From assembly GCF_007741495.1 (NCBI RefSeq), contig NZ_CP036262.1:5642001-5706000 (forward strand): DNA of 64,000 bases. Reading direction: 5' to 3'. Positions 1-64,000 of this stretch are shown here, piece after piece; positions within the stretch are counted from its first letter, which is position 1; every line of letters starts with the position of its first letter. Below the pieces are notes generated by a model. The model saw nothing but the letters and a program-made list of their open reading frames with translations, had not been told where the DNA came from and did not search any database. Origin of the DNA: Roseimaritima multifibrata. Lineage in GTDB: Bacteria > Planctomycetota > Planctomycetia > Pirellulales > Pirellulaceae. The position numbers were made by a program, and so were the translations under genes.

Positions 1-1
1 A

Positions 2-700
2 GCGGGAACCTCTTTGAGCGTTTTCCAGTGCCCCAGTGCGACCGGCACGCGGACGGTGGAAGACAGTGGCGTGGCGCTTGGCGTCGCGGACTACACAACC
101 CCTCGCGTCCCTGCGCTGCGTCCAGTCGGGCACCCCCTGTATTACCAGAGTGGTGAGCCTCAAATGCAATTCAGCACTGCGATGACCCCCGCCTCGGGAT
201 CACGAAATCGCAATCCGCTGAATAAAGGTGGTAAGGCTAGAGACATCACCGATGGGTTAAGCAACACGATGATGTACTACGAATGTGTCGGTTCGCCCGA
301 ACTCTTTGTCCGAGGAAAAGTCGCGGCCTTGACCGGGGGTGCGAGCCTTGCATGGGCAGGTCGCGGGGACGGCGTCAAAATGCGTGCTTACGCTTCTGAC
401 AACCTAACAGCCGATACGTCGGGATCGAATCGGGGCCTGTCGTCGTCGGGCGACCCGACGATGCCGGACACGCCGACGGACTGTTCGGCATCCAGTGCCT
501 GGGAAGCGACGATCGACACCTGTGGGAACTACAGCGTGATGAACCACACCAACAAAAGCCAACCCTACAGTTTCCACTCAGGAACCGTGAATGTCGGCAT
601 GTGTGATGGTTCTTCGCGGTCGCTCAGCGAGACCGTTGACATCGGCGTTTTCCTAAACTTAATGCTCCGCAACGACGGCCAGGTTCTGGGCGAATACTAA
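2..700 (+). CDS. DUF1559 domain-containing protein, C-terminal part (5' cut by window edge)
   Basis: The reading frame is open from base 2, so the gene begins outside the window; about 233 residues are visible. The first visible residues, VFQCPSA, match the cysteine-proline motif that sits mid-protein in DUF1559 proteins. The DITDGLSNT motif follows, and the end has the H-x9-DG hallmark ([13 protein letters not shown]) and a typical LMLRNDGQ tail. DUF1559 proteins carry an N-terminal pilin-like methylation/cleavage motif and are hugely expanded in planctomycetes. They are thought to be exported, pseudopilin-like surface proteins of unknown role. The N-terminal motif is not visible here. A hairpin with a T-run follows the stop, so it is probably the last gene of its transcript. 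Confidence 0.88.
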
Positions 701-732
701 CGGACCTCCTTTCATTCGGTCGGAGGGTTTTT
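701..732 (+). terminator. Rho-independent terminator after the DUF1559 gene
   Basis: CCTCC (705-709) can pair with GGAGG (722-726), or GACC with GGTC, and a run of five T follows at 728-732. It lies directly behind the DUF1559 stop codon and 50 bases before the next gene. The stem is short, so the call is moderate. Confidence 0.5.
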
Positions 733-782
733 GCGAATTCCTCCGACCAGCAGCCTCCCAGAGCTTCGACATCCCTACTGAC

Positions 783-1406
783 ATGAATCCGCCTGGACAA
801 ATTCGGCGCAGCTTTTGGCTGCGTACCATGATTCATTGGCACTGGATCAGCTCTGCGATCTGCCTGGTTGCAATGATCGGTTTTTCGGCCACCGGGATCA
901 CGCTAAACCATGCATCGCAGATCAGCGTAGAACCTTCGATCGACAATCGAAACCGAAGCATCCCCGAAGCCTTTCGATACGATTCATTTCCCGACACCCC
1001 ACCGGAAAACGCTCCGTTACCAGCCGAACTTGCCGCGTGGTTGAGCAGCGAACTAGCCGTTTCCATCGGTTCCCAGCCTGCCGAGTGGAGCGAAGACGAA
1101 ATCTATTTATCGCTGCCTCGACCTGGTGGAGACGCATGGCTGAGCATCGACCGAGTCAGCGGCGACCTGGAATTCGAACGAACCGATCGCGGCTGGATTT
1201 CCTACTTCAACGACCTTCATAAAGGGCGGAACACGGGCCCCGCCTGGAGCTGGTTCCTAGACGTTTTTGCAATTGCCACGTTGGTCTTCTGTTTCACCGG
1301 GCTGGGATTGTTATTCCTTCACGCCCGTCAACGGAAATGGACATGGCCTTTGATTGGCCTGGGACTGGTCATTCCATTGCTATTGGCCTTTTTGTTTATC
1401 CACTAA
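783..1406 (+). CDS. PepSY-associated TM helix protein
   Basis: A 207-aa inner-membrane protein. The first transmembrane helix (about residues 17-38) lies in an [11 protein letters not shown] context typical of PepSY-associated TM proteins, and two further helices sit near 157-178 and 186-206. The segment between them (about 40-155) is probably periplasmic and holds a short PepSY-like region. This family travels with DUF2271, DUF4198 and flavodoxin-reductase genes next to siderophore receptors in many Gram-negatives and is linked to reductive iron uptake. The next three genes complete that set, on the same strand with gaps of 22-100 bases, so an operon starting here is likely. Its histidines could bind haem, but I cannot show that. 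Confidence 0.82.
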
Positions 1407-1436
1407 CCAACCCTTTCTTCAACCGATTTAACAGCC

Positions 1437-1967
1437 ATGAAACGCTTTGCCTATATCGCTGCGATCCTGTTCCTTTGCAGTGGTTCGACAGCAACGATTT
1501 CCAACGCCGAAGAGATGGAACTGAGCGTTGAAATTCCCCAGCTGAATGTCTCGGAATACCATCGCCCTTACGTCGGGATTTGGATCGAAGATTCCAAGAA
1601 CCAACACGTTCGCAATCTGGCGGTCTGGTATCAGATGCGAGAGGGCAAAGAAGGACATGGCACCAAGTGGTTGCCAGACCTTCGGCAGTGGTGGCGAAAA
1701 TCGGGCCGCACCTTGGACGTTCCCGTGGACGGCGTCACCAGTGCAACGCGTCCGGTCGGCAAACAGACTCTAACTTTCACCGACTCCGATCCACATTTAA
1801 AGGGACTGGCTGCCGGCAATTACACGCTGGTTGTCGAAGCAGTGCGTGAAGTTGGCGGACGCGAGATGATCAAAATCCCGTTCACCTGGCCCGCTTCCGC
1901 CTCTCAACAGGCCTCTAAAAAAGGTAGCCGCGAACTGGGGATGGTGGAACTTTCCATCAAGCCTTAA
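1437..1967 (+). CDS. DUF2271 domain protein, exported
   Basis: A 176-aa protein with a signal peptide (MKRFAYIAAILFLCSGSTAT, then SNAEE). The mature part has the DUF2271 pattern: an immunoglobulin-like beta segment with YVGIWIED, VRNLAVWYQ, WLPDLRQWWRKSG and VDGVTSATRPVG. DUF2271 proteins are predicted periplasmic and have no proven biochemical role. They occur with PepSY-TM and DUF4198 proteins in iron-responsive clusters. The gene begins 30 bases after the PepSY-TM gene, which supports co-transcription. A scaffold or metal-handling role in the periplasm is inference from context only. Confidence 0.85.
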   Translation: MKRFAYIAAILFLCSGSTATISNAEEMELSVEIPQLNVSEYHRPYVGIWIEDSKNQHVRNLAVWYQMREGKEGHGTKWLPDLRQWWRKSGRTLDVPVDGVTSATRPVGKQTLTFTDSDPHLKGLAAGNYTLVVEAVREVGGREMIKIPFTWPASASQQASKKGSRELGMVELSIKP

Positions 1968-2066
1968 TCCCACCAACCGCTCCGCACTCTTCAAGAAAGT
2001 GCAAGCCATCCAGGCGACCGCCTGATTCACTTCCTCGATTCCAATTCCTTACAGGATTTAAAGACA

Positions 2067-2873
2067 ATGAAACGTGCATCGATCTTAGCAGTGTTGTTTG
2101 TGGTTGCCTTGCCGCTAATCGCCTCGGCCCACAAGGTCTGGATTCGCCCCTCCCAAACGGTTCTCTCGGGCAATGATCCATGGGTTACCTTTGATGCCGC
2201 GGTATCGAACGACCTATTCTTTTTCAACCACTTCCCGCTACGCCTGGACAACTTGGTCATTACCGCCCCCGATGGCAGCCAAGTCGAAGCCGAAAACCAA
2301 GCGACCGGAAAGTACCGCAGCGTTTTTGACCTACAGCTAGCCCAACAAGGCACCTACCGCGTCTCCGTCATCAACGACGGACTCTTCGCAAGCTGGGAAG
2401 CCGACGGAGAACGCAAACGTTGGCGTGGATCCGTCGACGCGTTTGCCAGCGAAGTTCCAGCCAATGCAACCAACCTGAAAGTGACTCAAAACTTTAGCCG
2501 CGTCGAAACCTATGTCACCAACGGGCAACCAAACGACGCCGCCCTGAAACCATCGGGCAAAGGGATTGAATTGATTTCGCTGTCTCATCCCAATGACCAG
2601 TACGCCGGCGAAGAAGCACGCTTCCGGGTCCTGGTGGAAGGCAAACCAGCGGAAGGCCTGGAATTCGAAATCATTCGAGGCGGAATTCGCTATCGCAACG
2701 CTCAAGAAGAAACCCTGGTAACCACCGACGCCAATGGCGAATTCGCCGTGACCTGGAAAGAACCAGGCATGTACTGGTTGGAAACATCCAGCTCCGACGA
2801 AAAAACGACGGTTGCGGAAGCCAGTTCACGCCGCTTGAGTTACGTAGGAACGCTAGAAGTCCTGCCTCAGTAG
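2067..2873 (+). CDS. DUF4198 domain protein, exported
   Basis: A 268-aa protein with a signal peptide ending near LIASA; the mature protein starts AHKVWIRPS, a usual beginning for DUF4198 proteins, where an N-terminal histidine often binds a metal. A GH25/NikK-like beta-sandwich region follows, and the C-terminal third ([25 protein letters not shown]) resembles an Ig-like module. Some DUF4198 relatives are periplasmic nickel or cobalt uptake components; those beside PepSY/DUF2271 genes are tied to iron. The start is ATG with AGGA a little upstream. It is the third gene of the operon, 22 bases before the flavoreductase. Confidence 0.85.
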
Positions 2874-2895
2874 CGTTAGTCACTGGATCAAGCCG

Positions 2896-4551
2896 ATGAC
2901 GGACAAGCCCCCGCTGAAGATCTCACCAGCCACCATCGGCAACGCTACGGCGTTGCTGTTGTTGGCCGGGGTCATGCTGCTATTCCTTCCCCTCACCAAG
3001 GGAAATTGGTGGATTGCATCCCCGCCTCAGGAACGCTGGTGGATCGCATGCGGGGTATTGATCCTTTATATCGGCCTCTGCCGTTGGTCTTTTCGCAAAC
3101 GCCCCAATCGACGCACTAGCGAATCCTTATCAGGCCGCGACCGCGAAGCCGTGCTGGTCGCCTACGCCAGCCAGTCGGGATTCGCCTATGAACTAGCCGA
3201 ACAGACCGCGAACTCATTGCGATCGGGCGGCATCGCGACGCACCTTGTCGCACTGGAGCAAATCAACCGGCAACAACTGGAAGAGGGAGGCAGGTTACTG
3301 CTATTAGCCAGCACCACCGGTGAAGGAGATCCCCCAGACCACACCCATTCGTTTGTCCGCGATGTTCTGGGCGATTCGGTAGACCTTGCCTCTTTAGAAT
3401 TCGGTTTACTGGCGATCGGCGACCGTGCCTACGAACAATTCTGTGCATTCGGGCATCGCTTAAATCAATGGCTGTGCGACCAAAACGCTCAACCGTTATT
3501 CGATTTGATCGAAGTCGACAATGCCGATCCGGTGGCCCTTCAACAGTGGCAAACCCAGGTATCCAAAACCTTTCAAACCACCAAGCAGGCAACCTGGCAT
3601 CCCGCCCACTGCGAACCTTGGGAATTAGCAAACCGAACGCACCTCAATCCGGGCAGTCCCGGCGGGCGTGTCTACCACATCGTCTTGCAACGCCGCGGCA
3701 ACGAACCTCAAACCTGGCAACCCGGTGATATCGCCGAAGTCACGCCAGTGCACGCTCCCCAGCGAATCGAAGGGCTTCTGCAGCAATTAGGTGAAGACGG
3801 GCAGGCTACCGTTGTCCACAACGGTCAAGAGTGCAGCTTGCGAACACGGCTGGCCGAATCCGAACTTCCAGACGTTACCGAGTGCCGAGGCCTGAAAGCA
3901 CAGGGAATCGCCGATCGTCTTCAACTTCAACCGTTAAAAAACCGGGACTACTCGATCGCTTCCATTCCCGCCGACGGACGACTGGAATTGGTCGTCCGAA
4001 AATTTGTCCGCAGCGACGGAAGCACGGGCGTATGCAGTGACTGGTTGTGCGAACAAGCGAACTTGCAGCAAACCATCCAAGTACGCATTCGTAGCAACCC
4101 CAGCTTTCATCCTCCCGAATTAAGCGTCCCTTTGATCCTGATCGGAAACGGCACCGGCATCGCGGGACTGCGAGGGCACATTAAGCACCGCTCAGCTTCC
4201 CAGCAGAGCGGCCGATCGACGGGGGACCTATGGCTGCTGTTCGGCGAACGATCTGCAGCGCATGATTTTCACTTCAAATCGGAAATCGAAAAGTGGCAAA
4301 ACCAAGGCGTTTTGGATCGTGTTGACATCGCTTTTTCTCGCGATCAAGAAGAACGCATTTACGTTCAGCACAAACTGTCACGTTTCGCGAACGAACTAAA
4401 ATCCTGGGTGGCGAGTGGGGCAGCGATCTACGTCTGCGGCAGCCAGCAGGGGATGGCTCCGGAAGTCGACCAAGTGCTCCGCGAGACATTAGGGGATGGC
4501 GAAGTCGATCGGATGTTAGCTTCGGGACGGTATCGCCGCGACGTTTACTGA
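2896..4551 (+). CDS. Membrane-anchored flavodoxin/NADPH reductase (sulfite-reductase-alpha-like)
   Basis: A 551-aa diflavin-type reductase. Two transmembrane helices come first (about 17-34 and 48-63), then a flavodoxin FMN domain (from about 86; AYASQSGFAYELA, and STTGEGDPPD near 140). A ferredoxin-reductase FAD domain follows (RDYSIASIP near 352), then an NAD(P) domain (LILIGNGTGIAGLRGHI near 415, and IYVCGSQQGM). It should carry electrons from NADPH through FAD and FMN to a membrane acceptor. With the PepSY-TM, DUF2271 and DUF4198 partners, a reductase for ferric iron or ferric-siderophore complexes is the likeliest role. The family is often annotated as sulfite reductase subunit alpha, but no sirohaem subunit is nearby, so sulfite reduction is unlikely. 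Confidence 0.85.
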   Translation: MTDKPPLKISPATIGNATALLLLAGVMLLFLPLTKGNWWIASPPQERWWIACGVLILYIGLCRWSFRKRPNRRTSESLSGRDREAVLVAYASQSGFAYELAEQTANSLRSGGIATHLVALEQINRQQLEEGGRLLLLASTTGEGDPPDHTHSFVRDVLGDSVDLASLEFGLLAIGDRAYEQFCAFGHRLNQWLCDQNAQPLFDLIEVDNADPVALQQWQTQVSKTFQTTKQATWHPAHCEPWELANRTHLNPGSPGGRVYHIVLQRRGNEPQTWQPGDIAEVTPVHAPQRIEGLLQQLGEDGQATVVHNGQECSLRTRLAESELPDVTECRGLKAQGIADRLQLQPLKNRDYSIASIPADGRLELVVRKFVRSDGSTGVCSDWLCEQANLQQTIQVRIRSNPSFHPPELSVPLILIGNGTGIAGLRGHIKHRSASQQSGRSTGDLWLLFGERSAAHDFHFKSEIEKWQNQGVLDRVDIAFSRDQEERIYVQHKLSRFANELKSWVASGAAIYVCGSQQGMAPEVDQVLRETLGDGEVDRMLASGRYRRDVY

Positions 4552-4913
4552 GGGACGCCCACGTCAAACACGTAGCGAACGCTCGCCAGAGCGTGGGCAG
4601 GCAGCCAATTCGTCGACAATCACTAAGTGACCGTTTCCCAGCGGGAGTGCCAAATCAGCGACGCGACGAGTACCGTCCGTGGCGATAACGGCAGCAGGAA
4701 CCACTGCCTGGCGAAGGTAGCGACGGCGATCACGAATCGATTTCGCGTCCCCCCAGTTCGAACGCGCGGCTTCCCCAATTCTGGCGGAACCGGCCAGCGA
4801 CATGACTCCCTGTCCCCAAAGTTGGCTTGGAGCGGTAGATTAGTAGGTATCCGCAGCCATGCTGGAATGGCTGCAGAACCGACGGTCCAATGGAACAGAG
4901 CGAATTACAAGTC
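4552..4913. other. Intergenic region before fumC, with a gene remnant and hairpin
   Basis: No convincing intact gene. On the minus strand 4803-4564 there is an open frame whose first 65 residues look protein-like (IGEAARSNW, YLRQAVVPAAVIATDG, LPLGNGHLVIVDEL) but which runs into the dispersed repeat at 4571-4600. It may be a decayed gene fragment of unknown origin. A perfect 8-bp hairpin (GCAGCCAT 4853-4860, ATGGCTGC 4867-4874) sits about 40 bases before the chosen fumC start and would lie in its leader RNA. Confidence 0.4.
4571..4600 (+). repeat. Dispersed GC-rich intergenic repeat, copy A
   Basis: CGTAGCGA followed by the core CGCTCGCCAGAGCGTGGGCA. The same core occurs inverted at 44110-44138, and a diverged copy lies near 15747-15774. 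The core contains the palindrome CGCTC/GAGCG and could fold into a small hairpin. All three copies are intergenic, so this is a family of short dispersed repeats rather than chance. Confidence 0.6.
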
Positions 4914-6338
4914 ATGACGGATTTCCGTACCGAACACGATTCAATGGGGGACGTTCAGGTCCCAGCCGATGCCTATTATGGGGCTCAAACCCAACGCGCT
5001 GTTGAGAATTTCCCGATCAGCGGCTGGCGTCTGCCCGCCGCGATGATCTCAGCAATGGGCTTGGTAAAACTCGCCTGTGCGACCGCCAACCGAGACCTCG
5101 GCAAACTGACCGGATCAGGGAAAAACCCACTAGACGATCAAGCTGTCGAGTGCCTTCTACAGGCGACCCGCGAAATCACCGAAGGAAAACTGGGCGATCA
5201 ATTTCCGATCGATGTTTTCCAGACTGGTAGCGGTACCAGCAGCAACATGAACCTAAACGAAGTGATCAGTAATCGGGCCATTGAAATCGCCGGTGGCGAC
5301 CGCTTGGCAGTCGAAAAACCGATTCATCCCAATGACCACGTGAATATGGGACAAAGTACCAACGATACTTTCCCCACCGCAATCCACGTGGCGGTAGGTC
5401 GCCAAATCCATTCCGATCTGATTCCTGCGTTGCAGAAATTGCACACAGCGCTGAGCGCCAAAGCGGCGGCTTGGGACAAAGTCATCAAGATCGGCCGCAC
5501 CCACTTAATGGATGCGACTCCGCTCCGACTTGGCCAAGAATTTGGTGGGTTTGCCCGCCAGATTGAACTATCGATCGAACGTGCCCAGCGTGCCGCCGAC
5601 GCGGTCATGGAACTGCCCGTAGGAGGAACCGCCGTAGGAAGCGGAATCAATACCCACCCTGAATTCGGCAAACGGGTTGCCGCCGTACTTGCCGCGGAAA
5701 CGGGTCTTCCGTTTGTGGAAGCGGTCAATCATTTCGAAGCGAACGCGCAGCGGGACGCGATCGTTGATTCCCACGGTAGTTTGAAGACAATCGCCCAGAC
5801 GCTGTTCAACGTGGCCAACAATATTCGCTGGCTGGGAAGTGGGCCTCGTTGCGGTTTCTATGAAGTCCAGATCCCGACCCGCCAGCCCGGCAGTTCGATC
5901 ATGCCTGGCAAAGTCAATCCAGTGATGTGCGAATCATTGATGCAGTTATCCGCTCGTGTCGTCGGCAATGATGGCTGCATCACGATGTCAGGAGCCGCCG
6001 GCGGTAATTTCCAATTGAACATCATGATGCCAGTAATGGCTCATACGATCCTGGAATCGATCCAATTGCTGGCAGCAGGTTCCGACGCGTTTGTTGAATT
6101 CTGCATTGAGGGAATGGAAGCCAACGTCGAATCATGCGAGGCGTCTGTCGAGCAAAGCCTGTCGATGGTCACCAGCCTTAACCCTTTGATCGGCTATGAA
6201 ACCGCGGCCAAATTGGCCAAAGAGGCCTTCGCATCGGGTGAAACCATTCGCGACCTTTGCCGCAGCAAAGGGATTTTGGATGAACAGGTCCTAAAGGACG
6301 CTTTGGATCCTTGGTCGATGACCGAACCGCAAGCCTAA
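4914..6338 (+). CDS. fumC: Class II fumarate hydratase (fumarase C)
   Basis: About 474 aa, normal for fumarase C. It reversibly hydrates fumarate to L-malate in the TCA cycle, in the cytoplasm, as a homotetramer without an iron-sulfur cluster. Diagnostic segments are TEHDSMGDVQVP at the N-terminus, GSGTSSNMN, the HPNDHVNMGQS region, GRTHLMDATP and the superfamily signature GSSIMPGKVNP. An in-frame ATG eight codons upstream (4890) would add MEQSELQV; I prefer 4914 because family members normally begin a few residues before RTEHDSMG. The M3 peptidase start lies 50 bases after the stop, so the two may share a transcript though their functions are unrelated. Confidence 0.96.
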   Translation: MTDFRTEHDSMGDVQVPADAYYGAQTQRAVENFPISGWRLPAAMISAMGLVKLACATANRDLGKLTGSGKNPLDDQAVECLLQATREITEGKLGDQFPIDVFQTGSGTSSNMNLNEVISNRAIEIAGGDRLAVEKPIHPNDHVNMGQSTNDTFPTAIHVAVGRQIHSDLIPALQKLHTALSAKAAAWDKVIKIGRTHLMDATPLRLGQEFGGFARQIELSIERAQRAADAVMELPVGGTAVGSGINTHPEFGKRVAAVLAAETGLPFVEAVNHFEANAQRDAIVDSHGSLKTIAQTLFNVANNIRWLGSGPRCGFYEVQIPTRQPGSSIMPGKVNPVMCESLMQLSARVVGNDGCITMSGAAGGNFQLNIMMPVMAHTILESIQLLAAGSDAFVEFCIEGMEANVESCEASVEQSLSMVTSLNPLIGYETAAKLAKEAFASGETIRDLCRSKGILDEQVLKDALDPWSMTEPQA

Positions 6339-6388
6339 CCCCCACTGCCTCAAGCGTTATTTCCGTCTATTTCCCCAGGAATGATTTG

Positions 6389-8563
6389 ATGACTAAACGC
6401 CCTCCCTGCTCACGGGCCGTTCGCATTCGCAAGTGCTTTCAAACCTCGCTTGCGTTGACATTCGTTTTATCTTCTGTTGTTTCTGCTGCACCGCCCAAAG
6501 AAGAAAACCCCGTGCCTGAATCGATCCCCATGCTGCAAGAATGGACCGGCCCCTACGGAGGCGTCCCCCCTTGGAACGAAGTCCGCCCAAGCGACTACAA
6601 CGCGGCCTTTGATGCTGCAATCGCTAAAGCGAGCTCCGACATCGACGCGATCGCAAACCAAAGCGAACCGGCGACGTTCGACAACACCATTCTTCGGCTG
6701 GAAGAAGCCGGCCAATCGCTGAACCGTCTGCAGTCACTGTTTGGGGTTTCGTCTTCGAATCTGAACCTGGGCCCCATCCCGGACATCGAACGTTCCGTCG
6801 TCCCTAAACTGTCAGAATACGAGGATAGCGTTACCCAAAACCAAGCCTTGTTCCAGCGAATCGCCACGGTTTTCGACAATCCAGATCCAAACTGGAGCAC
6901 CGCCCAGAAACGATTGGTCGATGACTATTACAAACAGTTCGTTCGTCAGGGTGCCAAACTAGACCGCGCCGACAAAGCCAAACTGTCGCAGATCAACAAA
7001 CGTTTGGCCCGGCTATTTACAGATTTCAGCCAAAACATCCTGGCTGATGAAGCCGGTTTCGTCACTTGGATCGAAGACGAAGATCGGCTTAAGGGGTTGC
7101 CGGAAAGTCTTGTTTCCGCGATGGCAGCGGCCGCCAAACAAAAGGGGAAAGAGGGCCAATGGGCGATCACCAACACCCGTTCCTCGATGGATCCCTTTTT
7201 GACCTATTCGGCCGATCGTGAACTGCGGGAAATCGTCTGGCGCAACTATTACAGCCGAGGCGACAACGGTGACGAACATGACAACAACGAAATCATCGCC
7301 GAAATCCTAAAGCTGCGAGCTCAGCGAGCAAAACTACTCGGCTACAAATCGCACGCGCACTGGCGTCTTGAACCACAGATGGCGAAGACTCCCGAAAATG
7401 CGATGGAGCTAATGCTAAAGGTATGGCCCAAAGCGGTTGCTCGTGTTGCCGAGGAAGTCGCCGACATGCAAGCGATCGCCGACGAGGAACTGGGTGCCGG
7501 AGCGATCGAGATCGAACCTTGGGACTATCGCTATTACGCCGAAAAAGTACGCAAAGCCAAATACGACTTGGACTTCAACGAAGTCAAACCATATTTGCAA
7601 CTGGATAAGCTGCGTGACGGCATGATGTGGGCTGCCGGTGAACTATACGGAATGCAGTTCAAACAAGTCCACGGACTGCCCGTTTTCCATCCCGATGTGA
7701 CCGTTTGGGAAGTGACCGATCCAGACGGAAAACTGATCGGATTGTGGTACCTCGATCCATACGCCCGAGAAGGAAAACGGAGCGGAGCCTGGATGACGGC
7801 CTACCGAATCCAGAAGAACATCGACAAACCGATCACCCCGATCGTTTCGAACAACTCCAATTTTGTCAAAGGTGCCGACGGCGAAACCGTGCTGATCTCC
7901 TGGGATGATGCCGTCACCCTGTTCCATGAATTTGGGCATGCCCTGCACGGGCTTTGCTCCGACGTTCAGTACCCGTCTCAAGCGGGAACTTCGGTCGCCC
8001 GCGACTATGTCGAATTCCCGTCACAGATCAACGAGCACTGGCTTTCGACCCCCGAAGTCCTTAATAAATTTGCAGTGCATTACGAAACGGGTGAACCGAT
8101 GCCGCAAGCTTTGCTGGACAAGATCGAGAAGGCGTCAACCTTTAACCAAGGGTTTGCAACCGTCGAATACCTGGCAAGTGCATTGGTCGACATGAAATTG
8201 CATCTTGTCCCAGACGGTGACATCGATCCAGACGCCTTTGAAAAAGAGACGCTTGAGGAACTGGGGATGCCATCATCGATCGTGATGCGTCACCGCACGC
8301 CGCAGTTCTCCCACATCTTCTCGGGCGACAGTTATTCCGCCGGTTACTACAGTTACCTGTGGGCCGATGCGTTAACCGCGGACGCTGCTGAAGCGTTTGA
8401 AGAAGCGGGTAGTTACTACGACAAACCGACCGTCAAACGTCTTTATGAAAACGTCATGTCGGTCGGCGACACCATCGATCCGGCGGCTGGATTCCAAGCT
8501 TTCCGAGGCCGAGATGTCGACACCGCAGCCCTCCTACGCAAACGCGGTTTTCCCGTCGAGTAG
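6389..8563 (+). CDS. M3 family metallopeptidase, exported (Dcp/oligopeptidase A type)
   Basis: A 724-aa zinc oligopeptidase. The zinc motif HEFGH is at about residues 513-517 (TLFHEFGHALHG), and the third ligand region DYVEFPSQINEHW lies about 25 residues later. The C-terminal part, FSGDSYSAGYYSYLWA, is typical of the Dcp/OpdA branch. A twin-basic N-terminus and hydrophobic stretch (LALTFVLSSVVSAAP) indicate export, so it probably cleaves short peptides in the periplasm. An open frame extends upstream to 6311 inside fumC, but ATG 6389 has AGGA eight bases before it and begins the signal peptide, so I take that start. Length matches the family. Confidence 0.93.
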   Translation: MTKRPPCSRAVRIRKCFQTSLALTFVLSSVVSAAPPKEENPVPESIPMLQEWTGPYGGVPPWNEVRPSDYNAAFDAAIAKASSDIDAIANQSEPATFDNTILRLEEAGQSLNRLQSLFGVSSSNLNLGPIPDIERSVVPKLSEYEDSVTQNQALFQRIATVFDNPDPNWSTAQKRLVDDYYKQFVRQGAKLDRADKAKLSQINKRLARLFTDFSQNILADEAGFVTWIEDEDRLKGLPESLVSAMAAAAKQKGKEGQWAITNTRSSMDPFLTYSADRELREIVWRNYYSRGDNGDEHDNNEIIAEILKLRAQRAKLLGYKSHAHWRLEPQMAKTPENAMELMLKVWPKAVARVAEEVADMQAIADEELGAGAIEIEPWDYRYYAEKVRKAKYDLDFNEVKPYLQLDKLRDGMMWAAGELYGMQFKQVHGLPVFHPDVTVWEVTDPDGKLIGLWYLDPYAREGKRSGAWMTAYRIQKNIDKPITPIVSNNSNFVKGADGETVLISWDDAVTLFHEFGHALHGLCSDVQYPSQAGTSVARDYVEFPSQINEHWLSTPEVLNKFAVHYETGEPMPQALLDKIEKASTFNQGFATVEYLASALVDMKLHLVPDGDIDPDAFEKETLEELGMPSSIVMRHRTPQFSHIFSGDSYSAGYYSYLWADALTADAAEAFEEAGSYYDKPTVKRLYENVMSVGDTIDPAAGFQAFRGRDVDTAALLRKRGFPVE

Positions 8564-8581
8564 GAAGGGCAAAATCGCAGT

Positions 8582-8902
8582 TCAGGCGTCGAAGTCGATG
8601 TGCTGTCCGGTGAAATCATCGTTCACACTTCGATGGGCATGGTCCGGTTCAGAGTCCTCTGAATCTTCGGCGCCGTCGTGATCTGCCTGATACAACTGCC
8701 GCCCATCGGCATCCCCGTCACTGGCGGGTGCATCTTTTTCGATTTCCGAAATATCCTGAGCAACCCCGCCGGGATTCTCCGCCTTTTGCTGAGCCGCAGC
8801 CGCGGCACTAGCCGTCGCATCGTTCTGGCCCGATTTTGCAGCCGCGCGTTGGGTCCCTGCAACCGCAGACACGGAGACAGGTGGAATCGGTTGAATATTC
8901 AT
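8582..8902 (-). CDS. Small acidic, low-complexity hypothetical protein
   Basis: A 106-aa protein without a recognisable domain. The N-terminus (MNIQPIPPVSVS) is followed by an Ala/Gln-rich stretch and a strongly acidic C-terminus (ISEIEKDAPASDGDADG, DHDGAEDSEDSEPDH). There is no signal peptide or membrane helix. Its ATG lies three bases after the stop of the AsmA-like gene on the same strand, the best argument that it is real and translated from that transcript. It may be disordered. The compositional bias means an incidental open frame cannot be excluded. Confidence 0.55.
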   Translation of the reverse strand: MNIQPIPPVSVSAVAGTQRAAAKSGQNDATASAAAAAQQKAENPGGVAQDISEIEKDAPASDGDADGRQLYQADHDGAEDSEDSEPDHAHRSVNDDFTGQHIDFDA

Positions 8903-8905
8903 ACT

Positions 8906-11900
8906 TTATCGCAACCTTGGGAAAGGAAGGCGTGCTGAATCATCCCCCTCATCACGTCCCATGACGGGGAACAAACGTTCAAGCGTCTCGCTGACCCCGT
9001 CTAATGCTCTTCGTTCGATAGAAGGCGAATCGATAGGACCTTTGACATAAATCGTCCACAACGTGTAACGCTGGTTCCCTAGCGGCCGAACCAGTCGGCC
9101 CCAACCCGTTTGGGGACTGACACGGGTATTGAACGTCAAATCTAAGTCCTTCAGCCGACTGACCGTTCCAGTTCCATGCAAGGCAACCAAGTCCCCCCAC
9201 AAGCGTAGCTGACTAAATGCCAATTGGTCGCCAGAAATCGAAAATTGGGCCGTCCCATTGGTGAACGCAACATCCTCATCAGGCGTGACCCTTAACTGAG
9301 TCAACAACTGGACGATCTGTGGAATTTGATACAGATTGGCTCCCTCAAGTCTAGCTTCTCCGTTGCCTTTCAGCAGGTGCATTGCCCCCAAGGCGCCTTC
9401 GACACGGACTTCACCACTCAATTTGCCGGTCATGTCCGTCGGGGCTTCTTGGAAATCAGACAACATTCCCGGGACGTCCGCATCGGCGACCGAGACAAAC
9501 AGATCGTATTGGCTGGTCGCCAACCCCATCCGTCCAGCCAACGTGAATTGGCCTCCAAATATCTTTCCCGCGACCGGCTGAAAATCGCTTTCAGGCTCCA
9601 AAGCGGCGTTCCTTGCTCCCAGATAAAGCTGGTCCCCACGAATCGAAATCGGCCCATGGATCCCGGTCAACTGTATTTCCTGGAAGTGCAGGGAATCGAT
9701 CTGCAAAACGCCGTCGGCCCGAACACCGCTCTCGTTCTGCAATCCAGCCAAAGTCATTTCGCCGCGAATGTCTCGAACCGGCCCCACGTCGCCGATGTGG
9801 TTTCCTTCTAACTGAAGGCTTAGATCAAATTCAGATTCGGGCGTCAGATGGGTTTCGTCAGGCAACAATAATTTGGTGCTGCCACTGATTCCGACAGGCC
9901 CCCTCAGTTGCAACTTCTGAAACGCCCCTTGCACCTCCGTAGGAAGGGACGAAATCAATTCGGGATCGACCGTCAAGCGACTGCCACTTAACACATTAAG
10001 CGCCAACTGCCAGCGTCCATCGGTTGTTTCAATGCACGTCCCATTGGCGGTCAACCGCGAACCATCGTGCCGCCCATCCAATTGTTCGATCCGGACTTTG
10101 TGGTCTTCATAGGTCACTTCGCCCCCGACAATATCCAGTCGGTAGGGAAGCGAAACGGGACGCAAACTAACCGTGTTATGGGAAACCCCCGCTTGGGAAT
10201 CAAGCGAAGCCCACACCCTTAACGCAGGCTCGGTCATCGCCGGATGATTGATCACTGAAACATTTAATTGTTCGACAACACCGGTGGGTGCAAGCGCATC
10301 CCATGTGTGTCGCATTTCCGGCGACAAGGCAGTCCGGAGCGTCCGGTCCAGCGGAACTTCTTCACCCACAAAATCAAGCTGCAGATCGCCCCCTTCATCC
10401 GATTTACTGTACCGCCCATTGCATCGAATCGCCGCGGCATCCCCATTCTTAGCGACAAAATTCACCAATCGAGTATCGCCATCTTTGACCAGGATCTGCC
10501 CATCGACCCCGTACAGCGGATATGGAAAACCTGCATACCTCAGCTGAGCATCGTCCACCCGCAGATCAAACGCCTGGGTTTTATTCCCTGCAGCATCGAT
10601 CGCTATTTCCGCTCGAGCAACCTGGATTCCACCGACCGGCGAAAGGGAGCGGATAAACGTTTCTAGATCCGAGCGGAGTTGATTCCTAGGCGTCAACGCG
10701 TTTAGCAGCGATTCATCAATCGCAATCGTCCCGTCCACTTTTGCTCGAAACCACTGCGGATGCCCACTCCCCGGCGGAGCCAAACGCAATTCGCAACGCA
10801 TCGGTTGACCGTCAACGGTTCCAAATAATTCTCGAGACGCAAGCAGGCCGTTATCGAACTGAACCGTCCCGTTCAGATCGTGAACAGGGTAGGGGAATCG
10901 ATCAAAGCGGACCGAGACCCCTTTGCTATTAAGACTTCCCTTGTTCGACCAGATGCCTTCATGACACGTCAACTGGGCGGTCATATCGATTCGCCCGCTT
11001 GGCTGCAGACGTTCCCATCGTTGCCGCATTTCCGCAGGCAACACATTGGCCAGTCGCTGATCCAGCATCAGATCGTTGGCGGTCAGGTCGAAGTGAAGGT
11101 CACACGGCCAACCGATACGATCGACAGTCCCTTCCAGCCGGCAAAGTGCACCATTGAAACGGCCTTGCAGCTGTTCGATGACCGCTCCGGAATCCTTAAC
11201 AACCAGTTTTCCTTGCAGTTCCCGAACGCTCAGGGGAAGTGTCGGATGTTCGAAACGCCCTTGCTTGACTTCGGCTTGCACGCCCCAGGTGAGTGCTTGC
11301 CCGCTGCCGCCGTTTGCTCGAAAGGCAAGATCGCCGGTGCAATCAATCCCATTCACTGGAGTCGTCAATTTGGCAAACCGTGCTGGCAACCGCTGCAACT
11401 GGCGATGATCCAGCCTAAAATTGCTAGCCGTCCCGCTTATCGTCCAGCCCGTTGCATCACCATCGAGGGCGATTGTCATCCCATCGCATACACTGCTTGT
11501 CGCACTCGCTCGAATCTGAAATCGTTCGTTCCCGGATTCGGCAGCAACAGCCTTGGTAATACGGGCATCGATATTTTGCCATTCCAGCCCACTATTCAGC
11601 TGCTGCAAATCTTTCACTAACCGCACGCGTCCATCACGGACCAACACCAACGGGCAACCGGGGCCGAATTGTGGGAATGGAAAGAGGCGTTCTACGGAGA
11701 CTCGTTTGCCACCCTCCGCCCAAAGATTTAGTTCGACTCCGCTAACAAGCATTCTTTGGGGAGCGACCGGAAGCTCTCCAGCACGAATCTTATCCCATGC
11801 GATATCGGCTTCCGCGACGATCCGCGCGACTTTCAGCAGCGGGACCAATTGCCCATCGACCTGTGGCACCGAAATGACCAGATCTTCGAAGACCACACCC

Positions 11901-12133
11901 TCCGATGGCACAAATCGGCCACTCCCGATTCGAACGTCAAGTCCTTGATAATGTTCTGCCAGCTTTGCTTCCAGCGAGCGTCTGGATTGCTCGCCTAGCG
12001 TTTCCGGCAACATCACCCAAACAATCAGAAGCAGCAAAGCCACCACGCCAACGAACCAACGGCCTCCTCTCCGCTTGCGCAGCGGCGAACGTTCAGCACG
12101 TTTCTCCTGATTGGTCGTGGGCTCGGCTTCCAT
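8906..12133 (-). CDS. Giant AsmA/TamB-like membrane protein
   Basis: A 1075-aa protein with one N-terminal transmembrane helix (about 26-43, WFVGVVALLLLIVWVMLP) after a basic cytoplasmic tail, then a very long beta-rich periplasmic part. Repeated motifs of the type LQGRFNGALCRLEGTV, LDGRHDGSRLTANGT and VNFVAKNGDAAAIRCNGRY, plus a C-terminal AsmA_2-like segment (LTQLRVTPDEDVAFTNGTAQFSISGDQLAFS), fit the AsmA/TamB/YhdP group. Such proteins form long hydrophobic grooves thought to move phospholipids between inner and outer membranes. It is third in a minus-strand unit behind two membrane glycosyltransferases, pointing to envelope construction. The precise subfamily is unsettled. Confidence 0.82.
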   Translation of the reverse strand: MEAEPTTNQEKRAERSPLRKRRGGRWFVGVVALLLLIVWVMLPETLGEQSRRSLEAKLAEHYQGLDVRIGSGRFVPSEGVVFEDLVISVPQVDGQLVPLLKVARIVAEADIAWDKIRAGELPVAPQRMLVSGVELNLWAEGGKRVSVERLFPFPQFGPGCPLVLVRDGRVRLVKDLQQLNSGLEWQNIDARITKAVAAESGNERFQIRASATSSVCDGMTIALDGDATGWTISGTASNFRLDHRQLQRLPARFAKLTTPVNGIDCTGDLAFRANGGSGQALTWGVQAEVKQGRFEHPTLPLSVRELQGKLVVKDSGAVIEQLQGRFNGALCRLEGTVDRIGWPCDLHFDLTANDLMLDQRLANVLPAEMRQRWERLQPSGRIDMTAQLTCHEGIWSNKGSLNSKGVSVRFDRFPYPVHDLNGTVQFDNGLLASRELFGTVDGQPMRCELRLAPPGSGHPQWFRAKVDGTIAIDESLLNALTPRNQLRSDLETFIRSLSPVGGIQVARAEIAIDAAGNKTQAFDLRVDDAQLRYAGFPYPLYGVDGQILVKDGDTRLVNFVAKNGDAAAIRCNGRYSKSDEGGDLQLDFVGEEVPLDRTLRTALSPEMRHTWDALAPTGVVEQLNVSVINHPAMTEPALRVWASLDSQAGVSHNTVSLRPVSLPYRLDIVGGEVTYEDHKVRIEQLDGRHDGSRLTANGTCIETTDGRWQLALNVLSGSRLTVDPELISSLPTEVQGAFQKLQLRGPVGISGSTKLLLPDETHLTPESEFDLSLQLEGNHIGDVGPVRDIRGEMTLAGLQNESGVRADGVLQIDSLHFQEIQLTGIHGPISIRGDQLYLGARNAALEPESDFQPVAGKIFGGQFTLAGRMGLATSQYDLFVSVADADVPGMLSDFQEAPTDMTGKLSGEVRVEGALGAMHLLKGNGEARLEGANLYQIPQIVQLLTQLRVTPDEDVAFTNGTAQFSISGDQLAFSQLRLWGDLVALHGTGTVSRLKDLDLTFNTRVSPQTGWGRLVRPLGNQRYTLWTIYVKGPIDSPSIERRALDGVSETLERLFPVMGRDEGDDSARLPFPRLR

Positions 12134-12265
12134 GCCGCGTCACAATCTCGTGTTTAGAAGCGTTCTTCGCGAACCAGTCGGTTCATCAATCGCACGTCTC
12201 CATTGCCCATGCGACTGAAAGCGGAATTCATCCTGCAGAACTCCGGTTGGAGAGTACTAGAATGC

Positions 12266-13930
12266 CTAAGAACCGATCCAGCCCAGATAGTCCCAAAAAC
12301 GGTACAGCCAGGGATGTTGCCAAGGATTTTCCAGGACCGACACCGCCGAAAAACAGCTCAGCCCTAACAAAATCCCGGCCAAGCTCCGTTTCCAATGACT
12401 CTTTGCTAGCGAATCCGCCATCGGAATCATCAACCAGATCCACAGCGGAGCGAACCACATCATCCAGCGAAGCGAGGCACTGACACCACCATAATTGCGG
12501 TCGATCAGCGGGCGCATCGTATAAAACGCCACACAGACCAATGACGCCACGGCGATCGCGACGGCACATAATTTGGCAAAACGCATCTCGGTGTCCGTCA
12601 TCCCTCGCGAGGCGCCTGCGGTCTTATCTTCCTCCAGGCGGCCCAACGAATTTGGCCGCATCCAGAGGAACAATCCTCCGATCGACAGCAACCAGATGGG
12701 GGTCAACGAGAACAGCCCATGGTGGCCAAAGGTCATATTGAACAGGTAGGTGCCCCGCGAGGCCTCTCCTTTGTCGATCCCCGAGCGTCGATCTCCGGTC
12801 CAGTAACTGCGTTCGTATTCGTACCAATCATCCCACTGGCGAATCTGCCACTGATCGCCCACCGTCAGCACGGCATAACGTTGGTTTCCCGATTCGGTAA
12901 CCGCCATCCAACGGTCTTCATCTTCGGAATTGAGGATTCCCATCCGTTCCACAATCGTTTCGTCAGCGGCGACCAAAGCGTCGCGAATCCGAATCGCATC
13001 AGGAAAATCACGATCCTCTTCCTGCTTGAGAATCTCTGCGATCAAAGGCCCATTGCCACGGTGCGCGTAGGCGGGTCGTAAACTACGGTGTGCCAGCCAA
13101 TTGGTTCCGAAAAAGGCGACCGCGACCAAGACGATCCCGGGGACAAATCCCAAACAGGCACGACTTGGCGAGCGAATCAGTGCCAATAATCCAAACAACG
13201 CCAGCATCGATGCGGCGGGCAATTCATTGGCGGCCATAAACGCGGCGGCCATTCCGGCGAGGAACATCCAACCGAAGCGAGAACTACGTTGCGGGTCGGC
13301 CAGAACCCAAAGCGCAAAGGCGGCCCCCGCCGCTGCAGGCAAGTGATTGTTCAGGGAAACGCTAAAAGGCAATAGCATGGTTCCAAAGCAAGCCCCCGCA
13401 GCGGTGAAAACACGTCCCCACACCGTTCGCCCATGCACCCGAATCAACGACAGAACCGGGAGCAAAAAGAGAGCGAGCAGGCTGAGGTTGGTCCCCGCCA
13501 GAACCAATCGGCCGACATAAAAAGGATGCTCCGTCAAAGCCATTCCGGTGGCGAAGTAAATGACACCGTACAACCCTGCGATCATCGTTGGAAACAGAGG
13601 CGGCTTGCTACTGTAGTCATGGTATAGCCCATCGGTTCCCTGATGCCGAACGCGATCGATCGTCTGCCAAGTCCGCACATCGCGTTTAATTTTCGGATCG
13701 GTGGCAGTGATTTGAATCTGGCGATCGATCCGGTAGGTCCCATCCTCGACCAAGGCAGCAACCGTGCACCAGCGGCTACGATCGTTTGCACTAAGAAATG
13801 GGACGAGGCCATCTTTGCTAGAAACAACAGCGATCCGTCCCGCAACCATTGCCAATGTGACGATAAACAGCAGCCAGAGCACACGTCGTACAATCTTTTC
13901 GTTCGATTGCACATCAGAAAGTTCATTCAC
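12266..13930 (-). CDS. Polytopic membrane protein, GT39/PMT-like glycosyltransferase
   Basis: About 554 aa with roughly ten transmembrane helices. The N-terminal loop holds DRSRWCTV, TIDRVRH and YHDYSSKPPLFPTMIAGLYG; the SSKPPL element resembles the first-loop motif of GT39/ArnT-type transferases, which use polyprenyl-phosphate sugars as donors. The open frame reaches 14068, but GTG 13930 overlaps the stop of the upstream GT2 gene in a GTGA junction, a normal coupling pattern, so I choose that start. The upstream enzyme is of the type that makes polyprenyl-phosphate sugar, so the pair could form a donor-plus-transferase unit acting on the periplasmic side. The acceptor is unknown. Confidence 0.72.
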   Translation of the reverse strand: MNELSDVQSNEKIVRRVLWLLFIVTLAMVAGRIAVVSSKDGLVPFLSANDRSRWCTVAALVEDGTYRIDRQIQITATDPKIKRDVRTWQTIDRVRHQGTDGLYHDYSSKPPLFPTMIAGLYGVIYFATGMALTEHPFYVGRLVLAGTNLSLLALFLLPVLSLIRVHGRTVWGRVFTAAGACFGTMLLPFSVSLNNHLPAAAGAAFALWVLADPQRSSRFGWMFLAGMAAAFMAANELPAASMLALFGLLALIRSPSRACLGFVPGIVLVAVAFFGTNWLAHRSLRPAYAHRGNGPLIAEILKQEEDRDFPDAIRIRDALVAADETIVERMGILNSEDEDRWMAVTESGNQRYAVLTVGDQWQIRQWDDWYEYERSYWTGDRRSGIDKGEASRGTYLFNMTFGHHGLFSLTPIWLLSIGGLFLWMRPNSLGRLEEDKTAGASRGMTDTEMRFAKLCAVAIAVASLVCVAFYTMRPLIDRNYGGVSASLRWMMWFAPLWIWLMIPMADSLAKSHWKRSLAGILLGLSCFSAVSVLENPWQHPWLYRFWDYLGWIGS

Positions 13931-14961
13931 GATGACTTGGACTCCGCGTCGCCCGTGATCCGAGCGATGGAATAAGGAGGAATGTTCGGACGCATCATAG
14001 CGGTCATTAACTCCGCCAATAAACCAGCCACCAGCAGCTGAGCCCCCAGCAGAATAGCCAAAATGCAATAATAGAAAATCGCCCTTTCATGCAAATTGAT
14101 ATCATCGATTGCCGAGGACAAGCGGGAAACGCACCACATCACCGTCAAAATGGTCAATCCGATCCCCCCGAACGAAAAGCAAAGCAAACCGGCCGATCCA
14201 ATCAGATGCAGCGGTCGCTGAGCGAACCGAGTGAGGAAATAGATTGTCAGTAAATCGAGAAATCCTTTGACAATCCGGCCGACGCCATATTTTGATTTTC
14301 CATGTTCACGCGGGTGGTGCAGGACTTCGATTTCCGTCACCTTCCAGCCACGTGCATCGGCGAGGACAGGAACGAACCGGTGCATTTCTCCGTACAGTTT
14401 GACCTGATCGAAGATCTGCCTTCGATAAGCCTTGAAACCGCAGTTGTGGTCATGAATACGGACGCCCGTCAGGCGTCCGACCAGCCAATTGAAGACCCGC
14501 GAGGGGCCGACTTTGTGCCAGGGATCGTGACGGACCTTTTTCCAGCCACTGACGACATCGAATCCGGCATCGATCGCCTCAAGGAAACGCGGAATTTCTT
14601 TCGGATCATCCTGCAAGTCGGCGTCCATCGTCACCACCACGTCCCCGCGGGCGGCTTCAAAACCGGCCGCCAACGCGGCCGCTTTGCCAAAATTCCGCCG
14701 AAACCGAATCCCCCGCACCTCCGAAAACTCACCTGCTAATTCCTCGATGATCGGCCACGACCGATCCTGAGAACCATCGTCGATCAGCAAGACGTCTCCA
14801 CGACGTCCGATCTGGTGCAGCACATCCAGCACCTGCGTCACTAAAGTTCGAATCGTTTCCTGTTCATCCATTAGTGGAATGACCACGGAAACCAACGGAT
14901 CCGATGGACCGGGATCTGAATCACTAAGGCGGGAAATTGGGTGAGCGTCGATAAGAACCAT
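13927..14961 (-). CDS. GtrB/DPM1-like family 2 glycosyltransferase
   Basis: About 344 aa from ATG 14961 (an in-frame start at 15066 would add 35 residues that do not look like the family). The GT-A domain has SVVIPLMDEQETI, LLIDDGSQDRS and the DADLQDDP metal-binding motif. Two C-terminal transmembrane helices (LIGSAGLLCFSFGGIGLTIL and ILAILLGAQLLVAGLLAEL) are as in GtrB/DPM1 proteins that transfer a sugar from a nucleotide donor to polyprenyl phosphate. It overlaps the next gene by four bases (GTGA), implying translational coupling. Divergent from the response regulator at 15106 across a short spacer that probably holds both promoters. Confidence 0.9.
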   Translation of the reverse strand: MVLIDAHPISRLSDSDPGPSDPLVSVVIPLMDEQETIRTLVTQVLDVLHQIGRRGDVLLIDDGSQDRSWPIIEELAGEFSEVRGIRFRRNFGKAAALAAGFEAARGDVVVTMDADLQDDPKEIPRFLEAIDAGFDVVSGWKKVRHDPWHKVGPSRVFNWLVGRLTGVRIHDHNCGFKAYRRQIFDQVKLYGEMHRFVPVLADARGWKVTEIEVLHHPREHGKSKYGVGRIVKGFLDLLTIYFLTRFAQRPLHLIGSAGLLCFSFGGIGLTILTVMWCVSRLSSAIDDINLHERAIFYYCILAILLGAQLLVAGLLAELMTAMMRPNIPPYSIARITGDAESKSS

Positions 14962-15105
14962 CCAGTCAGGTGTGGGAGTCAGAGGGGATTGGAGGGAGAG
15001 AACCGTATCTGGGTGTGGTGTTAGTTTACGGACGTTGTAGGATAAGTAGTGTACTGAAAGCGACAATCACTCGCCAACTTGCACCCCAACGTCAACAACC
15101 CAACC

Positions 15106-15720
15106 ATGGCCTCTCTATCCAGCCAAGATTCCGACCCGCCCCCCGTCTATACCGCGACGGATTTAGTAGCAACGAGCATTCTGGTCGTGGATGACGCATT
15201 TATCCTGCGTGACCGCTTGGCCATGGCATTTCAACAGCGCGGCTTTCGAGTCGAAACGGCTGAGGGTTACGATCAAGCGATCGCGGTTTTTTCAGCTCGC
15301 CCAACCGATCTTGCGGTATTAGACCTTCGGATGCCGGGGCGAAGCGGGTTGGATTTGCTGCAGAAACTGAAACAGCTTCGCCCGGAAATCCGCGTCTTAA
15401 TCCTTTCCGGATTCGGCAGCATCGCAACGGGAATCGATGCCGTCCGATTAGGAGCGACCAATTTCATCAGCAAACCGGCGGATGCCGATGACATTTTGGC
15501 GAAATTTCTACAGGGGGACCAACCGGGGCCACTCCCTCGCCCCGACGCCGAATTCCCAGCTCCCTCACTGGCAAGAAGTGAGTGGGAACACATCCATCGC
15601 GTCCTAGCGGACTGCGGCAACAATATCTCCGAAGCGGCCCGCCGTCTGGGCATCCATCGCCGCTCGCTGCAACGCAAACTGCGAAAACGAGCTCCAGAAG
15701 ATCCCGGCCAACCCACCTAG
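15106..15720 (+). CDS. Response regulator, ActR/RegA (PrrA) type with Fis-like HTH
   Basis: A 204-aa two-component regulator. The receiver domain comes first (SILVVDDAF; phospho-acceptor Asp near residue 72 in VLDLRMPG; SKPAD near the end). A proline-rich linker and a C-terminal Fis-type helix-turn-helix (NNISEAARRLGIHRRSLQRKL) follow; this architecture and the HTH text are diagnostic of the RegA/ActR/PrrA family, which controls redox-responsive genes in other bacteria. No histidine kinase is adjacent, so its partner is elsewhere (one kinase lies at 40.5 kb, with no evidence of pairing). A TTG start at 15079 is possible; ATG 15106 is preferred. Confidence 0.9.
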   Translation: MASLSSQDSDPPPVYTATDLVATSILVVDDAFILRDRLAMAFQQRGFRVETAEGYDQAIAVFSARPTDLAVLDLRMPGRSGLDLLQKLKQLRPEIRVLILSGFGSIATGIDAVRLGATNFISKPADADDILAKFLQGDQPGPLPRPDAEFPAPSLARSEWEHIHRVLADCGNNISEAARRLGIHRRSLQRKLRKRAPEDPGQPT

Positions 15721-15746
15721 CCGGAATAGAAAATCAAGAAGTCACG

Positions 15747-15774
15747 ATGGCGACGCTCGCCAGAGCCTGGACCG
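15747..15774 (+). repeat. Dispersed GC-rich intergenic repeat, diverged copy
   Basis: CGACGCTCGCCAGAGC followed by CTGGACC matches the core seen at 4571-4600 and 44110-44138 with a few changes in its right half. It lies directly before the tandem array. Confidence 0.4.
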
Positions 15775-15788
15775 ACCAGCAATTTTTC

Positions 15789-16601
15789 AAATGGGCGAGT
15801 GGAAAAGAAACATTCCGGCACAGCGAGCCGGGAGTGTCGCAGAGCGCGGACAAGCCCCCATCTTCCTAGCGGAACGGCGCAAGCCGTCCGGCCCGTCGCC
15901 TGGGCATCCAACCTAAACAGCGCCAACCGTCCCGCATTTTTTTTCGCGGGCGAGTAGAAAACTTTCCGGCATCCGGGGGGCCAGGAGTGTCGCACGGGCC
16001 GGACGGCTCGCGCCGTTCCGCTAAGAATGGTTGGCGTCCCGCATTTTTTTCGCGGGCGAGCAGAAAACTTTCCGGCATCCGGGGCCAAGAGAGTCGCACG
16101 GGCCGGACGGCTCGCGCCGTTCCGCTAAGAATGGTTGGCGTCCCGCATTTTTTTTCGCGGGCGAGCAGAAAACTTTCCGGCATCCGGGGCCAAGAGTATC
16201 GCACGGGCCGGACGGCTCGCGCCGTTCCGCTAAGAATGGTTGGCGTCCCGCATTTTTTTTTCGCGGGCGAGTAGAAAACTTTCCGGCATCCGGGGCAAGA
16301 GTGTCGCACGGGCCGGACGGCTCGCGCCGTTCCGCTAAGAATGGTTGGCGTCCCGCATTTTTTTTCGCGGGCGAGCAGAAAACTTTCCGGCATCCGGGGC
16401 CAAGAGAGTCGCACGGGCCGGACGGCTCGCGCCGTTCCGCTAAGAATGGTTGGCGTCCCGCATTTTTTTTCGCGGGCGAGTGGAAAACTTTCCGGCATCC
16501 GGGGCAGGAGTGTCGCACGGGCCGGACGGCTCGCGCCGTTCCGCTAAGAGTGGATGACCAGCCCCCCATTTCCCTAGCAGAGCGGCGCAAATCGTTCCGC
16601 C
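15789..16601. repeat. Tandem array of about 105-bp units flanked by direct repeats
   Basis: The marker CGCGGGCGAG recurs at 15945, 16051, 16156, 16262, 16366 and 16471, spacings of 104-106 bp. Each unit holds CCCGCA, a T-run of 7-9, CGCGGGCGAG, AACTTTCCGGCATCCGGGG, a GTCGCACGGGCC stretch and an imperfect hairpin CGGACGGC-TCGC-GCCGTTCCG. T-run lengths are 8, 7, 8, 9, 8 and 8, as expected from slippage. A decayed unit lies at about 15789-15845. Imperfect direct repeats of about 40 bp flank the array (15853-15893 and 16559-16601); part of the left one is an inverted copy of the hairpin region. Open frames cross the array on both strands, giving peptides such as GTARAVRPV; I regard them as repeat artefacts. 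Confidence 0.9.
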
Positions 16602-16688
16602 TAAATTCCGTGCTTCACCAACAGAGTGGGTATAGCGCAGGACGTCCCGCAACGAACGAGAGAGATTCACTCCTCGCGTTTCCGGTAA

Positions 16689-16859
16689 CTACTTCGCTTT
16701 TAGTTCGGCCGCTTCGGCTTGCAATTTTGCGATTTCGTCTTCTAGTTCTTTGATTTCGTCCAAATCATCTGCCTGCTCTTTCGCTCCAGCAAGTCGCGGC
16801 CGCAGAGCTTGCAATTTTTTATTGATAACATCAAACCTTTTTTTTGCTTTTTTATCCAT
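16689..16859 (-). CDS. Small coiled-coil protein (56 aa)
   Basis: ATG 16859 to TAG 16689 encodes 56 residues starting MDKKAKKRFDVINKKLQ and ending KLQAEAAELKAK. The N-terminus is lysine-rich and the second half has clear heptads (DEIKELEDEIAKLQAEAAELK), so a short coiled coil is expected. The composition is protein-like and unlike the neighbouring repeat. I believe similar small proteins occur in other planctomycetes, from memory only. No signal peptide is visible and the function is unknown; a nucleic-acid- or ribosome-associated role would be a guess. No strong Shine-Dalgarno site is seen. Confidence 0.72.
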   Translation of the reverse strand: MDKKAKKRFDVINKKLQALRPRLAGAKEQADDLDEIKELEDEIAKLQAEAAELKAK

Positions 16860-17193
16860 TTCGCATCAAATCTTTGTTGGAAGCAGAGGGGGGTAACCAA
16901 GGTGAATTTCGGCACCTTCTGGAAGTTCTCATAGCGTACGACAATCCCCTTAAGCTGTCGCCTTCGCTATCGGTCATTCAATCGTTTTATCCGTTACATC
17001 CCTACTGGCTGGTCACTACCCTCCCAAAAGAGAGGTGAAATAATTGGCCAAACCCCTATAGTTGGAATCAGTCTAGCCTAGCAGCGAAGGATCGTTGAAT
17101 TACGATATTTAATATATCCATCGATTGGCTCCTGTGTCCTACGGCCCCAGTGATTGCCAACAAAACCGTCCCCAATCTTTGCCGGAGCCTTGC
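16860..17193. other. Intergenic region before the exopolysaccharide operon
   Basis: About 330 bases between two divergent genes with no supported gene. It becomes AT-rich near 17095-17125 (ATTACGATATTTAATATATC), a plausible place for the promoter of the plus-strand operon, but I could not place a convincing -35/-10 pair. Confidence 0.35.
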
Positions 17194-18810
17194 GTGACCA
17201 CACCCGCAGACAAATGGGCCGACCTAACGCCTGCAGATTTGGTACGCACCGTCCGAAGCCGCCTGCCATCGGTTTTGCTGACCGCTTTTGTCGTGACCTG
17301 CTTGGTCGCGCTCGCTTTGTTGGCAATGCCCAACCGGTATAGCAGCGAGGGAATGCTGTTTGTGCGATTGGGTCGTGGTTCGGTATCCCTGGACCCCACG
17401 TCGACCACAACCGCGACCGTATCCCTTCAAGAAAGCCGACGTGCTGAAGTGGCAAGCGTCCGCGAGATGCTGGACAGTCGAATCATCGCCGAACGTGTTG
17501 TCGACGCGATTGGCCCCGACGAATTCTTGAAACCGCGAACACGCATCTCAAAGTCGATCAAAAACCTGCTGACGTTTCTTCCCTCGCGCGAACTTTCAAG
17601 CTATGGCGAAATGAGTGGCGAAGCATACGAAAAGGCGATTGAGCGGGAAGAAGCGATTGCAAAACTTCAAAGCCAAACGTCGGTTTCGATCCCTGACAAT
17701 TCATATAACGTTGTCATCCGAGTGGAATTGGACGATCCGTTTTTGGCCCGTGACGCCGTCGAACATGCTTTGGACATCTATCACCAAGATCACATCCAAG
17801 CTCACAGCGTCAGCGGCTCCCTCGATTTTTTTGAACAACAGTGCGCCGAATCGTTGCAGGCTTCCCTCGCCGCCCAGCGAAACTTGCGCGATGCGAAGAA
17901 CCGTATGCAAATCCTCTCCTCGGACTCGCAGGAACGAACGCTGCAGGAACGGATTGCAAAACTAGAACTTGCCTACGATGAAACGACTGCCGAACTGAGT
18001 CGCGTCACGGCTGAAAAAAATGGCTTGATTGCCCAACGCGATCTATTGGAAGAGTGGATTCCGACAGAAAAAACCAGTGGTGTCGCAAACCAAGCAGGCG
18101 ACGGTATGCGTGAAGCTTTATACGACCTTGAAATCCAAGAACGAGAAGCCCTATCGCGTCTGAACCCTAGCCATCCCAAATACAAAGCAATGCAGAAACA
18201 GGTTGTGAAATCAGCCGAAATTGTCCAAGGCCAAAAAGAAGACCGCCCCTTAACGGTCGAATCCTTGAATCCAATTCGTCTGACACTCGCCTCCAGCGTG
18301 ATGTCCAATGAAGGGGTCATCGCCGGCCTAAAAGCAAAATTGGTATCGATCGAAAACAATTTAGAAACATCACAGGAAGCGCTTGCGAAACTAAACAACG
18401 ACGCGGTCGAACTAAGCGAATTGACTTGGATCGCTAACATTGCCGAAGCCAATCACCTGAAACATTCGACCAGCCTAGAAGAGGCCCGCATGTTGGCGGC
18501 TTTGGATCAAAACGGAATGAGCGACCTATCGGTTGTTCAACCCGCTTCCTTGATGCTGAAAAAGACCGGCCCACAACGCTCCATGTTACTGCTGATCGGC
18601 GGTGTATTGGGGCTGTGCCTGGGAACCTTGCAAGCGTTGATCCGCACGCCGCCAGCGCCTCCGGCCCCTTCGCTGGGAAACCCCAAACAAGACAATCAAC
18701 ATCATGATCCTTCCCCTCCTGAAACCACGGTCTCCGCAGAGACACCACTGGACGGCGAAGAAAACGCAACAACGCCAGATGAATTAGCAGCCAGTCCGCT
18801 ACCGCGTTAG
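17194..18810 (+). CDS. Exopolysaccharide chain-length determinant (Wzz/GumC-like)
   Basis: About 538 aa from GTG 17194, which has GGAG six bases upstream; the open frame reaches 17125 from a TTG, but the added residues look non-coding. Two transmembrane helices (about 27-46 and 463-482) bracket a long periplasmic part with a Wzz-like start (NRYSSEGMLFV) and an extended coiled coil (about 200-430). This is the polysaccharide co-polymerase arrangement that sets polymer length or supports export. There is no C-terminal tyrosine kinase domain, only a proline-rich acidic tail, so a kinase, if used, is encoded elsewhere. It is first in a plus-strand polysaccharide locus continuing to about 24.3 kb. 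Confidence 0.85.
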   Translation: MTTPADKWADLTPADLVRTVRSRLPSVLLTAFVVTCLVALALLAMPNRYSSEGMLFVRLGRGSVSLDPTSTTTATVSLQESRRAEVASVREMLDSRIIAERVVDAIGPDEFLKPRTRISKSIKNLLTFLPSRELSSYGEMSGEAYEKAIEREEAIAKLQSQTSVSIPDNSYNVVIRVELDDPFLARDAVEHALDIYHQDHIQAHSVSGSLDFFEQQCAESLQASLAAQRNLRDAKNRMQILSSDSQERTLQERIAKLELAYDETTAELSRVTAEKNGLIAQRDLLEEWIPTEKTSGVANQAGDGMREALYDLEIQEREALSRLNPSHPKYKAMQKQVVKSAEIVQGQKEDRPLTVESLNPIRLTLASSVMSNEGVIAGLKAKLVSIENNLETSQEALAKLNNDAVELSELTWIANIAEANHLKHSTSLEEARMLAALDQNGMSDLSVVQPASLMLKKTGPQRSMLLLIGGVLGLCLGTLQALIRTPPAPPAPSLGNPKQDNQHHDPSPPETTVSAETPLDGEENATTPDELAASPLPR

Positions 18811-18874
18811 TCACGAAAAACGTAAGCAACAATCACCATTGATAATGCACCATTGATAGAAAACGACATCGGTT

Positions 18875-20008
18875 ATGAGTCTCTTACTGGATCAAATTAG
18901 CAGTCGCTGGCGGGGAGCTTCCTCCTGCCATCGGTCGCTGCTAACTCGCCGGCAACTAGAAAGAGAACTCACGCGTGAACGGATGCGAACCGCACGTCAC
19001 CAATCCCCTTTCTGCTTGTTGACAATCGAACTCCTGAAACCGACCTGCTCGAAGAAAAATCTACGATCAGCCGCAAAACTATTGTTTCGCTCGGTTCGCA
19101 AAACCGACCTCAAAGGTGAACTGGCTCCACGTACGCTGGGCGTGCTGTTAGTCGACACCTCCGAAATGGGCGGGCGCATCGCGATCGACCGCCTGCGGAC
19201 GCTGTTCTTAAATGCAGGACTAAATATCAAAGTGGGTCTGCAAGTCTTTGACCCTTCCGGTTTCCAGCGCTACGACCAACCATCCACTCCCCAAAAACCT
19301 CCTGCAAACCATCTACCGGGCTCTTCGGATTCCTTGAACGACAAGGATAAAAACGGAGACAACCACGATCACCAGCCACCTGAACCGGTCACCGCCTTCA
19401 CAACCTCCACCAACCGCGCGACGAAGAGAGCCTTCGACATTGCCGGAGCAAGCTGTGGGTTGCTGCTTGCCGCGCCTCTGATTGCGGGGATGGCCCTTTC
19501 GATACGATTAACCAGCAAGGGTCCAGCCTTCTTTCGACAATTACGAGAAGGACAAAACGGCAAACCGTTCACGATCTATAAAATGCGTACGATGGTCGTT
19601 AACGCGGAATCCCAACAGCCTTTTTTAGAATCTCAAAACGACCGTAACGGCCCGGCCTTCAAGATGGCCAATGACCCGCGGGTCACACCGCTGGGCGACA
19701 TCCTGCGCCGCTTGTGCTTGGATGAACTTCCTCAATTGTGGAATGTTCTCCGCGGCGACATGTCGCTGGTGGGGCCGCGGCCACTACCATTATCCGAAAG
19801 CCGTGCATGCACTCCCTGGCAGCGGCGACGACTTGATATTCGCCCGGGGCTGACCGGTGTCTGGCAGGTTAATAAACGTCAGGCCAAGAACTTTGATGAA
19901 TGGATGCGTTTGGATTTAGGCTACGTCGACAATCGCTCCATGATCAAGGATGTAACCTTGTTGGCCAAAACGGTAACCGTACCGTTATCCGGCCGAGGCA
20001 GCGAATAG
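18875..20008 (+). CDS. Polyprenyl-phosphate sugar-phosphate transferase with GGDEF-like N-terminus
   Basis: 377 aa. The C-terminal part (from about 182) is a bacterial sugar transferase of the WcaJ/WbaP type: RATKRAFDIAGA, a hydrophobic helix, FRQLREGQNGKPFTIYKMRTM, DELPQLWNVLRGDMSLVGPRP and RPGLTGVWQVN. It would load the first sugar-phosphate onto undecaprenyl phosphate and start repeat-unit assembly. The N-terminal 130 residues (RRQLERELTRERMRTARHQ, FCLLTIEL, RKTDLKGELAPRTLGVLLVDT) follow a diguanylate-cyclase-like fold pattern with the GGDEF motif lost, joined by a low-complexity linker. It is probably a regulatory module, not an active cyclase. The flippase gene begins one base after the stop. 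Confidence 0.9.
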   Translation: MSLLLDQISSRWRGASSCHRSLLTRRQLERELTRERMRTARHQSPFCLLTIELLKPTCSKKNLRSAAKLLFRSVRKTDLKGELAPRTLGVLLVDTSEMGGRIAIDRLRTLFLNAGLNIKVGLQVFDPSGFQRYDQPSTPQKPPANHLPGSSDSLNDKDKNGDNHDHQPPEPVTAFTTSTNRATKRAFDIAGASCGLLLAAPLIAGMALSIRLTSKGPAFFRQLREGQNGKPFTIYKMRTMVVNAESQQPFLESQNDRNGPAFKMANDPRVTPLGDILRRLCLDELPQLWNVLRGDMSLVGPRPLPLSESRACTPWQRRRLDIRPGLTGVWQVNKRQAKNFDEWMRLDLGYVDNRSMIKDVTLLAKTVTVPLSGRGSE

Positions 20009-20009
20009 T

Positions 20010-21314
20010 TTGTCCGGTACGTCGGACCTGTCTTCAACCTCTTCGGTTGCCCCGATCCGGTGGCAACAGCGGGTTGCCGGTTGGGCATCGGTAGGCGGAA
20101 CCTTTTCAGCAACGTTTGCTACCTTTGGCTGTTTTGCAGTGCAAGGAATTGTCCTTGCCAGAATGTTGGGGCCGGAAGGTCGCGGGGCATTCGCCGCCAC
20201 CATCGCCTATCCACAGATGCTTCTGTACCTAGGGTTACTGGGCGCAGCCGATCTGTACGCTCGTGAAGCGGCTCGCCAACCGGACGAGGATGCAGCGCTG
20301 CGAAGGTCCGCCCTTCTGTTTGGTTCACTAACGGGAATCGGCACGATGGCTGTCTGCATCGTTTTGACGGTATGCAGCATGCCGACCGAAAAACGGGATC
20401 TGATTCCGTTGGCGATCCTGCTTGCCATGACGCTGCCGCTGCAACACATTCGTCTTGCAGTGCAAGCCATCGATCACGGGGCAGGGCGGTTCAACCGCTA
20501 CAACGTCTCTCGAATCATCGGCGCAGCAACTCCACCACTGGCACTGGGAATCGCTTGGCTACTAGGAGCTCATTCGGTGACCACCGCCGTTCTTGTCTAC
20601 GCGTTGGCGATGCTGCTTACCGCTGGCTTGGTTCAGTGGGGGATGACCCAGCCTTGGCGAGGGCCTGTCACCCCCAGCCCACGCAAAGCGGCACGGCTGG
20701 GCAAAGGGTACGCAGCCTCACAAGTCGCCACCGAAGTCCTTGACCGAGCCGACCTAGGGCTGGTGCTTTGGCTGGGAACGCTGGTCGAACAAGGCTTTTA
20801 CGCATCGGCCGTCCCGATCGCAGGAACGTTAGCCATTTTCCCCATGGTCGTGGCAACCTACGTTTTCCAGCGTGGTGCAGCGGGCACCAAAATCCTCAGT
20901 CGGGGAAAAATTGCCGCGACCCTTGGCGGGCTGACGGCTGTCCAAATCTGCAGCGGTTTGATTTTGGCGGGCCTATTGCCATTCCTAGTGCCACTACTGC
21001 TTGGGGAAAGATTTACTGCAGCGATCCCTTTCGCATTATGGCTGATTCCAGCAGCGGCGATTCGCGGAATCGCGATTGCTGGCGACGGGTATCTCCGCGG
21101 ACGCAGCATCGCGCGTCCTGGGATTTTCGCTCGCATCATTGCACTATTGCTACTGATCGTGGTGACCGCATCCCTTTATTCAAGCCAAGGTATTTTTGCG
21201 ATCCCGATCGGTTTGGCCGTCGCTCAAGTCGCCGCTGCAGGGATTATTTTTGGGGCGATGATTCAAAACTCGGCGACCGAGCCAGCCACTGCCTGGGGGG
21301 CGTCCGATGCCTAG
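20010..21314 (+). CDS. Polysaccharide flippase (Wzx/MVF-like)
   Basis: About 434 aa with some twelve hydrophobic helices. The N-terminal signature of oligosaccharide flippases is visible (FSATFATFGCFAVQGIVLARMLGPEGRGAFAA has the usual form, split here only for reading). It should flip lipid-linked repeat units across the inner membrane. The start is uncertain: TTG 20010 follows the previous stop by one base and I see no better in-frame ATG before the first helix. The gene overlaps the next one by eight bases, supporting one transcript. Confidence 0.85.
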   Translation: MSGTSDLSSTSSVAPIRWQQRVAGWASVGGTFSATFATFGCFAVQGIVLARMLGPEGRGAFAATIAYPQMLLYLGLLGAADLYAREAARQPDEDAALRRSALLFGSLTGIGTMAVCIVLTVCSMPTEKRDLIPLAILLAMTLPLQHIRLAVQAIDHGAGRFNRYNVSRIIGAATPPLALGIAWLLGAHSVTTAVLVYALAMLLTAGLVQWGMTQPWRGPVTPSPRKAARLGKGYAASQVATEVLDRADLGLVLWLGTLVEQGFYASAVPIAGTLAIFPMVVATYVFQRGAAGTKILSRGKIAATLGGLTAVQICSGLILAGLLPFLVPLLLGERFTAAIPFALWLIPAAAIRGIAIAGDGYLRGRSIARPGIFARIIALLLLIVVTASLYSSQGIFAIPIGLAVAQVAAAGIIFGAMIQNSATEPATAWGASDA

Positions 21315-22524
21315 TTCCCCCGATTCCGCGACGGCACCTTTCGCACAACCGCTTCCCCTGCGAGTCGTCCTGCTGACCCATTACATCCCGCTTTATCAAG
21401 TGCGAGTCTTCCAAGAGATCGCTCGTCAAGTCCGTGATTTCCAGATCCTGCTTTCCACCCCATTGGAACCGAACCGCGACTTCGAACCGGACTGGGGAGG
21501 ACTGGACGTCCAGGTGCAAAAGAACCTGACGTTCCGACGTCGCTGGAAAGACCGCAACCGTGGTTTCCAAGATCAGCTGTACGTTCATTTCCCCTACGAC
21601 ACGCTCGGCCAACTGAAACGACTGCAGCCGGACGTCATCCTGTCGCTAGAGCTGGGCGCGCGTTCGATTGCGGCGGCAACCTATCGAAGCCTTCACAAAA
21701 ATTCGCGGCTTGTGCTGTGCACCTATATGAGCGAGCACACCGAACAACATCGCGGATCGATGCGACGTGCGATCCGCCGTCCCCTGCTTAAGCGGGCCGA
21801 TGCGGTGACCTACAACGGTCCCAGCTGCCATGACTACCTGACCGACCAAGGGGTGCCCGAATCCAAGCTTCACCCGCTCCCTTACGCCGCGGATGATCGC
21901 ACGGTTTACACAGGCCCGGTCGAACGAGACGAAAATCAGGTAAGGTCTGAATTCATATCCGTCGGACAGTTAAGCGAACGCAAAGGGGTCCTACCTCTGG
22001 TGCAGCAACTGGTTCGATACGCCGCCGCCCATCCTCAGCGTCCCCTCACATTGAATCTTGCCGGGGAAGGGCCACTGAGAGAAACACTCGCAGCGGTTTC
22101 CAGACCAGCCAATTTCCAACTGAATCTATTAGGCAATCTCGCCCCCAAAAAACTGGGGAAACTGTTTGCAACCCAAGGTGCCGCAATCCTTCCGACGCTT
22201 GCCGATGAGTGGTTGCTAGTCGTCAATGAAGCGTTGCAAGCGGGTTTACCGCTGATTGCTAGTCGATACGCCCAAGCAACGACCAGTCTTGTGCGGCAGG
22301 ACGTGAACGGCTGGCAATACGATCCACTGCAACAGGACAGTCTATTTACCGCACTAGACACCTACTTTGAAACCCCGGCAGCCAAGATGGCTTCGATGCG
22401 AATCGAAGCTCGTCAAAGCGTTGCCGAACGGACTCCGGCCTGGGCAGCCCAAGGCGCCGTCGCAGCCATCGCAGCGGTGTCCGCGTCCCTCCCATCGCAG
22501 AACATCTTGAAGGCAACTGAATGA
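21307..22524 (+). CDS. Family 4-like glycosyltransferase
   Basis: 405 aa with a GT-B layout: an N-terminal domain starting LRVVLLTHYIPLYQVRVFQEI, and a C-terminal Rossmann domain with FISVGQLSERKGV, LNLAGEGPLRETL, and the donor-binding segment PTLADEWLLVVNEALQAGLPLIAS, as in GT4 enzymes (the E-x7-E pattern is partly kept). It should add a sugar to the growing lipid-linked unit in the cytoplasm. It overlaps the flippase gene by eight bases and shares an ATGA junction with the deacetylase gene, so it is tightly embedded in the operon. Sugar specificity cannot be read from sequence. Confidence 0.87.
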   Translation: MPSSPDSATAPFAQPLPLRVVLLTHYIPLYQVRVFQEIARQVRDFQILLSTPLEPNRDFEPDWGGLDVQVQKNLTFRRRWKDRNRGFQDQLYVHFPYDTLGQLKRLQPDVILSLELGARSIAAATYRSLHKNSRLVLCTYMSEHTEQHRGSMRRAIRRPLLKRADAVTYNGPSCHDYLTDQGVPESKLHPLPYAADDRTVYTGPVERDENQVRSEFISVGQLSERKGVLPLVQQLVRYAAAHPQRPLTLNLAGEGPLRETLAAVSRPANFQLNLLGNLAPKKLGKLFATQGAAILPTLADEWLLVVNEALQAGLPLIASRYAQATTSLVRQDVNGWQYDPLQQDSLFTALDTYFETPAAKMASMRIEARQSVAERTPAWAAQGAVAAIAAVSASLPSQNILKATE

Positions 22525-23465
22525 GTCGTTTAATCGCCAGTTTATCTCTCGACCTGGACAACCAGTGGGCCTACCTGCGGGCCGCTGGCAGGGACCACTG
22601 GGAGACATCCGACAGTTACTTCCCTCAAGTGATTCCGCGGATCGTGCAGACGTTGCAAGAATTAAATTTGCCCTTAACCACCTTTCTGGTAGGGCGTGAC
22701 TTGGTTCACCCCGATCGTTGCGAATCGATTTCCCAGCTAACCGAACTGTCGGAGTGGGAATTTGCCAATCACTCATTCAATCATGAACCGTGGCTGCACA
22801 CGTTGGCGGAATCCGAAATCGCCGCCGAAATCGACGAGACAAGTGAAGCGATCAAGCAGAACTGGGGAACGGCTCCGGTTGGTTTTCGCGGCCCTGGATT
22901 CAGCTGCCCGCCGGCAGTACTGGGGATCTTAGCCGAGCGCGGATTCCGCTACGACGCATCGGTTTTCCCAACATCGATGGCTCCGGTTGCTCGAGCCTAT
23001 TACATGATGAAAACGGGGCTTCGCGGAGCCGACCGCGACCGTGCGTCACAGCTGTACGGCGGCTGGAAAGCGATGCGGCAACCGAACCGGCCCTTCCAAC
23101 GAACCATCAACGCGACAAATTTGTGGGAGATCCCGGTGACCGTCATGCCGGGATCCCGAACTCCGATTCATTTCAGTTACCTAACCTACCTAGCCAGTTT
23201 TTCAAAGCTTGCTGCGAAACAGTACTTTCGGACGACCTTGCGTTTATGCCAAATGAGTGGCACCTCTCCATCGCTTCTACTCCATCCACCCGATTTCATG
23301 GGCGCTGAAGATGCGGGTGAGATGTCCTTCTTTCCCGCGATGAAAATGCGCCGCGAATCAAAGCTGGGAATCTTGCGATGGGCGTTAGGGAAACTGGCTA
23401 ATCAATTTGATGTCCGCACCCTTCGGTCTCAAGTCGATTCACTGGACGGGGGCCACAAAGAATGA
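22521..23465 (+). CDS. Polysaccharide deacetylase family protein (NodB-like)
   Basis: 314 aa. NodB-fold motifs are present: LSLDLDNQW with the catalytic/metal aspartates, NHSFNH (metal-binding H-x3-H), GFRGPGFSCPP, and RGFRYDASVFP. It has no signal peptide, so it probably acts in the cytoplasm on a nucleotide- or lipid-linked sugar, or it is a lineage of PuuE/DAC-like enzymes. It would remove N-acetyl or O-acetyl groups during repeat-unit synthesis. ATGA overlaps join it to both neighbours (start at 22521 within the previous stop, end overlapping the next start at 23462). Confidence 0.88.
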   Translation: MSRLIASLSLDLDNQWAYLRAAGRDHWETSDSYFPQVIPRIVQTLQELNLPLTTFLVGRDLVHPDRCESISQLTELSEWEFANHSFNHEPWLHTLAESEIAAEIDETSEAIKQNWGTAPVGFRGPGFSCPPAVLGILAERGFRYDASVFPTSMAPVARAYYMMKTGLRGADRDRASQLYGGWKAMRQPNRPFQRTINATNLWEIPVTVMPGSRTPIHFSYLTYLASFSKLAAKQYFRTTLRLCQMSGTSPSLLLHPPDFMGAEDAGEMSFFPAMKMRRESKLGILRWALGKLANQFDVRTLRSQVDSLDGGHKE

Positions 23466-24268
23466 TTGATTTAGGAAAACAGAACATCCTTGGGATTGGC
23501 GTTAACGGCATCGACTACGAAGGGGCGGTGACTCGCATCCTTTCCGCCGCCAAACAGAAACAGCCACTTTCGGTAACCGCGCTCGCCGTTCACGGAGTGA
23601 TGACAGGCGTCCTGGACGCGGAGCATCACTACCGGTTGAATCAATTCGATATTGTTTGCCCTGACGGGCAACCGGTTCGCTGGGCCCTAAACCGACTGGC
23701 TGGCTGTCAACTTCCCGACCGCGTCTACGGCCCTGAACTGACACTGCGGATATGCCAGGCCGCTGCCGACCAAGGGGTTTCCATCTTTCTGTTCGGGACC
23801 ACCGACGCAATGTTGGCAACCTTGCAAAGCAAACTGAAAGAGCAGTTCCCAAACCTGAAAATTGCGGGTGCAAAGGCTTCAGCCTTCCGGCAACTACAGC
23901 CCGCCGAACGCGATGCGTTAGTGGAACAGATCCGATCAAGCGGCGCTGAAATCTGCTTTGTGGGACTCGGCTGCCCACGGCAAGAAGTCTTCGCGTACGA
24001 GATGCGAGACCGCCTGGGGATGCCACTGATCGCTGTTGGAGCGGCATTCGCTTTCCACGCTGGCGACCTAGAACAAGCCCCCCCCTGGATGCAACGCCAT
24101 GGGCTTGAATGGTTTTACCGCCTAACGCGTGAACCGAAACGACTTTGGCGGCGGTACCTGTATCTGAATCCGTTATATTTAACCTTGTTCGGATTACAAA
24201 AAACAGGACTGTATCGAAGACAAATAGAGCAGGGCAGACTCCCTGCGAACGAACAGTTATTCGGTTAG
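23462..24268 (+). CDS. WecB/TagA/CpsF family glycosyltransferase
   Basis: 268 aa, the family's normal size. Diagnostic segments are the region CPDGQPVRWALN, YGPELTLRIC, FLFGTTDAML, GLGCPRQEVFAYE and AVGAAFAFHAGDLEQAPPWMQ, the last being the most conserved block. These enzymes (GT26) add an N-acetylmannosamine, mannosaminuronic acid or similar residue to an undecaprenyl-linked acceptor at the membrane face. It fits a late repeat-unit step after the sugar-phosphate transferase. ATGA coupling joins it to the deacetylase gene; the esterase gene follows after 15 bases. Confidence 0.93.
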   Translation: MIDLGKQNILGIGVNGIDYEGAVTRILSAAKQKQPLSVTALAVHGVMTGVLDAEHHYRLNQFDIVCPDGQPVRWALNRLAGCQLPDRVYGPELTLRICQAAADQGVSIFLFGTTDAMLATLQSKLKEQFPNLKIAGAKASAFRQLQPAERDALVEQIRSSGAEICFVGLGCPRQEVFAYEMRDRLGMPLIAVGAAFAFHAGDLEQAPPWMQRHGLEWFYRLTREPKRLWRRYLYLNPLYLTLFGLQKTGLYRRQIEQGRLPANEQLFG

Positions 24269-24283
24269 CACGGATTTTTTACA

Positions 24284-25225
24284 ATGACTGCCACAGGACG
24301 GCCACACCTGGCCCACGCAAAAGCCTCCGCCACGATCGTTCGCTCACTTGCGACCGCACTGATCGCCCTTCTTTTCGTTCAGGGCCTTCCCGTCTCCAAT
24401 GCGGTTGCCGCTGTCCAAGTCGTTCGAGACCTAACCTTTTCCAAGGCGGACACGACCGACCTGAAATGCGATCTCTACCTGCCCGACAGCACAGGCACAG
24501 CGGAGGAACCAGCGCCTACACCGGTGGTCGTTGTGATTCATGGTGGTGCATGGCGATCGGGAAGCAAATGGTTGATCGGCAGCTACGGACGAACGCTGGC
24601 GAACAACGGAATCGCCGCGGTCGTGATCAATTACCGGCTTGCTCCTCAGTACCCGTTTCCAGCTCAGGTCGACGATTCTCGCGACGCCTTGGTTTGGATT
24701 GCGAAGCACGCCAAGGAGTATCACTTTGACACCAAACGGATCGGAGTCATGGGATATTCTGCGGGCGGCCACTTAGCATGCATGTTAGGAACGCTGGCAA
24801 ATGAAGACCAGAAAACACGCTTAGCGACTTCGAATTGGGATGCTAAAGATCCACGCTGGCAGGAATTGCCGAGCATTGCGGCGGTTGTCGCAGGTGGAGC
24901 CCCTTGCGATTTTCGAAACCTACCCGAGGACAACACCCTGCTGGCCTACTTCCTTGGCGGTTCGCGTCGCGAATTCCCTGCCGCCTATGAAGCCGCCTCG
25001 CCGGCGGTCCATGCTTCTAAGGGAGATCCCCCCACGCTTTTTATCCACGGCAGCACCGACTTGATTGTGCCGATTGCCTCCGCACAAAGCTTACATCAAG
25101 CCTTCCAAAAAGTTGGCGTCCCCAGCGAATTCCTAACGATTGAGGGGAGCGGGCATATCCAAACGTTTATGGATGCACAGACATCTAAAGCGGCGACCGA
25201 TTTCTTCAAGAAACATCTGCTGTAG
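24284..25225 (+). CDS. Exported alpha/beta hydrolase (acetyl-esterase/BD-FAE-like)
   Basis: 313 aa with an N-terminal signal peptide (ATALIALLFVQGLPVSNAVAA). The alpha/beta-hydrolase triad is readable: oxyanion motif HGGAW, nucleophile elbow GYSAGGH, acid in HGSTDLIVP and histidine in GSGHIQTF. The sequence pattern (LKCDLYLPDS, VVINYRLAPQYPFPAQVDD) fits the carbohydrate-esterase-like BD-FAE/Aes group. It lies 15 bases after the WecB-type gene at the end of the polysaccharide locus, so deacylation of that polysaccharide is an attractive idea; scavenging of sulfated or acetylated algal sugars is also plausible in this phylum. Confidence 0.87.
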   Translation: MTATGRPHLAHAKASATIVRSLATALIALLFVQGLPVSNAVAAVQVVRDLTFSKADTTDLKCDLYLPDSTGTAEEPAPTPVVVVIHGGAWRSGSKWLIGSYGRTLANNGIAAVVINYRLAPQYPFPAQVDDSRDALVWIAKHAKEYHFDTKRIGVMGYSAGGHLACMLGTLANEDQKTRLATSNWDAKDPRWQELPSIAAVVAGGAPCDFRNLPEDNTLLAYFLGGSRREFPAAYEAASPAVHASKGDPPTLFIHGSTDLIVPIASAQSLHQAFQKVGVPSEFLTIEGSGHIQTFMDAQTSKAATDFFKKHLL

Positions 25226-25264
25226 CGGCTGGCAATGCGTTTTCCCATGCCACCAAGCCTTCGA

Positions 25265-26176
25265 TTATCCGTCGCAGGAAATCTCTGCGTCTAGCGGGAA
25301 ACCTCGTTTCGCTCGCCAACCGCCCCCTTTCTGACAAAGCAAGGCACGCAGTCGCTGATTTTCGTCGATCGCTGCGATTTCTTCATCCGCTTCGGAAAAG
25401 AGTGGCGACGGATCCAAAGAAAGGATCTGACCTTGTTCAATCCGAAGCAATTCATCATCCCGCAAACAAACGTGAGGCATCGTCGGCAAACCAAGCAGTG
25501 GAGACTGCAACATCCCCTCCACGTCGCCTTCACGAATTTCATCCAACGTGTGAGCTTGCTCGACACGGAAATCTCCGATCGCAGTCCGCCGCAGCGAAGT
25601 CATGACGGCGACCGTTCCGCATGCGGCAGCCAAATCGACGCCCAGACTGCGGATATACGTTCCGGATCCACAAACGATTCGAAGGTGCAAATCCGGATAT
25701 TCATAGCGAAGAATTTCGATCGTATCGATCCGCACTTTGCGCGGCTTCATTTTGACATCCTGGCCCTGGCGAGCCAAGCGATAAGCCCTCTGCCCATCGA
25801 TTTTGATCGCCGAATGGGCCGGCGGAACCTGTTCGATATCGCCGAGAAATTGGTCCCTCGCCACTTCGACCTGTTCAAGCGTGGGGATCGGCGCATTTTC
25901 CATCGGCTCAGGCGTCAATTCTAAATCGCCCGATGCGGTCTGAACGCCAAACCGAAAGACTCCGCAGTATTCCTTGGGCAGTTCTTGCAGGTAAGACGTC
26001 AACCGAACCGCTTGGCCGACGGGGACCAACAGCACACCGGTCGCCAGAGGATCTAACGTCCCCGCATGCCCAGCCTTGCAGGGCCGCACCTGACGGTGGA
26101 CCGCATTGACCACCGAACGTGATGTAATGCCTAACGGTTTATCACAATTCAAAATACCAAACATCGACGGCTTCAA
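25265..26176 (-). CDS. truB: tRNA pseudouridine(55) synthase
   Basis: 303 aa. It isomerises U55 in the T-loop of tRNAs. The N-terminal hallmark GILNCDKPLGITS, the catalytic block KAGHAGTLDPLATGVLL (Asp in GTLDP), the YRLARQGQ segment and GTYIRSLGVDLA are all present. The C-terminus continues about 70 residues past the catalytic domain (PTMPHVCLRDDELLRIEQGQ), as in bacterial TruB with a PUA-like tail. It faces the esterase gene convergently across about 40 bases. It lies 18 bases after the ABC permease gene on the same strand, so may be read from that transcript. Confidence 0.96.
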   Translation of the reverse strand: MKPSMFGILNCDKPLGITSRSVVNAVHRQVRPCKAGHAGTLDPLATGVLLVPVGQAVRLTSYLQELPKEYCGVFRFGVQTASGDLELTPEPMENAPIPTLEQVEVARDQFLGDIEQVPPAHSAIKIDGQRAYRLARQGQDVKMKPRKVRIDTIEILRYEYPDLHLRIVCGSGTYIRSLGVDLAAACGTVAVMTSLRRTAIGDFRVEQAHTLDEIREGDVEGMLQSPLLGLPTMPHVCLRDDELLRIEQGQILSLDPSPLFSEADEEIAAIDENQRLRALLCQKGGGWRAKRGFPLDAEISCDG

Positions 26177-26194
26177 AATACGAGTAACGCACCG

Positions 26195-28348
26195 CTACTT
26201 GCCTTCGAGGGCAATATCCGGTGCAGGGTTCCCTATCGACGGAACACGTGTTCCCCAGCGAACCATGAAAAATCCAGCAACAACACACCCGAAAGCTACC
26301 AACAACAGGGTGGCTGGCAAGTGCTGTTCTGCCTGAACGTGAAAACCGATGCTTTGAAACCAAGATTCATAGCGAACCAGCAGCATCAAAAACGCATTGT
26401 GAGTGATATGCATCAACATCCCGGGCAACACCGAACCGGTTCTCAAAGCGATCCACCCCAGCACAATGCCGGTCATCGTGGAAGGGACAAACCTTTCCAA
26501 CTGCAACACGCTACCTGTCAGGACGTGAAACAATCCAAACAAGGCGGCTGTGACCAAAACCGTCTTCATCCCGGCCAATTGTTTCCGGAATGCTGAAAAC
26601 AAATAACCGCGGAAGCAGAGTTCTTCGACCACTCCTGGAGTCACCGCCAACGCCAGCAAAATCACCCAAGGAGAGACCGCTTGCATTTGAGCGGCCGCTT
26701 CACGAGCACTCGCAACCTGACTTAGATCCAAGGACCGGATTCCTAATTTTTCCATGATCAAGAACGCTTCCGCTGCAAAAGCCCAGAACCCTAACCCGAT
26801 CACAAACGCGCCGAACGTAGCAAGGGGAGAGGGTGCCTTCAGGCGAAAAGTCGTCCGCAATCGATCTTTGCTGACCAGTGCGACGAACCATGGAATTCCA
26901 CCAATCAGGACCCACAATGCGGCCGCATTGATAATCAACATCGATCCCATGCTGAGGGTGGGCCCCGAATCAGGATTTCCGGCAAGGCCCCCCAGAAGGT
27001 TGGAAGCGACAAAGTATATGGGGAAAAGGATTGCCAACATCATCGCCGCGGCACTGACGGTGGGAACGTCTCGTGGTTTTTCGGGACGTGCAAAAATCGA
27101 CCCGATCGACAATTCACTTCCACGTAAAACCGCATCGGAACCAAACAGGCGTGCCGCCACACCCAGGGCCGCAGCGGCATAGGCACAGGTGGAAAGAATC
27201 GCCGCGACCGCTGGAACAGCCGCGACCCCGCCGGAGAGCAACTCCCTTGTCAATAAAACGATGTTGACCAAGGGAACCACGGCCAAAATGCCATTCAATT
27301 CGATGCCCGGCAGAAGCGATAAAACGCCCGGCGCCAACGACAGCAACATCAGCGGAATCAAATAGGCCTGAGCTTCCTTAAAACTCCGGGCAAAGCTGGT
27401 CAGCGCCAGCAGGACCGCGGCAAAGAACCCGCTGAACAATACCAACAACGCCAAAACCTGCAGAATGGCCACCCACGGAAAAGGAGCATCTTTTCCCAAC
27501 AGGTGCTCAAGCAATCCACCTGCCCACAGCGTAATAAACATCGAGAACAGATTGACCAAGGCCGTCAGCAGGGCCACCGTAACGACCGCAACATACTTGG
27601 CGAACAAAATGCTGCTACGCGAAATCGGCGAAGCGATCACCATTTCGATCGTTCCGCGTTCTCGCTCGCCAGCGGTCAGATCGATCGCGGGATAAACCGC
27701 GCCCGTGATCGTCATCAACACCAACATCAATGGGACAACGGTCGCCAAGAGCGGCATCTGCTTCGAACTGCTGATGTCGCTGGTTTCCAATCGCAGGGCC
27801 GGTTCCACAGGAAGTCCGGTAACCGCCTCCAAGCGTTCTTTATTGACCGCTGCGCTATACCACTTGGTACGCTCGATCAGGATCCGACGGGCTTGTTGAC
27901 TTGCTTCCTTTCCCGCCAATGCGACAACACGAATCCAATCATTTTGGCCATCGATATTCTCGACAACCAAATCGACGTCTCCACTGCGGAGATTATCCTC
28001 CGGCAGGCCTGTATCGCTTTGGTAAAATTCGAACTTCGCCGGTGGCAAACCTCCCGCGGCGGCGAGAATTTCCGGCGGTGGCTGGCTGCGTGGATCCTTC
28101 AACAGCGCATCAAGATACTCTGCCGCCTCTGGGGAATTTAATTGGACTCGAAACACCGTCCCTTGATCGGCTTCGCCCGACAGCACGCTCCCCCCACGAG
28201 CCAGCAAAAATCGATTCATCGTCATGCTTAGCAACGGATAAATCAACAATGGCATCAGCACCAAAGTAACGATCGTCCGGCGATCACGAAGCGTTTCCCG
28301 CAACTCTTTACGACATAGGCGTAACAAACGGCCAGCGGAAGCAGGCAT
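26195..28348 (-). CDS. ABC-2 permease (NatB-like) fused to CPBP intramembrane protease
   Basis: 717 aa, about 300 longer than a NatB permease. The first 430 residues form an ABC-2-type permease: cytoplasmic start LCRKELRETLRDRRTIVTLVLMP, a large extracytoplasmic loop, then a helix cluster containing GERERGTIEMVIASP. The C-terminal third is a CPBP (Abi) metalloprotease domain with its three motifs: EELCFR near residue 575, FGLFH, and HITHNAF. The permease should pair with the ATPase encoded 55 bases upstream. Fusion means protease and exporter come in 1:1 ratio; possible roles are processing of the exported substrate or bacteriocin-type self-protection. All catalytic-type residues are kept, so protease activity is plausible. 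Confidence 0.92.
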   Translation of the reverse strand: MPASAGRLLRLCRKELRETLRDRRTIVTLVLMPLLIYPLLSMTMNRFLLARGGSVLSGEADQGTVFRVQLNSPEAAEYLDALLKDPRSQPPPEILAAAGGLPPAKFEFYQSDTGLPEDNLRSGDVDLVVENIDGQNDWIRVVALAGKEASQQARRILIERTKWYSAAVNKERLEAVTGLPVEPALRLETSDISSSKQMPLLATVVPLMLVLMTITGAVYPAIDLTAGERERGTIEMVIASPISRSSILFAKYVAVVTVALLTALVNLFSMFITLWAGGLLEHLLGKDAPFPWVAILQVLALLVLFSGFFAAVLLALTSFARSFKEAQAYLIPLMLLSLAPGVLSLLPGIELNGILAVVPLVNIVLLTRELLSGGVAAVPAVAAILSTCAYAAAALGVAARLFGSDAVLRGSELSIGSIFARPEKPRDVPTVSAAAMMLAILFPIYFVASNLLGGLAGNPDSGPTLSMGSMLIINAAALWVLIGGIPWFVALVSKDRLRTTFRLKAPSPLATFGAFVIGLGFWAFAAEAFLIMEKLGIRSLDLSQVASAREAAAQMQAVSPWVILLALAVTPGVVEELCFRGYLFSAFRKQLAGMKTVLVTAALFGLFHVLTGSVLQLERFVPSTMTGIVLGWIALRTGSVLPGMLMHITHNAFLMLLVRYESWFQSIGFHVQAEQHLPATLLLVAFGCVVAGFFMVRWGTRVPSIGNPAPDIALEGK

Positions 28349-28402
28349 AGTCGACGGGCTCGCGAAAGAAGAGAAGGAATCAAATAAGAACCGAGCGACG
28401 AT

Positions 28403-29164
28403 CTACGAAGCGGCAGAAATTTCAGACGGCTTCAAAAGGTCGACAAACATCTCCACCAGGGTTTGCCGCTTTGTCTGAACCTGAAGCTCTTGCAGACTCC
28501 CCTCAAACCGCAAACGACCTTCATGGAGAAGCCCAAAAGAATCGCACAACCGTTCCGCTTCGTCCAGCCGATGCGTGCAAACAACAACCGCTTTGCCGAC
28601 CGACCGCAGATGCGAGATGTATTCAAAAATGGTTTGGCTGCCGACCACATCCAAACCGCGCGTCGGTTCATCCAACAGCATCACGGGCGGGTCATGGATC
28701 AAACCGCGAACCAAAGTCACCCGCTGTCGCTGCCCGGTGCTTAAGCCGCCAGCACGACGATCGAGGAAACGCGTGATTTCCATCAAATCGGCTAGCTCTT
28801 TAAGCCGTTCGGCTGCCTCGGGAGGGTCGACTCCATAAAGATCCGCGAAATAAAGCAGCATTTCCCGAACGGTTAACCAGGGATAGACACCATCGCCCGC
28901 GGAAACAAATCCCAGCCGAGACTTAATCTCGGTGGTCTGTTCTCCGCCGCGAAACCCATCCACCTCAATCTCGCCGCTGTCGGGTTCTAGCAGCCCCAGA
29001 ATCATCCGCAGGGTGGTGGTCTTTCCAGCGCCGTTGGGCCCCATCAAACCATAGACCTGGCCTGGTGAAACCGAAAAAGAGAGATTGTCGACCGCTTTCA
29101 CAACGCCATGTTCAAGCGGAAACGTTTTTTCTAAAGCATGAACTTGCAGCATCGGGGCCAACAA
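28403..29164 (-). CDS. ABC transporter ATP-binding protein (NatA-like)
   Basis: 253 aa, one ABC domain. Walker A is GPNGAGKTT, signature LSTGQRQRVTLVRG, Walker B VMLLDEPTRGLD, and the H-loop histidine is in VVVCTHRLDEAERLC. The arrangement matches the NatA/CcmA group that partners with ABC-2 permeases. A second in-frame ATG four codons on (29152) may be the true start. It lies 55 bases upstream of the permease-protease fusion on the same strand, so the two form a two-gene exporter operon. The substrate is unknown; sodium export, as in NatAB of Bacillus, is only one option. Confidence 0.93.
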   Translation of the reverse strand: MLAPMLQVHALEKTFPLEHGVVKAVDNLSFSVSPGQVYGLMGPNGAGKTTTLRMILGLLEPDSGEIEVDGFRGGEQTTEIKSRLGFVSAGDGVYPWLTVREMLLYFADLYGVDPPEAAERLKELADLMEITRFLDRRAGGLSTGQRQRVTLVRGLIHDPPVMLLDEPTRGLDVVGSQTIFEYISHLRSVGKAVVVCTHRLDEAERLCDSFGLLHEGRLRFEGSLQELQVQTKRQTLVEMFVDLLKPSEISAAS

Positions 29165-29372
29165 TCAAGAAAAGGCTAAGGAGGAACCGAACGAATCCTC
29201 TGCATCATAGCCGATTGGCAACATCGAGTGCTGTAGTCGCGCAGCCCTATTGCGAAGGGCGAGCGGGAGGAGCGATGCGCCGTGGCACAGACGCTCCCTC
29301 GTCGCTTAGGCTCACCCTCCCTGGGGGAGAGCTAAGCCTACGAAGTCCTTGCGAAGCAATCTCGCAGCCGTT
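29165..29372. other. Intergenic region between ABC ATPase and lipoprotein genes
   Basis: No gene is visible. A GC-rich stretch near 29245-29350 has short inverted segments, for example TTAGGCTCACC against TAAGCCTACG, and resembles repeat debris. The ATPase promoter is presumably near 29165-29215, but I cannot place it. Confidence 0.3.
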
Positions 29373-30008
29373 CTAGCGAACGGGATTTTCACTTGGGACG
29401 GCTGCTTGTTCGGCTGCGGGGGCGTCCTGAGTCAGTCCCAACATCGAAGCCGCTTGATCGCCATCTTCAAAATCGATGACCACGGGATCGGTTCCTGGTT
29501 CAAGTTCCATGACCAATCCTGAAATTCGCCAACCTTCGGCTTCGTTCTGCATCGCCCAGACGACTTGGTACGTCGCATCTTCACCCTCTGGATTTTTTTC
29601 GATCCACAGCGAATGGACCAATGCGGAACCTTCGGCTTCAGGAACCGCTTCAGCGCGGGTTACTTCAAAGCGAGCCGCAGGCGATCCCATTGATCCCATT
29701 TTCAGACCGGTTCGCTGGCATTCAGCCTGTGCGCGCGTGGTCAACAGCCGAGCCGCTTCCACCTGGGCAGCACCGCCGCGGCGAACACGATCCAAGAATT
29801 CGCTTACCACGGCAACGGGAGAATTCGCATCCGGAGCGGCGTTCGCTTGCGCGGTCGCCGCTGCAGGACTTGTCGCCGTCGATTCCGCTGTCGGTTTTTC
29901 AGAACCACAACCGCAAATCACTAAGCCCATCAGGGCTACCAATCCATACTTCAACATATCAGCCCAATTCCAACGTAAAGGTTTTAATGGTTTCCTGTCG
30001 GTTTTCAC
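29373..30008 (-). CDS. Putative lipoprotein of unknown function
   Basis: Up to 211 aa; the likely start is the internal Met at 29957 (MLKYGLVALMGLVICGC), which makes a compact signal peptide with lipobox VICGC. The mature part begins with a Ser/Thr/Ala-rich linker and then a compact domain of about 130 residues (VVSEFLDRVRRGGAAQVEAARLL, a QVVWAMQNEAEGWRISGLVME segment) that looks like an NTF2/DUF4864-like fold with a terminal beta-hairpin motif. This reading of the fold is inference. Monocistronic, with the plus-strand methyltransferase gene 358 bases away. Confidence 0.75.
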   Translation of the reverse strand: MKTDRKPLKPLRWNWADMLKYGLVALMGLVICGCGSEKPTAESTATSPAAATAQANAAPDANSPVAVVSEFLDRVRRGGAAQVEAARLLTTRAQAECQRTGLKMGSMGSPAARFEVTRAEAVPEAEGSALVHSLWIEKNPEGEDATYQVVWAMQNEAEGWRISGLVMELEPGTDPVVIDFEDGDQAASMLGLTQDAPAAEQAAVPSENPVR

Positions 30009-30366
30009 TTATCAAGTGATAATTACAAGAATCAGACCAGGGGGTCAACGTCGATCGAAGCAGCACATTTCTTCGGCACCGACCAAAATCCGCGGCTCGC
30101 CCCGAACAGACCGCATGGACGTCCAACGCGACTTACCAACCGATGGAATCGAGGGCCCAGCGTCCCCCAACCCTCGGCCTAAAAGCCAATCCAATCCGCG
30201 ACCATTTATGCCGTGATGTGGCAAATGAATGCTCGCGACTGGAGCAATCGACGCCCGCTTAAAACGGCCAAAAAAACGCACGCGTAGCGAGGTCGAGAGC
30301 GCCGCAAAGAAAGGCTAAGATGCACTTCTTTGCCACCTTCCTTTTCATCTTTCAGCAAATCCATTC
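30009..30366. other. Intergenic region between lipoprotein and methyltransferase genes
   Basis: Divergent spacer of about 360 bases. A minus-strand open frame (30281-30045) contains LPHHG followed by leucine-rich text, faintly like a metallo-beta-lactamase/ComEC tail, but nothing else supports it. A run ACTTATCAAGTGATAATTAC near 30006-30025 is a short AT-rich inverted repeat (TTATCA/TGATAA) just upstream of the lipoprotein start and may be part of its promoter. Confidence 0.3.
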
Positions 30367-31320
30367 ATGACCGCTCAAGACCGCTCACTGCAACAGTACC
30401 ATCAACTGATTCAGTTAAACGCTGCCAGCCATCTGCTGCGAATTGCAAGGCGGATCGGCTTATTTGATTTACTGCTAAAAGGGCAACATACCGCCCCGCA
30501 GATCATCGAAGCACTAAAACTGGAACCAGAACTGGCGATTTCGCTGCTGGATGCATTGAGGGCAACCGGAGCGATCGAACAGTACGGTGAAGATTTCGCA
30601 TTAGCTCAGGTCACACGGCTGCTCAGCCAGTTCGATGCCGACCTTGGCGACGCAATGTGGGAAAAACTAGAGGCGGCACTCAAGGAAAATCTGTCCCCCG
30701 AAAGTGAACCCTATCACGCGGGGATCGCTGCAACCCAGTGGACGCATACGCGAACGGCTATGGAAGCGGCCGAAATGCTAAACATCGGCGAAGATCGCAA
30801 AGACCTTAAGATCGTTGATATCGCGTGCGGTTCCGCCGTTTGGAGCTGTGCGGTCGCCTATCAAGATCCCGGCAGCCAGGTGACCGCGATCGATTTTGCA
30901 GGAGCCCTGAAAGCGGCTGCCGCGACCGCGGAATCGATTGAGCTGGGTGATCGCTTCTCGGGACTCGCCGGCGATCCCCTGCAAGTAGAACTTCCTGCAA
31001 AGACCTACGACATGGCGATTCTCGCTCAGCGATTGCACAGTGAACCGACGGAAAAGGGAACCGAATGGCTAAAACGGATTCGTGCCAGCTTGGTCGACGG
31101 AGGTGAATTGATCGTCATCGACCTGTTCCAGACCACCGCGTCCCCCAAACTTGGCGAAGCGATTGAATCGCTAAAGATGAAACTGCATACCGACCAAGGG
31201 GGCGTCCGCTCGCCACAGGAAACCGAGCAGCAATTAAAGGATGCGGGCTTCGGATCTGCACAATTCAGCTACCTTCCTTCCAGCCACGTCAACATGGGCC
31301 TGATCATCGCCAAGGCCTAG
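30367..31320 (+). CDS. SAM-dependent methyltransferase, O-methyltransferase-like
   Basis: 317 aa. The N-terminal 90 residues form a winged-helix dimerisation domain (LLRIARRIGLFDLLLKGQHTAPQIIEAL) as in plant/bacterial O-methyltransferases. A class I Rossmann domain follows with the SAM-binding loop VDIACGSAVWSCAVA (a degenerate GxGxG), acidic VTAIDFAG, and the late block LVDGGELIVIDLF. The target is unknown; related enzymes methylate small aromatic or polyketide substrates, and demethylmenaquinone-type or carotenoid-type substrates are possible. No biosynthetic partner genes are next to it. It ends at a strong hairpin shared with the converging aminotransferase gene. Confidence 0.87.
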   Translation: MTAQDRSLQQYHQLIQLNAASHLLRIARRIGLFDLLLKGQHTAPQIIEALKLEPELAISLLDALRATGAIEQYGEDFALAQVTRLLSQFDADLGDAMWEKLEAALKENLSPESEPYHAGIAATQWTHTRTAMEAAEMLNIGEDRKDLKIVDIACGSAVWSCAVAYQDPGSQVTAIDFAGALKAAAATAESIELGDRFSGLAGDPLQVELPAKTYDMAILAQRLHSEPTEKGTEWLKRIRASLVDGGELIVIDLFQTTASPKLGEAIESLKMKLHTDQGGVRSPQETEQQLKDAGFGSAQFSYLPSSHVNMGLIIAKA

Positions 31321-31361
31321 ATCGAACATGGGGAAAGGTGCCTCTGTGGCAAAACAATCCT

Positions 31362-31399
31362 GGGCCGGTCGATTTCGCTGAACAGAAATCGATCGGCCC
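31362..31399. terminator. Bidirectional terminator between converging genes
   Basis: A 15-bp stem with one G-T pair: GGGCCGGTCGATTTC (31362-31376), loop GCTGAACA, GAAATCGATCGGCCC (31385-31399), followed by TTATCTT. It sits between the converging methyltransferase and aminotransferase genes, 10 bases beyond the latter's stop, so it can end both transcripts. Confidence 0.8.
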
Positions 31400-31409
31400 T
31401 TATCTTGGA

Positions 31410-32684
31410 TTATTTGGTGACGGGGTTTCGTTTTAAGCAGTCGCCAATTTGTCGCACGGCTTGCTGCAAACGTTCTTCACTCTCGACAAGGGCCAACCGC
31501 AGATAACCTTCGCCTGCTGGTCCAAATCCGCTGCCGGGGCTGACAACAACATTCCCATCTTCCAGCAACATCATGGCGAAATCGATCGTACTCATCGCCG
31601 ATCGCCACGGTTCAGGGACCTGAGCCCACGCAAACATTCCGGCTTTGGGCGTCGGCACCTCCCAGCCCAACTGTCGCAAGCCTGCGACCAGCACATCACG
31701 GCGGCCTTGATAGATCGCCGACTGGGCCTCGACCGCCGCCTCGGTTTCTTTCAAAGCGACGATGGCGGCTAGCTGAACTGCTTGGAACATGCCGTAGTCA
31801 TAGTATCCCTTGATCGTTGCGAGGGCTCGAATCATGTCGGGATTCCCTGCACAAAAACCGACTCGCCAGCCGGCCATGTTGTAGCCCTTGCTCATCGTCG
31901 TGAATTCGACGCCAACTTTACTTGCCCCCGGAGCCGCTAGGAAGCTTGGCGGCTGGTACCCGTCAAAAGCGACATCGGCGTAAGCAAAATCATGGATCAC
32001 CATTAGGTCGTACTTCCGCGCCAGGCGGACGACTTCGATGAAAAAGGAAGGATCGATCGTCGCTGAAGAAGGATTGTGCGGGTAGTTGATGATCAATGCC
32101 TTGGGCCGAGGCGACAGATTTTCGCACGTATAAGCAACGTTTGAGAGAAATTTGTCCGGGTCCGCAACATCCAACGAAACAACATTTCCCGAGGCCAAAA
32201 TGACCCCATACATGTGAATCGGAAAATAAGGTGCAGGAATGATCGCCGTATCGCCGGGCCCCAGCAGGGCAAGGCACATATGGGAAAAACCTTCTTTGCT
32301 GCCGATACAGGAAAGGATTTCGGATTCAGGATCCAGGGTCACGCCGTACTTGCGTTTGTATTTATTGGCGACTTCGCGACGCAGGCTGGCGATCCCATTC
32401 GCCTGGCTGTATCCATGATTTGCTTTATCCGAAGCCGCTTCGGCCAATTTGGCAATCACTTCAGGCTGCGGAGGATCGGAGGGATTTCCCATCCCCATAT
32501 CGACCATATCGATCCCTTCGCTTCGCTTCTGGTACAGAATGGCGTTGATGCGTCCAAACATGTATGGCGGCAAACGCTCCAAGCGATCCGCGACACGAAT
32601 CGCCATGGCCGGCTGATCGGCCATCGAACCACTGTTTTCCGAATTCACTGCGGAGCTATCAAGTTTGCTTGCGTCACTGGTCAT
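31410..32684 (-). CDS. alaC: Class I/II aminotransferase, AlaC-like
   Basis: 424 aa (first in-frame Met taken; residues 21 or 27 could also start it). A fold-type I PLP enzyme: GNPSDPPQP substrate loop, [11 protein letters not shown], the D-x-A-Y block [13 protein letters not shown], and the PLP lysine in [16 protein letters not shown], with a C-terminal arginine in [14 protein letters not shown]. The text is closest to the AlaC/YfdZ glutamate-pyruvate aminotransferase and the LL-diaminopimelate aminotransferase relatives. Making alanine from pyruvate and glutamate is the likeliest reaction; DapL activity is not excluded from sequence alone. Confidence 0.9.
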
Positions 32685-32792
32685 GTTACTGCGCCACCGA
32701 GGGCGATCTTTGAAACGAAAGGGGTGCCAATAGTGCTACCTTTAACGGTAGCTTTATTGTCGGCATAAGTGCATGCGGGGGCAACGGTGCCC

Positions 32793-32830
32793 AAAAAAAA
32801 CCGACCCCAGGCAATGCCCATGGTCGGTTT
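32793..32830 (-). terminator. Rho-independent terminator after the SurA-like gene
   Basis: On the minus strand AACCGACC (32829-32822) pairs with GGTCGGTT (32806-32799) around a 15-base loop, followed by eight T (plus-strand A-run 32793-32800). It lies 42 bases beyond the stop of the chaperone gene and is a textbook intrinsic terminator. Confidence 0.85.
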
Positions 32831-32871
32831 AAGTTCTTTAATCCGGCCGATTAGATCAGCGGAAAATCAAA

Positions 32872-34677
32872 TTAGCGAGAAATAGGTGCGGTCGCCGAAG
32901 TTTGGCGAATCTTTCCCATCTGAGCCTGAACTTCCAGGAAGTTGTCGACCTGAGCCGCTTCCTTCAGTTCATCCATTTTGTTTGCCATCGCCAAACGCTG
33001 TTTCTTTTCATACAGGTCGCGAGTCAATTCTTCGCGAACCGCCTCGAAATCGGTCACAACAGGCTCGGTGAAACCAACACAACGAAGGATCACCCAGCGG
33101 TCAGCTCCGGTCGAAATGATTCCACTCATCGCTTCCACACCGCCTGGTTTCAGCTTAAAAGCTTCTCGCTCCAAGGTCTCTTGACCATTGTGGCGAGCCA
33201 GTGGGGGGACGCGGCCGTTGTTGCTTTGGCTCATCGGTTCAATCGAATACTGACTGGCCAATTCACCGAAGAACGAATCGGTTGGGTTGGCACGAGCCAT
33301 ATCCCAAACCTTTTGAGCGGTCCGTTGGTCGCCAAGGACGACGGCAAGAACTTCACAGCGGACGCCGTAATTCGCCTCGAAACCTTTTCGCAGGTCTTCT
33401 TGCGTGACGCTAAATTGACCGTCAACCAGTTTCTTCAAGGCGACCGATGGCCAAACGGCATCGCGAATATACAGTTCCTGTGCGCTTTGGTCCGCATCGG
33501 CCAACATCGCTTGCATCCAGCTATCGACGTCCGCTTTGCCGTCGGCATCGACATAGCCAAAGGAGACGGCGGCTCGTTCGACTTCGGCTTTCAGATCAGC
33601 CGATTCGACCTTGATGTTCGATTTGCCCAATGCTTGGGTCAATAGTTTTCGGTTTACCTCACCATCCAAAACGGCCGTCCCGTGGCGTTCGATACATTCC
33701 GCAGCCACTTGAGCCACGGTCATCTTCTGTCCATTGACGATCGCTGCGACGCCGGGATATTCCTTGGTTTTGGCCTCGTCGCCAAGGACTTTGACAACGT
33801 TTGCATCGGCCTGCAATTTTGCGAACAGTTTCGAAGCCGAAACGCGAACTTTCTCGTCCACGATCCGGTCGCTGATCTGTTGCATGATCATTGGGCGGGC
33901 ATGCGGGGCAGGGGGGGTTTCGGGCAAGTGACGGACGCACTGCAAAACAACCCATTGATCTCCCAGGGGATAGACCTTGGAGATTTCATTTTCTTTTAGG
34001 TTAAACGCGATCGCTTCAAAATCGGCGTCGCCGGTGTACTGGCGAATCGGTGGGATCAACCCATGCACGCTGGCACTGGTTTCGTCTTCGCTGTGCCGCA
34101 TTGCCAGCTCGCCAAACTGCTCCGGTGCCTTCTCAGCCATCGATCGCAGTTGTTCCGCTTTGACACGGTCGGCAACCATGATCATCCGGCACTTCACCGA
34201 AGGTCCGAACTGACTAAGGAATGCTTTATCACGTTCCTCTTGAGTCACCTTCACTTCGTCGGCAACCAGAGCTCGCAGAGAAAGCATCGGCCAGACCACG
34301 TCCTTGCTGTACTGCTGCGGCGAGAAATCTCGCTCTTCCTGCAACAGTTGCAAATAGGATTCGGTTGTCAGGCCAAATTTCTTCGCAATCCGAATCACTT
34401 CGTCTTGGACATCTTGCCCGGTGATCTGAATTCCTTTGGCTTTACACGCCTGTACGATCAGGTAACGGTTTACCATTTCGTCTAAGACTTCTTCGCCGTG
34501 GCGAAGAACAACTTCTTTCGCCAATTGATCACGAGTAATCGGATCAGCATTGACCACCGCAACCACATTATTTGTGGGAGCTTGAGCCAGGGCGTAAGAA
34601 TTGGGCTGAACGTTCCATCCAGCAATCCCCGTAGTCAGGGTCAACAATAGCGTTGCACGCAGAGTCCACACGTTCAT
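32872..34677 (-). CDS. Exported SurA/PpiC-like protein with two tandem modules
   Basis: 601 aa with a signal peptide (LRATLLLTLTTGIAG to SYALAQA). Two repeats of one layout follow: a SurA-N-like helical part (VNADPITRDQLAKEVVLRHGEEVLDEMVNRYLI; later VNGQKMTVAQVAAECIERHG) then a parvulin-like domain (FGELAMRHSEDETSA; later FFGELASQYSIEP). The parvulin histidines normally found in the RHI and GYHII segments are replaced (CRMIMV, DQWVVLQC), so prolyl isomerase activity is doubtful and a chaperone role for outer-envelope proteins is likelier. ATG 34677 has AAGGAGG seven bases upstream, an unusually strong Shine-Dalgarno site for this window, suggesting high expression. Monocistronic with its own terminator. 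Confidence 0.88.
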   Translation of the reverse strand: MNVWTLRATLLLTLTTGIAGWNVQPNSYALAQAPTNNVVAVVNADPITRDQLAKEVVLRHGEEVLDEMVNRYLIVQACKAKGIQITGQDVQDEVIRIAKKFGLTTESYLQLLQEERDFSPQQYSKDVVWPMLSLRALVADEVKVTQEERDKAFLSQFGPSVKCRMIMVADRVKAEQLRSMAEKAPEQFGELAMRHSEDETSASVHGLIPPIRQYTGDADFEAIAFNLKENEISKVYPLGDQWVVLQCVRHLPETPPAPHARPMIMQQISDRIVDEKVRVSASKLFAKLQADANVVKVLGDEAKTKEYPGVAAIVNGQKMTVAQVAAECIERHGTAVLDGEVNRKLLTQALGKSNIKVESADLKAEVERAAVSFGYVDADGKADVDSWMQAMLADADQSAQELYIRDAVWPSVALKKLVDGQFSVTQEDLRKGFEANYGVRCEVLAVVLGDQRTAQKVWDMARANPTDSFFGELASQYSIEPMSQSNNGRVPPLARHNGQETLEREAFKLKPGGVEAMSGIISTGADRWVILRCVGFTEPVVTDFEAVREELTRDLYEKKQRLAMANKMDELKEAAQVDNFLEVQAQMGKIRQTSATAPISR

Positions 34678-34857
34678 GTCGGTTCCTCCTTGAACCAGTC
34701 TCTGTTCAGTGGACGCCCGCCGAAAAAGGACTGGCGAGCGATCGATACTCGGGAACTTTAGGAAAATTCCAATTTGGGCTCAAGTCCAATTAATCCGAGC
34801 GTTTTCAAGCTCCGCAAAGACTCGCTCGGCATTTGGGACATGTAAAGAATAAGCAAA

Positions 34858-35203
34858 GAAAGCCTGGCTCCCCTCGCCCTCAAAACAAGCTCGCTTAAAA
34901 ACAGGTTGGATATTGAATCAACGGTTCGCCAGCTAGTTCAGTTGAATGCGATTCAAAGGCTTGTTTTGGGGGAGAGGGGGCCGACAGAGGTAGGCAAGGG
35001 ATGGCATAACCGCTTGAAATACGGTGCGTTATCTGGGGCTGCACTGCAGAATCGCCTCACAGAAATCCCCCCCTCTCCCCCAGCCCTCTCCCCCAAGCAA
35101 GCTTCGCCAAATCAAACGAAAAGGCAGGGACTACGGAATGAGCTAGCTAAGATTTCTTCCGCAACAAAGAGCTTGCTTAGGGGCGAGGGGAGCCAGACTT
35201 TCG
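34858..35203. repeat. Nested inverted-repeat element, non-coding
   Basis: Outer arms of about 37 bases (34858-34895 and 35168-35203) are imperfect inverted copies containing CTGGCTCCCCTCGCC. Inner arms of about 21 bases (34957-34978 and 35084-35104) are also inverted, with GGGGGAGAGGG. All four arms share a core AGCTTGCTT-GGGG-GAGGG, in alternating orientation. The structure could fold into a long hairpin and looks like a MITE or REP-type composite. I see no transposase and no clear target duplication. A plus-strand open frame at 34906-35262 runs through it and is not credible. Confidence 0.7.
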
Positions 35204-35623
35204 TCAGCTATAAATTTCACGTCCCTAGTGCCTGCCGCGGCGGGAACGGACATCGCGGATAACAAGCGTTAATCTATTTGTGACAGTTCCTGCTGTGCGG
35301 CAGAAAATCCCGAGGCCCGGAGCGTCGGGCTCATTCAATGCCGGGCAGAAACAATGCGCACGGCTTCGAAAACCGTTAATAAGTCACCAATAGGTTTCAC
35401 GTCCAACGAGGGCAACAAAGCCCCGTCCCCCCCCGATATGCGTTTCCCTCGAACGGAAACGCCCAACATTGCGAACGTGTTGTCGCCTTTTCTTTTTGCC
35501 CTAGACATTGGCGGCGGTGGTTTCGTATTTGTCGCTTGAAGGTGGTCGCTGACAAAGCTGCCGCTTTTCCCAAGCTTGAAAATCTGAATCCAGTACCAAT
35601 TTGCCAGTGAGGCATTGAGCACG
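35204..35623. other. Intergenic region before the small FFSWIRDG protein gene
   Basis: About 420 bases without a convincing gene. A short hairpin CCCGA/TCGGG lies near 35309-35330. A minus-strand open frame (35871-35335) overlaps the small plus-strand gene and reads as non-biological (runs of Ser/Thr/Pro/Lys), so I do not annotate it. Confidence 0.35.
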
Positions 35624-35875
35624 ATGAACGTAAATGTAAACTTTTTCTCTTGGATACGAGACGGCGTCCGACAGTCGGTTTTGCTTGGCGTAAGCGACGC
35701 CATTGAAACCTTGGGGACCCCTGCTGAAGAAGCCGAACTCCATCCAGGCGTTGCCGCTTTCCTGCAGAACGATAAGGAAGAATCCAAAACATCCACGCGA
35801 CGAGTCACCAATTCGACTCGCAACCGCAAGCGTTTGGGTAAATCCTTAAAAGAACTGGATACGGCTGACAAATAA
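35624..35875 (+). CDS. Small conserved-looking cytoplasmic protein (83 aa)
   Basis: Starts at ATG 35624 with GAGG 11 bases upstream. The N-terminal half, FFSWIRDGVRQSVLLGVSDAIETLG, is amphipathic and reads like a genuine conserved motif; the C-terminal half is lysine/arginine-rich (TRNRKRLGKSLKELD). I recall similar FFSWIREG-type small proteins from other planctomycetes, but without a search this is only memory. No membrane helix or signal peptide. It lies 29 bases before queC on the same strand, so the two are probably co-transcribed. Function unknown. Confidence 0.68.
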   Translation: MNVNVNFFSWIRDGVRQSVLLGVSDAIETLGTPAEEAELHPGVAAFLQNDKEESKTSTRRVTNSTRNRKRLGKSLKELDTADK

Positions 35876-35904
35876 ACCTCCGTCTGCCAGAAATGATTTC
35901 CTAG

Positions 35905-36612
35905 ATGCCTGCTTCAAACGACGCGCGACCCGCTGTAATTTTGCTCTCCGGCGGCTTGGACAGTGCCACTTGCTTGGCAATCGCTCAAGCCGACGGATTT
36001 GCACCCCATGCGATTAGCTTTCGTTATGGTCAGCGTCATTTGCACGAACTGGAATGTGCGCGGCGTCTTGGGGAGCGGATGAAGGTTGTCTCGCACCGAA
36101 TTATCGATATCAATTTGGCGCAGTTCGGTGGGTCGGCGTTAACCGATGCGGGGATCGCCGTTCCCAAGCATGACACAACGGCCCAGATGGAAGCAGGAAT
36201 CCCCGTTACCTACGTCCCGGCAAGGAACACGGTTTTCCTCTCGCTGGCGCTTGCGATGGCAGAAACGCTGGGCAGTCGCGATATTTTCATCGGAGTCAAT
36301 GCACTCGACTACAGCGGCTATCCAGATTGCCGGCCTGAATTTATCGAATCCTTTGAGAAAACGGCGAACTTGGCGACCAAAATTGGCGTCGAGCAACCGG
36401 GTGCGATTCGCATCCACGCTCCCCTGTTGAAGTGGACCAAAGCCGAAATCATCGCCAAAGGGATCTCGCTAGGCGTCGATTACTCGGCGACGAATTCATG
36501 CTATGACCCCGAATCAGATGGCTCCGCCTGCATGCGGTGTGACGCCTGTCTCCTGCGTCTGAAGGGTTTTGCAGAGAACGGTTTAACCGATCCAGCGATC
36601 GCAAAAAACTGA
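35905..36612 (+). CDS. queC: 7-cyano-7-deazaguanine synthase
   Basis: 235 aa. It converts 7-carboxy-7-deazaguanine, ATP and ammonia to preQ0, a precursor of queuosine in tRNA and of some deazaguanine DNA modifications. The ATP-pyrophosphatase loop SGGLDSATC, the [11 protein letters not shown] motif, [29 protein letters not shown] and the C-terminal zinc site (SCYDPE, then C-MRC-DAC) are intact. No other queuosine genes are adjacent, so the rest of the pathway is elsewhere. It converges with the yraN-like gene across only 12 bases with no visible terminator. Confidence 0.97.
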
Positions 36613-36624
36613 TTCACGCCATCG

Positions 36625-37095
36625 CTAAGCGAACCATTGCAGATCGCCTTGTGCCTCGAAAGCATTTTCGTAGTGCTGCAGTTTGAGCGGTTCGGGTTCA
36701 CCGGTCGGCCACCAAACCGCGATCACATCAAAACGTGCAGGGTGCTCAAGCAACTGGTGCCGCTTCAGGAACCGCAAGGCGGCTCTTGTCAGTCGAGCTT
36801 GCTTCGTCTGATCGACGCGGTCTGCAGGGTGCCCTGGGCGCGTACTGGCCAACGTTTTGACCTCGACGAATACAATCTGTCGATGTTGCAGGGCAATCAA
36901 ATCGATCTCGCCAGCTCGATCGCGTTCACTTTCGGCGATCACGGTGTACTTTTTGCGGCGCAGGTAGCGGGCGGCGACCTGTTCACCACGTCGCCCCAGC
37001 GGGGCTTCGGGATCGACACGTCCGTACCGCCAATCGAGATAGCGTCCCTGCGATTCGCGCAGCCAATCTCCCCAGCCCTTCGTTCGGATTTTCAC
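36625..37095 (-). CDS. YraN/UPF0102 family endonuclease-like protein
   Basis: About 156 aa. A PD-(D/E)XK nuclease fold is readable in PLGRRGEQVAARYLRR, GEIDLIALQHRQIVFVEVKT (Asp and Glu-x-Lys), and a conserved RFDVIAVW near the end. UPF0102 members sit beside rplS or rnhB in many genomes and have no settled role. The open frame goes back to a GTG at 37170, but that start lies within the terminator hairpin behind rplS. GTG 37095 (VKIRTKGWGDWL) has a G-rich stretch nine bases upstream, so I prefer it. End of the ribosomal/SRP cluster. Confidence 0.88.
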   Translation of the reverse strand: MKIRTKGWGDWLRESQGRYLDWRYGRVDPEAPLGRRGEQVAARYLRRKKYTVIAESERDRAGEIDLIALQHRQIVFVEVKTLASTRPGHPADRVDQTKQARLTRAALRFLKRHQLLEHPARFDVIAVWWPTGEPEPLKLQHYENAFEAQGDLQWFA

Positions 37096-37160
37096 GGCGT
37101 CTGCCCCCGTTAGGTTCCAATCCAGCGCGACTAAACGTTGCCAAGGAAAAGTCGGTCGAC

Positions 37161-37202
37161 AAAAAAACACGCTTCGGAGCGATGGGCTCCCAAGCGTGTT
37201 TT
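37161..37202 (-). terminator. Rho-independent terminator after rplS
   Basis: On the minus strand AAACACGCTT pairs with AAGCGTGTTT around GGGAGCCCATCGCTCCG, itself a GGAG/CTCC hairpin, and seven T follow (A-run 37161-37167). It lies 41 bases beyond the rplS stop. yraN downstream must rely on readthrough or another promoter. Confidence 0.85.
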
Positions 37203-37242
37203 ATCGATTTCAGCTGACAAATCAATCAAAAAGCGGATTGAT

Positions 37243-37596
37243 TTAGCTTCGGCGACGCTCTTTCAGACGAACGGCTTTACCGACGCGGTCACGCAAGAAG
37301 TACAGTTTGGCGCGACGTACGACGCTGCTGCGAGTCACTTCCACTTTGGAAATACGTGGGCTGTGGATGGGGAACTTTCGTTCCACACCTTCGCCAGCGA
37401 CGATGCGGCGAACCATGAACATTTCACGAGCGCCTGCACCACTTCGGGCGATGACAACTCCGGAGAAAACCTGGATACGCTCTTTGCTGCCTTCCAAAAT
37501 CTTGGTGTGGACATCAACGGTATCGCCGATTTCGAACTGCGGGACATCTTCTTTCAGACTTGATTTTTCGACCAAGTCAATAATTTGTTGAGACAT
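37243..37596 (-). CDS. rplS: 50S ribosomal protein L19
   Basis: 117 aa, normal length. It lies at the 30S-50S interface. Family segments FEIGDTVDVHTKILEGSKERIQVFSGVVIAR, FMVRRIVAGEGVERKFPIHSP and AKLYFLRDRVGKAVRLKERR are intact. It is last of the ffh-rpsP-trmD-rplS order conserved across bacteria, 64 bases after trmD, and is closed by a strong terminator. Confidence 0.98.
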   Translation of the reverse strand: MSQQIIDLVEKSSLKEDVPQFEIGDTVDVHTKILEGSKERIQVFSGVVIARSGAGAREMFMVRRIVAGEGVERKFPIHSPRISKVEVTRSSVVRRAKLYFLRDRVGKAVRLKERRRS

Positions 37597-37660
37597 TATC
37601 TAATTCCGAATGCTTAAGGATTTGTTCGTTTTGTATGCGTTGGGAGAATCCTAGTTTTCA

Positions 37661-38380
37661 CTAAGAATCCGTTTTGGGATCGGTTTGTGAGTGCTCACTG
37701 AGTAAATCTTGTCGTCGTTCCGCCGTCCGCGTCAGGCTGGCTTCCGCCCGCCAAGCCGCAATTCGCTGGTGGTCTCCCTCCAGCAAAACGTCGGGAACTC
37801 GATGTCCACGATACTCACGAGGCCGCGTGTATTGTGGGAATTCCAGCAACCGATTTCCGCGGCTGAAAGAATCATCAAAATTACTTAGTTCGTCACCGAG
37901 GACGCCGGGAATTAACCGGACGACCGCATCAATCACAATCATCGCAGCGACTTCGCCTCCATTGAGTACAAAATCGCCGACACTCACTTCTTCAGGTTCC
38001 AAAATATCCATAACCCGTTGATCAAATCCTTCGTAGCGACCGCACATCAGCAGCACTCGAGGACTCGTTGCAAGATCTTCGGCCAGACGCTGGTCCAGTT
38101 TCTTTCCTTGCGGAGTCAGCACAATTCGGCGGGCAGGCAATTCGCATTCCCGATCGATTTGTTCGACACATTCAACGGTTGGCGGCGCTTGGATCAACAT
38201 CCCTGGGCCTCCGCCAAACGGGCGATCATCGATTTTGTTGTGTTTCGGATCGTGTGACCACTCTCGCAGATCATGTCGATGGATTTGCACCAGTTCGCGT
38301 TCAATTGCCTTATTCAGAAGGCTTTGCGTCAGGTAACCATCAAAGATTGCTGGAAACAGCGTCACGATGTCAAACCGCAT
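37661..38380 (-). CDS. trmD: tRNA (guanine-N1-)-methyltransferase
   Basis: 239 aa, normal. It methylates G37 next to the anticodon, preventing +1 frameshifting. The SPOUT trefoil-knot enzyme is recognised by MRFDIVTLFPAIFDGYL, the loop DDRPFGGGPGML, the SAM-binding knot MCGRYEGFDQRVMD, DFVLNGGEVAAM and the tail YTRPREYRGHRVPDVLLEGDH. It follows rpsP by 15 bases and precedes rplS. Confidence 0.98.
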   Translation of the reverse strand: MRFDIVTLFPAIFDGYLTQSLLNKAIERELVQIHRHDLREWSHDPKHNKIDDRPFGGGPGMLIQAPPTVECVEQIDRECELPARRIVLTPQGKKLDQRLAEDLATSPRVLLMCGRYEGFDQRVMDILEPEEVSVGDFVLNGGEVAAMIVIDAVVRLIPGVLGDELSNFDDSFSRGNRLLEFPQYTRPREYRGHRVPDVLLEGDHQRIAAWRAEASLTRTAERRQDLLSEHSQTDPKTDS

Positions 38381-38395
38381 CGATGATTCCGTTGG

Positions 38396-38818
38396 TTATT
38401 CGGTCGCTTCAGGAGCAGCAGCTTCATCGGAAGCCTCTGCAGCAGGTTCTTCCACAGCCGCTTCTTCTTTCTTGGCAGGCTTTGGTGGAGCCGCTGGAGC
38501 GGGAGCCCACTCGTAGTGCTTCCGTTTGCCTAGGCGATCGAGGGCTTCTTGCTGTTTTTCGAGGTGAGTGCCACCGATACCGTATTTTTTGATCAGGACG
38601 CCAGCTTTATCGCTAGGCTGAGCCCCAACGCTGATCCAATAGTTGATCCGCTCACCATTGAGGATTGCCCGAGCATCGGTTTCGGGAATCATGGGATCAT
38701 AATGTCCCAGTTCTTCAATGACGCGACCATCACGCGGGGAGCGTTGATCAACCGCACAGAGGCGGAAGAATGGACGATGGGTTCGGCCCATTTTTTTCAA
38801 TCGAATTCGTACTGCCAC
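38396..38818 (-). CDS. rpsP: 30S ribosomal protein S16
   Basis: 140 aa. The first 80 residues are canonical S16 (AVRIRLKKMGRTHRPFFRLCAVDQRSPRDGRVIEELG, GERINYWISVGAQPSD). About 60 further residues form an Ala/Pro/Glu/Lys-rich tail (APAAPPKPAKKEE, EAAAPEATE), longer than the 80-90 aa of typical S16 and probably a disordered extension seen in some phyla. Within the conserved ffh-rpsP-trmD order. Confidence 0.97.
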   Translation of the reverse strand: MAVRIRLKKMGRTHRPFFRLCAVDQRSPRDGRVIEELGHYDPMIPETDARAILNGERINYWISVGAQPSDKAGVLIKKYGIGGTHLEKQQEALDRLGKRKHYEWAPAPAAPPKPAKKEEAAVEEPAAEASDEAAAPEATE

Positions 38819-38944
38819 AGTTCTCTGACTCCTGGAATCTAATTCCGTCGTACTAAGTTAAAAAATCACTTTCGTTTCGTCGTCCGATAGCTCTCGCTAC
38901 CAAGGCCCTCGAACCGTTCGAGGCACCAGTCTGAAAATGAGTGG
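38819..38944. other. Spacer between ffh and rpsP with a hairpin
   Basis: A 7-bp perfect stem with a 3-base loop (CCTCGAA 38907-38913, TTCGAGG 38917-38923) lies between ffh and rpsP. It could be an attenuator or a weak terminator ahead of rpsP, but no T-run directly follows. Listed as a candidate. Confidence 0.35.
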
Positions 38945-40417
38945 TTACTTCCCGCGACGTTTCTGCCGCAGCTCTTTATCGCGTTGCTTACGCAACTTTG
39001 CTTTTTCACGAGGACTTAAGCGCTTGCCCGTCCCCTTCTTGACTTTGATCCCACCCGCACCCGGGTCGGACATCATCCCGCTACTCTGAATTTGTCGCAT
39101 CATTTGCATGCGATCGCCAGCATTCCCGCCAGCCATCATCTGCATGACCGGTTTCATCTGTTCAAACTGTTTCACCAGCTGGTTGACCGCGGGTGCCTGA
39201 ACCCCAGCTCCGGCGGCGATTCGCGCCCTCCGCGGAGCATCGATCAATTTCGGATTCCGGCGTTCCGATTTGGTCATACTGTTGATCAAACCGATGGTTT
39301 GCTTGACGCCACCGGTGACGTCTTCATTCTGCATCAGATCCTTCATCTGCCCCATTCCGGGCATCAAAGACATCATCTTGCCCATCAATCCAGGCTTGGC
39401 AACTTTTTCCATCAAGCCCTTGAAATCGTCCAGCGTCATTTCGCCGGAGGCCATCTTCTCTTCTAGCTCTTCTCGTTCGCTTTCGTCGACGATCCGGTGG
39501 GCTTCGCGAGCGGCGGCCACCATATCGCCCATCTGCAGAATCCTGCTAGCCATTCCTTCAGGGCGGAATGGTTCAAGCGATTCCAGATGTTCACCGGTCC
39601 CGATGAATTTGATCGGGACGCCGGTAACCTGCTTCACCGACAGCAACGCTCCACCACGAGCGTCCCCATCCAGCTTGGTCATCACAACGCCGTCCAGTTC
39701 CAGTTCCTTATTAAAGGCTCCGGCACTGTTGACGGCATCTTGACCGGTCATCCCGTCGACGACGAGGTAAACTTGATCGGGCTTTACTCGCTTATCGATC
39801 CGAGCAAGCTCGGCCATTAATTCCTTGTCGATTGCCAGTCGACCCGCTGTATCCAGGATAACCACGCGGGATCCGTCGGCTTCGGCCTGCTTGACCCCGG
39901 CCTGGCAGACCTTGACCGGGTCTTTTTCTCCGGCGTCGCTATAAACCGGGACCCCTAATTGCCGCCCAATAACATGCAATTGTTCGATGGCAGCAGGGCG
40001 TTGCAAGTCGGCAGCGACCAAGGTCGGCGTGATCTTTTCTTCCAGCAACAACTGAGCCAGTTTGCCACAGGTCGTCGTTTTCCCGGCCCCCTGCAAACCG
40101 CAAAGCATCAGAATCGTGCAGCCTGACTTCTTCAGATGAAGCGAGGTATCGACGGGCCCCAGAATCGACACCAATTCGTCATAAACGATTCGGATCAATT
40201 CTTCATGCGGCCGCAGACTAAGCAGAACCCGCTGACCGAGAGCTCGCTCGGTCACATGCTCCATAAAATCTTTTACGACCGAGTAGTTAACATCGGCCTC
40301 TAGCATCGCTTGCTCGACGGTCTGAAGACCCTCGCGCATATTGCCCTCGGTTAGCTTGCCCTTACCACGAAGGCTTTTAAAGGCAGATTGCAGTCCATCT
40401 GAGAGCGAATCAAACAT
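38945..40417 (-). CDS. ffh: Signal recognition particle protein Ffh (SRP54)
   Basis: About 490 aa from ATG 40417 (an in-frame ATG ten codons earlier is less likely). N domain (MFDSLSDGLQSAFKSLRGKG), GTPase G domain with GLQGAGKTTTCGKLA, DTAGRL and TKLDGDARGG, then the Met-rich M domain (KMMSLMPGMGQMKDLMQ, QMKPVMQMMAGG) that binds signal sequences and SRP RNA. It targets membrane and secreted proteins co-translationally. First gene of the ffh-rpsP-trmD-rplS cluster, with a 126-base spacer to rpsP. Confidence 0.97.
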   Translation of the reverse strand: MFDSLSDGLQSAFKSLRGKGKLTEGNMREGLQTVEQAMLEADVNYSVVKDFMEHVTERALGQRVLLSLRPHEELIRIVYDELVSILGPVDTSLHLKKSGCTILMLCGLQGAGKTTTCGKLAQLLLEEKITPTLVAADLQRPAAIEQLHVIGRQLGVPVYSDAGEKDPVKVCQAGVKQAEADGSRVVILDTAGRLAIDKELMAELARIDKRVKPDQVYLVVDGMTGQDAVNSAGAFNKELELDGVVMTKLDGDARGGALLSVKQVTGVPIKFIGTGEHLESLEPFRPEGMASRILQMGDMVAAAREAHRIVDESEREELEEKMASGEMTLDDFKGLMEKVAKPGLMGKMMSLMPGMGQMKDLMQNEDVTGGVKQTIGLINSMTKSERRNPKLIDAPRRARIAAGAGVQAPAVNQLVKQFEQMKPVMQMMAGGNAGDRMQMMRQIQSSGMMSDPGAGGIKVKKGTGKRLSPREKAKLRKQRDKELRQKRRGK

Positions 40418-40519
40418 AATACAGGCGGCTATCTGAACACAGAGCACCCAGCATCAACGAATTGCGGGGTGGAAAGCCCCGAATTGTAGTCGAAAGGTGC
40501 CAAACCTGTAAATGGACCG

Positions 40520-42691
40520 CTATTGAACTACCGCTTCCAGGCGGCTTGGGGCCGGAGCCTCGGCCTCCACAGGGATTCTCAGGCTGAACGTCGCACCACG
40601 CCCCACACCCTCACTATGCGCCTCCAACGCCCCCCCCATCTCTTGGCACGCCAAGGCGCTGCTGTGCAATCCAAAACCGTGCCCCTCTTTGCGAGTCGTG
40701 AAGCCGTGAGAGAAGATCTTGGTCAGATGTTCGACGGGGATTCCTACCCCACGATCACTCACCATCACTCGAACTTCTTTCTCATCTCCGGTGATGGCCA
40801 CGGTGACGACGCGGTTCTCTTCCGGCACTTTTTCCATCGCATGCCTTGCATTGCTGACCAAATTGACCAACACCTGCACAACCTTGTGCCGATCAGCGCA
40901 GACATACGGAACCAAATCGAATTGACGCTCCACCCGCATTCGGTGCCGTTCCATCGCGACCGAATCAATTTTCAGCGCGTCTTCCACAACGGCAGTGAGA
41001 TCCAGCCTTTCAAGATTCCCTCCGGTACAGGCCAACGACTGCTGCATGCTAACGATTTCTTTAATGTGTTCGACGTTCCCCATCAGCGAACGCAGCTCTC
41101 CCTGGCACAGCGTGCGATCCTTCTGCAACGACGCGGCCAACTCTTTCAAGAATGCGGGGATCGCCTGCCCGCGCGGGTCCTCTCCAAAGAACCGCGCAAG
41201 ATCTCCTTCATGATCCAGGATCAGGTCGGCCGCTTTCCTAAACGTGAGGGCTCGACTTCGCTGCAGCGTATCGAGCAATAGGTTTGCCGAGACATTCACG
41301 CTATTCAGAACGTTCCCAACATTATGCAAAACGCCTGTGGCAACCTCGGCCATACCGGCCTGACGAGAGACCTTCAGCAACTTACTGGAAAGAATCGACT
41401 TTTCGACCTCCGCCTGTTTCCGTTCAGTGATATCGCTTTCGATTGCAATGAAGCGAACCAACGTGCCGTACTCGTCATAGATAGGGCGAAGTTCCACCGC
41501 CAACCAGAATGGCTGCCCTGACTTGGAGTAATAGATCAGTTCTTCATCGACGCCTGTCTGCGTTCGAATCGCGTCATCAATTTTCTCGATGGACGCCAAA
41601 TCGGTTTCCGCACCATACAAGAACTGCATCGGCTGCTTACCGATCACTTCGTCCAGGGTGTAACCGGTGATCCGCGTGAACCCGGCGTTCACCCATTCGA
41701 TCCGTCCTACAGGGTCCCGAATCATGACGCCGTTATCGGTGTACTGAGCGACCAGTGCCAATTTCTCCGCTTCGCAGATCGCCTTAGCCAATTCTTGATT
41801 CATGCGAACCAACTGCCGCGTCCGTTCAAGGATCTTTGCTTCCAAGTCCTCGTTTGCTTGTCGATCTTTGCGCGCATGTCGAACGAGGCAAACAAACTGG
41901 TAGGCACAGTAGCCAATCAACATCAAAACCAATACCGACAGGGCTCCGCGATAAGCATTGGTGACGGCCAACTGCTGCTGATTTCGATGATTTTCCAAAC
42001 GCATCAGATCGGCTGCAAACGCGCTAAGAGGAACTCGCACCAGCGCCTGAATCGTCGCATCCAGTTCAGTCCGCAGTTCAAGCAATTTCTGCGAGTGCCG
42101 GATGGTCAATTCCCATGCTTCGGATTTCTCTGCCAGAGGATCGGGCTGAATTGCCCTCAGCGATTGCAGTGCGTCTTGAAACTCGATGCGATCCGCCTCC
42201 AACCCCGCCACGCAGAACCGAGCCCCCGCCACTTCGATTCGTGCAAGTGCCGCATGGGCTTCATACGTCGGAGTCTGCTCCATCGCCTCTCTTACGTTGT
42301 GCATGAACCCTGCTAATGAATTATTCACGATCGCATGGTTCGCTTTGAAATCGCCGGACAGCTGTACCTTCTGGTTGGCCAAACGGCCCAGTTCAGCCAG
42401 ATCGATCGGCCCCCCCCAATCCGCCCCCACGATTTGCAACTCTTCGGTTCCGCGGACGCTCTCTTGCAACGCGTGCTCCAGCGCCGAAAGCTCGTCATAG
42501 TCCGAGACCAAGCCCAGACGCACGGAAAGGACCGCCGAATCTAAATCGATATTGCGTTGATTAAGGGTCCGCACCGTCTCGGCAACGATGCCGAATCGAC
42601 CGCTACTGGTATCGGTGGAACGTGGCAACAACCAGCCGCTAACAATGACCAACAGTGCGAGGAAAAGTGCGTTTAGCGCATTCCGTTTCAT
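40520..42691 (-). CDS. PAS-domain sensor histidine kinase
   Basis: 723 aa. N-terminal transmembrane helix (about 8-24), a long helical periplasmic domain (about 30-250; possibly DAHL-like), a second helix near 258-276, a short coiled coil, a PAS/PAC domain (about 315-440; [34 protein letters not shown]), then the kinase core. The phospho-acceptor box is [12 protein letters not shown] (His near 456), an atypical form, followed by N box [11 protein letters not shown]1 DRGVGIP and G2 [13 protein letters not shown]-binding residues are complete. It overlaps the di-haem peroxidase gene by four bases (ATGA), so both come from one message. No response regulator is adjacent. PAS may hold a redox or gas-sensing ligand. 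Confidence 0.9.
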
Positions 42692-43773
42692 TTCAGTTCC
42701 TCTGGCAGCCTGCCGGATAGGGATTGCAGAAAGATCTCGATCTTCTGCACTTCGCTTTGGCTTAACGTGGCCCCCAATTGATGAATCGCCATTACCTTGA
42801 TCGCGTCCTCTAAAGTCTCACTTCGTCCATCGTGAAAGTAGGGAGCGGTTTGTGCAATGTTTCTTAGCGTTGGAACTTTGAACCGGCACATATCATCGGG
42901 GCGGTTCGTCACATTGAAGCGGCCTCGATCCTCGATTGTTTGCTGGCGATCCGCGGTATCGCCCTCACCGATCACTCCAAATTTCTGAAACAGATTTCCC
43001 CCCACCGTTCGCCCTTGATGACAGGCAATGCAGCCAATCCGCTTGAACAGCAAATAGCCTTCCTTTGCCGATTCACTGATCGCATGCTCCTCACCAAGCA
43101 GGTAAAGATCGAAAGGTGCATCCATGGTTACCAACGCTCTCTCATACGTTGCGATGGCATTGCAGAGTGCATGCTCATTGACGCCCTGGGGGTAAACTTC
43201 TTCGAATCGTGTTCGGAAATCACGATCGCGACTCAAACGTTCAACGATCATGTCCCAGTTGGCGTCCATTTCGAAAGGATTGTGAATCGGTTCCTGCATC
43301 TGTTCTTCAAGCGTCGCAACCCTCCCATCCCAAAACTGTGCGACGGAAAGGCTGCAGTTCAATACCGTGGGGCTATTTAGATTTCCGATGGCCTGCTCGA
43401 TTCCGATCGCAACAGGCAATCCATCATCGCCACCACTGGCGACCTGATGACACGTCGAACAAGCGATCTTTTCGTTTCGCGAAAGACGCGGATCATTGAA
43501 TAGCGCACGCCCAAGTTGAACCTTGGCAGGGTCCAGGCCGACAGGCCGAACCAACGGCCGGATCGGCTCACTCCAATCATCCTTCGCCAAAACCGCAACG
43601 ATTCCCTCCGATTTTTCGCCGACGCTGGAAGATGGATCCAGCGTTGAATCCAGACGAGGAAACACCCCGCTTGCCAACCACGCAAACAGCGGCAAGGAAA
43701 TCCCGATCAGATCCCATCGAATTTTTCGCAAACGGCTCATCCAATCCCCCACTTGAAAGCTGTTCCTCGCCAC
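42688..43773 (-). CDS. Di-haem cytochrome c peroxidase (MauG/CcpA superfamily)
   Basis: 361 aa with an N-terminal hydrophobic segment (IRWDLIGISLPLFAWLASGVFP) that acts as signal anchor or signal peptide. Two haem c sites are present, CSTCH (near 115) and CIACH (near 255), and conserved text such as LGRALFNDPRLS, WDGRVATLEEQMQEPI and FKVPTLRNIAQTAPYFHDG. It would reduce hydrogen peroxide in the periplasm using cytochrome electrons, or belong to the MauG-like oxidising branch. It is the promoter-proximal gene; the PAS histidine kinase starts within its last codons. Confidence 0.9.
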   Translation of the reverse strand: MARNSFQVGDWMSRLRKIRWDLIGISLPLFAWLASGVFPRLDSTLDPSSSVGEKSEGIVAVLAKDDWSEPIRPLVRPVGLDPAKVQLGRALFNDPRLSRNEKIACSTCHQVASGGDDGLPVAIGIEQAIGNLNSPTVLNCSLSVAQFWDGRVATLEEQMQEPIHNPFEMDANWDMIVERLSRDRDFRTRFEEVYPQGVNEHALCNAIATYERALVTMDAPFDLYLLGEEHAISESAKEGYLLFKRIGCIACHQGRTVGGNLFQKFGVIGEGDTADRQQTIEDRGRFNVTNRPDDMCRFKVPTLRNIAQTAPYFHDGRSETLEDAIKVMAIHQLGATLSQSEVQKIEIFLQSLSGRLPEELK

Positions 43774-44183
43774 AAGAAGAATTTCTTATTGTTTCCGGTG
43801 AACCCTAGAACGGTCCTGATCGGACTAAGCCGTCTTCCAACGGCTTTGCGGAGACCCGTAGAAGCAAACGTGGCCCGCGAGCATGAGGGGCAGGGCAAGA
43901 GATCGCCAGAGCGGAAAACACTTCTTGAATCGATAGTGTTTTAGGGGAACTACCGATTAATCAGGCAAAGGCCGACTGGCGACCGGCAGGGCCTCGCTCC
44001 GATTCGGTCGCGATTAAAGGTCACGCCTCCCCTAACGAAAACAGCATTGAGGGGGGGTGGAGCGTTCTTTCACGCGGGACGTGAAATGGATCGGTGACGG
44101 ATTGCCGGTCTGCCCACGCTCTGGCGAGCGTAGCGACGTCACGGCGGCCTCATTCAACACGCGCCAAATAACGGACGCGCCGG
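43774..44183. other. Intergenic region between peroxidase and YhaM-like genes
   Basis: About 410 bases with no supported gene. It holds the inverted copy of the dispersed repeat (44110-44138), a hairpin-prone stretch near 43970-44010, and the promoter region of the minus-strand peroxidase gene, which I could not place. The plus-strand open frames here have no protein-like composition. Confidence 0.35.
44110..44138 (-). repeat. Dispersed GC-rich intergenic repeat, copy B (inverted)
   Basis: On the minus strand it reads CGTCGCTA then CGCTCGCCAGAGCGTGGGCA, matching the core at 4571-4600 almost exactly. It is intergenic and 39.5 kb from the other copy. Confidence 0.6.
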
Positions 44184-45143
44184 CTAAGATTTCCAGAATT
44201 TCCGGCCCATGGCTGAGTTGTAATTGGTCCAGTTGGAATCGCCTGAAACATCCGCTTCGATCACGGAAGTCACAGCCGTTAGCTTGGCGTCCATATTATC
44301 CAGATGGTGCAGGGCGATCGCTTCAAGGCTCATCGGCACCTTGGGACTGCCGTAATCCAATTTTCCATGGTGGCTAAGAATGAGATGTTCCAATTGCCAT
44401 CGAAGATTATCGGGAACCGGTTCGCCCACCGACACTTCCAGCACCTGCAATTTCTCCGCCAGCATTTGGACTCCGATCACAATGTGTCCAATCAACTGGC
44501 CGCGATCGGTGTACGTCGATTCCCCGGCAGACGAAAGTTCTTCGATCTTTCCTAGGTCGTGCAGGAAAGCCCCCATGACCACCAGTTCAAAATCGACTTG
44601 GGGATACTTTGGCGAGATGGCTTGGGCCATTTCCATTAAATCGACGGTATGTTGAAGCAGACCGCCTGGATAAGCATGGTGATTGGACACCGCTGCGGGA
44701 GCGATTTTCAGGCGAGCAAGAAAATCATCATCTGCCAAGAACGTTTCCCCCAAACGTCGCAGATGCACGTTGGTTAGGCCCGCCAGGATTGAACGCAGTT
44801 TGACCTCCAATGCATCGGCTGCCGAAGCATCGAAGCGATCAAAATCAGCGATGTCGACTTGGGAAACATCGACCTTGGCAATATCGGTCAGGATCGCTTG
44901 CAGGTTCCCGTTGTACAACTGAATCCGCCCCTGGCAGCGAACGAAATCCCCACGTTCGAACGAATCGAAGATCCGTTCATCAACATTCCAGTACATCCCC
45001 GTCAACGTCCCTGTCCGGTCAGCCAACTTCATCAAGATGTACTTGCCACCCTGGCGATTGGCTCGCAATTGTTTGTCAGCGGCACGAAACACTTCGTCCA
45101 GAGTTTCCTGCTCCGACAGTTCATTGACAAATCGACGTGCCAT
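44184..45143 (-). CDS. YhaM-like 3'-5' exoribonuclease (OB fold + HD)
   Basis: 319 aa. The N-terminal 100 residues are an OB-fold nucleic-acid-binding domain (ILMKLADRTGTLTGMYWNV, GDFVRCQGRIQLYNG). The HD phosphohydrolase domain carries NHHAYPGGLLQHTVDLME and FLHDLGKIEEL (near 194), then LILSHHG. This is the YhaM/CBF1-type architecture known mainly from Firmicutes, where it trims RNA and single-stranded DNA with metal ions. Length fits. Separated by 117 bases from the RluA-type gene, with a 7-bp hairpin (45172-45191) in the spacer. Confidence 0.92.
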   Translation of the reverse strand: MARRFVNELSEQETLDEVFRAADKQLRANRQGGKYILMKLADRTGTLTGMYWNVDERIFDSFERGDFVRCQGRIQLYNGNLQAILTDIAKVDVSQVDIADFDRFDASAADALEVKLRSILAGLTNVHLRRLGETFLADDDFLARLKIAPAAVSNHHAYPGGLLQHTVDLMEMAQAISPKYPQVDFELVVMGAFLHDLGKIEELSSAGESTYTDRGQLIGHIVIGVQMLAEKLQVLEVSVGEPVPDNLRWQLEHLILSHHGKLDYGSPKVPMSLEAIALHHLDNMDAKLTAVTSVIEADVSGDSNWTNYNSAMGRKFWKS

Positions 45144-45260
45144 GGGGCGACTTCAGGCTAGAGAGATAGAAATGGAAATCAACTTCCATTGCAACCGAAT
45201 CACAGCAAAACCTCAACCCTTCTAGAAGCGGGCGAGATATTTTTTCGGTGACTCGCAGAC

Positions 45261-46259
45261 CTAAGATTCGTTTGCAGCCTGCAATAAATCTAGACAGGTT
45301 TGCATATCGTCATGCAATGGAGCCTCAAAAGTCATCGGCTTGTTGGACTGCGGATGCTGGATCGTCAAACGATAAGCATGCAATGCCTGCCGTTCCAGAA
45401 CGACCGTCTCATCGGTCTCGCGCCGCAATTTCAGCAACTGATTTCGAGTCAACGTGGCATGCCCACCGTACAATTTATCGCACAGGACCGGTGTACCGAT
45501 GTGGTCTAAATGAACACGAATCTGGTGGGTCCGGCCTGTCTTTGGACGGCAGCGCACATAAGTCCCCGTCGCAAACCGATCAATGACTTCGTAAAAGGTC
45601 GACGCCGGCTTACTGGTGACATGATTCTCTCGAATCGCCATTTTGTCACGCTGGAAAGGATGCCGACCGATGGCGGCTTCGATCCGATCGCGATCTCTGT
45701 CGATCCTGCCCGCCGTCAATGCCAAGTACTCTTTCTCGACCGTGCGAGCGGCAAACTGTTCAGCCAAATGGATGTGCACGGCGTTCGTTTTTGCCACCAA
45801 GATGACCCCAGTGGTATCTCGATCCAAACGATGCACAATCCCTGGTCGCGCTGGCCCGCCGATGTCTGACAGCGACTGAAAGTGATAGGCGAGGGCACTG
45901 GTCAGCGTCCCCGACCAATTTCCTCGAGCTGGATGCACAACCATTCCAGCTGGCTTATCGACGACCACCATCCCATCATCCTCATACAGGATATTGATGG
46001 GAATGTTTTCAGGAATCGAACCATCTGGCGCCGGTGGCGGCACCACAAATTCGACTCGTTGCCCCGCACGGACCTTAAAACTCGGCCGGACGACGCGTCC
46101 ATCCACCTGAGCCGCTCCACCATGCACAGCCTTCCGCAACTGCTCACGGCTGTAACCATCGATGGCAGCGGTCAAAAAGATATCGATTCGAGTCCCATGC
46201 ACCGATTCCGGCACAATAAACTCGCGAGGCCCAGCCCCGGATCCGTCGGCACTACTCAC
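45261..46259 (-). CDS. RluA-family ribosomal RNA pseudouridine synthase
   Basis: About 332 aa. An S4-like domain (RIDIFLTAAIDGYSREQLRKAV, then GRVVRPSFKVRAGQRVEF) precedes the catalytic domain with HRLDRDTTG (catalytic Asp near 143), YLALTAGRI and the conserved tail RTHQIRVHLDHIGTPVLCDKLYG. This is the RluD-like arrangement (23S rRNA helix 69 in other bacteria), but the position cannot be assigned by reading. The open frame extends to 46322, overlapping the TPR gene by 71 bases; GTG 46259 within GTGAGTAG overlaps that stop by eight bases and is the more likely coupled start. Confidence 0.92.
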   Translation of the reverse strand: MSSADGSGAGPREFIVPESVHGTRIDIFLTAAIDGYSREQLRKAVHGGAAQVDGRVVRPSFKVRAGQRVEFVVPPPAPDGSIPENIPINILYEDDGMVVVDKPAGMVVHPARGNWSGTLTSALAYHFQSLSDIGGPARPGIVHRLDRDTTGVILVAKTNAVHIHLAEQFAARTVEKEYLALTAGRIDRDRDRIEAAIGRHPFQRDKMAIRENHVTSKPASTFYEVIDRFATGTYVRCRPKTGRTHQIRVHLDHIGTPVLCDKLYGGHATLTRNQLLKLRRETDETVVLERQALHAYRLTIQHPQSNKPMTFEAPLHDDMQTCLDLLQAANES

Positions 46260-47640
46260 CTGTTGCGGGAGCCAATTCCGTTTCGCCAGTCCCCTCCGGT
46301 GCGTCTTCTGCCGGCTTTGCATCGGCCGCTTTCTTCTCAGCGGCGGCCTTCTCAGCTGCCGCTTTTTCTTCGGCAGCCTTCTTTTCGGCAGCGGCCTTGT
46401 CAGCAGCCGCTTTTTCCTCAGCAGCCTTCATCTCAGCTGCTTTCTTTTCTTCAGCAGCTTTCTCAGCAGCCGCTTTTTCCTCGGCAGCCTTCATCTCAGC
46501 CGCTTTCTTTTCTTCAGCAGCTTTCTCAGCAGCCGCTTTTTCCTCGGCAGCCTTCATCTCAGCCGCTTTCTTTTCTTCAGCAGCTTTCTCAGCAGCCGCT
46601 TTTTCCTCGGCAGCCTTCATCTCAGCCGCTTTCTTTTCTTCAGCAGCTTTCTCAGCAGCCGCTTTTTCCTCGGCAGCCTTCATCTCAGCCGCTTTCTTTT
46701 CTTCGGCAGCCTTGTCAGCAGCCGCTTTTTCTTCGACGGCCTTCATCTCAGCCGCTTTCTTTTCTTCGGCAGCCTTCATCTCAGCTGCTTTCTTTTCTTC
46801 AGCAGCTTTCTCAGCAGCCGCTTTTTCTTCGGCAGCCTTCATATCAGCCGCTTCTTTTTCCTGAGCAGCCTTTTCAGCAGCTGCCGCTTCTTCTTTGTTC
46901 ATCTCTTCAACGGCGGGCTTTTCATTTGCTGGCGGTTCAACGGCAAAGTTTTCCGGAATCTCCATGTCAGGAGCATCTGGAAGCGTTGCGGAATCGGGCA
47001 TCCCGGGCGTTTCTGCAGGAGCCGTGGTTTCGGGATCTTGCTCTCCGAACCAGGTCAGAAATTCAACCGTCTCTGGTCGATTCAAACTGGCGATTCGCTG
47101 CTCAGCGGCCTTCACCATCGCAGCCGACTCATCCGCAGCAACCACTTGCTCGTAGGCAGCAAGGGCTCCCTCAACATCGCCCAGTGCTTCCAAACTTCTC
47201 GCCAATCCCAAGGATGCACGCGAACGGAGCAGGGTATCTTCAACCTGACCGAGCACCTGTCGGTAATCTTCGACGGCCTGCTCAAGCTGGGCAACGGACT
47301 GTTTACGCACGGTAAACATTCCTTCAGAGCCTTCGGCCAGTTCAATGTCCGCTTTTGCCAGAAGTGCCAGCGAAGCCGCCTGCGTTCCGGGATAGTTCAA
47401 GGCGACATTGGCAAGCGATTCGGTATTCGCTTGTCCGGAATGAATCAGGTAGGTCAGCGTCGCGTCGCTGCGTTGATTAGCCGAACGACTTTGCAGGTAA
47501 CCGATCGTCAAAGCGGCAACCACCACAGCGATCACGCCTGTCAGGATAGCCGGAGCATAAGGTTCGACCTTTTTCCAGTACCCTCCTAGGGCATCGGCGA
47601 GTTCGTTCTTTTGCAGTTCATGCCGACGTTCGCTATTCAT
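46252..47640 (-). CDS. TPR protein with 21-residue Ala/Glu/Lys repeat tail
   Basis: About 462 aa from ATG 47640. Cytoplasmic start, transmembrane helix (about 24-46, ILTGVIAVVVAALTIGYL), then a TPR-like helical domain (to about 200, LARSLEALGDVEGALAAYEQVV), resembling YfgM-type SecYEG-associated proteins. An acidic Pro-rich linker leads into about 170 residues of Ala/Glu/Lys repeats of the form EEKKAAEMKAAEEKAAAEKA, TolA-like and expected to be a long charged helix or coiled coil reaching into the periplasm. Function unknown; envelope spanning or translocon assistance is inference. The downstream RluA-type gene starts within its last codons. The in-frame Met at 47691 is possible but less likely. 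Confidence 0.82.
   Translation of the reverse strand: MNSERRHELQKNELADALGGYWKKVEPYAPAILTGVIAVVVAALTIGYLQSRSANQRSDATLTYLIHSGQANTESLANVALNYPGTQAASLALLAKADIELAEGSEGMFTVRKQSVAQLEQAVEDYRQVLGQVEDTLLRSRASLGLARSLEALGDVEGALAAYEQVVAADESAAMVKAAEQRIASLNRPETVEFLTWFGEQDPETTAPAETPGMPDSATLPDAPDMEIPENFAVEPPANEKPAVEEMNKEEAAAAEKAAQEKEAADMKAAEEKAAAEKAAEEKKAAEMKAAEEKKAAEMKAVEEKAAADKAAEEKKAAEMKAAEEKAAAEKAAEEKKAAEMKAAEEKAAAEKAAEEKKAAEMKAAEEKAAAEKAAEEKKAAEMKAAEEKAAAEKAAEEKKAAEMKAAEEKAAADKAAAEKKAAEEKAAAEKAAAEKKAADAKPAEDAPEGTGETELAPATGE
46395..46860. repeat. 63-bp tandem repeats inside the TPR protein gene
   Basis: The phrase TCATCTCAGCCGCTTTCTTT recurs at 46491, 46554, 46617 and 46680, a 63-bp period equal to 21 codons; the copies are nearly identical and flanking ones are diverged. 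The bottom strand encodes Ala/Glu/Lys helices. Near-identity at DNA level suggests recent expansion by slippage or unequal recombination, so length may differ between strains. Confidence 0.9.
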
Positions 47641-48037
47641 AATTACTGGTCCATCAGCGGTAAGCGCAGTGAGCCGGCGCAAACCGTTCAACGCTCGAGG
47701 AATTAGGGGATCGGTCGCTCACGCCCCAAAAAAAGACGTGGATCGACCTCCGGGAAGCTGGTCAGTATAGAAATCGGCCTGTTTTAGCGTCAATAGTGCC
47801 TTGTAAAGAGAGTTTTTTCGTTGGGCGATCGCGATCAAGGGCCTCCCTTTCCGTTACAAGGTTTGCGTTTTCAACCTCTCGGCAGCCCCTCCCCCCTCCC
47901 GTTGGCGGCTCCAAAAACTGCACAGACGGACAACATTCGAGCGATGCGAGACTTGTGTTGTAGGGGGGGGCGACTATGCTCAATCCAACCATCCGACTAG
48001 GTAAGATAGCCCCCCTGGACACTAAAAAGACTGCCTG
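47641..48037. other. Divergent intergenic region before the SDR-MMPL-acyltransferase operon
   Basis: About 400 bases, no gene. It should carry promoters for both flanking operons. Runs of eight or nine G or C and short pyrimidine tracts (CCCCTCCCCCCTCCC near 47887-47901) are present. Confidence 0.4.
47953..47980 (+). promoter_or_regulatory. Candidate sigma-70-type promoter for the three-gene operon
   Basis: TTGTGT (47953-47958), 16-base spacer, TATGCT (47975-47980), 57 bases before the SDR start. Both hexamers differ from consensus and the spacer carries a G8 run. Weak, listed because it is the best match in the spacer. Confidence 0.3.
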
Positions 48038-49183
48038 ATGACCCCAGACTACCTATTCCTAACAGGTGCGACAGGCCATATCGGAAATTACCTCCTCAAA
48101 GACCTGCTTCTTCGCCAACAGCCCGTGGCTGTCTTGGTCCGAGACAAACGGGGACGAGCGGGCGCCGAGCGTGTGGCAAAACTGATCGACGACTGGAATC
48201 TGAGACTCGGCTTGGATTTGCCAGCACCGGTTTGCTTGACGGGTGACACATCCCAAGAAGACTTCGGACTCTCACAAACCGACCGGCAGTGGGTAAAGGA
48301 TCACTGCCGGACGCTAGTCCACAACGCCGCCAGCGTCGCTTTCAAAAGTCGTAATGAAGGCGAAATCATGAGCAACAATCTGACCAGTGCCAAACGGGCG
48401 TTGGAGGTATGCAGAGACACAAACCTAGAGCACCTGGTGTTTGTCTCGACCGCCTACGTCAGTGGCGACCGCGACCAGACCATTTACGAAGACGAACTCA
48501 TTTGCGGCCAGTCCTTCCGAAACGAATACGAACATTCCAAGTACGAAGCCGAACGGACCATCCGAGAATCATCGATTCCTGACCAAACCACGGTGATTCG
48601 CCCCGGGATCGTGGTTGGCCACTCCGCGTCTGGACACACAAACGTCTATCATACGTTCTACCGATTTGCTCAGTTCACATGGGCGCTTGCCCGAACTGCC
48701 AAAAAAGACAACGACGGACGATGGCAATTGAATGTTCGCCTAGCGATGAGCGGAAACGAACGGAGGCACGTGATTCCCGTGGACTGGGTTACCCAAGCCA
48801 TGGTCGCGATCCTGGAAAACCAAGAGTGCTGGGGCAAAACATTCCATCTGACCCCGTCCAATCCAACGACTTCGCGAAACATTCAGTTGGCACTGCAGCA
48901 GTACTTCGCATTTGACGGAGTCCAATTCTCCGGGCAAGACCTGCTTGATTCAAACAATTTGGTTGGGGAAGAAATCCTTTTCTATGAATTCCTAAAAGAC
49001 TACCGCGAGTACTTTTCCGAAGAACCGGTCTACGATCGCGCCAACACCGACGCGGTTGGTTTTTCATTCGATGAACCCGAGGTCGATCAAGACTGCATGG
49101 TCCGCCTGATCGACTACGCCGTTCGCTCTCAATTTGGACGACGCCGACGCGGGACCGTCGGAGCCGGAAGCAATGGCGGCTAA
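48038..49183 (+). CDS. Thioester-reductase-like SDR (NAD-binding_4)
   Basis: 381 aa. An extended SDR: nucleotide loop GATGHIGNYLLKDLL, VRDKRG, the NAAS motif (HNAASVAF), FVSTAYVSG, and the catalytic YxxxK in YEHSKYEAER, then VIRPGIVVG and a substrate part with HVIPVDWVTQAM. The pattern is that of Male-sterility/thioester-reductase domains (NAD-binding_4), which reduce acyl-ACP or acyl-CoA thioesters to aldehydes or alcohols. It stands alone here, not fused to an adenylation or carrier domain. Overlap of the downstream exporter gene and the adjacent acyltransferase suggest a fatty aldehyde/alcohol step in a lipid pathway. Other SDR roles, such as sugar epimerisation, cannot be ruled out. Confidence 0.85.
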   Translation: MTPDYLFLTGATGHIGNYLLKDLLLRQQPVAVLVRDKRGRAGAERVAKLIDDWNLRLGLDLPAPVCLTGDTSQEDFGLSQTDRQWVKDHCRTLVHNAASVAFKSRNEGEIMSNNLTSAKRALEVCRDTNLEHLVFVSTAYVSGDRDQTIYEDELICGQSFRNEYEHSKYEAERTIRESSIPDQTTVIRPGIVVGHSASGHTNVYHTFYRFAQFTWALARTAKKDNDGRWQLNVRLAMSGNERRHVIPVDWVTQAMVAILENQECWGKTFHLTPSNPTTSRNIQLALQQYFAFDGVQFSGQDLLDSNNLVGEEILFYEFLKDYREYFSEEPVYDRANTDAVGFSFDEPEVDQDCMVRLIDYAVRSQFGRRRRGTVGAGSNGG

Positions 49184-51440
49184 GTCGTCTCATCTGCAGT
49201 CGCTGGTATCAAAGATTGGAATCACAATCCTTGCAGCTCTCCTCCCGCTATTTGTAATAGCACTCGGGCGAATCGAGAGCAGTACGGCATCGATTGAAAA
49301 CTGGTTACCATCCGGCGGCGAGGAACAAGTACGGTACGCCAAATTCCTAAAACAATTCCACACGGATGTTTTCGTCGCGGTCTCCTGGGAAGATTGCCGA
49401 CTGAATGACGGACGGCTAACAGACTTCGCAGACCAACTGCAGGCCAAGGTCGATTCGGATCCCCAACTGGCAATCCGTCGAATCATCACGTCGGCGGAAG
49501 TGGTCACGCAGATGACCGAGGGCCCCGCCAAGCTCTCGCGGCGGTCGACGCTGCTCCGCTTGCGAGGAGTGTTTGTCGGCCCCGATGAACAAGCCCTTGC
49601 GATCATCTATCTAAAAGACTGCACAACCGACGAACAACAGCACGTTGTCCAGACGGTCATCGATACCGCGATGCAAGCCACTGGACTCGAACGTGATGAA
49701 CTGCGGATCGGGGGAAATGCCTACGAAGCCGTTTATATCGACGAAACAAGTGCCAGGTCGATCAAGTACTTTGTGATCCCGTCATCGCTTGCCGCCATCC
49801 TGGTCGCTTACCTATGCATCCGGAACCTGCAACTGACGCTGATCGTGCTGGCGATCGCAAGCTACTGCCAAGTCAGTGGCGTTGCGTTTATCTATTTCTG
49901 CGGCGGGCAGTTAAATGCGATCCTGTCCGTGCTGCCGACCATGCTGTTCATGTTGACCGTTTCTGCTGCGATCCATCTGATCAACTACTACCAGAAAGCG
50001 GGCGGCGCCCAAAACCCGAGGGCAAGTATCGAAGCGATCAAAGTCGCCTGGGTACCCTGTATTCTGGCTTCAACCACAACGGCCATCGGTTTCTTTTCGT
50101 TGATGATCAGCGACCTAAAACCCGTTAGCGACTTTGGTTTTTTCGCATCACTTGGGCTGCTGTGGTCCACCGCCGTCCTGTTCATTTCCTTCCCTGCCTT
50201 GGTTTCGCTGCTGGACAAATCCCCTGCGATAGCTGACACCGATTCGAATCCCCAGCCCACCGCGGCCAATACGACCGGCGAGCGTTTCACTCAATTTGGA
50301 CGTTTTCTTTCCGAGCAGATCATTCGCCACGCGAAACCGATCTGCTGGGCGGGTGCCCTTGTTTTCATCGTCTCACTTCTGGGAATGTCGCATCTCCGAT
50401 CCTCGGTCAAACTGGAAAGCATGTTTGAAGAGAAAAGTGAGATCATTCAGAACTATGAGTGGATCGAAAAGCACATCGGCCCGCTGATTTCGGTGGAGGT
50501 TCTTCTTCATTTCCCTGACGACGATGACACCGATCCAATCCAACGCGCCGAACGTGTCTGGAAAATCCATCAAGCGATTTTAAGTGTCGAAGAAGTGGGC
50601 GGCGTCTACTCCGCACTCTCCTTTCTTCCCTCCATTCCCCCCGCAGGTGGACTGAGGAACACGATGCGACGGACCGCGATGCGAGAAACGCTTGAATCAA
50701 CGATACCAGTCCTTGTTCAAGAAGGAGTGATCGCCCGAGACGCAAGTGGCGAGCACTGGCGAGTGACCGCCAAGGTCCCCGCCGTCCATGCACTCGATTA
50801 CGGCGACCTAACCGACAAGGTTTCCGAAGTCGTTTTTGCGATGGCCGAACGAACCTTTCCAAAGGAGAAAAAGCAGATCACGATCACCGGGCTGTCACCG
50901 GTTCTGCATGAAGCTCAGAAGTTATTGCTAAGCGACCTTACCAAAAGTTTTCTGTTAGCGCTTACCATCATCACTCCGATCATGATTTTTGCGTTGGGTA
51001 ATATCCGCGAAGGATTGATATCGATGGTCCCCAACGTCGCCCCCGCGGTTATCGTCTTTGGAGCACTGGGATGGCTGGGGATCGATCTGGACATTGCCTG
51101 CGTGCTAACCGCTAGTGTGGCAATGGGGATCGCCGTCGACGACACGCTCCACTTCATCACCTGGTTTGCGCGCGGCCAGCAGCGTGGGCTGAACCTAACG
51201 GAAGCGATTGAATTCACGTTTGCGCGATGCACCAAGGCGATGCTACAAACAACATTGATCTGCGCATCGGCGATGCTTGTATTTGCTCCCGTCGAATTCA
51301 TTCCGACTCGCAAATTTGCGTTACTGATGGTCGCCATGCTGGTCGCGGCGATTGTCGGCGACCTGCTCCTCCTGCCTGCCTTGCTTGTGAGCGGAACCAA
51401 ACGTTGGCGAAAGCTGCCTCCCACGGAGGGCAATTCCTAA
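49173..51440 (+). CDS. MMPL/RND family lipid-type transporter
   Basis: About 755 aa from ATG 49173 (GGAG ten bases upstream; overlaps the SDR stop by 11 bases). Two repeated halves, each a helix, a large periplasmic domain, then five helices: SSLAAILVAYLCIRNLQLTL, LSVLPTMLFMLTVSAAIHLINYYQ in the first; ITPIMIFALGNIREGLISM and VAMGIAVDDTLHFITWFARG in the second. The layout matches COG1033/MMPL RND exporters, which move hydrophobic molecules such as hopanoids or glycolipids from the inner membrane. No membrane-fusion or outer-membrane partner is adjacent. Being between a thioester-reductase-like gene and an acyltransferase gene with overlaps on both sides points to a dedicated lipid product. 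Confidence 0.88.
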   Translation: MAAKSSHLQSLVSKIGITILAALLPLFVIALGRIESSTASIENWLPSGGEEQVRYAKFLKQFHTDVFVAVSWEDCRLNDGRLTDFADQLQAKVDSDPQLAIRRIITSAEVVTQMTEGPAKLSRRSTLLRLRGVFVGPDEQALAIIYLKDCTTDEQQHVVQTVIDTAMQATGLERDELRIGGNAYEAVYIDETSARSIKYFVIPSSLAAILVAYLCIRNLQLTLIVLAIASYCQVSGVAFIYFCGGQLNAILSVLPTMLFMLTVSAAIHLINYYQKAGGAQNPRASIEAIKVAWVPCILASTTTAIGFFSLMISDLKPVSDFGFFASLGLLWSTAVLFISFPALVSLLDKSPAIADTDSNPQPTAANTTGERFTQFGRFLSEQIIRHAKPICWAGALVFIVSLLGMSHLRSSVKLESMFEEKSEIIQNYEWIEKHIGPLISVEVLLHFPDDDDTDPIQRAERVWKIHQAILSVEEVGGVYSALSFLPSIPPAGGLRNTMRRTAMRETLESTIPVLVQEGVIARDASGEHWRVTAKVPAVHALDYGDLTDKVSEVVFAMAERTFPKEKKQITITGLSPVLHEAQKLLLSDLTKSFLLALTIITPIMIFALGNIREGLISMVPNVAPAVIVFGALGWLGIDLDIACVLTASVAMGIAVDDTLHFITWFARGQQRGLNLTEAIEFTFARCTKAMLQTTLICASAMLVFAPVEFIPTRKFALLMVAMLVAAIVGDLLLLPALLVSGTKRWRKLPPTEGNS

Positions 51441-52717
51441 TGAGCCCCCAACGCCGACTGCGAATCGCCGCATGGGAGCGTTACATGGCCGTTGACCATG
51501 GCTCGCTCCACAGCATGACCTGCTTTTCGCGTTTTTGGTTTTCCGGATCGTTTGACCAAGATCGATTTAGCCAAGCGGTTTTGGCGGTTGCCACCCGCCA
51601 ACCACTCCTCGCTACGAAACTAACCGGCTCCCACTGGACTCCCATCCCGTTTGATCCCACACAACAAATCGACTGGCATGATTCGACGGTGCCGATCGCC
51701 TTCGATCATTTGGCTTCCGATGATTTTCGCGTCCGGATTTCGGTTCGCGAGGGACCGCTGCAAGAATTAGGATTCCCCTCCCAGTCCCCCAATCAGGCAA
51801 CGGGCGTCTTGGTCGTCATCACCTTCCATCATGCCCTCAGCGACGGGATCGGTGCGGTCAGGCTGATGGCACAAATATCGGCCGCCTATGAAGCGCGAAC
51901 CGCGTCAGAAACGGACCGAGAGGATTTCGATTACCGACTTCACCTGGGGTTAACCACGTCGCAGCGTCTGGGCAGACTGCCCTCGGACAGCAAACGGATC
52001 GCTGCCTATTTGCATCGCTGGCCCCGCCAAGCCAAGGGAACCGCTGGCGAACGCGACGAACGCGAAATCCACAGTCGATCGTTGATCCTATCGGCGGAAT
52101 CGGTACACGACATTCGCTTGCGATGTCGCCAGAAAGGAATTCAGGTCAACGACGTCTTGATTTCAGCGCTGCTCCGATCGATTGCCAATCGACTACAACG
52201 CGGCACCATTCGGCTTGCCGTTCCCGTTTCTTTCCGACCAAAATCCCACCTCGGATTCTGCAACTTGGTCAGTATGGTTTTCCTTGACCGCTCGGTATCA
52301 CAAACGAAAAAACCAAATCTGCTTTCCAGCGTTGCACGCGAGATGCACGAAATCAAATCGAAGCAGATGGCACACTCGATGAGCCTGTTCTTAAAACTCG
52401 CATGCCTTGGACGCGGCAAATTCCTCAGCCTGTTTCTCCGCTCTCCCAAAACGGAAACGACCGCCGTCCTAACCAACCTCGGGCATAGTGCGTCGGACCA
52501 TGACGGAGTGTCGTTTGATTCCGCGAAACTTCAGGGTCACGATGTCCTCGTTCCCCTTCGGCCCAAGACCAACCTGGCGATGTCGGCAAGCGAAACAAAT
52601 GGACAGATCCTGTTAACGCTACGCTTTAATGGGAAACTCTTTTCGGACAACGATATCGAAGCATTGTTCGCCGAATTCCCCAATCAAATCGCAGACGTCC
52701 TAGTGAGCGACCGCTAA
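51440..52717 (+). CDS. Condensation-domain-type acyltransferase
   Basis: About 425 aa. ATG 51440 overlaps the preceding stop (TAATG). The N-terminus lies in the WERYMAVDHG context and the catalytic HHxxxDG motif is FHHALSDGIG (near 130-136), followed by a long C-terminal half with PVSFRP and NLVSMVFLD. The two-domain chloramphenicol-acetyltransferase-like fold fits free-standing condensation enzymes: PapA5-type acyltransferases, wax-ester synthases or NRPS condensation domains. It should join an acyl thioester to an alcohol or amine. With the SDR and the exporter it makes a self-contained cluster. Whether the nucleophile is a fatty alcohol (giving a wax-like ester) or another compound is unknown. 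Confidence 0.82.
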   Translation: MSPQRRLRIAAWERYMAVDHGSLHSMTCFSRFWFSGSFDQDRFSQAVLAVATRQPLLATKLTGSHWTPIPFDPTQQIDWHDSTVPIAFDHLASDDFRVRISVREGPLQELGFPSQSPNQATGVLVVITFHHALSDGIGAVRLMAQISAAYEARTASETDREDFDYRLHLGLTTSQRLGRLPSDSKRIAAYLHRWPRQAKGTAGERDEREIHSRSLILSAESVHDIRLRCRQKGIQVNDVLISALLRSIANRLQRGTIRLAVPVSFRPKSHLGFCNLVSMVFLDRSVSQTKKPNLLSSVAREMHEIKSKQMAHSMSLFLKLACLGRGKFLSLFLRSPKTETTAVLTNLGHSASDHDGVSFDSAKLQGHDVLVPLRPKTNLAMSASETNGQILLTLRFNGKLFSDNDIEALFAEFPNQIADVLVSDR

Positions 52718-52758
52718 AATCCAGCTGCAACCAAGCAGGGCAGGAGGGGGGAAAGATC

Positions 52759-52841
52759 CCGAAGCCTCCGAAACTAGCACTTAGCAGATGCATTCTTTTG
52801 CGGATTGCGGCGAACCGATCGGCAAATGTACGAGGCTTCGG
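52759..52841. other. Long-range inverted repeat between converging genes
   Basis: CCGAAGCCTC (52759-52768) is exactly inverted at GAGGCTTCGG (52832-52841), and CTGCC/GGCAG forms a second small stem (about 52848-52861). It lies in the 187-base spacer between the acyltransferase gene and the converging nuclease-like gene. No T-run follows, so a terminator role is uncertain. Confidence 0.4.
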
Positions 52842-52904
52842 AGTTACTGCCGGACGGCAGGTGCCGCACTGCGAAGCGGTCACTCGAACAGGATCTTTGC
52901 AAGC

Positions 52905-53603
52905 CTATGCTGCTGCGTGATCTTCGTCGGCTGGCATGCAGGTGTACAGAAACGTATTGCCCGTTTTACCGACTTCCTTAATCGCAGCGGTTTCACGCAG
53001 TACATAGGCGATCCGCTGAGCGATCCAGCGTTTCACATCGAGGGCCTTGGCAAGATCCTCGGTGTTGAACGGGTCGGGCACCTGTTGAAAATCGATTCCC
53101 AGCAGGTCAAGCAACTGAAAACTATCGACGATCTGATGAGTGGATTCGATGCCCGTCAGCACGACATCCTTGACTCGGAATGTTGCCTTGCGTCGTCGAC
53201 GGCGGTTTGCTTTTGGTGGCAATCGCCATTCTTCGACTTCGACCAGCGGGACTTCCAAAATCAACTGCGGGTGCGGGAATACCTTTGTGAAATAGATCAG
53301 TTCATCAAAGATTTCCAAAACCGTTCCGCGCGACGGACTAAACCGCCGACTAAGAACCTTTCCGTCAGCGGTTTTTTGTTTGACGATTCGCTTGCGATAA
53401 ATGATCGGTTTAACCACTCGCACCGAGTGAGTCTGCAGCAACTGGCCGATCTTGTCTCGAATCGAAACAAGCGAACCATGCTGAATTTCGATCAGCTCGC
53501 CATCACGGATCGCATCGATACGATAGGGGCCCAACGTGACTTCCACATCGGCAGCGTGCAGCGCATAAGACTGTTTCAGCTGACGATGAAGAGACGTTTC
53601 CAT
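52905..53603 (-). CDS. Conserved protein with a PD-(D/E)XK-nuclease-like core
   Basis: 232 aa, no signal peptide. The first 60 residues (HRQLKQSYALHAADVEVTLGPYRIDAI, then GELIEIQHGSLVSIRDKI) place an Asp and a Glu-x-Gln as in PD-(D/E)XK nucleases, a fold match I infer by eye. A basic middle part (RRRRRKATFR) and a C-terminal helix-rich part resembling a winged helix (DLAKALDVKRWIAQRIAYVLRETAAI) could bind DNA. No catalytic lysine is evident, so activity is uncertain. It lies nine bases after pyrE in the same operon. Function unknown. Confidence 0.78.
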   Translation of the reverse strand: METSLHRQLKQSYALHAADVEVTLGPYRIDAIRDGELIEIQHGSLVSIRDKIGQLLQTHSVRVVKPIIYRKRIVKQKTADGKVLSRRFSPSRGTVLEIFDELIYFTKVFPHPQLILEVPLVEVEEWRLPPKANRRRRRKATFRVKDVVLTGIESTHQIVDSFQLLDLLGIDFQQVPDPFNTEDLAKALDVKRWIAQRIAYVLRETAAIKEVGKTGNTFLYTCMPADEDHAAA

Positions 53604-53611
53604 GAGGGGAC

Positions 53612-54172
53612 TTATTCCGGTTCGATACCAAAATCACGAACCGTAAAGAGCGTTTGCAGTTCGAGGCCTCGCGCGGCAAAAGCTTCTGCACCGCCTGCTA
53701 GACGATCGATAATTGCGATCACGCCAACAACTTCCAGGCCGAATTCACGAGCGGCATCAACAGCCTTTAACGCACTGCCGCCGCTGGTGATTACGTCTTC
53801 GACAATCACAACTTTCTGCCCCGGTTGCACGGGCCCTTCCACCTGCCGGCCGGTGCCATGTCCCTTGGCCTCTTTACGGACCATGAAACCACGCAGTGGG
53901 AGGTCACGTTGCCCCGCCAAGGTGATAATGGACGCGGTGATAGGGTCGGCACCAATGGCCATCCCACCAACAGCCTGAGGGAGTGGCCCGTTCGCCTCCA
54001 TTTGAGCCAGCATCCCGGCGGCGACCAAATTGGCCCCTTTCGGGTGCAGCGTCAAATTACGGCAATCGAGATAATAAGAAGCGGTTTTTCCACTGGCGAG
54101 CGTGAACTCACCGAATTTCAAAGCCTCACTGGCAAGCAAATCTTTCAGTGCGGCGGCGTCGTAGGCGCTCAT
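53612..54172 (-). CDS. pyrE: Orotate phosphoribosyltransferase
   Basis: 186 aa, normal. It couples orotate and PRPP to orotidine monophosphate in pyrimidine synthesis. The PRPP-binding motif VVIVEDVITSGGSALKAV is intact, with the flexible-loop segment RKEAKGHGTG and the N-terminal FTLASGKTASYYLDCR. It sits between the L,D-transpeptidase gene (34 bases upstream) and the nuclease-like gene (nine bases downstream) on the same strand. Confidence 0.97.
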   Translation of the reverse strand: MSAYDAAALKDLLASEALKFGEFTLASGKTASYYLDCRNLTLHPKGANLVAAGMLAQMEANGPLPQAVGGMAIGADPITASIITLAGQRDLPLRGFMVRKEAKGHGTGRQVEGPVQPGQKVVIVEDVITSGGSALKAVDAAREFGLEVVGVIAIIDRLAGGAEAFAARGLELQTLFTVRDFGIEPE

Positions 54173-54206
54173 GAGGTCCGGTCAAAACGAAGGAGGGGAC
54201 GGACGA

Positions 54207-55529
54207 TCAACGACGAATGCTGATCGTGGAACCTTGCGAAAGGATACCATAGACATCTTCTGCGTCAGCCGCCCGCAATGCGATACAACCATTCTTTGCC
54301 GCTTCGCCAGTCGCTGGGGATCCATGGATCACCATTTGACGTCCCAGATCTAACCAGACGTCGCCGAACGGGTTACGAGGGTCGCCAGCTGGGACAGCGG
54401 CCCCGGTTGGGTCGATATAAGCCTTTGAAGTTTGCTTGTCCTGAATCGTGTACGTTCCCGGCTGGGGGGCAGGGGACTGTCCGGCGGCAATCGGGAACCG
54501 CCCCGCGTACAGGTCTCCGAGCATCAAAGTCATTTCCGATTGAGCCAGATTGACTTCGGCTCGGAAAGGGCCACGGACCACTTTCAGTTCGGTCCCAGGC
54601 AAGACCACCACTGGATCTTCGATGTTGTTGATATTGGCGAGCAATTGCCACGGCACACGGAATTCCGCTGCGATTTCCATCAAAGTCTCGTTCTGCCCCA
54701 CCCGGTAAGGCTGCTCCAGCAGATGCAAACGAGAATAAATCACTTCGCCTGCCAGGGGATCAAGCCGGCTGAGCAACTGCTTGCGTTCACTCTCGGTAAG
54801 ATCTGGAGCCGCATAGAAAACACTAAGCGTCGCGAGTGCATCTTTCATGCGGTCGGCCGCGACCTGTTGATCCGCGGCTAGGATCGCGTTGATCAAGCCA
54901 ATGTTTCCAATCCCAGACGCAGCCCCCGCAGGGGGAGCCGAATCCGCAACGGATCCAGCATCCGGCATTGCGAATCCGTCCGGAGAAGAATTCGCAGCAT
55001 CTTTGCTGGCCGAGGCGGAAGTATCGCTAGGCGGCAAATTGGGCTCTTCGGTAAATTGGTTCGTCAGCGACTGAGGATCAGGAAGCTGATAGGGCTCCTC
55101 ACCCGTCGAATCGTAGTTTGCATCGATCGCGATTTTGGGAGGCGTTGAGCTGGCGGGAGGTTTCGGCAAACGAGTCGCGGAAGGGCCGTTACTGCTCTCC
55201 GCACTGGCACCACCGTAGTTTTCATTCGGTGCCGACGGGATTGCTGCAAAGGACGGTCCAGCCTGTGCGTCTTCGGGCGACGCAGAGGAACTAGGGGCCG
55301 GAGCCCCAGGATTCATACTAAGAGCGCCCATCATGTCCGATGGTGCCCCTTCGCTAATTCCCAGTGACGCCAGAGCGTCTGCTCCATCGGCGGAGAATTC
55401 CGGATCGGTCTCCATGATTCGGACGATTTCCTCAGGCACTTGAGCCGGAGGCGTCGTTAATGAGACGTAAGCCCCATAAACCACCGTAAGCATTAGGACA
55501 ACAATCACTGCCGTCTTGAAAGTTTGCAC
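54207..55529 (-). CDS. L,D-transpeptidase with LysM domain
   Basis: 440 aa from GTG 55529, which has a near-perfect AAGGAGG six bases upstream. N-terminal membrane anchor or signal (FKTAVIVVLMLTVVYGAYV), a long low-complexity Ser/Pro/Ala linker (about 60-210), a LysM motif (YRVGQNETLMEIAAEFRVPWQ), and a YkuD domain ending HGSPATGEAAKNGCIAL. The catalytic Cys is kept, but the usual SxGC-x-R arginine is Ala here and Ser is Asn. It would cross-link or anchor envelope peptides. Planctomycetes have a thin peptidoglycan, so a structural role is plausible. It shares an operon with pyrE. Confidence 0.88.
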   Translation of the reverse strand: MQTFKTAVIVVLMLTVVYGAYVSLTTPPAQVPEEIVRIMETDPEFSADGADALASLGISEGAPSDMMGALSMNPGAPAPSSSASPEDAQAGPSFAAIPSAPNENYGGASAESSNGPSATRLPKPPASSTPPKIAIDANYDSTGEEPYQLPDPQSLTNQFTEEPNLPPSDTSASASKDAANSSPDGFAMPDAGSVADSAPPAGAASGIGNIGLINAILAADQQVAADRMKDALATLSVFYAAPDLTESERKQLLSRLDPLAGEVIYSRLHLLEQPYRVGQNETLMEIAAEFRVPWQLLANINNIEDPVVVLPGTELKVVRGPFRAEVNLAQSEMTLMLGDLYAGRFPIAAGQSPAPQPGTYTIQDKQTSKAYIDPTGAAVPAGDPRNPFGDVWLDLGRQMVIHGSPATGEAAKNGCIALRAADAEDVYGILSQGSTISIRR

Positions 55530-55733
55530 CGCGATCCTCCTTGACCCGTAGCGACCGATTCAACGGTAACTATTCCACGTGCGATTCCTCGGTCATCGAG
55601 AAACCCAACTAAAAACATGTACTTCCATGCCGCGCGAGGAAAGTACCGAAAACTCCACTCCCATGACTATAGCAATTCAAAAGGAAACGATCCCCCCCAC
55701 GATGACGAGGCTTCGCCGTGAGAAAAAAGAGAG
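55530..55733. other. Spacer between COG0523 gene and L,D-transpeptidase
   Basis: About 200 bases with no gene. It contains the strong Shine-Dalgarno sequence of the transpeptidase gene (55536-55542) and a C7 run near 55690. Promoter not placed. Confidence 0.3.
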
Positions 55734-56831
55734 CTACTCGGTCCGGAAAGTCGGCTCGGGACGCCCGGGGCGAAAACTCTCGATCGAATCGATGGTCACG
55801 GTCGCCTGAAGCCCTACCGCTAGGCTTTTTAGGGTTTCTTCGACCGCTGCTTGCAACGCGTCAGGTGCCAAACGGACTCGAGCATTCACGATCAGCGACA
55901 ACTCCTTCCCCCCCGTTTCCGATGAAACCGAAAGGGACGTCGGGGTATCGCTACTGACCAGGTTGGCGACGCTGACGCCACTTTGCGAAGTGCAGAGGAT
56001 TTTCAGATGAGCGGGTTCCGCATCCAATTCCAGCAATCGGTCTCGCAGGCTATCGACCACATGAACCGCGACCTGATCACATTTCTTTTCAACCGCCGCG
56101 ACCAAAGTCGCCGTGGCGTTCAGCCACCCCAGTTCAGCTTCGCCGTCGGCATAGACATCGTAGTCGACTTCCATCCTGGAGGCTCGCGGGCTGGCCGTAC
56201 CGGCCAAAGCGGCCTGCAGTTGATCCAGGTTTTCGCCAGTTTTTGCCGATAGACAGATCACCGGTCGATCCGGGTATTGCTCGGCCAATTTCGCCTGCAG
56301 CAATTCAACCTTCTCCCGAGGCAGTTCATCGATGCGATTGATCAGAATCAGCTCGGCTTCTTCCAGCTGTTTCCGAAAAATGTATTCAGCTTTCTCTGAA
56401 AACCCACCTTTGCGATCCCCGGTCAGGATCTTCAACCCATGACTTGGCTTCAAAACAACCGCGAAGGGGCTATGCACAAACTTCTCCCCCAGTCGCTCCA
56501 TCATCGGCAACGCGATGGTTGCGATCAGGTCGGTGCAACTGCCAACCGGTTCCGCCAAAATGACATCGGGGCGTTGCTGCTTATCAAAAGCCTCAATCGC
56601 GTCGGTCAAACCATGGAAGTTGCAACAAAAGCAGGAGCCCGCCACTTCATTGACTTCTAAGCCCTGGCTCCGCAGCAATTCGGTATCGACCAAGCCGGCT
56701 GCCTGGTCGTTGGTGACCACACAAACGTGTTTGCCTTCGGCCAGAAACCGCTTGGCCAACTGACTGATCAGCGTCGTTTTCCCAGCTCCCAAAAAACCAC
56801 CGACCATGATAAAGCGGATTGGAGAAGCCAT
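55734..56831 (-). CDS. COG0523 (CobW/P47K) GTP-binding metallochaperone-like protein
   Basis: 365 aa. Walker A GGFLGAGKTT (11-20), the family's metal site CFCC (67-70), Walker B-like ILAEPVGSC and a guanine-specificity motif INRIDELP. The C-terminal part lacks the classic CobW_C histidine run and instead has a compact alpha/beta tail. COG0523 proteins move zinc, cobalt or nickel to client enzymes and often respond to metal shortage. A small ArsR-type repressor gene lies 100 bases upstream on the same strand, so metal-responsive control of this pair is plausible. Confidence 0.9.
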   Translation of the reverse strand: MASPIRFIMVGGFLGAGKTTLISQLAKRFLAEGKHVCVVTNDQAAGLVDTELLRSQGLEVNEVAGSCFCCNFHGLTDAIEAFDKQQRPDVILAEPVGSCTDLIATIALPMMERLGEKFVHSPFAVVLKPSHGLKILTGDRKGGFSEKAEYIFRKQLEEAELILINRIDELPREKVELLQAKLAEQYPDRPVICLSAKTGENLDQLQAALAGTASPRASRMEVDYDVYADGEAELGWLNATATLVAAVEKKCDQVAVHVVDSLRDRLLELDAEPAHLKILCTSQSGVSVANLVSSDTPTSLSVSSETGGKELSLIVNARVRLAPDALQAAVEETLKSLAVGLQATVTIDSIESFRPGRPEPTFRTE

Positions 56832-56931
56832 CGTCAGTGCGCCTTGTGAAAAACAGTATTCGAGAAACCTAGCAAGCTCACTAGTATATCAAACATTCTC
56901 AAGAACGTCAGATCGTTCGTCAAGTCACGAA

Positions 56932-57249
56932 CTATCCAACCGGCTCACTTTCGCCGACATCCAACTGGCAGCAGCCAAAATCAAGAAGTCCCCGTTTCCC
57001 ACGACGTTTACTCGGGCGAATCTCTTCATTCAGCGAGTAGTAGATAAACTTTCCTTCCCGCCGAGTCTGCACAACATCGGCATGATAAAGGACTCGCAAG
57101 TGGTGCGAGACAACGCCGATTTCTTGTTCCAGCAGCAAAGTCAGATCGGAGACACTAAGAGGCCCATACTGCAGAGCTCGCACAATTCGCATCCGCAGTG
57201 GATCGGCAACCGCCTTCAACGAAGCGGCACATTTTTCTTCGTTTTCCAT
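56932..57249 (-). CDS. ArsR/SmtB-family metal-responsive regulator
   Basis: About 105 aa from ATG 57249 (an in-frame ATG at 57273 is less likely). A winged helix: VADPLRMRIVRALQYG, the recognition region VSHHLRVLYHADVV, and the wing TRREGKFIYYSL. The N-terminal Cys (EEKCAASL) and a C-terminal CC pair (DFGCCQLD) are candidate metal ligands, as in cadmium/arsenic/zinc sensors. It precedes the COG0523 gene on the same strand, 100 bases apart. Likely to repress itself and its neighbour until metal binds. Confidence 0.88.
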   Translation of the reverse strand: MENEEKCAASLKAVADPLRMRIVRALQYGPLSVSDLTLLLEQEIGVVSHHLRVLYHADVVQTRREGKFIYYSLNEEIRPSKRRGKRGLLDFGCCQLDVGESEPVG

Positions 57250-57358
57250 ATCGAATGAAATCACAACGAACAAGGTTTGACAGAGAAGCAGAAGACCTAA
57301 GTATGCAGCGATCCCCCAAGAACTTCAACTTGTCTGCCACCAAACAAGCAAGAAGCAA

Positions 57359-57457
57359 GCCAGAAGAAAGATTTGCCCGCGAATCACGCCAATAACGCGA
57401 ATAAAAAATCTCTTCGTGAGCAGCATTCGCGCTATTAGCGTGATTAGCGGGCAATAA
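57359..57457. repeat. Palindromic intergenic repeat, copy 1
   Basis: A roughly 100-bp unit beginning GCCAGAAGAAAGATTTGCCC. Inverted arms TTGCCCGCGAATCACGCC (from 57373) and GCGTGATTAGCGGGCAAT (to 57455) can form a long hairpin. The second copy is 178 bases on. Family known in appearance from many bacterial genomes, function unknown. Confidence 0.85.
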
Positions 57458-57536
57458 AACAAGCATCGGAGACGCAGCAAATGACCGAACTTGTCGACGA
57501 AGTCCGACACATTGAAAACACCGGAGCATGCCTGGA

Positions 57537-57639
57537 GCCAGAAGAAAGATTTGCCCGCGAATCACGCCAATAACGCGAATATAAAAATCTCTTCGTGAGC
57601 AGCATTCGCGCTATTCGCGTGATTAGCGGGCAACAAAAC
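57537..57639. repeat. Palindromic intergenic repeat, copy 2
   Basis: Nearly identical to copy 1 over about 100 bp, with one inserted base (ATATAAAAATC against ATAAAAAATC) and a few substitutions (ATTCGCGTG against ATTAGCGTG). It makes the palindrome slightly more perfect. Same orientation as copy 1. Confidence 0.85.
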
Positions 57640-57767
57640 GAGACCTGAAATTGGCAGAACTGGTTTACTCGGATCTTCGCTTCGAGGTGCTCAAAACTCT
57701 CTGGACGGAGGAGGACAGGGCTGGAGTTTGGGGGTGTTCCGTTTCGTGTTGAGCCCTGGGGTTTTTC

Positions 57768-59219
57768 TTAGGCGTCCCTTCGGCGTGGCTGCTTGCTTTT
57801 GTTTTTGCTCTTGATACCGATGTTGGAAACACCTGGTTGCTTTGCTTGGTTCGCTGGCTGCGGTTGCGATGACTGGCTAACCAGATCGGCGATTGTGGTT
57901 TGGGTGGCCAGCGGGAGTCGCGTCTTCGCTAGTTTGTCCATGAAATCCCATATCGCCCCTTCCTTGTGCCCGTGTCGTGAATAGGGATTCAGCTGCAGCA
58001 CATCGGCGACGGTTATTTTGTCTAGCGGCATCGCTGGCAGTAAGCCTCCGCCTGACTTGATGTCACTTTGACGCAGCAGCCCTCCTTCGATCATGACCTC
58101 GGACAAATCACGAATAGAGCGTCCGGGGATCCCTAGTAACTGCACCAGCTGCTCGCGATTCAACTCGCCGCCTACCTGGAAGGCTCTGCCGATTTCGACC
58201 ATGATCGGCAGCATCCATTCGGGGTCTCCCGAGATCACGTTGACCGCTTCGTCTTCGGCTTTGGTTGGCACCCGTCCGTGCAACGTTTGCAGGGCATAGG
58301 TCCAGACCAGACCAAACAGGACAATCCACCAAGTGACGTAAACCCAAAACAGAAACAACGGGATCAAGCCAAGCGAACCGTAAAGGGCAGAGTAGGGGAG
58401 GGCGGTACGAACGTAGACCTGGAACCCGTACTTCGCCGTTTCCCACATCAAGGCGGCTACCAAGGCGCCGACAATCGCGGCCCGCCATGAAACCTTTGCG
58501 TTGGGCATCAGATAGTAAAACAGAAACAGCATCCCCCAACTGGCCAGGACGGCTGCCAGATGGCTTAGCGAAGCGGTCCAGCCAGCTCCTACCGACGTCC
58601 CCGCGACATAGTCGACCACTTCGTTGCTGAGATACAAACTGATCGATAAGAGGCTGGTGCCGAGAGTGATCAATGACCAATGGATCGCTAGCCGCAGATG
58701 CCAAGGCCGCCAATCCTGCGCTTCGAAGATAGAATTAAAGATCCCCTCCACGGCATTGGTTAAACCAAGCGCCGCATAAATAAACAGCACCAGACCAACC
58801 AACCCGATACTGGCAAAATCAAGGCTTGCCACCTTATCGATCGTATTGCTAAGCGCCAGACGAATGCTGTCGGCCGCTTGTCGTTCGGTCGCTTCGTCCA
58901 AAGGGTTCTCGGCCGTCCGGTAAGAGACATCCGGAACCCCGAAAAAACCGTACAGTTGCTCTTCAACTCGATCCCGGATCTCATCCATCCCCCCGACGAT
59001 GTTGAACATCACCAACCCGAGAACGGTCAGCGGGATCAGGGCAAAGATCGTCCGATAAGTCAATTCCGCGGCCATCCCTTCGGCGCGGTGACGCCGAAGG
59101 ACTCGCCAGCAGTGGACCGCAAGGTCCGACAGATAACGCAATTGCCGTTGCCGCCGCGTCAGTTCATCACGTGGCTGACGAACGACATCGGAGAAATAGC
59201 GAGAGGCGCGTTGAATCAT
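57768..59219 (-). CDS. YihY/BrkB family inner-membrane protein
   Basis: 483 aa with about six helices. Family text is readable: GMAAELTYRTIFALIPL, then LGLVMFNIVGG, LTNAVEGIFNSIFE, FYYLMPNAKVSWRAAIVGAL, and FLFWVYVTWWIVLFGLVWTYA. After residue 310 there is a longer cytoplasmic C-terminus with a winged-helix-like stretch (LNREQLVQLLGIPGRSIRDL) and a basic tail (KSKNKSKQPRRR), giving a longer protein than the typical 300-aa YihY. It was once called ribonuclease BN, an assignment now withdrawn. Role in envelope homeostasis is unproven. It follows the PEP carboxykinase gene by 51 bases on the same strand and may share its message. Confidence 0.9.
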   Translation of the reverse strand: MIQRASRYFSDVVRQPRDELTRRQRQLRYLSDLAVHCWRVLRRHRAEGMAAELTYRTIFALIPLTVLGLVMFNIVGGMDEIRDRVEEQLYGFFGVPDVSYRTAENPLDEATERQAADSIRLALSNTIDKVASLDFASIGLVGLVLFIYAALGLTNAVEGIFNSIFEAQDWRPWHLRLAIHWSLITLGTSLLSISLYLSNEVVDYVAGTSVGAGWTASLSHLAAVLASWGMLFLFYYLMPNAKVSWRAAIVGALVAALMWETAKYGFQVYVRTALPYSALYGSLGLIPLFLFWVYVTWWIVLFGLVWTYALQTLHGRVPTKAEDEAVNVISGDPEWMLPIMVEIGRAFQVGGELNREQLVQLLGIPGRSIRDLSEVMIEGGLLRQSDIKSGGGLLPAMPLDKITVADVLQLNPYSRHGHKEGAIWDFMDKLAKTRLPLATQTTIADLVSQSSQPQPANQAKQPGVSNIGIKSKNKSKQPRRRDA

Positions 59220-59270
59220 CGTCTCGACCTCTCACTTCCGTGACAACTAAACAGTACCGGTGCTGAAGGC

Positions 59271-62200
59271 TCAAGCCTCGGTTTCTGGAGTCGCTTTGAT
59301 CGAGCACATTGGATCGGCACCGATGGTTCCGATCAATTCCTCTACAAACGCGGGTTCCTCAACACGTTTCAACTGCTGCTGAGCGTACTGCAATCGTTCG
59401 GCTATTTTCAATTCCAATATCGAATCGGCCCGATTCACGTTCTCGCTATAGGACTGCAGACTTGCAACGCTCCGCCGCCAGCGGGCCACATCGCGTGCTT
59501 GTTTGGTTTTCAGTCGTTCGCGATACCAATCGCTTTTCAGTAGATACTCCTTGGTAAACATCCGGCGGACGACATCACTGCGGATGTCGTGTCCATGCCA
59601 GTCACCATTTGCCATGATATGCAGAATGGCCTGCAAAGGGGGGCAAGCCGAATCGACGCTTCCGTCGGCCAAGTAGCGTTCAGCGACTTGTTCCTGTGCT
59701 TCGGCGATATGCAAGATCCCATCGGCATACGAGTCAGGGTCTTGAAGCTCGGGCCGCAAGATCTTATTGGCAAAGACCTTTCCAGGGTTGTCAAAAATAC
59801 GGGCACCGTACTGACGTACAAAGCGTTCCGTGATCCGGTAACCCAAGCGGCTGGCAGGAATCAATTTCCCTTGATACTCGAAATCGCGAATCGGTTCTAA
59901 CATCCCGCTTTGGATCATGACCTGCGGATCGCGTTCCTCCGGTCCCATCCGGCACCAAAGTTCAGGGATCAGCAGACTGATATCGTGCCCGACTTCGAAA
60001 TCGGGACCAACGTGCCCCGCGGCGGTACTGAATCCGCCCAGCTCGGTCAGGATCATTCCCACCAAAGCAGCATTTAAATCAGCTGTCGGAACCAGCGCGT
60101 TGAAAGGACCTTTCGTGAGGGCTCCTTCGCTACCGGCACCCGTTGTACTGGGGCTTTTCCCGGTCAGCGAGCAAACCCAGTCCATGCACAATTCAGGGAG
60201 TTCCTGATAATGCAGCGGATTGTAAACCGCCAGCGAGCGAAAACCTTGTTCCAGATCAGGCGGATTGTTCCGCCGCCCAGCAAGTACCGCTCCGACAGGC
60301 CGCCGCACCGCTTGATCGGCTGGCGTTTTACGGAACAGCCGCATGCCTCGTTCGGCGATGTAGGTATCACGGGCCTGGACAAGATCCGGACGATCCTGCA
60401 AATAACGTTGGTTCTTAGAAACCCGTCCATCCGGCATGATCCGGGGATGAGCACTACTGACAACGTAACCTTCTCCTGCATCTGCGACCGATTGCAGCAG
60501 TTCCTGCATCGGAAGCGTGTATTCATCAAATTCGATCACATCTTCGACCAATTCGGCAACTTCCTTCGCGGATAGCGGTTCGAAGTTGCTGATAAAATTC
60601 CCCTGCTGGGAAAGATCCAATTCGGTCTGCTTATCCAGTCCGCGATGGATCGCATCATCGGGTCGCTGGAACAATCGAAATTCACAGTTCTCGATAAACT
60701 TGTAACTACCAGCTGCGGCGACGCCTTGCCCCACATCCCCAATGCGGGCCGCGGGAACAATGGTACTGGCGCTGATGTCATCTTCGCACTGAACTTTGGC
60801 AGCTGCGATGAAATCCTGACGCAGTTTAAACGTTCGCCAACTTCCATTATGCAGCCCGACTCGAAGGTAGGTTCCGACCAACGCTCGGCGTCCCATCTTC
60901 AGTTGATGGCCCAACGTTCCATTGACGATATCGACGCCAAAATGCTCCCGCCAATTCCCTTCCATCCCCGGCTTGGTAAATCGTTTGATGATCAGCACCA
61001 AACCATAAATGTGTTCGGGAATCGATTCCAACCAAGCGTTGTATTCGTCACTGAATTCGGGGGTCGGCGTCAGCAACTGAATCACACTACCGACACTTCG
61101 CCGAGGGTCCAACAGCGAGCGGCTTTTACGTTCGGTGTAGGTCGGTTTGTTCGCGTAATCGCTTCGCCAACGATCCTGATAGTCTTTCTGGAACAGTTCA
61201 TCCAGTTGGGCAAAATCCTTAACCTGATCGGTAACAAAGATCGGCCCATATAGCATGTAGTCGCGAAGAGACTTACTGATTTCACTTTTGCCACCTCCGC
61301 TGACCGTGCATGGTTTGTGGCACAGAATGCCCTCACCAACCGTTCCGACCAATCGCCAAGAGGGAGCGTTGGGATGTTTTTCAAGACGGATCTGGTAACC
61401 GCTTGGAGCCATATAAACGTTATCAGGCGAAAGCTTGATCCGCTGCTCTTTCCCACCCACAACCCACTTCACACAACGTTCCGCCTGCGAAACGATGGCA
61501 TCTTCGGGGATATAAATCAACGTCGGAAAATGACGATCGATCCCGTAACCTTCAGGGCGGACGTCGATGAAGTCCGCATACTCTTTGGCGACCGAAGCGA
61601 ATGTCCCGTCGTTATAGCGTCGGCTATTAACGCGGAATTCATCCCCCAGCGAATAGGACGCGAACGCCAAGGCACCTCCGGCGTGTTCTTCTTCCACGCC
61701 GCCCATCAAGTTGGCCGCGTAGCTGATCTGGGTTTTGACTTCCTTCTTGCAGTAGCCGTAATAGTTGTCGGCGATCAAGGTGACCATCACGCCCGCTTCA
61801 TCTCGGCAGGTCAACTTAAAAGCACTGCCGTCGTTGTAACATTCATCGGCCGATTCCCAGCACATTCGGTCGCGACGCTGCCGTTCGGTCGCCTTGCTGA
61901 TGTGCGGCAGGCCCAGATCTTTCTTCCGCAAACTTGTCAAATGCGTTGCCAAGATGACGCATCCGGTATGGCCACTCCAGTGCATGGCATCCAAAGCCGC
62001 ATCATGCTCAGGAACAAGTGGATCCCCAGCGTTGCCGAAAATCGATTCAACAAAATCAAGATTGCTGACCAAGCCACCGGGTGCAAAGAACCGGGTTTCG
62101 AGAGTTTTCTTACGGCAAAAGCCAGGAACTTCCGGACAGACCAACGGACGCAGCAACAACGAAACCCAGGTATAAGCAGGCTTCGCAGACTGCGACGTGT

Positions 62201-62789
62201 AAGGCAACCGCAGCAGTTCCTTCGGCGGATTCATTGCCGCCTGGAACAGCGCCACAAAGGTCTCTTTCGGAACGGCCCGCTTGTCACCAGGAATGGGCAA
62301 GCCACCTTCGACCACATGGAAAGTTCCGGCACTGGTCCGGCGGTCATGGACAGGATTATTGACGATCCCGTTCGCAATCCGAGTCGACTGGACCAAGTCG
62401 CTTTCAAAACGTTCCGCCTGAGAAGGAAGGCTCATTTCCCTTGCCATCCCATGGCGGTCCAAGGCGAGCGTCCGCGAGGGGAGGGTGAACGGTTGGTCAG
62501 CGACAAAACCTTCGAAATAAGTATTCAAAAAGGTTTCAATACGCTGGTCCACCGGAGCCCGATGGCCCGCTAGAAGGCGATTCTTTTCTCGCAGGTTTTC
62601 TAACATTCCGCGAGAGAACGAAGCGAGTGCTCCTCCCGATTCGCCTATATCATCGGGCAGCAAACCGGCCGAAGCCAGTTGCAAAGCGATGTAACTGAGT
62701 AAATTCTCGCGTTCCTTTGGGACGGTCCAGGCAGTTCGGTTCCAACCCAAAGTACGCTGCAGTTCCTCTTGGTCATACTCAGAAAGCAT
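59271..62789 (-). CDS. PPi-type phosphoenolpyruvate carboxykinase
   Basis: About 1172 aa from ATG 62789, which has AGGAG ten bases upstream (an in-frame ATG at 62819 is less likely). The whole length matches the pyrophosphate-dependent PEPCK family described in Propionibacterium and Entamoeba: LDFVESIFGNAGDP, HTGCVILATHLT, NYYGYCKKEVKTQISYAANL (342-361), CHKPCTVSGGGKSEISKS (near 492), FQRPDDAIHRGLDKQ, and LTGKSPSTTGAGSEGALTKG (near 873). It interconverts oxaloacetate plus PPi with PEP, CO2 and phosphate, linking the TCA cycle to glycolysis with pyrophosphate instead of ATP or GTP. Usually annotated only as hypothetical. No truncation or frameshift is visible. Confidence 0.92.
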   Translation of the reverse strand: MLSEYDQEELQRTLGWNRTAWTVPKERENLLSYIALQLASAGLLPDDIGESGGALASFSRGMLENLREKNRLLAGHRAPVDQRIETFLNTYFEGFVADQPFTLPSRTLALDRHGMAREMSLPSQAERFESDLVQSTRIANGIVNNPVHDRRTSAGTFHVVEGGLPIPGDKRAVPKETFVALFQAAMNPPKELLRLPYTSQSAKPAYTWVSLLLRPLVCPEVPGFCRKKTLETRFFAPGGLVSNLDFVESIFGNAGDPLVPEHDAALDAMHWSGHTGCVILATHLTSLRKKDLGLPHISKATERQRRDRMCWESADECYNDGSAFKLTCRDEAGVMVTLIADNYYGYCKKEVKTQISYAANLMGGVEEEHAGGALAFASYSLGDEFRVNSRRYNDGTFASVAKEYADFIDVRPEGYGIDRHFPTLIYIPEDAIVSQAERCVKWVVGGKEQRIKLSPDNVYMAPSGYQIRLEKHPNAPSWRLVGTVGEGILCHKPCTVSGGGKSEISKSLRDYMLYGPIFVTDQVKDFAQLDELFQKDYQDRWRSDYANKPTYTERKSRSLLDPRRSVGSVIQLLTPTPEFSDEYNAWLESIPEHIYGLVLIIKRFTKPGMEGNWREHFGVDIVNGTLGHQLKMGRRALVGTYLRVGLHNGSWRTFKLRQDFIAAAKVQCEDDISASTIVPAARIGDVGQGVAAAGSYKFIENCEFRLFQRPDDAIHRGLDKQTELDLSQQGNFISNFEPLSAKEVAELVEDVIEFDEYTLPMQELLQSVADAGEGYVVSSAHPRIMPDGRVSKNQRYLQDRPDLVQARDTYIAERGMRLFRKTPADQAVRRPVGAVLAGRRNNPPDLEQGFRSLAVYNPLHYQELPELCMDWVCSLTGKSPSTTGAGSEGALTKGPFNALVPTADLNAALVGMILTELGGFSTAAGHVGPDFEVGHDISLLIPELWCRMGPEERDPQVMIQSGMLEPIRDFEYQGKLIPASRLGYRITERFVRQYGARIFDNPGKVFANKILRPELQDPDSYADGILHIAEAQEQVAERYLADGSVDSACPPLQAILHIMANGDWHGHDIRSDVVRRMFTKEYLLKSDWYRERLKTKQARDVARWRRSVASLQSYSENVNRADSILELKIAERLQYAQQQLKRVEEPAFVEELIGTIGADPMCSIKATPETEA

Positions 62790-63000
62790 CGCTGCTGATC
62801 TCCTAATAAGATGATTCATCGAGCGCGAAAAGTAATCTCTTTTGACAAGCGAAATCAGGGGCTCCCAGGCTCCTCCCGCTCGTCTAAACCGAGCCTAGAG
62901 TAGCACATTTCCCCCCATCCACCTTCCCCTGCCATACCAACAAACCCTTGATCCTGCCTCGCCTCAAGGCCTCTTCCTCCCAAGGCGACGCTCACTAACA

Positions 63001-63990
63001 CTAACGGACCTGAACGGACACCAATTCCCCGTTGCCAGGTTCCAAACTAAATGGCGGATCCGATTTCAAAGTCAAATCCTGCTCCGTCGCCGGGGACCGG
63101 AACGTCAATTGCCAGGCATGCAGGGCCATCGGCGGCTGAGTGAGCGACAGCGTTTGCGACTTACCTAGCTGCTGGTCCGGCAAATAAACAGGGTCCCCGA
63201 CCACCGGCATATTCAAATGCCAAAGGTGAATACGAATCTGATTGGTTCTTCCGGTCACCGGCCGTGCCTGCAACAGGGCGGTCCCATCGTCATCACGCCG
63301 AATAACCTCGAAGAGAGTCTTTGCTGGCAATCCCTCGGGATCGACTTCACGTCCCCCCGCAGCACTCGCTCGCCGCCCAATCGACGCGTTTACTTCGAAC
63401 CGGTCTTCCGGCGGATGTCCCTGGCAACGGACCAGGTAAACCTTATCGACCGTCCCTTCTTGAAACTGAGCATGCAACAGGGAGGCAAATTTCCTGGAGC
63501 GAGCCAGGACGACGATGCCAGTCGTATTGGCATCCAAACGGTGCACCGGACGAAGCACCTGCGGAGCGTAGATTTGATTCAATATCGATCCCAGAGTATT
63601 GCGATTGAATCGCCCACAGGGATGCATCGGCAGTGGGGCAGGTTTATGGACCGCCACCAAAGCTTCGTCTTCGTACAAAAACCGAATGTCAACGCTGACG
63701 TCGGGCTCAACCGTATCTGGGAACAATCGCCAATAGGATTCCCCACCGTAAACGATTCGAGTCGGCTCGACCGGTTGGTCCCCTAACCGAATGTGTCCGG
63801 CTGCGAAAACAGGTTCCCACTCGGCATGCGAAACATGTGGATGGTTTTCGACAAGGCAATCGATCAAGCTGGATCCGCTACACCGTTCGGGGACATTGAT
63901 CGGGCGTCGATTATCGTAGGGGGTGCTACCGGGCAACGGATTCGTGACTTCCAACAAACGAGCTTGCCGGATTGCCAACTGAGCCTGCAT
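63001..63990 (-). CDS. RluA-family pseudouridine synthase (second copy)
   Basis: 329 aa (the start near the window edge is uncertain; the frame stays open to the last base). Catalytic motif HRLDANTTG (Asp near 151), preceded by YEDEALVAVHKPAPLPMHPCGR and followed by the RTNQIRIHLWHL segment. The N-terminal half (about 1-85) has S4-like features. It is a different paralogue from the gene at 45.3 kb: about as long, but with distinct text in every block. RNA target unassigned. Confidence 0.9.
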   Translation of the reverse strand: MQAQLAIRQARLLEVTNPLPGSTPYDNRRPINVPERCSGSSLIDCLVENHPHVSHAEWEPVFAAGHIRLGDQPVEPTRIVYGGESYWRLFPDTVEPDVSVDIRFLYEDEALVAVHKPAPLPMHPCGRFNRNTLGSILNQIYAPQVLRPVHRLDANTTGIVVLARSRKFASLLHAQFQEGTVDKVYLVRCQGHPPEDRFEVNASIGRRASAAGGREVDPEGLPAKTLFEVIRRDDDGTALLQARPVTGRTNQIRIHLWHLNMPVVGDPVYLPDQQLGKSQTLSLTQPPMALHAWQLTFRSPATEQDLTLKSDPPFSLEPGNGELVSVQVR

Positions 63991-64000
63991 TTTCTGTTCA

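Follow-up and report, generated by a model that had tools for sequence, protein, structure and literature searches.

What lipid, if any, would a reductase, a membrane pump and an acyltransferase encoded in immediate succession make and export in Roseimaritima multifibrata? Planctomycete envelopes contain unusual lipids and, to our knowledge, the genes behind the synthesis and export of special outer lipids in this phylum are largely unassigned. The three genes lie in a 64,000-nucleotide stretch of the genome, referred to here as the window, and an earlier note on this DNA had proposed that they reduce an acyl thioester to an alcohol, esterify it with a second acyl group, and export the product. 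We rate the chance that they are one operon making and exporting an esterified lipid as slightly better than even.

Layout and setting of the three genes

The first gene (48038..49183, 381 aa) encodes an SDR of the thioester-reductase (R-domain, NAD_binding_4) kind, the second (49173..51440, 755 aa) an HAE3-like MMPL/RND transporter, and the third (51440..52717, 425 aa) a free-standing HHxxxDG acyltransferase (AT) with a putative condensation/PapA fold. All are on the + strand and, since all 10 flanking proteins are encoded on the opposite strand, the trio is a self-contained unit of 4.7 kb. The genes had been described as overlapping or touching, and this is confirmed: the SDR and MMPL genes share 11 bases (49173..49183), which may allow translational coupling, and the MMPL stop overlaps the AT start by one base within the TAATG at 51438..51442, where TAA and ATG share an A. 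These overlaps follow from the choice of ATG starts at 49173 for the MMPL and 51440 for the AT, the mechanical open reading frames beginning at TTG 49134 and at 51227, respectively.

A Pfam scan of the 10 flanking proteins (40523-47640 and 52908-59219) identifies a histidine kinase, a cytochrome c peroxidase, and HD/OB, pseudouridine synthase, TPR, phosphoribosyltransferase, YkuD/LysM, CobW and BrkB proteins, with one protein left without a match. No biosynthetic megasynthase domain (adenylation, carrier or ketosynthase, KS) is found among them, in line with the claim that such genes are not adjacent and that this is not a normal NRPS/PKS cluster; a classical cluster of that type is ruled out at this locus by the scan. 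The KS matches of the genome lie away from the trio, the nearest at 5718149, past the end of the window. A search for promoters and terminators around the trio yielded nothing useful: no sigma-70-like promoter is found on the + strand of 47650-53000, and the two matches in this interval are both on the - strand (shuffles give 2.4).

Composition gives no signal of recent foreign DNA, with a GC content of 54.5% for the trio and 54.8% for the window, and a GC3 of 61.5-63.2% for the trio genes and 56.7-63.7% for six neighbours. The right flank (a 232-aa protein, pyrE and the YkuD protein) is found together, without the trio, in two genomes of the same genus, and the three left-flank genes sought are absent from those stretches, so that the border of the trio is a synteny break in both. 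In the three further genomes available for the genus, the SDR has no match at E≤1e-30.

The reductase

The SDR matches the Pfam family NAD_binding_4 (PF07993, 4.4e-42) with 144.5 bits, far over the cut-off of 20.1, and Epimerase with 63.2 bits. Its best match among the 23 NCBIfam families listed is the thioester reductase domain TIGR01746, at 119.1 bits and under the cut-off of 213.35. All five PDB sequence matches at E≤1e-3 are PKS, NRPS or thioester-reductase-domain chains, led by MxaA (4u7w, 2.2e-22). A structure search with the predicted model (pLDDT 89.8) places R domains at ranks 1-8, the MxaA R domain (4w4t/4u7w) at the top, followed by the plant protein DPW at rank 9, a CAR R domain at rank 10, and epimerases from rank 11. 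Three tests, with Pfam, with PDB sequences and with the predicted fold, thus agree in placing the SDR among the thioester reductases, as the earlier note had claimed, and together they rule out a sugar epimerase, an identity that the same note had listed among the conditions against its proposal.

The protein holds a TGATG cofactor motif, R35, S137-T138 and Y164xxxK168. T138, Y164 and K168, which we take to be the catalytic residues, do not vary in two alignments, one of 25 and one of 30 sequences, that both count the window SDR. Many relatives carry a C-terminal extension of about 120 aa that the window SDR lacks; among five such extensions scanned, one has weak matches to Alkyl_sulf_C (0.0093) and SCP2 (0.13), both below cut-off.

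The acyltransferase

The AT matches the Pfam family Condensation (PF00668, 5.5e-9, 35.7 bits, cut-off 30.6) and carries the motif HHALSDG (H130, H131 and D135 in alignment numbering); HHxxxDG is kept in 50 of 54 aligned AT sequences, window included. The prediction of a free-standing HHxxxDG acyltransferase is therefore upheld. By sequence, no PDB chain, PapA5 included, matches at E≤1. The predicted model, of medium confidence (pLDDT 68.3, pTM 0.74), is matched by Foldseek to the C domain 5t3e (2.3e-16, TMq 0.65) and to PapA5 1q9j (1.3e-14, TMq 0.59). The comparison with PapA5 suggested earlier thus points to a condensation/PapA5 fold, at the medium confidence of the model.

Against TIGR02946 (acyl_WS_DGAT) the AT scores 44 bits (1.4e-11, cut-off 309.95), and against WS/DGAT PF03007 22.2 bits, just under the cut-off of 23.6. 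Both scores stay below the curated cut-offs, and a plain WS/DGAT identity is rejected on these scores. They bear on one sub-version of the esterified-lipid reading, in which the AT would act as a wax ester synthase on a fatty alcohol, with no sugar involved, and the resulting neutral lipid would be exported or stored. This weak similarity is in keeping with such an activity, as is the lack of a glycosyltransferase (GT) both at the trio's locus and at the nearest related locus, L041. However, C domains and PapA5 rank high among the structural matches, with no WS/DGAT structure among the best 50 of 325 (Foldseek, E≤1e-3), and cells usually store neutral wax, a fate that would not account for the pump. 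A wax-ester-like product is possible, if doubtful.

The pump

The middle gene had been taken for a large RND exporter, and Pfam agrees: it matches MMPL (PF03176, 3.8e-21) in two stretches with 75.8 bits, over the cut-off of 20.5. Its best NCBIfam match is HAE3 TIGR00921, at 135.9 bits and below the cut-off of 351.9. The C-terminal half contains GIAVDDTLHF, and the corresponding site in the N-terminal half lacks an acidic residue. In the MMPL tree, the window pump is not close to the MMPLs adjoining other SDRs and clusters instead with two MMPLs whose surroundings lack an SDR, AT or GT, one of them having a nucleoside and a potassium transporter as its two scanned neighbours. An MMPL paralogue in the same genome (at 4856922, 35%) likewise stands without an adjoining SDR, AT or GT. 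Judging from the sequences, the window pump seems to have been recruited separately from the SDR-AT pair.

Neighbourhoods and trees of related genes

A single scan of species genomes, limited by pattern, gave 251 stretches that encode an SDR relative, and partners within 9 kb were counted at 131 other distinct SDR loci. The partners include a GT21/GT2-like GT (36 loci), an MMPL (31), an AT (29) and a giant PKS (31). The search for conserved neighbourhoods proposed in the earlier note gives a divided answer: relatives of the three genes do recur together, but the exact order SDR>MMPL>AT is found at only 2 of the 131 loci (L189 and L043, the latter sharing its contig with L173), with a GT next in both. 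Moreover, within the clade of the window SDR, 30 of 70 relatives have no GT, MMPL or AT within 9 kb, full 9-kb flanks being available for just 8 of these 30.

Could the exporter be incidental, that is, a general HAE3/RND pump for unrelated efflux inserted between an SDR and its AT? The tree position of the pump, and the pair kept without a pump at L041, would fit this idea. Nevertheless, L043 and L189 show the same order with pumps of another branch, and an MMPL is encoded on the SDR's strand and at most 500 bp away at 22 of the 131 loci, which makes an incidental exporter rather improbable.

A GT partner of the SDR clade had not been foreseen by the earlier note. The GT is the commonest partner in this clade (31 of 70), and a sugar may consequently be part of the product. 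One sub-version of the esterified-lipid reading involves an acylated alkyl glycoside made in trans, likened to mycobacterial acyl-glycolipid export or to heterocyst glycolipids. The GTs of a second SDR cluster of the genome, at about 4.416-4.433 Mb (G000:C1:4416047-4432616), would glycosylate the SDR alcohol, the AT of the trio would acylate the sugar, and the MMPL would export the product. This second cluster encodes a paralogous SDR (35%), an AT of the same family, MacB/ABC, HlyD and OEP export genes and three GTs, and no MMPL. The only two matches of the genome to the L189 GT (E≤1e-3) are located in it, and GTs are found not only behind the AT at L043 and L189, but also in MMPL-GT pairs without an SDR in the fetched stretch (L234, L236, L242) and in AT-GT pairs (L251, L252). 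However, no GT adjoins the trio or L041, and the second cluster owns an SDR, an AT and an exporter, with which its GTs may work rather than with the trio. The glycoside made in trans is possible, if doubtful.

Giant PKS genes are found near 31 of the 61 SDRs of the sister clade and near none of the 70 in the window's clade, where the KS profile has matches at no loci but L140 and L146, the latter with a stand-alone KS of 439 aa. At L140, from Acidobacteriota and within the window's small SDR group, a 2569-aa KS-AT-DH-MT-ER-KR-ACP protein is encoded 20 bp upstream of the SDR. A complete reducing PKS directly ahead of the SDR means that a PKS-made substrate is possible even in this small group. 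It would also suit a split PKS/NRPS-type pathway, where the SDR would free a polyketide or peptide made elsewhere as an aldehyde or alcohol, to be acylated by the C-type AT. The R-domain likeness of the SDR, the C-domain fold of the AT, the PKS-rich sister clade and a KS match of the genome at 6415312-6416637, inside a 2277-codon open frame, are consistent with such a pathway. Against it stand the near absence of PKS and KS genes in the window's clade, the lack of carrier or adenylation genes adjoining the trio, and the AT tree, in which the window AT belongs to a half, of 27 rows, with no PKS-labelled locus. We consider a split pathway distinctly unlikely.

The nearest locus, L041, encodes an SDR and two ATs, with no MMPL or GT detected. 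The window SDR pairs with the L041 SDR with supports of 98 and 95 (two methods), and in a separate tree the window AT pairs with the L041 AT (support 95). SDR and AT tree distances correlate with r=0.85 over 30 loci, window included, and with 0.59 over 20 dereplicated loci (permutation p=1e-4). At the sequence level the two trees agree, although part of this agreement may stem from a common species history and the window's branch is long in each tree. With identities of 42% for the SDR and 32% for the AT, even the nearest relatives are too distant for a substrate to be transferred from them.

Proposed pathway

Reduction, acylation and export remain the best reading of the trio because the kind of the SDR, the fold of the AT, the recurrence of the genes and the SDR-AT tree agreement all point to it; the analysis itself shows the families, the folds, the order of the genes, their recurrent neighbourhood and the SDR-AT congruence. 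The SDR would use NAD(P)H to convert an acyl thioester, either acyl-CoA or acyl-ACP, into an aldehyde and then probably into a long-chain alcohol, although it may stop at the aldehyde after a two-electron reduction. The thioester probably comes from ordinary fatty-acid metabolism, since a PKS gene is absent at the trio and rare beside the SDR clade. The AT would then add a second acyl chain to one of the product's hydroxyls, whether that of the alcohol, giving a wax-like ester, or one on a sugar carried by the alcohol, which in the glycolipid version would be attached by a GT acting from elsewhere. Finally, the RND pump would carry the finished lipid out of the inner membrane towards the cell surface. 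We infer co-transcription, a cytosolic AT, the substrates, the step order, the transport direction and the product alike.

Several observations count against this reading: L041 has neither MMPL nor GT, the pump has its own place in the MMPL tree, part of the clade is partnerless, and L140 has a PKS. Of the pathway first proposed, the reductase, the acyltransferase fold and their congruent recurrence stand, whereas the exact trio is rare, GTs are common, and the MMPL is not close to those of other SDR loci. On the best reading, the trio is a GT-less branch of planctomycete reductase/acyltransferase/exporter/GT clusters. More speculatively, these clusters might constitute a largely polyketide-independent envelope-lipid system, mainly of planctomycetes, with long-chain alcohols from thioester reductases, condensation-fold acylation of alcohols or glycosides, and dedicated RND export. 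The window would be its GT-free branch, with an SDR>MMPL>AT order assembled independently of L043 and L189 and with an exported wax-like ester.

Comparison with known systems

The FAR + WS/DGAT wax-ester pathway combines an NAD_binding_4 reductase with an HHxxxDG acyltransferase. The trio shares this combination, but its AT is under the WS/DGAT cut-offs and its operon includes a pump. In mycobacterial lipid loci, PapA/Chp acyltransferases are partnered with MmpL exporters. The trio is similar to those for PDIM, acyltrehaloses and sulfolipid in joining a condensation-fold acyltransferase to an MMPL-family exporter. Contrary to them, it has a stand-alone thioester reductase and no adjoining PKS/FAAL, and its pump reaches only 85.4 bits for TIGR00833 (MmpL, actII subfamily), below the cut-off of 874.7. 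The mycobacterial acyltrehaloses are treated in PMC4183827.

The heterocyst glycolipid hgl island, as described in PMC11804610, also involves a thioester reductase and an amphiphile derived from a reduced acyl chain, and its GT and exporter have counterparts in loci related to the trio. The trio differs in having no HglE-type PKS and no adjacent GT, an RND rather than an ABC exporter, and an additional condensation-type acyltransferase. No KS domain is found in the 10 flanking proteins, no ABC exporter lies beside the trio, and in the antiSMASH table of PMC13190842 the entry for R. multifibrata FF011L has 0 hglE-KS clusters. The second cluster shares the SDR kind and AT family with the trio, its ABC/MacB, HlyD, OEP and three GT genes replacing the MMPL.

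No described planctomycete system of the trio's make-up was found in the open-licence PMC literature, preprints excluded, and a passage search of PMC12628686 gave no result on the trio genes. The trio is best read as analogous to the heterocyst-glycolipid and mycobacterial PapA/MmpL loci, and not as a member of either.

Implications for planctomycete lipids

A compact reductase-acyltransferase-pump operon in a cultivated strain would provide a three-gene handle on an unusual envelope lipid. Related sets are scattered through planctomycetes, often alongside sugar-attaching enzymes. An SDR family with recurrent GT, AT and pump partners suggests a broader set of exported alcohol-based lipids, parallel to the heterocyst glycolipids.

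Layout and surroundings of the trio

In Roseimaritima multifibrata, whose genome is a single contig of 7,216,590 bases, three ORFs follow one another on the forward strand: an SDR of the thioester-reductase kind (48038-49183), an MMPL/RND pump (49173-51440) and an HHxxxDG acyltransferase (51440-52717; ACYLTRANSFERASE, here AT). The first two overlap by 11 bases and the last two meet at TAATG, just as the earlier note had described. A mechanical ORF list places the starts of the pump and AT at 49134 and 51227; the ATGs at 49173 and 51440 are taken as likelier because of the overlaps. Together, the genes form a real operon-like unit. The ten flanking proteins scanned against Pfam are all encoded on the reverse strand and of ordinary kinds, with no adenylation, carrier or ketosynthase (KS) domain among them, again as noted earlier. 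The borders of the trio (48038 and 52717) are a synteny break. The right-flank genes (a 232-aa protein, pyrE and YkuD) are kept together in two genomes of the same genus, where the left-flank genes do not adjoin them. The G+C content is 54.8% in the window and 54.5% in the R. multifibrata FF011L genome (Table 1, PMC13190842). Adjoining the trio at 46252-47691 (reverse strand) is a gene for a TPR-type protein with a long C-terminal stretch of near-identical KAAEEKKAAEMKAAEEKAAAE repeats.

The predicted proteins

The placement of the SDR with thioester reductases rather than epimerases is borne out in three ways. PF07993 tops its Pfam families by about 80 bits; the five PDB sequences found by phmmer (E<=1e-3) are all PKS, NRPS or thioester-reductase-domain chains by name; and the AlphaFold2 model (alignment of 30 sequences, pLDDT 89.8) lies nearest to the myxalamid R domain, followed by a PKS thioreductase of S. 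coelicolor, a T-R didomain from an archaeon, DPW of plants and a CAR R domain, with the first epimerases only at rank 11. Two alignments, of 25 and 30 sequences, show no variation at R35, S137, T138, Y164 and K168. Many relatives are longer than the window SDR, with about 120 extra C-terminal residues that include a conserved GGGQW motif (for example, L189:11060-11422 and L149:11060-11449 in fetched loci). From a weak Pfam hint of SCP2 (E 0.13) or alkyl-sulfatase-C in one of five pieces, this extension is possibly an SCP2-like lipid-carrier domain.

The pump matches MMPL (PF03176) above cut-off, and its best NCBIfam match, HAE3, lies below cut-off. Its C-terminal half holds a DD pair; acidic residues are missing from the corresponding N-terminal stretch, which is the case in 33 of 44 aligned sequences (window and some duplicate contigs counted).

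AT matches Condensation (PF00668) above cut-off, falls below the cut-offs of the WS/DGAT families and finds no PDB chain by sequence at E<=1. The medium-quality model (8 sequences, pLDDT 68.3, pTM 0.74) agrees with the earlier assignment to the condensation type and puts AT in the C-domain class: NRPS heterocyclisation and condensation domains rank first, and PapA5 follows at 1.3e-14. HHxxxDG is retained in 50 of 54 aligned AT sequences.

Distribution and gene neighborhoods

A search of 146 genomes from the order, this one among them, gave matches in 67 for AT (E<=1e-3), 58 for the SDR (E<=1e-30) and 134 for the pump (E<=1e-15), with best foreign identities of 32%, 42% and 38%. Foreign AT matches listed at E<=1e-12 in a family-level search (199 genomes) are at most 32% identical, and within the genus, the SDR has no match at E<=1e-30 in the other three genomes, of which one is just 82% complete. 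The searches thus turned up no close orthologues of the trio, although its gene families are widespread. A pattern-limited scan of species genomes gave 251 stretches encoding an SDR relative; the best 80 were retained, and 77 of these are planctomycete by title, the rest being titled Acidobacteriota, Candidatus Nealsonbacteria and "bacterium".

Neighborhoods were scanned in the window and 160 loci (L039-L118 and L139-L218, leaving out L001-L038 and L119-L138). The SDR occurs in 144 of these, window included, or 132 after removal of 12 with identical last 300 SDR residues; the 131 non-window loci include a second cluster of the same genome, and 8 of the 73 SDR matches of the order-level search lie outside the set. 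Within 9 kb of the SDR, these 131 loci hold a glycosyltransferase (GT) in 36 cases, MMPL in 31, AT in 29 and a giant PKS in 31 (representative domains KS, AT, ACP, KR and DH); in 22 loci an MMPL gene is co-directional with the SDR and no more than 500 bp away. The GT is GT21/GT2-like and matched in 55 of 146 genomes at E<=1e-25, so rough arithmetic puts the chance of finding it 9 kb or less from a random gene well below 1/100, this GT having been chosen for its nearness to SDRs.

The SDR FastTree splits into two clades: all 31 PKS loci fall in one, of 61 rows, and the other, of 71 rows with the window, is without that PKS. The other 70 loci of the window clade bear out recurrent partners (GT 31, MMPL 18, AT 11), but not a uniformly conserved neighborhood, since 30 show none of the three within 9 kb; where 9 kb is available on both sides (20 loci), the counts are GT 10, MMPL 5, AT 1 and none 8. 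A KS profile over the 70 found only L140 and L146 (a 439-aa KS). In L140, a 2569-aa KS-AT-DH-MT-ER-KR-ACP protein stops 20 bp upstream of the SDR. Both loci fall in the small SDR group of the window, which weakens a clean PKS-free reading. L140:2262-11140 comes from an Acidobacteriota MAG, in which the SDR stands behind a complete reducing PKS, with a methyltransferase and a GT.

In nine genomes from the family (L061, L062, L065, L067-L071 and L073), a common cluster holds giant PKS, SDR, AT, AMP-ligase, class-III aminotransferase and Rieske oxygenase, and in seven there is also a KR-type SDR; this is a separate lipid or polyketide pathway using the SDR sister clade. The partners also recombine in other sets, as in MMPL-GT pairs (L234, L236, L242) and AT-GT pairs (L251, L252) whose fetched stretches lack the SDR.

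Origin of the gene order

The one-strand order SDR, MMPL, AT recurs in L043 (a lake MAG, sharing its contig with L173) and L189, both with a GT next; L139 has SDR, AT, GT. The nearest relatives of both the window SDR and AT lie in L041 (G046:C27), with support of 98 (FastTree) and 95 (IQ-TREE mixture model) for the SDR and 95 for AT. That locus has an SDR and two AT genes, the second of them on the opposite strand; MMPL and GT were not found in it. For the seven-row SDR group around the pair, support is 95 with FastTree but 53 with IQ-TREE, and 68 when L041 is left out. The window branches are long in both SDR and AT trees, and the software raised a warning about long branches meeting. SDR and AT distances correlate (r 0.85 over 30 loci, r 0.59 over 20 dereplicated; p=1e-4, permutation), which could partly come from shared species history. 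The pumps with which the window pump clusters lack SDR, AT and GT neighbors. In the simplest account, we infer that a pair of SDR and AT like that in L041 acquired a pump of its own, and that the order seen in L043 and L189 thus arose a second time.

Proposed pathway and relation to known systems

Most likely, the SDR would reduce an acyl thioester to an alcohol, AT would acylate after this step and the pump would export the acylated product. The lipid reading is sensible. A wax-like, sugar-free product and a glycolipid would both fit the evidence: the absence of a GT at the window and L041 favors the former there, while the GT association across the family at large favors the latter for the family. 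A GT would also be available in trans, as the only two own-genome matches to the L189 GT (E<=1e-3) both lie inside the second cluster (G000:C1:4416047-4432616; L039 11994 to L040 9653). Its SDR belongs to the same family (35%), and downstream, on both strands, are MacB- and ABC-type transporters, an AT, three glycosyltransferases, HlyD and an OEP protein. It looks like a glycolipid assembly and export cluster, resembling the heterocyst glycolipid plan but without a PKS.

Functionally, the trio resembles parts of heterocyst glycolipid islands and parts of mycobacterial PapA/MmpL loci, but features that define each are lacking. In the open literature, with most subscription papers outside its scope, no description of such a planctomycete system was found, nor a named system with exactly this arrangement, in line with the earlier note; the gene families are known, and their combination was not found described. 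The fatty acids of the strain are chiefly C18:1 omega-9c (55.1%), with C16:0 second (PMC8303584), and these would be natural acyl donors for the trio, which is a variant of known lipid assembly and export logic rather than a new kind.
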